From a virus, in the IMG/VR virus record IMGVR_UViG_3300021375_001164, positions 1-22,249 of that record: 22,249 bases of DNA. The stretch is one strand, 5' to 3'. The notes below the pieces were generated by a model. The model made no database searches, was not told the DNA's origin, and saw only the letters and a program-made list of their open reading frames with translations. Position 1 is the first letter of the stretch. Every line of letters starts with the position of its first letter. The position numbers and the translations under genes are program-made. This document shows, in pieces, positions 1-22,249 of this stretch.

Positions 1-281
1 TTTTCGCTTTTATAATCAAATAAAAAAAATAAAAAAAATTTTCCATCGGGGGGTGGGGGTTAAGAAATCACCTGGGTGAATCTATAAGTACTACCCTTAA
101 TGAAACCGCAGCAGCAAATTTCTATCACACACAAACCTTTTCGCTACTGTATACAAACCTCCACACACAATAGAAATCAATCTCAAAATTTTTTGCGCAC
201 AATTTTTTTTAATCTGCTAGAACCCTTTTCGAACTGTTATACTCGCGAAGCGAACACACACGCAAGTGACAACGAGCGTGT

Positions 282-296
282 ATGTACACAGTACAT
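282..296. repeat. Short perfect inverted repeat, operator-like
   Basis: ATGTAC-ACA-GTACAT, a 6-bp perfect palindrome with a 3-nt centre. Just upstream lies a second 6-bp inverted pair, ACACGC (258-263) and GCGTGT (276-281), separated by 12 nt. Both fall in the gene-poor region and could be protein-binding sites. Chance occurrence is possible for arms this short. Confidence 0.3.
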
Positions 297-685
297 CTTA
301 GTGTAGCTTAAAACGAACCTCACTCCTAGTGTACAACCACTCTAAGTCTACTGTGCTTATACTGTATACGCACTGTGTGTAAATACTGTATGAACACTCA
401 ACAGCACACACTCAAATTCAACTTTCATACTATTACTAATTCAGTTGCTGTTGATGCGCTGGTGCATGCACTGTCAATAGAACTGTTCATCAACAATAAT
501 ATAAAGTGTTTTCAGCCAACAGAAGATTCACTAGTGTTTCTGTCAGACTCGCACTGTACGTTTGCGCAGTTAGCACTGTCAAATGACACTAGGTTTACAC
601 TGACTCGCAGTTAGTATTACCGTGTGTGTACGGGCTTGTTTGATGTGTTATACGATTGATTACGGTGTGGGGAATAGTTGCTTTG

Positions 686-717
686 GGTAAACGCTAGTAT
701 TAGAAAAAGCGTTTACC
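686..717. repeat. 10-bp inverted repeat after the GNAT-like gene
   Basis: GGTAAACGCT (686-695) and AGCGTTTACC (708-717) are perfect reverse complements separated by 12 nt. It lies 24 nt past the stop of the minus-strand gene ending at 741, where a terminator would be expected. The strong hairpin is not followed by a T-run in the direction of transcription. However, a shorter alternative on the minus strand, AGCG-GTAAA-CGCT followed directly by T5, overlaps it and could act as a weak intrinsic terminator. It could also be a protein-binding palindrome. Confidence 0.45.
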
Positions 718-740
718 GCTTCGCGGCTGTCTTGAAAAAT

Positions 741-1511
741 CTAGCGCAGGGCGCTTCGCGCTTGTTCGGCTGTATCGGGTTCACTGAGCCTAATCTTTTG
801 CATACGCTGTTCTAGGCGGTCGGGTGGCATGATCACATCCTTGTAGCTGAATATTTGATTGTGTTTAAACACTGCATGTTTGGTTGCTCCGTTTTTGAGA
901 TGAAAGCGTTCAGCCATGTCAGTCAGAGGACTCAGTGTTACCCAGTGCCATATATCATCTCTAGTGTCACGTGCGTGTTCAGCAACTTGATTCAACAACT
1001 GGCGTCCGGCTCCTCTACTATAACTCCATATGGTATAAAACACTATGGTGTTCTGCTCCAATTGCAGCTGGAATGTTCTTGAATCAGGTGAAAGATTGCC
1101 TTCGGTGTCGTATACCATGGTCTCGCCAAATCTATTGAGAATAGTTCCATTCTCACACACTTCTAGTTCACCTTGCCGTTCTCGTGCAAAATCCAGTGCA
1201 GCTTGTAGACTGTCGAATCTACTGGGGTTGTAGATCTCTGGATCCACATGTTCACTTGGGATAGTAGCAGTGTTGGTAGTGAGACTAAAACGATCAAGTT
1301 CAGCTTCATCTTCAGGCCAGCCATGTGCATATGCTACACAAGTGACAGCCAATGGATCTTGCATGGGTTCATCTGCTACTGCATATTGATCTTCAAACAG
1401 TGCCCATACTTCACGATTTTCTTGAGTTCGAAATTCAGCTGAAAGATGTGGGCGCACAGGGTCGTCTGAAATATACTTGCGAGTTTCTTCTAGTGTGAGT
1501 TTTCTAATCAT
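741..1511 (-). CDS. GNAT-like N-acetyltransferase domain protein
   Basis: A 256-aa protein. The C-terminal half resembles the GNAT acetyl-CoA-binding fold: a beta strand (NTIVFYTIWSYS, about 154-165) leads into a motif-A-like SRGAGRQLL segment (165-173) and a helix, then a strand and an ERFHLKNGA segment (201-209) like the end of GNAT domains. The N-terminal 140 residues are acidic and I do not recognise them. The gene starts 4 nt after the gp41 stop, so it is probably co-transcribed from the promoter at 2947-2975. A GGAG about 13 nt before the ATG is a poor SD. It is the last gene of its unit. Substrate is unknown, and the GNAT assignment rests on one motif and predicted fold. Confidence 0.55.
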   Translation of the reverse strand: MIRKLTLEETRKYISDDPVRPHLSAEFRTQENREVWALFEDQYAVADEPMQDPLAVTCVAYAHGWPEDEAELDRFSLTTNTATIPSEHVDPEIYNPSRFDSLQAALDFARERQGELEVCENGTILNRFGETMVYDTEGNLSPDSRTFQLQLEQNTIVFYTIWSYSRGAGRQLLNQVAEHARDTRDDIWHWVTLSPLTDMAERFHLKNGATKHAVFKHNQIFSYKDVIMPPDRLEQRMQKIRLSEPDTAEQARSALR

Positions 1512-1515
1512 CGAG

Positions 1516-2940
1516 TTATTCGTCTCCAGGTAAGTTGTTTAAAAATTGTCTTAGTTTGGTGCTGTCAGTCTCAGCTCTAATTTTAGGTGCTGCTGCTCCG
1601 TCCGCAGGATCTTCACTGGCTGTGTTAGTGCGTTTTAGACTGTTTACAATACTACTAGCACCCTTGCTTGCGCCAGCACTTGAATAGTCACTGTCTTCAT
1701 CTTCATCACAGTCTATGATGCGCAGTGTGTCTTGATCAAAGCCTAGATCAATCTTTTGTCCTACACCGCTTGAGTTACGTGTCTTCATTAGCTGTAGCTG
1801 ATAGCGTCCACGTTCACGCATTGCTCTACTGGTAAAGATACCAAACACGTTGTCTGCTGTTTGAATCTTACTAAGTCCGCCCGAGATATGCGAGTGATCA
1901 AATTCAATCTCTTCTACTGCTCCGCGATTCAACTGTGCCGCAGTAACAAACACTGTGTTCAATTCCATTGCCAAGTTGCGTAGTTCTTCACTTACATACT
2001 TGTCTTTGATAAACAGGTTCTCTGCACTTACTTTTGTGCCAGCTGGCATCAACAAGTCCAAGTAGTCTATGAGCAGTACGTCAACTTTCTTGCCTGTTTT
2101 GATCTCATACTCTTTGATATAGCTGCGTACATCGTTTGCAGTCTTGCCACTAGGCATATACTTGACTTGGAATGCACCGCTCTTCTTGCCGATCATCTTT
2201 ACTTTGATCTCTACGTCATCAATGTTCTTAAACACATCACGTGTGCTGATGCCTGTGACCATACTGTCAATGCGCATACTAACTAGACTTTCTGCAAGCT
2301 CTAGTGTGAGGTACATCACGTTCATGCCCTTCTCAGCCATGTTAACGCCGATGTTAGCTAAGAACAAACTCTTGCCTGCACCCGAGCCGCCTGCAAAGAT
2401 ATTCAGCTCGCCTCTGTTAAAGCCACCAAACAATTTCTTGTCCATAGCAGCCCAGCCAGTACTAACCTGTCCGTTTGTACTCTTGATGCCTTCTAGACGT
2501 GTTCTAGGATCTGCCCAGTAGTCTGTGCCCAAGTCTTTTTGCAAGCCTATTTGTACAGCTTTCTTTACTAGATCCTCACACGCACCATACTCGCCCTTCT
2601 CCAACAGGTCTGCACTTTTAAGAATAGCTGCTTCTAGTGCTTTGTGCTTTGAAAACGTTTCGAAGTCTTGCAACAACCAGTCATAGTGATTTTCTTGTAG
2701 TTGTCCGGGATCTTTCAAGTCTGCCTTTGTAGCAGCGTTCAACATATCGAATGTAGGCAGTGCGTTGTGTTCACTTACATACTCTGTGAGAAACTTTGCA
2801 CCTTCCTGCAAGCGTCTATCAAATGCTTGAGGATCAAATACTGCTTGACAGCGAACGAAGCTCTCGGCATCGCTCATCATCATTTCAAGATATACCTTTT
2901 GTATATCATATCCATAGTCTGTGTTTTGTCTTGTGCTCAT
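1516..2940 (-). CDS. 41: T4 gp41-like replicative DNA helicase (DnaB family)
   Basis: A hexameric 5'-3' helicase that drives the replication fork with the primase encoded just upstream. At 474 aa it matches T4 gp41 (475 aa) in length. Visible motifs are Walker A GGSGAGKS (184-191), the LTLELAE segment (211-217) carrying the DnaB-type catalytic glutamate, and Walker B VDVLLIDYLDLL (286-297); a RecA-like C-terminal core follows an alpha-helical N-terminal domain. The C-terminus has a Ser/Ala-rich linker and a charged tail. The ATG has no SD, and a consensus promoter ends 6 nt before it, so the mRNA is predicted to be leaderless. The GNAT-like gene follows directly. Confidence 0.95.
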   Translation of the reverse strand: MSTRQNTDYGYDIQKVYLEMMMSDAESFVRCQAVFDPQAFDRRLQEGAKFLTEYVSEHNALPTFDMLNAATKADLKDPGQLQENHYDWLLQDFETFSKHKALEAAILKSADLLEKGEYGACEDLVKKAVQIGLQKDLGTDYWADPRTRLEGIKSTNGQVSTGWAAMDKKLFGGFNRGELNIFAGGSGAGKSLFLANIGVNMAEKGMNVMYLTLELAESLVSMRIDSMVTGISTRDVFKNIDDVEIKVKMIGKKSGAFQVKYMPSGKTANDVRSYIKEYEIKTGKKVDVLLIDYLDLLMPAGTKVSAENLFIKDKYVSEELRNLAMELNTVFVTAAQLNRGAVEEIEFDHSHISGGLSKIQTADNVFGIFTSRAMRERGRYQLQLMKTRNSSGVGQKIDLGFDQDTLRIIDCDEDEDSDYSSAGASKGASSIVNSLKRTNTASEDPADGAAAPKIRAETDSTKLRQFLNNLPGDE

Positions 2941-2946
2941 GTGTTT

Positions 2947-2975
2947 ATTATACTACCTGTGCCATTTGTTGTCAA
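2947..2975 (-). promoter_or_regulatory. Consensus sigma70-type promoter for gene 41
   Basis: On the minus strand TTGACA (2975-2970), a 17-nt spacer and TATAAT (2952-2947) match the -35/-10 consensus perfectly. The -35 lies inside the carbamoyltransferase coding end, and that gene's TAG stop (2955-2953) directly abuts the -10. Exactly 6 nt (2946-2941) separate the -10 from the helicase ATG, putting the expected start of transcription on or next to the A of the ATG. Being host-consensus, it is likely an early or middle promoter. Confidence 0.88.
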
Positions 2976-3939
2976 GTGTTGTTCTGCTTTTAGTCTTTGC
3001 TAATACTGCTCCTATGCAACTTCCTGGGTCACCTGGGTTCTGTGGAACGTGTACTGTATGCCAATCAGTTAGTAATGCAACTGCTTGCCTATTAAGTGCG
3101 CCGCCGCCTGCAAGTGCTAAGTTCTTAGAACCTGTCTTGCTTTTGGTCCAACATGCCAAGTTAATCAAGCAATACTCAAACACCTGCTGTGTAGCTGCTG
3201 CAATGTCATACATATCCTGTTCACTAGTAAGCTCCGGTCTCCACCAGCTTACACCTCTGTGCATGTTCTCTCGCATGCGTATGTAAGGGTCACAACCCAT
3301 ACCACGTGTTTCTACTAGTTCTTCAAGTATAGGCATAAACAATCTATGTGGGTCACCTTTGGCTCCCCACTGGGCTACCAAGTATTCATCACGCTGTGCT
3401 TGTAGGCCCATACGTTGTGTCATAGCACTATAGAACAATCCAAGGCTATGTGGATAACCCTGACTGTGTATCTTCTTTAGGCCTCGTTCTGTACCATGCC
3501 ATACGGTTAGGGTCTCGAACTCTCCTATACTGTCTAAGCATATTACAGCACAGTCTACATAGGGTTGGGTGTAATATGCATAAGCAGCATGACTCAAATG
3601 ATGCTGGGTGTACTCTATTTTGCAGGAGATGTTCCACTGTTTAAGGTAGGCTCTGATATTGTTCTCTTTGCCTAACCAACCTTGTCCTGCACGCCATTGT
3701 CGCAGGGTCTTTAGGAACGGACGTTCATACCATATGACTTTGTTGGGCTTGCCATATTGCAGTGCATGTTCTACAATAGCATCATTTAGATCAGGGTCAT
3801 TAGGTACACCACTAAAGTCTCGAGCAAGGCCTGCCCACATTAGTCGTGTAGACTGATTAGGCCCAAGTCCTTTCCGGGCATCATCAAATACTGCAATACT
3901 TGCGTCGTGGCTATTACCGACTATGCCCCAAGTAATCAT
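2953..3939 (-). CDS. NodU/CmcH-type carbamoyltransferase, N-terminal (Kae1-like) domain only
   Basis: A 328-aa protein covering only the first domain of the NodU/TobZ carbamoyltransferase family. Motifs in order: WGIVGNSHDASIAVF (4-18), metal-binding HHLSHA (113-118) with D136 in CLDSIGE, GLFYSAMTQRMG (167-178), ALAGGGALN (275-283) and NPGDPGSCIGA (301-311). Full-length members run to roughly 550-600 aa because a YrdC-like C-terminal domain makes the carbamoyl-adenylate intermediate; that domain is absent, and the frame ends naturally at TAG. It may need a host partner for the intermediate or have a different acceptor reaction. Its ATG overlaps the stop of the 44-aa gene (ATGA). It sits between primase and helicase genes. 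Confidence 0.85.
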   Translation of the reverse strand: MITWGIVGNSHDASIAVFDDARKGLGPNQSTRLMWAGLARDFSGVPNDPDLNDAIVEHALQYGKPNKVIWYERPFLKTLRQWRAGQGWLGKENNIRAYLKQWNISCKIEYTQHHLSHAAYAYYTQPYVDCAVICLDSIGEFETLTVWHGTERGLKKIHSQGYPHSLGLFYSAMTQRMGLQAQRDEYLVAQWGAKGDPHRLFMPILEELVETRGMGCDPYIRMRENMHRGVSWWRPELTSEQDMYDIAAATQQVFEYCLINLACWTKSKTGSKNLALAGGGALNRQAVALLTDWHTVHVPQNPGDPGSCIGAVLAKTKSRTTLDNKWHR

Positions 3940-4070
3940 TTGTAGATAAACGGGTCTTTTTCCCGTAGTTCTTTCATACGCTTACGAAACTTAATTTCTT
4001 CTTTAATTTTACGATAAGGCCATGCAATCACATCCCATATCTTTTTTAATATCTTTTTTATGCGAACCAT
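3936..4070 (-). CDS. 44-aa basic conserved phage peptide
   Basis: A short gene reading MVRIKKILKKIWDVIAWPYR..., ending in REKDPFIYK. It has a basic amphipathic start, one central Trp/Pro hydrophobic stretch (IWDVIAWPY) and a highly charged Lys/Arg/Glu second half. I recall similar short proteins ending in DPFIYK in marine T4-like phages; this is memory, not a search. It overlaps the primase stop by 13 nt and shares ATGA with the carbamoyltransferase start, so it is translated as part of the primase operon. Function is unknown; the pattern suggests a membrane-surface or nucleic-acid-associated peptide. Confidence 0.72.
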   Translation of the reverse strand: MVRIKKILKKIWDVIAWPYRKIKEEIKFRKRMKELREKDPFIYK

Positions 4071-5038
4071 TTTTTTGCTCTCAGTCTAATTTTAAGTGGG
4101 CTAGTTTCAGCAGCACTAGCAATACTGTATAGTGTATATAGTCTACCGTACTTATCAACACTATCGCCTATATCATTAATATCTTGATTCCATTCCGGTA
4201 AACTAACTCCCCAACCTCTTTCGATAGCTTGCTCTACTAGTTTACTGCCTGCTTTGTCTCTGTCTGGTACAACTATAATGTCTTTGTTGAGCTTGTCGAT
4301 CAACATAGCCTGTGCATCATTAATCTCACTACCGCCCAGTGCGCAACCTTCTACGTGAATAGCATCTACTTGTCCTTCACATAGAATAGCAAATACTTTG
4401 TTGTATCCTTGTTCGTCTAGTCCGTATACAAAGCCAGGTTGTGTTTCTGTCAGATACTTGGGTTTCTTGTCTGCTGCGATAGTTCTAGCAGTCCATCCTA
4501 CAATACGCTTCTCATAGTAAAACGGAATAATAAGTCTATCACGGTATGCTAGACTTGGGCTCCAATAATAATCTGTATCATCTAAGTTTAGACCACGTGC
4601 AGCCATATACTCAACAATTGCTATACTAAACTTATTAAACTCTGTTATGTCTGCAATCTTAACTGCATCTGGTGGCAATGGTACAGTTTCAAATGTAGGC
4701 AATTCAATCTTACGCTCTGCTACCTCAACGCCTTCGTTTAAGCGCATGACGTCAAATGTCAGCCGTGTTATTGTATCATCACTACAGTTCATCCACTGTA
4801 GAAGCTTACGCAGCTTGTTAGACACCGGTCTACCTGGTTGCCAGCTTGCTTTGTATCCACAGTTAAAACAATGATAGCTAACTGTATCACCTTCGCTAAT
4901 CAGCCCACCGCGACCTCTGGTGTCAGCAGTGTTGCCATTGTGCTGACAACAAGGCGCATTAAAGCTAGTCCACCCACTAGGAGTAGTCTTTCGCTTTGCT
5001 GGCAAGTGTGCTGTAATTGTGTCGGATACAATACTCAT
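4058..5038 (-). CDS. 61: T4 gp61-like DNA primase
   Basis: Makes RNA primers for lagging-strand synthesis and pairs with gp41 in the primosome. At 326 aa it is close to T4 gp61 (342 aa). The N-terminus carries a zinc ribbon with Cys30/Cys31-x-His33 and CFNC (57-60). The TOPRIM core follows, with LCEGQVDAIHVEG (219-231) supplying the catalytic Glu221 and VVPDRDKAG (256-264) supplying the acidic DxD. ATG is the only sensible start because the zinc ribbon begins soon after. There is no SD, and a strong promoter ends 6 nt upstream. The 44-aa peptide and carbamoyltransferase genes follow in the same unit. Confidence 0.93.
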   Translation of the reverse strand: MSIVSDTITAHLPAKRKTTPSGWTSFNAPCCQHNGNTADTRGRGGLISEGDTVSYHCFNCGYKASWQPGRPVSNKLRKLLQWMNCSDDTITRLTFDVMRLNEGVEVAERKIELPTFETVPLPPDAVKIADITEFNKFSIAIVEYMAARGLNLDDTDYYWSPSLAYRDRLIIPFYYEKRIVGWTARTIAADKKPKYLTETQPGFVYGLDEQGYNKVFAILCEGQVDAIHVEGCALGGSEINDAQAMLIDKLNKDIIVVPDRDKAGSKLVEQAIERGWGVSLPEWNQDINDIGDSVDKYGRLYTLYSIASAAETSPLKIRLRAKKWFA

Positions 5039-5044
5039 ACTATT

Positions 5045-5072
5045 ATTATAGCATCAGTATAAGATTTGTCAA
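5045..5072 (-). promoter_or_regulatory. Consensus sigma70-type promoter for the primase unit
   Basis: TTGACA (5072-5067), a 16-nt spacer and TATAAT (5050-5045) on the minus strand. The -35 begins at the base directly after the TAA stop of the upstream structural gene. Six nt (5044-5039) separate the -10 from the primase ATG, the same spacing as at gene 41 and at the gene starting at 13832. No SD is present, so a leaderless message is predicted. Confidence 0.87.
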
Positions 5073-5846
5073 TTAGTTTCTAACTAGGATTTTTGTAACA
5101 GTATCGGCTGGATTTTGTGAAGTAACAAATCTTAAATAGTTAAACACACCGTTAAAGTTAGAAATCTTAGGTTCTGTTTCTGTTCCGTTAAAGATTGAAA
5201 AAGATATATCAACCCAATTAATTTGTGATGGATCACTAAGGTCGTTATCTAATGTAGCTTGTATTGTTATTCTTCCTACATATTCATCAGTATAAAATGC
5301 TACAGTATGCAAAGCTTCATTGCCATTTATTCCTGGTTCAGCTGTAATTAAATTAGAGTTCCATACACTACCATCTTGTGTAAATGTAGTAACAGTGTTA
5401 CTGATTTTTGGTCCAGGATATGCTTCACTACTTAATTTTATGATACCTTCTTGTGCAAAGTGACTGCTACTATAAGTTAGTGTAGATGCTGTAGTAGTAT
5501 CGTCTCGGATAGTAATATTATAACTAAGATATTGATCTTTTAAATTTATTGTATCACTATCATTAATAACAACACTAACTAATCCTTTAATATTACTATC
5601 ATTTGTGCCATTACGGGTTATGGATAAATTTTTGTTTTCGTCAAAGGCTACAAAATTTATAGTCTTGCCTGTTAAATCAATAGGTTTTTGATCAGCATTT
5701 AAAATCTTAAATTCTAATGTATTATCGATTCCTCTATACACATTTAATTGTCTACTATACACTGGTTTATACTCCGTAACAAATCCTGCATCATTAGTAA
5801 TAATGACTGTTTTATTTTTGACTAAATATCTTGGTACTAATTGCAT
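5073..5846 (-). CDS. Probable virion structural protein
   Basis: A 257-aa protein starting MQLVPRYLVKNK, rich in beta-strand-forming, Thr/Asn/Ser residues and without cysteine. It resembles my memory of a conserved marine T4-like structural protein with the opening ITNDAGFVTEYKPVYSRQLN and an N-terminal region like baseplate/tail-fibre upper proteins. I chose the ATG at 5846: an in-frame GTG at 5867 has no SD and would place the late promoter motif inside the gene. The motif GATAAATA at 5859-5852 ends 5 nt before the ATG. It is divergent from the plus-strand gene, with only 21 nt between the two starts. Structural role is likely; exact virion position is unknown. Confidence 0.65.
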   Translation of the reverse strand: MQLVPRYLVKNKTVIITNDAGFVTEYKPVYSRQLNVYRGIDNTLEFKILNADQKPIDLTGKTINFVAFDENKNLSITRNGTNDSNIKGLVSVVINDSDTINLKDQYLSYNITIRDDTTTASTLTYSSSHFAQEGIIKLSSEAYPGPKISNTVTTFTQDGSVWNSNLITAEPGINGNEALHTVAFYTDEYVGRITIQATLDNDLSDPSQINWVDISFSIFNGTETEPKISNFNGVFNYLRFVTSQNPADTVTKILVRN

Positions 5847-5851
5847 AACAA

Positions 5852-5859
5852 TATTTATC
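5852..5859 (-). promoter_or_regulatory. T4-late-type promoter element
   Basis: GATAAATA on the minus strand matches the NATAAATA form of the T4 late promoter (TATAAATA, recognised by the phage sigma gp55 with the gp45 clamp). It lies just 5 nt before the ATG at 5846. In T4 the element spans about -13 to -6, so transcription would begin on the start codon. There is no -35, as expected for this class. It is the only such element I found directly before a start codon in the window. Confidence 0.6.
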
Positions 5860-5867
5860 GGAATCAC

Positions 5868-6236
5868 ATGTTAACAAAAGATATACAAGAAAATTTTCCC
5901 TTCCTGAGCGTAGTAACATATGGTGGTCAAGAATATATCGGTGTCATAATTAATCAAGATGCAACTGTTACAAGTATGTATGTTTATACTGATATAAAAT
6001 CAGAACTTGAACAACGTACATTTTTAGATCTAGGAGAAATATGGTGGTGGGAATCAAACAGAATGATTCCTATTAACATATTCTTGCGCGGAGAAATTGA
6101 ACCTTTTAGATATGCAATAATGACAATGAATAGCAAAGATGTAAAAGTGTCAATAGGTCCTTGCGTTAATTTAAACAATTTAACTGTTAAACGTATCAAA
6201 CGTAAAAGCGTTCAATTAGTACGTAAACCTAAGTAG
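5868..6236 (+). CDS. Conserved marine T4-like phage protein, function unknown
   Basis: The only plus-strand gene, 122 aa, starting MLTKDIQENFPFLSVVTYGG. It has a compact beta-rich pattern with a Trp-rich LGEIWWWESNRMIPINIF stretch (about 54-71) and a basic C-terminus (VKRIKRKSVQLVRKPK). I recall close relatives in marine T4-like phages, always unnamed. The ATG at 5868 is preceded by GGA 5 nt upstream; an upstream in-frame ATG at 5841 would overlap the divergent gene's start and has no SD. Its stop overlaps the stop of the convergent minus-strand gene (6229-6236). I see no clear promoter. Isolation on the opposite strand suggests separate timing or recent rearrangement. Confidence 0.8.
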   Translation: MLTKDIQENFPFLSVVTYGGQEYIGVIINQDATVTSMYVYTDIKSELEQRTFLDLGEIWWWESNRMIPINIFLRGEIEPFRYAIMTMNSKDVKVSIGPCVNLNNLTVKRIKRKSVQLVRKPK

Positions 6237-6789
6237 TCAATTGCTCACACAATAAATTCATATGTACTACACATGCCATTGCGTAGGACACTGAATGTGC
6301 TTTCTTAAAATAGTATTCGCCATTAGTCGGCTTAGTCCAAACTTCCTTCATTATCGTTTCCCAGCTTTCGTTCGCTAGGTGTCTCTTGGCTGGTCGAATT
6401 ATCGCTAGTGTCGCTGCTAACTGTGATACCGAGCTGGGCTTCAAGACTTTTAATAGACTGCTGTGCCCGTTTAGATGAAAGACTTTTTCGCTGAAGTCCT
6501 CGTGCTCCAATAGTTCCCATAGTGGTTCTCTTTCCATTAGTTCTGTTAAGTGATCATTATCTCTAACGTCTTTGTAGATGCTTACATTAAGGAAGTCTAG
6601 TTTAAAGTATCCACGTTCTTCTGCTGTCTTATGTTCGATTGTAGATAAGTTATCCACAGGGTTGTGTGGAATCTCTGTTGCATACACACCAGTGTTATGC
6701 TTCTTACCTGTGTTTAACTTTGCCACACGATGTTTAATCTGAGATAGAATAATATCTCTGTCTGGAAAGTCTATATCGATATCAGGCAA
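6229..6789 (-). CDS. Miniature DNA polymerase III alpha (DnaE)-like protein
   Basis: A 186-aa protein carrying several conserved DnaE palm-region blocks in the right order. LPDIDIDFPDRD (1-12) resembles the DnaE PDxDxDF block with two catalytic aspartates. GVYATEIPHNP resembles GVHAAGVVI. GYFKLDFLNV resembles KFDFLGL, which has the third aspartate. VFHLNGHSSLLKVLKPSSVSQ and ATLAIIRPAK resemble FQLES..KDLLKKLKP and ALYRPGP. YYFKKAHSVSYA resembles FNKSHAAAYA. The PHP, thumb, most finger, beta-binding and OB parts are missing. I place the start at TTG 6789, which has GGAGA 6 nt upstream and overlaps the deformylase stop; an in-frame GTG at 6849 lacks an SD. Polymerase activity is unproven. Confidence 0.72.
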   Translation of the reverse strand: MPDIDIDFPDRDIILSQIKHRVAKLNTGKKHNTGVYATEIPHNPVDNLSTIEHKTAEERGYFKLDFLNVSIYKDVRDNDHLTELMEREPLWELLEHEDFSEKVFHLNGHSSLLKVLKPSSVSQLAATLAIIRPAKRHLANESWETIMKEVWTKPTNGEYYFKKAHSVSYAMACVVHMNLLCEQLTT

Positions 6790-7279
6790 ACTGTTTCTCC
6801 AATTTACGTGCTTTCTTTTGAGCCATGTCCCATTTAAGTTTGCTTGCACGATCTTTGAATGTAATGCCTAACAAATGATCCAGTTCGTGCAAGTAACACT
6901 TAGCACTATAACCTTCAATCTTTACAGTTTGTTTTTCTAAATTTTCATTATACCATTCTGCAAGTATTTCTTTAGGACGTTTGATCTTAACAAACACATT
7001 TGGAAAACTTAGACATCCTTCGATGTCGTCTTGTGTATCCGATGTATATTGCAGTACAGTAGGATTAATACACATTGTACTATTCTCTACACTGTCGCCC
7101 ATTACAAATACTTTAGCATCAAGTCCAATTTGATTTGCACTTAGTCCAATGCCGTTGTTCGCAATCATAAACTCGACCATTTCTTTTTTGAGTTCAACTG
7201 GGTCAAATCCTGGATTTTCTAAATCAACATCTTTAACTTCGCGTTCTAAAAATTCGTTTGGATATTTAATTAAGTTCAT
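6782..7279 (-). CDS. def: Peptide deformylase
   Basis: Removes the N-terminal formyl group from nascent proteins. The 165-aa protein has all three family motifs: GIGLSANQ (43-50), EGCLS (87-91) with the metal-binding cysteine, and HELDH (131-135) with the two metal-binding histidines and catalytic glutamate. It is a complete, typically sized enzyme. Deformylases are a known auxiliary gene in marine cyanophages. The start has AAAGGAAAG about 6 nt upstream and overlaps the preceding stop by 4 nt (ATGA); the stop overlaps the TTG start of the next gene. It is probably active and translationally coupled to both neighbours. Confidence 0.95.
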   Translation of the reverse strand: MNLIKYPNEFLEREVKDVDLENPGFDPVELKKEMVEFMIANNGIGLSANQIGLDAKVFVMGDSVENSTMCINPTVLQYTSDTQDDIEGCLSFPNVFVKIKRPKEILAEWYNENLEKQTVKIEGYSAKCYLHELDHLLGITFKDRASKLKWDMAQKKARKLEKQFA

Positions 7280-7965
7280 AGTTTACTTTCCTTTACTACA
7301 TCTTTTACAAGTTGTACGTCTGATGTTTGTCGTTTAAATCTAATACCCCAGTGTTGAGGATCTACAATATGATAGATCATACTCAACTGTTCATCATTAA
7401 ATTTACTTAGCATGTCCTTGCCGCTCTTACAATTAAGCATGAGCCACGGTGAAATCTTTCCGTCCCTGATATGCCATACTGCTCTATTAGGCGATGCATA
7501 TAAGAAGTAATGATTCCAAACACTATTGTTTTCAGCAGCCCACTCTACCATAGTTTCAATACTACGTTCTAATGCAGTTTCTACACCTTCTTTTTTAATT
7601 AGTTCAATAGCATATGTTTCATACATTTCTTCCCTGCACCAATGATCAAGTTTAACTCCCGATGTTACAACGTAGTTAATATACTTCTCAGGGTACAACG
7701 GTTTCACATTAGATACAAAACTACCAAACTTTACAAACGCATTATAATAACTGCTTTTGCAAAACTCTTCATAGGTTTTATCTTTCTTTGCGCCTGCACT
7801 AAGTTTATAGAATTGATTAAATGCATAAAATCCTAAGCGTACTCTGCGTTCATCCTTTTGCAATGCTCTGCGTTTCTTTTCACATAGGTGCGCCATGAGA
7901 GTTGATTCTCTTACATAACTACTTCCGCAGTACTCGCACTTATATGGCTTAGAGCTTGATGTCAA
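7276..7965 (-). CDS. Conserved phage protein with N-terminal C2H2 zinc finger
   Basis: About 229 aa. Near the N-terminus, YKCEYCGSSYVRESTLMAHLC has the C-x2-C and a His/Cys-ending pattern of a C2H2-like zinc finger, followed by a basic segment (EKKRRALQKDERR). The remaining 170 residues are a conserved domain I remember from marine T4-like phages without a name; it includes YYNAFVKFGSFVSNVKPLYP and the Trp-containing VWNHYFLYASPNRAVW. No ATG start exists. TTG at 7965 overlaps the preceding gene's end by 17 nt and has AAGAG 7 nt upstream; a TTG at 8028 would give 250 aa with a long overlap. Start is therefore uncertain. Likely nucleic-acid binding, by the finger only. Confidence 0.75.
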   Translation of the reverse strand: MTSSSKPYKCEYCGSSYVRESTLMAHLCEKKRRALQKDERRVRLGFYAFNQFYKLSAGAKKDKTYEEFCKSSYYNAFVKFGSFVSNVKPLYPEKYINYVVTSGVKLDHWCREEMYETYAIELIKKEGVETALERSIETMVEWAAENNSVWNHYFLYASPNRAVWHIRDGKISPWLMLNCKSGKDMLSKFNDEQLSMIYHIVDPQHWGIRFKRQTSDVQLVKDVVKESKL

Positions 7966-8416
7966 TTTCGTGCTCTTCTGCAAGTTGTTTAAGTTCTTTT
8001 TTTGTAGATATTCTAGCAAGTGTTTCAACCTCGTCTGTCTTTAGGTGTGGATATATTTTTTCTAGCAGTTGCATTGCCTTGCCTGTACTGCCGTCACGTT
8101 TCTTAAAACCAATCCAAGGATGAAATTCATTCTTACCTGTGTTACCGCACATGCACAACAACTGCCACATTAGTTTTTGATGTCCGCGATCTTTGCCAAC
8201 ACCAATATCATTAAAATGTTTATTGTAGTACTCGTTAGTTTTAAACACAGCAAGTTCTTGCTTTTCTCGACTACCTTGTACGCCACTAACATATCTATTC
8301 AACAACCAAAAGCTAATTTGCTTCTTGTGATCATCTTCCAAGTGATTCCAAATCTCACTTTCACCATTGTCGATCCAACTGAGGATTTCTTTTATTGCAA
8401 TTTTTTCTGCTGCCAT
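7949..8416 (-). CDS. Conserved phage protein, possibly clamp-loader small subunit-like
   Basis: A 155-aa mostly helical, charged protein. The arrangement of ISFWLLNRYVSG (34-45), FKTNEYYNKHF and HQKLMWQLLCMCG, then a basic Trp-containing GKNEFHPWIGFKK, is reminiscent of T4 gp62 (clamp-loader small subunit), where NALSQFP, MN and a basic W-containing segment occur in similar order. This is a weak visual resemblance; gp62 is normally next to gp44 and gp45, which are not here. The ATG follows GGAGG at about 10 nt and overlaps the kdsB 3' end by 25 nt. Confident as a gene, low confidence in any function. Confidence 0.78.
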   Translation of the reverse strand: MAAEKIAIKEILSWIDNGESEIWNHLEDDHKKQISFWLLNRYVSGVQGSREKQELAVFKTNEYYNKHFNDIGVGKDRGHQKLMWQLLCMCGNTGKNEFHPWIGFKKRDGSTGKAMQLLEKIYPHLKTDEVETLARISTKKELKQLAEEHEIDIKL

Positions 8417-9081
8417 GTTTCAACATCCTCCGGGGTATTAATCTCTACTCCATTAAAGTATACACTCTGTACACCAATTTGCCAACCGTTTTTTAGCCAA
8501 CGTAGTTGTTCTAGTTTCTCTATACGTTCTTCTTTTGGAATCTGCATACTAGGATACAGTTCCAATGCAGTACGTTTATAACCATACACTCCTAAGTGCC
8601 ATTCTCCATATCCTGTCATTCCTCTACCAAACCATAGAGCATTGTCGCCTGCACGTATCATTTTAACTGAGTTAAGATTGTTTTGTTCTTGTTCAGGCAT
8701 GTTAGTGTATACTGTACTTACTGGATAGTACTTCAACTGTTTAACACATCCTTCGATCATCTCTACTGTTACATTTGGCATATCGCCCTGTACATTTATG
8801 AATTGATCATAATCATTAAATGTTCTACTGTTTACAGCACCTGCACATCTTTCTGTACCATTTTCATAATCATGTGTGTCTATATAAAAATCTACGCCTG
8901 CTGCCTTTGCTGCTTGCGCAATCGTTTTATTATCAGTAAGAACGTATGTGTCATATCCACTTGCTTTGCAAGTTTCTGCCACACGCTGTATCATTGTTTT
9001 ACCATCTAACAATGCCAACGGCTTTCCAGGGAAGCGTGTGCTTCCGTATCTAGCGGGTATAAGAATAGCGGTGGATGTCAT
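8392..9081 (-). CDS. kdsB: KdsB-like CMP-Kdo synthetase (3-deoxy-manno-octulosonate cytidylyltransferase)
   Basis: Activates Kdo or a related ulosonic acid with CTP to CMP-Kdo. The 229-aa protein has the nucleotide-binding IPARYGSTRFPGKPL (8-22), NVQGD (96-100) with the magnesium aspartate, and HLGVYGYKRTALELYP (162-177), like the HIGLYGYR block of KdsB. Two deviations: the C-terminal VDTPEDL motif of E. coli KdsB, which provides the second metal-binding Asp, reads INTPEDV (Asn215), and the usual SRxxIP segment is WFGRGM. The substrate may therefore differ from standard Kdo. It starts with strong GGAGG and overlaps kdsA by 32 nt, so the two enzymes are tightly coupled. Confidence 0.85.
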   Translation of the reverse strand: MTSTAILIPARYGSTRFPGKPLALLDGKTMIQRVAETCKASGYDTYVLTDNKTIAQAAKAAGVDFYIDTHDYENGTERCAGAVNSRTFNDYDQFINVQGDMPNVTVEMIEGCVKQLKYYPVSTVYTNMPEQEQNNLNSVKMIRAGDNALWFGRGMTGYGEWHLGVYGYKRTALELYPSMQIPKEERIEKLEQLRWLKNGWQIGVQSVYFNGVEINTPEDVETWQQKKLQ

Positions 9082-9811
9082 CGACTACCTCCTCAAAGTC
9101 TTCTAGTCGCAACATGTTAGGACCGTCACTAGGTGCATTGTCTGGATCAGGGTGTACTTCTAAGAAGAAGTTGCTAACGCCCATAGCAGCGGCAGCGCGA
9201 GCAAGACCTGGAACGTAATCACGATTACCGCCAGACGATTCACCGGCCCCTCCAGGTTTTTGTACTGAGTGCGTTGCGTCAAATACGATCGGAACGCTAA
9301 AGTTATCAAGCATGTACTGCAAGCCAGTAAAATCGACCACAAGATTGTTATAACCAAAACTAGTACCTCTTTCTGTTATCCAAACTTCTTTAGCACCTTC
9401 TGTTTTTGAAAGGATACCTTTTACGTCCCACGGTGCAAGGAACTGTCCTTTTTTGATATTTACAATACAATCTGTAGCACAGGCTGCACGTATTAAATCT
9501 GTTTGACGACAAAGAAACGCAGGAATCTGAATGACATCGACAAACGATCGACATCTACTTATTTGTCCTTCTGTATGAACATCTGTTAAGATCTTCACAT
9601 CAAGTGTTTCTTTTAATGCCAACAGATCAGGAAGTGCAGCGTCTATTCCCACACCACGCTCGCCACTCATAGATGTGCGATTTGCTTTGTCGTAACTAGC
9701 TTTAAAGTAATACTCGATGCCATAATTGTCACATACACGTTTACACTCTTTGGCAATCTCTGCACTCTGTGCAAGTGTTTCGTGTTGACACGGTCCTGCA
9801 ATAATTCTCAT
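9050..9811 (-). CDS. kdsA: KdsA, Kdo-8-phosphate synthase (metal-dependent type)
   Basis: Condenses phosphoenolpyruvate and arabinose-5-phosphate to Kdo-8-phosphate in the cytoplasm. At 253 aa it is a nearly complete TIM barrel. Motifs: IIAGPC (3-8), FKASYDKANRTS (36-47), ILTDVHT (74-80), IQIPAFLCRQTDL (94-106), VNIKKGQF (117-124), ERGTSFGYNNLVVD (147-160) and FDATHSVQ (177-184). Cys8, His181, Glu218 and Asp229 sit where the Aquifex-type metal-dependent enzymes bind metal; E. coli KdsA has Asn instead of that cysteine. The start has AAGGA 6 nt upstream and overlaps the previous stop by 4 nt. No KdsC phosphatase or KdsD isomerase is in the window, so the host may supply those steps. Confidence 0.93.
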   Translation of the reverse strand: MRIIAGPCQHETLAQSAEIAKECKRVCDNYGIEYYFKASYDKANRTSMSGERGVGIDAALPDLLALKETLDVKILTDVHTEGQISRCRSFVDVIQIPAFLCRQTDLIRAACATDCIVNIKKGQFLAPWDVKGILSKTEGAKEVWITERGTSFGYNNLVVDFTGLQYMLDNFSVPIVFDATHSVQKPGGAGESSGGNRDYVPGLARAAAAMGVSNFFLEVHPDPDNAPSDGPNMLRLEDFEEVVDDIHRYSYTR

Positions 9812-10062
9812 TTGTCATCCTTAATAATATAATAGAGGTCTAGTAGTTTTTTCATTTGTGTTTGAAGAGTGTGATTAGTTTCTGATAGTCTACACAACTC
9901 TTTCCATTCACTCCAACTAAAGATATCTCCAGTTGCTCTACTTATAGCTTCTGGAGCGCCGCCTACTATCCATCTTTCTATTTCATTGTGTGGAGGATCT
10001 CTATAGCGGGCATACAGAACACCGTTTGCCCGCTCATAGATTAACGCTTGTCCTGGAATCAT
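9808..10062 (-). CDS. Small conserved phage protein, function unknown
   Basis: An 84-aa protein starting MIPGQALIYERANGVLYARYRDPPHNEIERW, with a short beta-rich N-terminal half and a helical C-terminal half (LCRLSETNHTLQTQMKKLL) that could form a short coiled coil. I recall relatives in marine T4-like phages with the same MIPGQALIYER opening and no assigned function. ATG 10062 is the conserved-looking start; an in-frame TTG at 10071 would add three residues, and neither has a clear SD, so coupling to the gene ending at 10074 is likely. Its end overlaps kdsA by 4 nt. Nothing visible ties it to Kdo synthesis beyond position. Confidence 0.75.
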   Translation of the reverse strand: MIPGQALIYERANGVLYARYRDPPHNEIERWIVGGAPEAISRATGDIFSWSEWKELCRLSETNHTLQTQMKKLLDLYYIIKDDK

Positions 10063-10073
10063 CCTAGTCAAGA

Positions 10074-10322
10074 TTACTTGTCCATTAGCTCTGCTTTGCG
10101 CTTCTCGATAGCTGCAAGGCGTTGAGCTTCTGCTTCAATGTCAGCAGAATCTTTTTCTGCTTTTGCTGTGCCGTCTCGACCCATAACCACCAAAATAATT
10201 GCTGTGATCAACGGTGAGATGAGTAGTGCAACTACAAACCAAAGCCATCCATTACGTCCCCAGTTGTTAGCCCAATAGCCTACTAGTGCTGAAAATACTA
10301 CTGCGATTAAAATAATATCCAA
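10074..10322 (-). CDS. Small membrane protein, two transmembrane segments
   Basis: An 82-aa protein with two hydrophobic helices: about residues 3-18 (IILIAVVFSALVGYWA) and 27-47 (WFVVALLISPLITAIILVVMG region). They are joined by a short NNWGRNG turn, forming a hairpin. The C-terminal 35 residues are charged and helical (KAEKDSADIEAEAQRLAAIEKRKAELMDK), probably cytoplasmic. It begins at TTG 10322 just after the cupin gene stop, with AAGGAAAG upstream at a long spacing. No other in-frame start keeps the first helix. No enzymatic motif is visible; holin-like or envelope-modifying roles are possible, but nothing supports a choice. Confidence 0.75.
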   Translation of the reverse strand: MDIILIAVVFSALVGYWANNWGRNGWLWFVVALLISPLITAIILVVMGRDGTAKAEKDSADIEAEAQRLAAIEKRKAELMDK

Positions 10323-10323
10323 T

Positions 10324-10686
10324 TTACTTCTTTCCTTTTACTTCGGTGCCGCTAGTACGACGAACAATGTCATCGTGATTAAATTCAGCCCAGTACAGTT
10401 CAAAAGCGACACCGTCTTCTAGTCCTTCGAACTGATGAATCTTACCGGGCTTGACTTGTGTAAAGTCGCCAGCTTCAAGAATAGTTTCATCAACTAGTCC
10501 TTGATCATCTTGCCATACACGCACAAGCATTTTGCCTGACTCAACAAAGAAGCCATTCCATTTAAACTGATGTTCATGTTCTGAACATTTGTAGCCTTCT
10601 TTGAATTCAATACGGTGAAACTCTAGTACACCGTTTGCATGGATCAACTCTGTGTTGCCCCAAATCTTTCCTGCTTTAATTCCCAT
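10324..10686 (-). CDS. Cupin-domain protein
   Basis: A 120-aa single-domain cupin. Motif 1 appears as YKCSEHEHQFKWNGFFVESG (32-51), with the H-x-H pair and later Glu that bind metal in active cupins. Motif 2 appears as GDFTQVKPGKIHQF (about 73-86), with the PxG and following His. This size and arrangement fit sugar-phosphate isomerase/epimerase-like or sensor cupins; substrate cannot be read. The start has AAAGGAA about 6 nt upstream. It lies between uvsW and kdsA/kdsB in the same unit, so a sugar-related role is an inference from context. A second, unrelated cupin domain is fused to the nucleotidyltransferase at 18465-19238. Confidence 0.85.
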   Translation of the reverse strand: MGIKAGKIWGNTELIHANGVLEFHRIEFKEGYKCSEHEHQFKWNGFFVESGKMLVRVWQDDQGLVDETILEAGDFTQVKPGKIHQFEGLEDGVAFELYWAEFNHDDIVRRTSGTEVKGKK

Positions 10687-10696
10687 GTTGATTCCT

Positions 10697-11203
10697 TTAC
10701 ATTAACAAACTATATTCTATTACTTCACATTGACGACTGATGTCTTTTACAAAGAATGCACACAACGGATTTTTGCCTTCTGTAATTGGTACGCTTAGTA
10801 GTTGTCCGTTCTTCATTTTAGGAAAATACCATTTAACATCTGTGTAAAAATTTACAATTTTAATTTCTGCAAAATCAGTTTTAAAACTAGTTAGTGGATT
10901 AAACAAAAATGCTTCAAAACCTCTATCGTTAATACTAGTTAAAGGAAGTACTTCTAAATCGTTACCGCTTTCTGAACAACCTACAGCAATGTTCCAATCT
11001 ACAGGCATAGTTACTTCTTTGCCGCCAATGTCTAATACCATTGCAGGCGCACTAAAACTTTCTAAGAAAATTAAAGGAACAAAGAAAAAGTCAGGATTTT
11101 TAGGATCACTATTATCTAGTACACTAAAACGTACATCGTCTTCTATAGTTTCTGGTAAATTATCTAGGTTAAAACACTCGTTATCTAAAGTTAATATTCT
11201 CAT
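10697..11203 (-). CDS. Conserved phage protein following uvsW, function unknown
   Basis: A 168-aa, beta-rich soluble protein with no transmembrane segments. Notable conserved-looking stretches are MRILTLDNE at the start, PVDWNIAVGCSESGNDLEVL (67-86), LTSINDRGFEAFLFNPLTSF (87-106) and VKWYFPKMKNGQLLSVPI (123-140). I remember similar proteins in marine T4-like phages, always uncharacterised. The ATG directly follows the uvsW stop, so translation is probably coupled. No catalytic motif is visible. Confidence 0.8.
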   Translation of the reverse strand: MRILTLDNECFNLDNLPETIEDDVRFSVLDNSDPKNPDFFFVPLIFLESFSAPAMVLDIGGKEVTMPVDWNIAVGCSESGNDLEVLPLTSINDRGFEAFLFNPLTSFKTDFAEIKIVNFYTDVKWYFPKMKNGQLLSVPITEGKNPLCAFFVKDISRQCEVIEYSLLM

Positions 11204-12667
11204 TTAATTCCAATCCACTTTTTCAATAGTAAAGGGATACTCTGCTTCTTTGTAAAATTTCTTACGCTGAGTTAGATGTCGCTTCGCAAACTTACAAGTA
11301 CTTGTAAGATCCCATATTTGTACGAAGTCTTTATCTTTTGCCTTTCTTACGCCTCTACCAATACTTTGTATAACACGCACGAAAGACTTACCAGGCTCAA
11401 GAAGAACAAGATTAAAAATACGTGGAATGTTAAGCCCGACGGCGGCGACTCCATACGTTGCGATAATGACTTCATTAGTTCCTTCGCGAATCGTGTCATA
11501 TGTTTCCTTTCTGTCTTTAACCTTAACACTTCCGCTAATGAACGTGCTGTTGGGTATAAGTGTTTGTAGTGTTTCGCCTGCACTAATTCTATCTACAAGA
11601 ATTAGAGTATTGCCTGATTGTGATACTGTGTTCATCATCTTACCAATGTATTCCAAACGTGCTGTATCTGAAGTTAGATATTTTAGTTCGCTTTGATAAT
11701 CTCTATGTGCAACAGTGTCGATTAGTTGTACTACGTTAACGTGACAAGTTGACAACACACCTTTGTCTTGAAGTTCCTTTGCTGTAATTGACCCGACTAC
11801 AGGACCTAAACTTGCGTGAATACTTTCAAACTCAAACTTCTCTCTTGGTACTGTGCCAGTTAGTCCCCAGCGAATAGGAGCGTTGCGTAGGTTGCGAGTA
11901 AGCAAGTTCTTAAGAACTTCTGCTTTCGCCATGTGTACTTCGTCAACAATAACAGTGCTTACACCTTCTAAGAACTCTGCCAGTGATAACACTGCGCTTC
12001 CGTCTTTGTGCTTCTTGTCCAAAATATTTAAGGATTGCCAAGTACATATAGTGTGAGTCTTACCTAGTTGTTTTCTGTCGCCAAAGTACACCCCTACGTC
12101 TAATCCACAGTTAATATAGTCTTCTTCAGTTTGTTCTACTAGGCTCTTGTTAGGAACAATAACTAGACTACGCCCGTAAGGTTCACTGATGTGTGATAAC
12201 GTAGCTGTTGTAATTGTCTTGCCTGCGCCTGTAGCAATCTGCTGTAGACTCTGTGGATTAGCAATAAAGTTGTTGATTGCTTCTACTTGATAATCACGTA
12301 GAATAATTTCTGTACCTGCTACTGGATGACCTTCAGGCCATACAACGCCTTGGTCTGCCCAATAGCGTTCTGTAACTGGTTGAAAGTTTAAAGTAATAGG
12401 ATGTCGTCTATCTTCAATGTCTACAATCTGTACATTGTTCTTTGCCAGCACTTCACTAACAACATCAAGGTGATTGACATAGCCAGTGCCGCCAATGCCA
12501 AAGAAAGCAACTTTGCCATCCCACCGACCTAGTTTATACTGTGGCATATGCTTTGCATACGGCACTTCAAACTTAAGAGCATTTGCGAGCTTTCGGCGTA
12601 CATCAACATCAAGACCTTCTAGTTTAATGTTTACTTCATCTTCGATTATTAATTTACAACTAGCCAT
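11204..12667 (-). CDS. uvsW: UvsW-like DNA/RNA helicase
   Basis: An SF2 helicase that in T4 unwinds branched recombination intermediates and R-loops and shifts the phage from origin- to recombination-dependent replication. At 487 aa it is close to T4 UvsW. Motifs: Q-like LRDYQVEAI (123-131), Walker A ATGAGKT (145-151), DEVH (242-245), GLTGT (268-272) and motif VI QSIGRGVRK (434-442). The N-terminal 100 residues contain the family's small substrate-binding region (YKLGRWDGKVAFF). It overlaps the preceding 390-aa gene by 8 nt and shares that gene's promoter. In T4 uvsW lies near uvsY; here the glycan island separates them. Confidence 0.95.
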   Translation of the reverse strand: MASCKLIIEDEVNIKLEGLDVDVRRKLANALKFEVPYAKHMPQYKLGRWDGKVAFFGIGGTGYVNHLDVVSEVLAKNNVQIVDIEDRRHPITLNFQPVTERYWADQGVVWPEGHPVAGTEIILRDYQVEAINNFIANPQSLQQIATGAGKTITTATLSHISEPYGRSLVIVPNKSLVEQTEEDYINCGLDVGVYFGDRKQLGKTHTICTWQSLNILDKKHKDGSAVLSLAEFLEGVSTVIVDEVHMAKAEVLKNLLTRNLRNAPIRWGLTGTVPREKFEFESIHASLGPVVGSITAKELQDKGVLSTCHVNVVQLIDTVAHRDYQSELKYLTSDTARLEYIGKMMNTVSQSGNTLILVDRISAGETLQTLIPNSTFISGSVKVKDRKETYDTIREGTNEVIIATYGVAAVGLNIPRIFNLVLLEPGKSFVRVIQSIGRGVRKAKDKDFVQIWDLTSTCKFAKRHLTQRKKFYKEAEYPFTIEKVDWN

Positions 12668-13832
12668 AGTATCTTGAATGTCTCCTCATAGGACTCAAAT
12701 GTTCTTCTCTATATACAATTAAGTCACAGTTAAATGAAACATAATCATTCACATGACGGTCCATTGAACTTGTAAAACTAAATGCTGCACTAGGCTTCCA
12801 TTCATTATTTACAAGCAACTTAGGTAACTTATCCTTACTAATATACACTACTTTTGTCGACTTGTCAACCCAATTGTTTAATTTTCTGTCCTTAATCAAT
12901 TGGTTAAAGCCTGCGTCTTTGTCTGCTAAACGAAACAACACACTCTGTTCTTCTGAGTTTAAAATGTCTCTAAAATGGTTTACAAATTCATGTAATTCAT
13001 TTTCTGGCTCGTTGTCTAGTATTACTAACAACGGAAATCTATTTAATTTCCATAGTGCATCTAACATGTTATGTAATGAATGCATAGACGGCTTGCTGTG
13101 GAAGGTTTTATCTGTCCGACATACAATTTGATTTACAAGTGTAGATTTATCAGTTGGTAATTCAATATGATCAAATCCATATCTAAATCTACGATCAATA
13201 AACTGCGTCATGGTTTCTGAAGTTAGATCTCCTAGTTCATCTTTTATAATAGGCTGTAGAGTAGGATGAATATTAATTAATTCCATATTAGAAATTCCAC
13301 TTATGTAGTCTTGCGGGGAACTGTGTATGGCTTTAATTTCTTTATATAGATCAATAACTTCTTCAGCAATTTCAAATTCTTTATTGTTGAATCTATCCAG
13401 TAATTGTAAAATATTACTTTCAGTAAGAGCAAAAGAATGTGTGTGAGAACCTTTTTCGTGATGATATCCATAGCCAGCTTTATTTGCAACTTCTTGCACT
13501 AACATTATTTCAGTTTTTCTAAAAGGAAATCTTATTTTAATTTCGTTGTCTGCAAGTTTGATATATTTACTGCGATCAATGTGTCGAACTGGCTGACGCA
13601 GTTGATTAACAGCATAATCAAAGTCCCAATCTAAATTGACAAACTGATCGCGATATGATTGTAATTTTTCATACATAAGTGCTGACTGTCTATCAGTTAG
13701 AGCAACGCCTCGAAAGGTTTGTCTAGCAATACTAGTCATAATAGTATGATCAGTTTTTTCAATAGTAAACTCGACAGGAGACTCACGCAGTCCTGCAAGA
13801 TGTTCTAAACAATCTTCTAAATTTATAATCAT
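12660..13832 (-). CDS. Large conserved phage protein upstream of uvsW, function unknown
   Basis: A 390-aa soluble protein beginning MIINLEDCLEHLAGLRESPVEF. I recall homologues beside uvsW in marine T4-like phages, without function. Visible features are TSIARQTFRGVALTDRQSAL (33-52), a His-containing GYHHEKGSHTHSFAL segment (122-136), and a C-terminal region with alternating hydrophobic strands such as FPLLVILDNEPEN and KSTKVVYISKDKL, suggesting an alpha/beta domain. No Walker or nuclease motif is clear. It is the first gene of the long uvsW-kds unit and starts at an ATG without an SD, 6 nt after a strong promoter. A DNA-metabolism role is inferred from position only. Confidence 0.85.
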   Translation of the reverse strand: MIINLEDCLEHLAGLRESPVEFTIEKTDHTIMTSIARQTFRGVALTDRQSALMYEKLQSYRDQFVNLDWDFDYAVNQLRQPVRHIDRSKYIKLADNEIKIRFPFRKTEIMLVQEVANKAGYGYHHEKGSHTHSFALTESNILQLLDRFNNKEFEIAEEVIDLYKEIKAIHSSPQDYISGISNMELINIHPTLQPIIKDELGDLTSETMTQFIDRRFRYGFDHIELPTDKSTLVNQIVCRTDKTFHSKPSMHSLHNMLDALWKLNRFPLLVILDNEPENELHEFVNHFRDILNSEEQSVLFRLADKDAGFNQLIKDRKLNNWVDKSTKVVYISKDKLPKLLVNNEWKPSAAFSFTSSMDRHVNDYVSFNCDLIVYREEHLSPMRRHSRYYG

Positions 13833-13838
13833 ACATAC

Positions 13839-13867
13839 AGTATAACTTAAATTAGCTTAGGTGTCAA
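13839..13867 (-). promoter_or_regulatory. Strong sigma70-type promoter for the uvsW-kds unit
   Basis: TTGACA (13867-13862), a 17-nt spacer and TATACT (13844-13839; one mismatch to TATAAT) on the minus strand. The -35 lies in the coding end of the last glycan-island gene, whose TAA stop (13849-13847) falls in the spacer. Six nt (13838-13833) separate the -10 from the ATG at 13832, as for gene 41 and primase. No SD is present. Confidence 0.86.
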
Positions 13868-14689
13868 GTTCTTTAATGGCAATCCTGCTGCAATTTCTTC
13901 TATAGTATATTCGGTGTGAGCGTAGTCATTGAGCCATTGTGTTCTATCTGGCATTAGAGGCTGTTCAATATGATGTAAAAAGTCTATGTCGTTAGCAACA
14001 TCGTAAGCAAGACTATGGGTACTAACGAAAGCAGGAACACCATTGATACAAGAGTGAATCCCCGGATTTGAGCTGTAACTGATAGTAGCCCAAACATTAT
14101 CAAAACCCATATCGAAATCATCATAAGTGTTAGTAACATGTCGAGGTTCCTGTCTGTATACGTTTTTAAATTCTTTTTCGATATGTGCTAACGGACATCT
14201 TGGATGTGGCCGAAATATAATAGGGCGGTCTGTGTGTTTGCGTATTTCACTAATAGTTTCTATAACCCAGTTACTCATCCTAGGCATTCCTTGCCATTGA
14301 AGACTTTTATCGTGTTGTCCTGCTATTAGTATATACTCGCCGTCAGTACGCCACGGCTTTACTTCCAAGTTAAGTAAGTTACTCCTATCACTGCTATTAC
14401 CAATATCGCCAAAGAAAGCATCTCTGTTAATACCATTTAATCCAACCTTCCAAGTTGTTCCTCGTTTAATTCCACCGACTTCAAGTACTATAACTGGTTT
14501 GGTTTGATTCCAGATAGCTTCGTTTCTAGCCATTCTGCCATTCCAAAGAACACTCCAAATAACATTAACATCAGCGTCAATATTGTTATAAGAAACATCA
14601 TGCCCAGCAGCCACAAGACTGTGATCAAAAGCATCGAAAACTGGTCTACTATTAAGCGCACCATTGTGTGTCCATAAACTAAATCTCAT
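13847..14689 (-). CDS. KpsC/KpsS-like glycosyltransferase (paralogue 1)
   Basis: A 280-aa protein, last gene of the glycan island. The second half has EVKPWRTDGEYILIAGQ (109-125), IRKHTDRPIIFRPHPR (149-164) and NVWATISYSSNPGIHSCINGVPAFV (198-222). The RPHP block and the SxSS-P-[IL]-x-[GAS] block followed by GVPA resemble capsule-synthesis GT-B proteins of the KpsC/KpsS type, which transfer Kdo. The KPWR and IRKHTDxPI blocks are shared almost word for word with the gene at 19909. The ATG directly follows the methyltransferase stop, with AGG upstream. Glycosyl transfer is likely; donor sugar is inferred, with kdsA/kdsB in the next unit making CMP-Kdo plausible. Confidence 0.7.
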   Translation of the reverse strand: MRFSLWTHNGALNSRPVFDAFDHSLVAAGHDVSYNNIDADVNVIWSVLWNGRMARNEAIWNQTKPVIVLEVGGIKRGTTWKVGLNGINRDAFFGDIGNSSDRSNLLNLEVKPWRTDGEYILIAGQHDKSLQWQGMPRMSNWVIETISEIRKHTDRPIIFRPHPRCPLAHIEKEFKNVYRQEPRHVTNTYDDFDMGFDNVWATISYSSNPGIHSCINGVPAFVSTHSLAYDVANDIDFLHHIEQPLMPDRTQWLNDYAHTEYTIEEIAAGLPLKNLTPKLI

Positions 14690-15229
14690 TTATCGCCTAA
14701 TAAACATTAAGCCGTATTTTCTCATAAAAGCTTTGCCCATAGTTGTTGAAGTTCTAATCATATCAGTTCCCTTTTGGTCATAGTCAAAACCATATTGATT
14801 AAATATTTCTATCCAGTATTCTTTTGTATTACAGTTAACATGATGATGACCTTTTTTACCAGGAGGTGCATGTGTACAAATTACATATTTTGCTGCTTGA
14901 AAAGCTGGCATATAGTTTGGTATAAATTCTTCGTACACATGTTCTAAAAATTCTACGCTCCAAGCAAGATCAAATTCTTCATCAATTGAAAACTTGCCTT
15001 TACTAAAATCAAATTGTATTTGCAAATCATCTTTTAAACATCTAGGGTCGCCTTCAATTCCAATAGCACGTAGACCTCTTTTTCTTGCAGCTTCGACCTG
15101 ACATGCTTGTCCACAGCCGATATCGATCATGCTTGTTATATTGAAAGTTTCAATTACTTTATCTAAACTGCCTTCATCAACCCAGCAGCGTCCTTCGCCA
15201 CCGCCAAGGTGTTCTTCAACTTCTAACAT
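14690..15229 (-). CDS. SAM-dependent methyltransferase (class I)
   Basis: A 179-aa Rossmann-type methyltransferase. Motif I is MIDIGCGQ (34-41), followed by AIGIEGD (55-61) as the acidic strand-2 end, and FDLAWSVEFLEHV (about 85-97), matching the motif IV region of small-molecule methyltransferases. HAPPGKKGHHHVNC follows, as in proteins that modify sugars or lipids. The start has AAGGAG 6 nt upstream within the end of the preceding gene, and there is no gap between the two. Located between a DxD glycosyltransferase and a KpsC-like gene, it probably methylates a glycan residue, an inference from context. Confidence 0.85.
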   Translation of the reverse strand: MLEVEEHLGGGEGRCWVDEGSLDKVIETFNITSMIDIGCGQACQVEAARKRGLRAIGIEGDPRCLKDDLQIQFDFSKGKFSIDEEFDLAWSVEFLEHVYEEFIPNYMPAFQAAKYVICTHAPPGKKGHHHVNCNTKEYWIEIFNQYGFDYDQKGTDMIRTSTTMGKAFMRKYGLMFIRR

Positions 15230-16075
15230 TTAAAACTCCTTCCAATATGCTTCTGTTCTTTTAACCATAATATCTTTTTTAAGACTTTTGCCAGTATCTT
15301 TGCGCCCGCCTTTCATATGATCCATCCACTTGCCTAGCGGGCCGTTGATCAATGGATGTCCACCGCCGCCTGACTTAGCTTCTTTCAAATACATTTCTGC
15401 GCTATAATCGTGTGATGGAAATTCACTATACTTCTTTAGCAGCTCGCCAAACACATAACTGTCATGCCATTCTTCTAATGTAAAGATACCGTTCTCTGCG
15501 TCTTCGTACATACGCTCAAAGTCTTCTAAGAAACTATGACACACAGGATGATTTAAATTTAGTCCGTAGAACCCGCACTCTGGCCAAGTCTGCGATCCTT
15601 TACCTCTACCAACATATGTAATGTAAGCATTGTCTGGTAGTAGTTGTGCAAAGTCCTCATATTCCCAAGGACTGTGAATAAAGCTATCTGCATCCATCCA
15701 CACACACCACCCCTTAGAGCGTGTACAAGCGTCATACACAGCGTATGTCTTATTGGCGAACCGTATAGCATCCCACTTGAATTCTTTGTTCCAATCCTTG
15801 CGTTTGCTGCGTACAGGGTCATTGCTAACGTCTCCATTAGCTTTGGGAACATTGCCCCACTTTGCTTTGAACACATTTAGTTTAGGTAATACTGCCTTTG
15901 CATCTAGTATTTCAATACGACTTGGATCAGGATTAACAGGCTTACAGTCTTCTGCATACACTAATAATTTAATACGCTTGTCGACTCTTGCAGCAAAACT
16001 ATCTAAGAATCGTTGTCCGTATTTTGATAATCCTGACGGGTGAAATGTTGTTAATACTGTTATTTGTTTGCTCAT
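15230..16075 (-). CDS. GT-A-like glycosyltransferase with DAD motif
   Basis: A 281-aa protein starting MSKQITVLTTFHPSGLSKYG. GWCVWMDADSFIHSPW (122-137) carries a DxD motif (128-130) at the end of a hydrophobic strand, as expected for metal-dependent nucleotide-sugar transferases. ECGFYGLNLNHP and the EEWHDSYVF segment downstream look like acceptor-side and catalytic regions. The C-terminus is rich in Gly, Lys and His (SGGGGHPLINGPLGKWMDH). The true start is the ATG at 16075, which overlaps the preceding stop by 4 nt (ATGA); the frame upstream is open but lies inside the neighbour. Donor and acceptor are unknown. Confidence 0.82.
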   Translation of the reverse strand: MSKQITVLTTFHPSGLSKYGQRFLDSFAARVDKRIKLLVYAEDCKPVNPDPSRIEILDAKAVLPKLNVFKAKWGNVPKANGDVSNDPVRSKRKDWNKEFKWDAIRFANKTYAVYDACTRSKGWCVWMDADSFIHSPWEYEDFAQLLPDNAYITYVGRGKGSQTWPECGFYGLNLNHPVCHSFLEDFERMYEDAENGIFTLEEWHDSYVFGELLKKYSEFPSHDYSAEMYLKEAKSGGGGHPLINGPLGKWMDHMKGGRKDTGKSLKKDIMVKRTEAYWKEF

Positions 16076-17004
16076 TTTATTGCCCATTTCCTTAGGTGTT
16101 TCCATGCTGTACCATCTTTGAGTTCGTCTAGTGTCCAATGCATTTGTGCCATTTTTTGTATCCATAATTCTCTATCAAACTCTTGTAAATTTTCTATTTG
16201 ATCTAAATTATGATGAGCGACATCAGCTGCTTGACTTCGATCTGGGTCTAATACAATGGTAGGAATTCCTTCAATTGCTGCTGCTATTGCCGGACTACTG
16301 TTATAATTCACAACACAATATGCATGAGAAAAATCTTGTAGTATATTTTCATTATGACTTGTTATAACATTAGGTAATTTATATCTTGCTAACATTCTTT
16401 TATGGGTTAATTGATTTTTATCGCCAGGATGAAACCTAACTACAATTGTTCTATCACTAACCTTTCTTATCTGTTGTACAGTTTTAACTAACCATGGCAT
16501 TAATGCTTTGCTGCCCATACTCCATCCACCGTCACGTTGACAGCATATTAAAATGTTTCTACCAGAATGTGTCCACGGCTTTAGTTTAATACCAAGACGT
16601 TTACTAATTAAATTCCATCTTGCAGGGTCGGGTTGATTGTTACAATATTCGCCTGTGTTAGGAAAAATGCCATCATAGCTATAACGCAGAAACTTATTAG
16701 AATTTCCTTTGTCGGCATATAAAAATAGATTGCTATCTACAATAATAGTACGTTTATTCCGTTTATGTTGATGTTCAATTACATTTTTTCTTAATTGCAG
16801 ATGTGGAGAACTTTTACTATTAGGATGTACAAACCCTTGTATTACTGCTACGTCTGTGTCGACTGGATTATAGTCGCAAACGATTTCTCCCTTGTCTCCT
16901 CTTGCCCACACACCTTCAATAAAATTTACAATAATTTTAGGCTTATCTGGATTAACGTTCTTACTAGGTATTCCCATTAAATAAGATGCTACACTTAATG
17001 TCAC
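16072..17004 (-). CDS. KpsC/KpsS-like glycosyltransferase (paralogue 2)
   Basis: A 310-aa protein. I chose GTG 17004 because AAGGAG lies 7 nt upstream and the GTGA overlaps the preceding stop; an upstream frame to 17031 lacks an SD. The family blocks are present: KPWTHSGRNILICCQ (142-156), IRKVSDRTIVVRFHPGDKN (179-197) and VVNYNSSPAIAAAIEGIPTI (231-250). The FHP block keeps the histidine-proline pair. Residues 15-60 contain a separate N-terminal region of unknown role. The closing W-x4-W pattern (DGTAWKHLRKWAIK) recurs in the neighbour at 17001 (DGTAWRIL), supporting duplication. DNA is more A+T-rich than the flanking DxD transferase genes. Confidence 0.72.
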   Translation of the reverse strand: MTLSVASYLMGIPSKNVNPDKPKIIVNFIEGVWARGDKGEIVCDYNPVDTDVAVIQGFVHPNSKSSPHLQLRKNVIEHQHKRNKRTIIVDSNLFLYADKGNSNKFLRYSYDGIFPNTGEYCNNQPDPARWNLISKRLGIKLKPWTHSGRNILICCQRDGGWSMGSKALMPWLVKTVQQIRKVSDRTIVVRFHPGDKNQLTHKRMLARYKLPNVITSHNENILQDFSHAYCVVNYNSSPAIAAAIEGIPTIVLDPDRSQAADVAHHNLDQIENLQEFDRELWIQKMAQMHWTLDELKDGTAWKHLRKWAIK

Positions 17005-17798
17005 AGTCTCTCTCCTTGTAATATTCTCCAAGCGGTGCCGTCTGCCATTTCAGGCTGTGTAAACTGTGCATATGACAAGTGTGTTAAGAATGCATACATC
17101 TCGTCTTCTGTGGGTATGCGAGGAGAGTCTACGTTTTCTATATTTGTTTCGCAGATTGCACTAGCAGCATTAGGACCTAATGATATGGCCGGCTTCCCGC
17201 ACATTAATGCTTCTGATGCAGCAATACTATTATATGTTATAAGACAATGTACGTCGTCATTAAGTGCTTGTTCTATTGTCTTAGTAGTTACTCTATCAAA
17301 TCTACTAGGTTTCATTCTAATTTCTATAGGACGATCTGTTACAGTTTTTAATTTACTTACTATGTTAGATGTCCACTCATTTGCATTTCCTTGATTAAAC
17401 AAGTTCATAATTTTATCACTCGGCGGACATACTAATATTTTTTTTCCAGGAACAAACTTTTTATAAATATTTTTCCATTTATTTTGCAATATCGTTTCAA
17501 GACGATGTACAGGACGTTCTACAAATTCTTCCATATTTTGTAGTGCATTATGTGTAATGCGATGCCATGTTTTGTGTTTAAAATTACCAAAATATCCAGT
17601 ATCGATTGCGTAAAAGGATTGTCCTAATTCCCAACATCTTTTATATGCTTTTTGGCTGCCGCCGCCAACGCCTCTAATAATAAAACTGCCGTTTATATCA
17701 GCAGGGTTCTGTGAGTAAATACCTTGGGCAAATGTACGCACAAACCCATCTTCAATATTATCTACTGTTCCAGAACCCATCTCATATATTTTACCCAT
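17001..17798 (-). CDS. KpsC/KpsS-like glycosyltransferase (divergent paralogue 3)
   Basis: A 265-aa member of the same group as the genes at 13847, 16072 and 19909. It shares PGKKILVCPPS (117-127), LKTVTDRPIEIRMKPSR (150-166), CLITYNSIAASEALMCGKPAIS (185-206) and the terminal DGTAWRIL. The histidine of the HP block, kept in all three relatives, is lost (MKPSR). The N-terminal acceptor region is also different, with a Gly-rich GVGGGSQKAYKRC stretch. It may have altered specificity or be inactive. Its ATG overlaps the preceding gene end by 8 nt, and its stop overlaps the GTG of the next gene. Confidence 0.68.
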   Translation of the reverse strand: MGKIYEMGSGTVDNIEDGFVRTFAQGIYSQNPADINGSFIIRGVGGGSQKAYKRCWELGQSFYAIDTGYFGNFKHKTWHRITHNALQNMEEFVERPVHRLETILQNKWKNIYKKFVPGKKILVCPPSDKIMNLFNQGNANEWTSNIVSKLKTVTDRPIEIRMKPSRFDRVTTKTIEQALNDDVHCLITYNSIAASEALMCGKPAISLGPNAASAICETNIENVDSPRIPTEDEMYAFLTHLSYAQFTQPEMADGTAWRILQGERL

Positions 17799-18465
17799 TC
17801 ATCATGTCCTGTAGTTCTTTTTTCCAAAGTTCGTTAAATTCACAGTCTCTATAGTTTTCAAACCACGGTCCGCCTTCGGTATAGTGTATTAGTTTTGGTG
17901 TTTCGATGTCATCATACACACCAACGAGATAATTCCAAGTGTGATCTAGTTCGCCAATCTCTTCATCTTTTAACCAACTGAACCTATGAAAATAAGCACC
18001 ATTAAGTTCTGGATCATTTACCATGTCCTGTGTAAGTCTAGCATTACTAGGATGCGCACAGTTAAACAATACAACACTGCTCCAGTTCTTACGTGGATAA
18101 ACAGTTTGCTTTTGTCCATCCATCTTCATGCCTTCTTTAGGTGTATAATCATGTTGTACACACATTACAGCATACTTGTCATCTGCTTGATCAAAAAGTT
18201 CTTTAATGTCTGTAGTAAGGATCATATCGCAATCCATAAACACTGCCCAGCCTTTAAAGTTTGCAAGTTCTGGTACTAAGAAGCGTGTAAATGTAAACTC
18301 TGTACTTGCAAGTTTATCTACAGGACGAGTATACCATCCTGCATCACGTAGCTCTTTTTGCACTAGTGGACGTACATTTGCGTTTGGTTGCCTAGTTAGT
18401 ATACTGTGCTTACACACTTGATAAGCAATATCTTCTCTTGGGTCATATCCTACAAATACTTTCAT
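17791..18465 (-). CDS. GT-A-like (GT8-type) glycosyltransferase
   Basis: A 224-aa protein starting MKVFVGYDPREDIAYQVCKHS, typical of phage and bacterial GT8-like transferases. GWAVFMDCDMILTTDI (72-87) contains the DxD motif (78-80) that binds the metal and nucleotide sugar. LIHYTEGGPWFENY near the C-terminus (about 192-205) corresponds to the His and GPW region that closes the active site in GT8. I recall close relatives in marine myoviruses. The ATG overlaps the preceding stop as TAATG. It precedes paralogue 3, so the two likely add successive residues to the same glycan. Confidence 0.88.
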   Translation of the reverse strand: MKVFVGYDPREDIAYQVCKHSILTRQPNANVRPLVQKELRDAGWYTRPVDKLASTEFTFTRFLVPELANFKGWAVFMDCDMILTTDIKELFDQADDKYAVMCVQHDYTPKEGMKMDGQKQTVYPRKNWSSVVLFNCAHPSNARLTQDMVNDPELNGAYFHRFSWLKDEEIGELDHTWNYLVGVYDDIETPKLIHYTEGGPWFENYRDCEFNELWKKELQDMMNG

Positions 18466-19238
18466 TAATCTCTTCTTTCAATATCTTCTTCATAGCATAC
18501 ACCCCATTGTATTTCGAGTATGTGTGCATTCTCTGTTCCTGGATTACTTGCTTTGTGCCAAACTTCCATACCTATTTCATATGGTCTATTATGTGCTTCT
18601 AAATGTGTAATGTTTTTAATTTCATTATACTCAGTGTCCATTTTTACTATACCTTGCAGTACTTGCCATTGTTCACTACGTTCAAAATGTTTTTGATCAC
18701 TTAGACTTTTGCCTGGATATATTACAAGTTCTTTTACTTTATAACCTTTGTCTGGAACATCATCTAGCACACGCCAGTAACCCCAATTGCGTTCTGTCTT
18801 TTGTGTTTTCCACTCATCGAGTATCCAACTACTGCTGTTAGCTTTGTTAACGCCGCCGACTCCCCACACAAATTCTACATCCGGATGATCTTTCCATGCA
18901 GTGTATTCGGGTGTTGAGGTATTGGTTCTATCGCCTCCATTGGCAAACAACAGTTTCCAACTGCTACCTTTGGTTGCTAATACAAAACCTATTGCACTAC
19001 ATGCACTGTCGTCATCGTCATTGAATCCAATAACTTCATCTACACAGCCTAGTTCTTTGATGATAGCGGCACGTTCTTCAAAGGACATAAACGGTCTGCC
19101 TTTCTTACGTGTTAACCATTCGTCACTGTTAACTCCGACAACTAAGTAATCACCAAGTTCTCGTGCTGCTTTAAAATATGCAATGTGCCCTGAGTGTAAG
19201 GGATCAAATCCGCCTGTTACTAATACTACTTTGCTCAT
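18465..19238 (-). CDS. Nucleotidyltransferase fused to phosphomannose-isomerase-type cupin
   Basis: A 257-aa two-domain enzyme. Residues 1-145 form a cytidylyltransferase-type domain: VVLVTGGFDPLHSGHIAYF (4-22) has the HxGH signature, and VGVNSDEW (34-41) and LLFANGGDR (97-104) are further family blocks, as in the RfaE/HldE C-terminal domain. Residues 150-257 match the C-terminal cupin of type II phosphomannose isomerases: NWGYWRVLDD (151-160), YKVKELVIYPGKSLSDQKHF (166-185), ERSEQWQVLQG (186-196) and LEIQWG (241-246), with Q182, H184 and E189 as likely zinc ligands. It probably prepares an activated sugar for the island. Start ATG 19238 gives TAATG overlap with the FkbM gene and a nearby GGAG; the frame open further upstream lies inside that gene. 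Confidence 0.83.
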   Translation of the reverse strand: MSKVVLVTGGFDPLHSGHIAYFKAARELGDYLVVGVNSDEWLTRKKGRPFMSFEERAAIIKELGCVDEVIGFNDDDDSACSAIGFVLATKGSSWKLLFANGGDRTNTSTPEYTAWKDHPDVEFVWGVGGVNKANSSSWILDEWKTQKTERNWGYWRVLDDVPDKGYKVKELVIYPGKSLSDQKHFERSEQWQVLQGIVKMDTEYNEIKNITHLEAHNRPYEIGMEVWHKASNPGTENAHILEIQWGVCYEEDIERRD

Positions 19239-19867
19239 TAACTCCATCCGAATACATAATCTTTTTTGACTCTTGCCAGTTGAACAGCACCATGATTTTT
19301 TAAAAAAGTACCTGCGCAAAATTCTGTGTCAGGGTGCTGCTCTACGATAATAATAGGTTTATATTTTAATATAGTTTCGCTACCGCCTTTGAGAATTTCT
19401 AATTCATAGCGTTCACAGTCTAATTTTAACAAGCCGAATCTAGGAAGATCTAAATCATCCATACGCTTTATATCAATACTGCCTTGGCCCATTGTTTCGT
19501 CTTTGACATAACTTTGTCCGGTATTATCATTAACAATTTCTATGTCAATAGTACTATTAGCATTGCCTAATGCATATTTTCTTAATTCTACATTTAAGTC
19601 CTGTGTGTTTCTTTCTAAGCATTCGTAAACTTGATCAACCGGTTCAAATGCAATAATCTTTTTAAATTTTGTAGATAGCGGAACAGTAAATAAACCAACG
19701 TTTGCTCCAACGTCAATGCATAAATCATAATCAGTTATATGTTCATATGCTGCTGCTCTAATAAGATCTTGATATTCTGCCGGGCCGCCTTGACTTATTC
19801 TTTTTTTAATAAGACGTTCAAAGTGATTATCACTATCAGGCATCCAATAATTATAAACTTGCTTCAT
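19238..19867 (-). CDS. FkbM-family methyltransferase
   Basis: A 209-aa SAM-dependent methyltransferase. It has CIDVGANVGLFT (50-61) as motif I, IIAFEP (71-76) as the strand-2 acidic end, and LLKLDCERYELEILKGG (146-162), the diagnostic FkbM block, followed by PIIIVEQH. FkbM enzymes usually O-methylate sugars or natural products and are common in surface-glycan clusters. A 41-nt gap with an AGAGAAAG purine run precedes the ATG, the only sizeable intergenic space inside the island. I see no clear promoter in that gap. It probably modifies a residue added by the neighbouring transferases. Confidence 0.92.
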   Translation of the reverse strand: MKQVYNYWMPDSDNHFERLIKKRISQGGPAEYQDLIRAAAYEHITDYDLCIDVGANVGLFTVPLSTKFKKIIAFEPVDQVYECLERNTQDLNVELRKYALGNANSTIDIEIVNDNTGQSYVKDETMGQGSIDIKRMDDLDLPRFGLLKLDCERYELEILKGGSETILKYKPIIIVEQHPDTEFCAGTFLKNHGAVQLARVKKDYVFGWS

Positions 19868-19908
19868 GTTTACTTTCTCTTAATTTTAAATACTTATCCA
19901 GTATGTTT

Positions 19909-20865
19909 TTAGAAGTATGCAGGTTTGAGTCTATTCCATGCAAAGCCTGAACGATGCTCGTGAAAATAATATTGTGTGTATGCTAGATCATATAACCATT
20001 GCTCACGAGGTATATCTAGTTTTGGATTGTTTAAGTAAGATAAGTCAGGTTGAGATACGTCGAAACTCATTGCAGTATCGTCTAATGCAAATGTAGGAAT
20101 GCCTTCACATGCACTTTCTATAAGGGTGTTACTAGTTGTACCAATAACTGCCCATGCATTGTCGAAGTCTTTTTGTAAGCCTCTGCCACCGTTTGCAATT
20201 GTTTGTGTATCGTAATTAGTAGTATGCGTTACGTTAGGTATTCCTTCTTTTGCTGCAATACCCGCAGCTATTGATCTGCTTTTGTTTGCTTTTGGATGCC
20301 CTCTAAGAACAATAGGCATATCAGTATGCTCACGAATTTTACGCAAGCAATCAGACACATACGCCCAATATTGATTACCCCAAACTTTATGCACTTGTTC
20401 TAAGCTACTGTCATTGGGCTTTTGCAAAATGAATAATATGTAATCACCCTTTGCTCTCCAAGGCTTTATTTCTATGTTTTGGTCTTTTTGTATTTTGTTA
20501 AATCTATCCGGCGGGCTATTTTCATTACAAAATATTCCCTGGCGCATAAAATGATTCCAGCCTACACGTTGCATAAACAGTGGATTCTTATCTTGTAATG
20601 CTGTTGTGCCCCTACGAAATACAGGACTTTCATATACTAAAAAAGGTTTGCCTGATTCTTTAATAAAATCAAACTGGTCTTTTAACTTAGGGGTTGAAAA
20701 TTTATATATATTAGTTTGCATATATCCATCGGCACTCTTAACTAATGGATCATCTAAATTTTCTACTATCTTAAAATTAGGCAAATCTGGAACAAATAAT
20801 AAATTTTGATTATCAAAGCTGCCTTTTATACCAACTATTAACGGTTCACTAAGTTTTAATTTCAT
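19909..20865 (-). CDS. KpsC/KpsS-like glycosyltransferase (paralogue 4)
   Basis: A 318-aa protein, most similar by eye to the gene at 13847: EIKPWRAKGDYILFILQKP (132-150), IRKIREHTDMPIVLRGHPK (around 174-192) and AWAVIGTTSNTLIESACEGIPTFA (237-260) follow the same order. The histidine-proline pair is present at 190-191. The N-terminal 130 residues differ from the other paralogues and probably bind the acceptor. The ATG follows AGG at 9 nt and overlaps the preceding gene by 17 nt. DNA is noticeably A+T-rich. The family resemblance to capsule Kdo transferases is by motif only; the acceptor could be lipid-linked or a virion or host surface glycan. Confidence 0.72.
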   Translation of the reverse strand: MKLKLSEPLIVGIKGSFDNQNLLFVPDLPNFKIVENLDDPLVKSADGYMQTNIYKFSTPKLKDQFDFIKESGKPFLVYESPVFRRGTTALQDKNPLFMQRVGWNHFMRQGIFCNENSPPDRFNKIQKDQNIEIKPWRAKGDYILFILQKPNDSSLEQVHKVWGNQYWAYVSDCLRKIREHTDMPIVLRGHPKANKSRSIAAGIAAKEGIPNVTHTTNYDTQTIANGGRGLQKDFDNAWAVIGTTSNTLIESACEGIPTFALDDTAMSFDVSQPDLSYLNNPKLDIPREQWLYDLAYTQYYFHEHRSGFAWNRLKPAYF

Positions 20866-21496
20866 TTTTAAACTGCCTATAAACTTCTAAATATTTATGT
20901 GTAATTTTATTGTCGCCTTTGAGTGTTAAAAATATACTGCCGCGGCCGTTTTTTCCGATTGACATCCATTTATAATGTACAGGCACAAAGTTAAATTTAT
21001 CTTTTAATTTTGATAGGACTTTTTGATCTCTGCCAACTTTCCATGTCGATATTGGGTCAGAATTAAGTAGTTCTGCGTATTCGTATCTAAAGTTATCATT
21101 CTTAAAACAAACTAATCCGCAAAGCCAGCGATCGGGTTTTTTGTCTTTTACTAAAATATTTTGCTTATCAAATATATTAATAAATTCTTCTTTTGTAAAT
21201 TTCTTACAACATATAGTATCTGCATCAATAGTAAGTACAAATTCTGTAGTAGGAATTTTAGATACTGCAAGAAATCTTACAGCTTGCAAATAAGATATTT
21301 TTGAATCTTCGTTATCGAAAGAAATTTCTTCTGTAGTATATTCTACAAAAGGTAATTTTTTTAGATTTTTTGGATTTACTACATGACAACGTAATTTAAT
21401 ATCAGGACAGTTAAAGTTTATAGATTTTAGTAGTGTTGATGCCCAGTCATCGTAGTATTTTTGATCAACTCCTACTAAAATACTACACGCTTGCAT
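20849..21496 (-). CDS. GT-A-like glycosyltransferase with DAD motif
   Basis: A 215-aa protein, first gene of the glycan island. FVLTIDADTICCKKF (86-100) supplies a DxD motif (91-93) after a hydrophobic strand; the preceding YLQAVRFLAVSKIP helix is as in GT8/GT-A proteins. LCGLVCFKNDNFRYEY downstream resembles the substrate-side strand. The gene is strongly A+T-rich with many Lys, Ile and Asn codons, unlike the adjacent uvsY-like gene, suggesting separate acquisition. Its ATG overlaps the end of uvsY by 14 nt, so the island is translationally joined to the recombination genes. Donor and acceptor unknown. Confidence 0.72.
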   Translation of the reverse strand: MQACSILVGVDQKYYDDWASTLLKSINFNCPDIKLRCHVVNPKNLKKLPFVEYTTEEISFDNEDSKISYLQAVRFLAVSKIPTTEFVLTIDADTICCKKFTKEEFINIFDKQNILVKDKKPDRWLCGLVCFKNDNFRYEYAELLNSDPISTWKVGRDQKVLSKLKDKFNFVPVHYKWMSIGKNGRGSIFLTLKGDNKITHKYLEVYRQFKNEIKT

Positions 21497-21938
21497 CTTC
21501 CATCCCTGCTACTCTAAGCTTTACAACATTAGTTATCTGCCATTGCTTTTGATCAAGTCCTTTTAACAGTCCTAACCATTTGTTACGCATTAGAGCAAAC
21601 TCGTTGATAATCTTTTCGTAGTCAACAACGTCTGCCTCACCGTCGACGTATTTTTCAACGTCACGGCTTGACAGAGCTCGTTGATAGTTTTCAAGATATT
21701 TCTTAAAGTACGAGCTGCGCAACCTACGCAGCTCGATGTTTAAGTAGTTGAGGATTGCTTCAATTTCTTGAAGCTGGTTAAAACGCTGTTCAACGATACC
21801 GGGCATTTCTGCCGCAGCACGTTCCACATTGCCTTTGAGTTTTACATCTAGACGACCTTGTATCAGCTCGTCTTCAAAGAACTGTACAGCACTTGGTATC
21901 TTACTAATGTCTCGCGATACTTCGCTATACCAACCCAT
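21483..21938 (-). CDS. uvsY: UvsY-like recombination mediator
   Basis: In T4, UvsY loads the UvsX recombinase onto single-stranded DNA coated with gp32. This 151-aa helical protein is slightly longer than T4 UvsY (137 aa). It shows the family layout: a helical N-terminal half (QRFNQLQEIEAILNYLNIELRRLRS), a tyrosine/arginine stretch (SYFKKYLENYQR), the acidic VEKYVDGEADVVDYEK, and a C-terminal helix ending WQITNVVKLRVAGMED, which corresponds to the region preceding the end of T4 UvsY. Position near uvsW also fits T4 order. The start overlaps the previous stop as TAATG. The call rests on memory of the pattern. Confidence 0.75.
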   Translation of the reverse strand: MGWYSEVSRDISKIPSAVQFFEDELIQGRLDVKLKGNVERAAAEMPGIVEQRFNQLQEIEAILNYLNIELRRLRSSYFKKYLENYQRALSSRDVEKYVDGEADVVDYEKIINEFALMRNKWLGLLKGLDQKQWQITNVVKLRVAGMEDASV

Positions 21939-22165
21939 TATTCATCCCATTCTTCGTCATCGTCGTCAACATTATCTAAATCTAAATAGTAACTAATTGC
22001 TTCATCTAAATTAGAATCTGTACCAATTACTTCTTTAAACGTTTCATCACTAACACCGTAGTCTGCTAATAGATCAACAAACTTTTCGGCTACTAGTTCC
22101 ATTTGTTTCTTGTCTACATATTCTTTAAACATCGTCCAGATGTCACTGATGTGTTCTTCATTCAT
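21938..22165 (-). CDS. Small acidic conserved protein upstream of uvsY
   Basis: A 75-aa protein starting MNEEHISDIWTMFKEYVDKKQ and ending in an acidic run (DLDNVDDDDEEWDE). I chose ATG 22165 because it overlaps the stop of the preceding gene (22158-22160), a pattern typical of this operon; the frame remains open to 22213 but that lies inside the neighbour. It is mostly helical, with a short LLADYGVSDETFKEVIG segment. I recall small proteins of this kind beside uvsY in marine T4-like phages, function unknown. It could be a partner or cap for a DNA-binding protein given its charge, but nothing specific supports that. Confidence 0.75.
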   Translation of the reverse strand: MNEEHISDIWTMFKEYVDKKQMELVAEKFVDLLADYGVSDETFKEVIGTDSNLDEAISYYLDLDNVDDDDEEWDE

Positions 22166-22249
22166 TTGTGGTTGCTTCCTCAATTTGATCAACAGTTGCT
22201 TCTTCTTCGTCAACTTCGTCGGTATTTACCACAGGCGCAATTTTTTCTG
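22158..22249 (-). CDS. Partial gene: acidic C-terminal tail, cut by the window edge
   Basis: Only the last 29 codons are inside the window: EKIAPVVNTDEVDEEEATV... ending in EEATTNE, then TGA. The frame is open through the window edge, and its stop overlaps the ATG of the 75-aa gene, so it is almost surely the previous gene of the same operon. The tail is strongly acidic and probably disordered. The product cannot be identified from this fragment. Confidence 0.6.
   Translation of the reverse strand, partial: EKIAPVVNTDEVDEEEATVDQIEEATTNE

Follow-up and report, generated by a model that had tools for sequence, protein, structure and literature searches.

A member of the predicted split minimal DNA polymerase III alpha family in an uncultured phage genome fragment

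The window analyzed here, a stretch of 22,249 nucleotides, carries a gene for a 186-amino-acid protein that is a previously undescribed member of the split minimal Pol III alpha family predicted in 2021. The protein corresponds to the C-terminal half of the enzyme (C-half), and relatives encode the N-terminal half (N-half) elsewhere in their genomes. An earlier note on this DNA had taken the gene for a lone mini-DnaE, which was not borne out; its suggestion of a reduced polymerase came close to the best reading, but overlooked a split enzyme with a separate GRGSS-bearing N-half. We consider it probable that the two polypeptides form a phage-specific minimal Pol III alpha, joining in trans for limited DNA synthesis in the replisome.

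Results

The C-half gene starts at TTG 6789

The ORF list confirmed a 186-aa reading frame at 6229..6789 on the minus strand, where it had been placed before; its assignment as a C-half with a TTG start rests on this list, the family match and a comparison of starts. Relatives carry ATG-CCT or TTG-CCT exactly at codon TTG 6789, and upstream of this position they show stop codons or unconserved sequence. A Shine-Dalgarno-like GGAG, read from the window sequence, lies 7 nt upstream of the TTG (6797..6800, minus strand). The aligned starts and the GGAG uphold the start originally chosen. GTG 6849 was considered as a start and rejected, because the region before the TTG is the reading frame of a peptide deformylase and contains stops in relatives. 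Translation from TTG 6789 yields the N-terminus (M)PDIDIDF; therefore, the protein opens directly with the catalytic aspartate strand as its first residues.

The deformylase gene (6782..7279, minus strand), present in 24/91 loci, shares 8 nt with the beginning of the C-half gene. At its 3' end, the C-half gene shares another 8 nt with a small gene of unknown function, phrog_11637 (5841..6236, plus strand); wherever relatives had this small gene among the 91 loci, it was convergent with the C-half and encoded on the other strand (84/84).

The C-half is related to DnaE

Profile searches matched the C-half to PHROG 11778, annotated 'DNA polymerase' (E=5.9e-61), and to the full-length phage DnaE profile phrog_405 (E=6.3e-8). 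When the C-half profile was run against PDB sequences, 9/9 matches were Pol III alpha, each of them weak (best E=0.019); a single-sequence phmmer search of the PDB gave no match, and Pfam DNA_pol3_finger and NCBIfam polc matched the window protein below the cut-off only. Compared by hhalign with E. coli DnaE as a single sequence, the C-half alignment scored poorly (probability 7%), yet the blocks appeared in the right order; the corresponding value for the N-half was 94.6%. An AlphaFold model of the C-half (m6e844f62c0e1; pLDDT 88.6, pTM 0.75) was built from 68 window and IMG/VR sequences. In a Foldseek search with this model, the first 16 matches were Pol III alpha or entries named only 'DNA polymerase', followed by noise, with modest scores (best E 0.003, best TM 0.46). 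Taken together, the two PHROG matches, the PDB profile matches and the structure comparison, with Pol III alpha as the best match, bear out the family C kinship that the earlier note had read from the motifs.

The blocks aligned to E. coli DnaE residues of about 397–420, 535–641 and 753–767. At only 186 aa, the window protein has no PHP, thumb, beta-binding, OB or C-terminal domains, and the C-half is also without most of the fingers (~643–741 in E. coli) and everything after ~770. The loss of PHP, thumb and clamp-binding parts claimed previously was thus confirmed. The claim that the fingers are lacking was only partly right, because the retained KxHSxSYA block is the finger O-helix carrying the steric gate. 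Judged by its sequence, the window protein is a DnaE-type family C palm half with a cut-down finger.

Catalytic residues are invariant and the gene is under purifying selection

Among 94 distinct C-halves, 16/184 columns were invariant, and these include D401, D403, D405, K553, D555 and H760 (E. coli numbering). The chance that five preset columns (D401, D403, D405, D555 and H760) would all be invariant is ~3e-6 (hypergeometric). H760 and the RP pair were part of the search patterns, so ascertainment accounts for some of their invariance; the catalytic aspartates lay outside these patterns, and their conservation, which had been predicted, held in 94/94 distinct relatives. In the window, the DIDID codons (6769..6783, minus strand) correspond to D401, D403 and D405, that is, metal ligands and the DnaE-specific Asp. 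Alignment and invariance assign the K-L-D codons (6595..6603, minus strand) to K553 and D555, the latter being the third metal ligand, and place the R132-P133 codons (6391..6396, minus strand) in the LKP...IIRP block (E. coli ..ALFRPG, around 641). The H165 codon (6295..6297, minus strand) corresponds to H760, the finger steric gate, and is invariant in all 94, with the pattern ascertainment just mentioned. D401, D403 and D555 bind catalytic magnesium across family C, and D405 is DnaE-specific, being Asn in PolC (PMC3919608); the steric gate of the finger O-helix has been proposed to be H760 (PMC8485763).

Furthermore, pN/pS of the C-half gene against its relatives was 0.13–0.35, indicating that the gene is under purifying selection, and no frameshifted or aspartate-less copies occurred among the 94 distinct C-halves. 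These data bear on the idea that the gene is a degenerate relic of a captured DnaE. Its shortness and the loss of most DnaE domains would suit a relic, but a relic should decay, and no decay was seen: the active site is invariant, dN/dS is low, the C-half occurs on at least 599 IMG/VR contigs, and length and split are uniform in the ORFs compared. We therefore regard a relic as scarcely credible.

Relatives encode a separate N-half

A DnaE profile search revealed a second small ORF in 10/10 named jumbo phages, with GRGSS or, in the N-half of Atu_ph07, GRGSC. This ORF matches the DnaE part immediately upstream of the palm aspartates. The only significant PDB matches of the N-half profile were Pol III alpha (4.5e-5), and an AlphaFold model of the N-half (pLDDT 92.8) had Pol III alpha or PolC as its top 12 Foldseek matches. 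Mapped onto E. coli DnaE, the N-half stops at residue 393 and the C-half picks up at Met399, which leaves a gap of only ~5 DnaE residues. The position of E. coli R390 is Glu in N-halves. Length and split were the same throughout the ORFs compared (~100 of each half), and a Rosetta stone search among these found no fused N-half and C-half ORF.

In family C polymerases, GRGSS and K553 bind the triphosphate. The label 'NTP-binding' applied by PMC7824862 provides a second basis for this assignment. The N-half is absent from the 22-kb window, which is a genome fragment. Weak extra matches to the N-half profile (E about 1e-6) were observed at two loci, L053 (G007:83348-83704) and L032 (G008:822-1025), within frames of 563 and 420 aa, respectively.

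The two halves co-occur in phages that carry a family B polymerase

Among uncultured virus records, both halves were present in 5/5 that were seeded with the C-half and measured at least 180 kb, and in 7/7 that were seeded with the N-half and measured at least 228 kb. One 191-kb N-half-seeded record was without the C-half, an absence that a fragment could explain. In the phage collection, 59/60 listed C-half records also list the N-half, the exception being a 109-kb record. Alishewanella phage Slicko01, whose complete genome of 141 kb is too small for a jumbo phage, carries both halves and a family B polymerase. An initial suspicion that Slicko01 might be without the N-half was rejected: the RaK2 N-half query had missed the gene, and the profile found it.

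Distance trees of the two halves agree (r=0.78, 0/5000 permutations), with 11/21 splits shared. Such agreement fits co-inheritance, would be expected from vertical descent alone and is no proof of contact between the proteins.

The pairing also bears on the earlier suggestion of a decoy against the host Pol III holoenzyme, which it would bind or poison. The C-half does resemble part of the host alpha subunit, but a decoy should keep the parts of alpha that dock the clamp, tau and epsilon, and it is these parts (PHP, OB, CTD and the beta-binding tail) that are missing. Moreover, invariance falls on catalytic residues and not on surfaces, and the C-half accompanies the N-half in phages whose hosts are unrelated. 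The decoy idea is thus unsupported, and we consider it very improbable.

A family B polymerase was found in 15/15 large relative genomes tested and, as noted, in Slicko01, which verified the expectation that phages of this kind use one. None was found among the window genes examined, the contig being a fragment.

A search of bacterial genomes in the genome collection for a cellular ancestor returned 13 C-half loci, 12 of them in titled MAGs of mixed phyla and the thirteenth in an uncultured-bacterium bin. Given this small number and its near restriction to MAGs of mixed phyla, the C-half is a phage family. The C-half contigs concerned (L216-L228) were binned in MAGs of Neomarinimicrobiota, Natrialbaceae, Pacearchaeota and others, and are most likely mis-binned phage contigs.

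The C-half gene lies in a replication module

The window C-half sits in a helicase–primase–uvsW neighbourhood, which is the observed context of the family. The replication module comprises a gp41-like DnaB-like replicative helicase (1516..2940, minus strand; 65/91 loci), a gp61-like DNA primase (4058..5038, minus strand; 78/91 loci) and a UvsW-like helicase (11204..12667, minus strand; 69/91 loci); the UvsW and helicase counts are limited by contig ends. Upstream of the C-half on the same strand, a C2H2-zinc-finger-like protein, phrog_11058 (7276..8028, minus strand), is encoded in 88/91 loci, and it is a candidate third component of the mini-polymerase.

Several genes of other kinds are interspersed on the minus strand. 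A BppU-like (baseplate/virion) protein, a structural-type gene inside the replication module, is encoded at 5073-5867 between the primase and the C-half (78/91 loci), and a Nol-like carbamoyltransferase at 2953-3939 between the helicase and the primase (51/91 loci). KdsB-like CMP-KDO synthetase and KdsA-like genes lie within the replication operon (8392-9811), with homologues similarly placed in 29 and 25 of 91 loci, respectively. Glycosyltransferase-like, methyltransferase-like and heptose-adenylyltransferase-like ORFs occupy 13847-21496 between the replication genes and UvsY; judged mainly by reading, this run is a surface-glycan gene island.

Examination of four named phages placed the N-half no more than a few genes from a gp44-type clamp loader (AAA-ATPase); in most of these phages, a GroES-like or a 'head morphogenesis' gene separates the two. 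A GroES/gp31-like co-chaperonin gene just after the N-half was seen in several phages (L209, L210 and L213) and also in Slicko01.

Discussion

The co-occurring halves, their constant split position and their replisome locations suggest how such an enzyme might work. The N-half (~170 aa), encoded elsewhere beside the gp44-type clamp loader, would contribute the GRGSS dNTP-phosphate motif, and the C-half would be the Mg2+- and template-binding part, consisting of the palm from the DxD strand on and the cut-down finger with its O-helix. We infer that the two halves associate and rebuild one pol-beta-fold nucleotidyltransferase site in trans, in which GRGSS and K553 would hold the triphosphate, D401, D403 and D555 would hold two Mg2+ ions, and H760 would exclude ribonucleotides. 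This small enzyme would act in the phage replisome, with its helicase–primase and clamp loader, beside the family B polymerase; its most plausible task would be to synthesize short stretches or to fill gaps on DNA that is primed or damaged. The grip on the template and the contacts with the triphosphate must differ from those of the E. coli enzyme, because the thumb and the fingers at ~643–741 are gone.

Because the thumb and most of the fingers are missing, the halves could instead form an active two-part pol-beta-fold nucleotidyltransferase that is not a templated polymerase, namely a terminal transferase or end-processing enzyme, which would add nucleotides to ends or remove them, or a regulatory subunit of the replisome that uses the site only for sensing dNTPs. 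The metal ligands, K553 and GRGSS are all kept, and these phages already own a family B polymerase. However, the finger O-helix is retained together with the sugar-selecting H760, suggesting that dNTPs are selected on a template, and the gene module is a replisome module; we therefore consider non-templated activity unlikely. Returning to the minimal polymerase, a bolder proposal, which we put forward tentatively and would not count as the likelier outcome, is that it is the smallest family C polymerase known: a heterodimer (~170 + ~190 aa) that is active only when assembled in trans, that is without PHP, thumb and clamp-binding domains, and that provides a large T4-like lineage, already equipped with a family B replicase, with a second polymerase dedicated to its replisome.

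Should the pair prove active, it would constitute a family C polymerase of ~350 residues encoded by two genes and a test bed for the minimal needs of the DnaE catalytic core, and it would also bear on why phages with a family B replicase retain a bacterial-type polymerase. The two-half proposal itself was already published: in 2021, Iyer et al. (PMC7824862) described, for 'group 2.2' jumbo phages with a family B polymerase, a minimal Pol III alpha whose two parts are encoded by genes far from each other. A truncated alpha subunit noted in the CBB genome paper (PMC5259590) is the N-half. No experimental follow-up or biochemistry on the split polymerase was found in the open-access literature. 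To this, the present analysis contributes a precise split position, at the conserved Met399, and the recognition of the steric gate; it also finds the family very widespread in uncultured phages, no fused version among the ORFs compared and one carrier that is not a jumbo phage.

Compared with the group 2.2 split Pol III alpha (PMC7824862; PHROG 11778 being its C-half), the window member shares a standalone C-terminal Mg2+/template-binding half of about 190 aa beginning at the DxD strand, a replisome neighbourhood and, in its relatives, a distant N-half and a family B polymerase. It differs in coming from an uncultured phage fragment, in its TTG start and in the peptide deformylase directly upstream, and any N-half and family B polymerase of its own would have to be encoded beyond the 22-kb contig; the 141-kb carrier extends the split family beyond jumbo phages. 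Full-length phage DnaE (phrog_405; group 3.2 jumbo phages) has the same catalytic blocks, but in single long proteins with a PHP domain, the polymerase that defines that phage group (PMC7824862). PolC shares the C-family aspartates and has Asn (PMC3919608) where the C-half has Asp at the D405 position, which marks the C-half as DnaE rather than PolC type. With bacterial DnaE (E. coli Pol III alpha), the phage version has D401, D403, D405, K553, D555, H760 and the block order in common, whereas PHP, thumb, OB and CTD are absent, the finger is cut and the N-terminal half of the palm is a separate gene.
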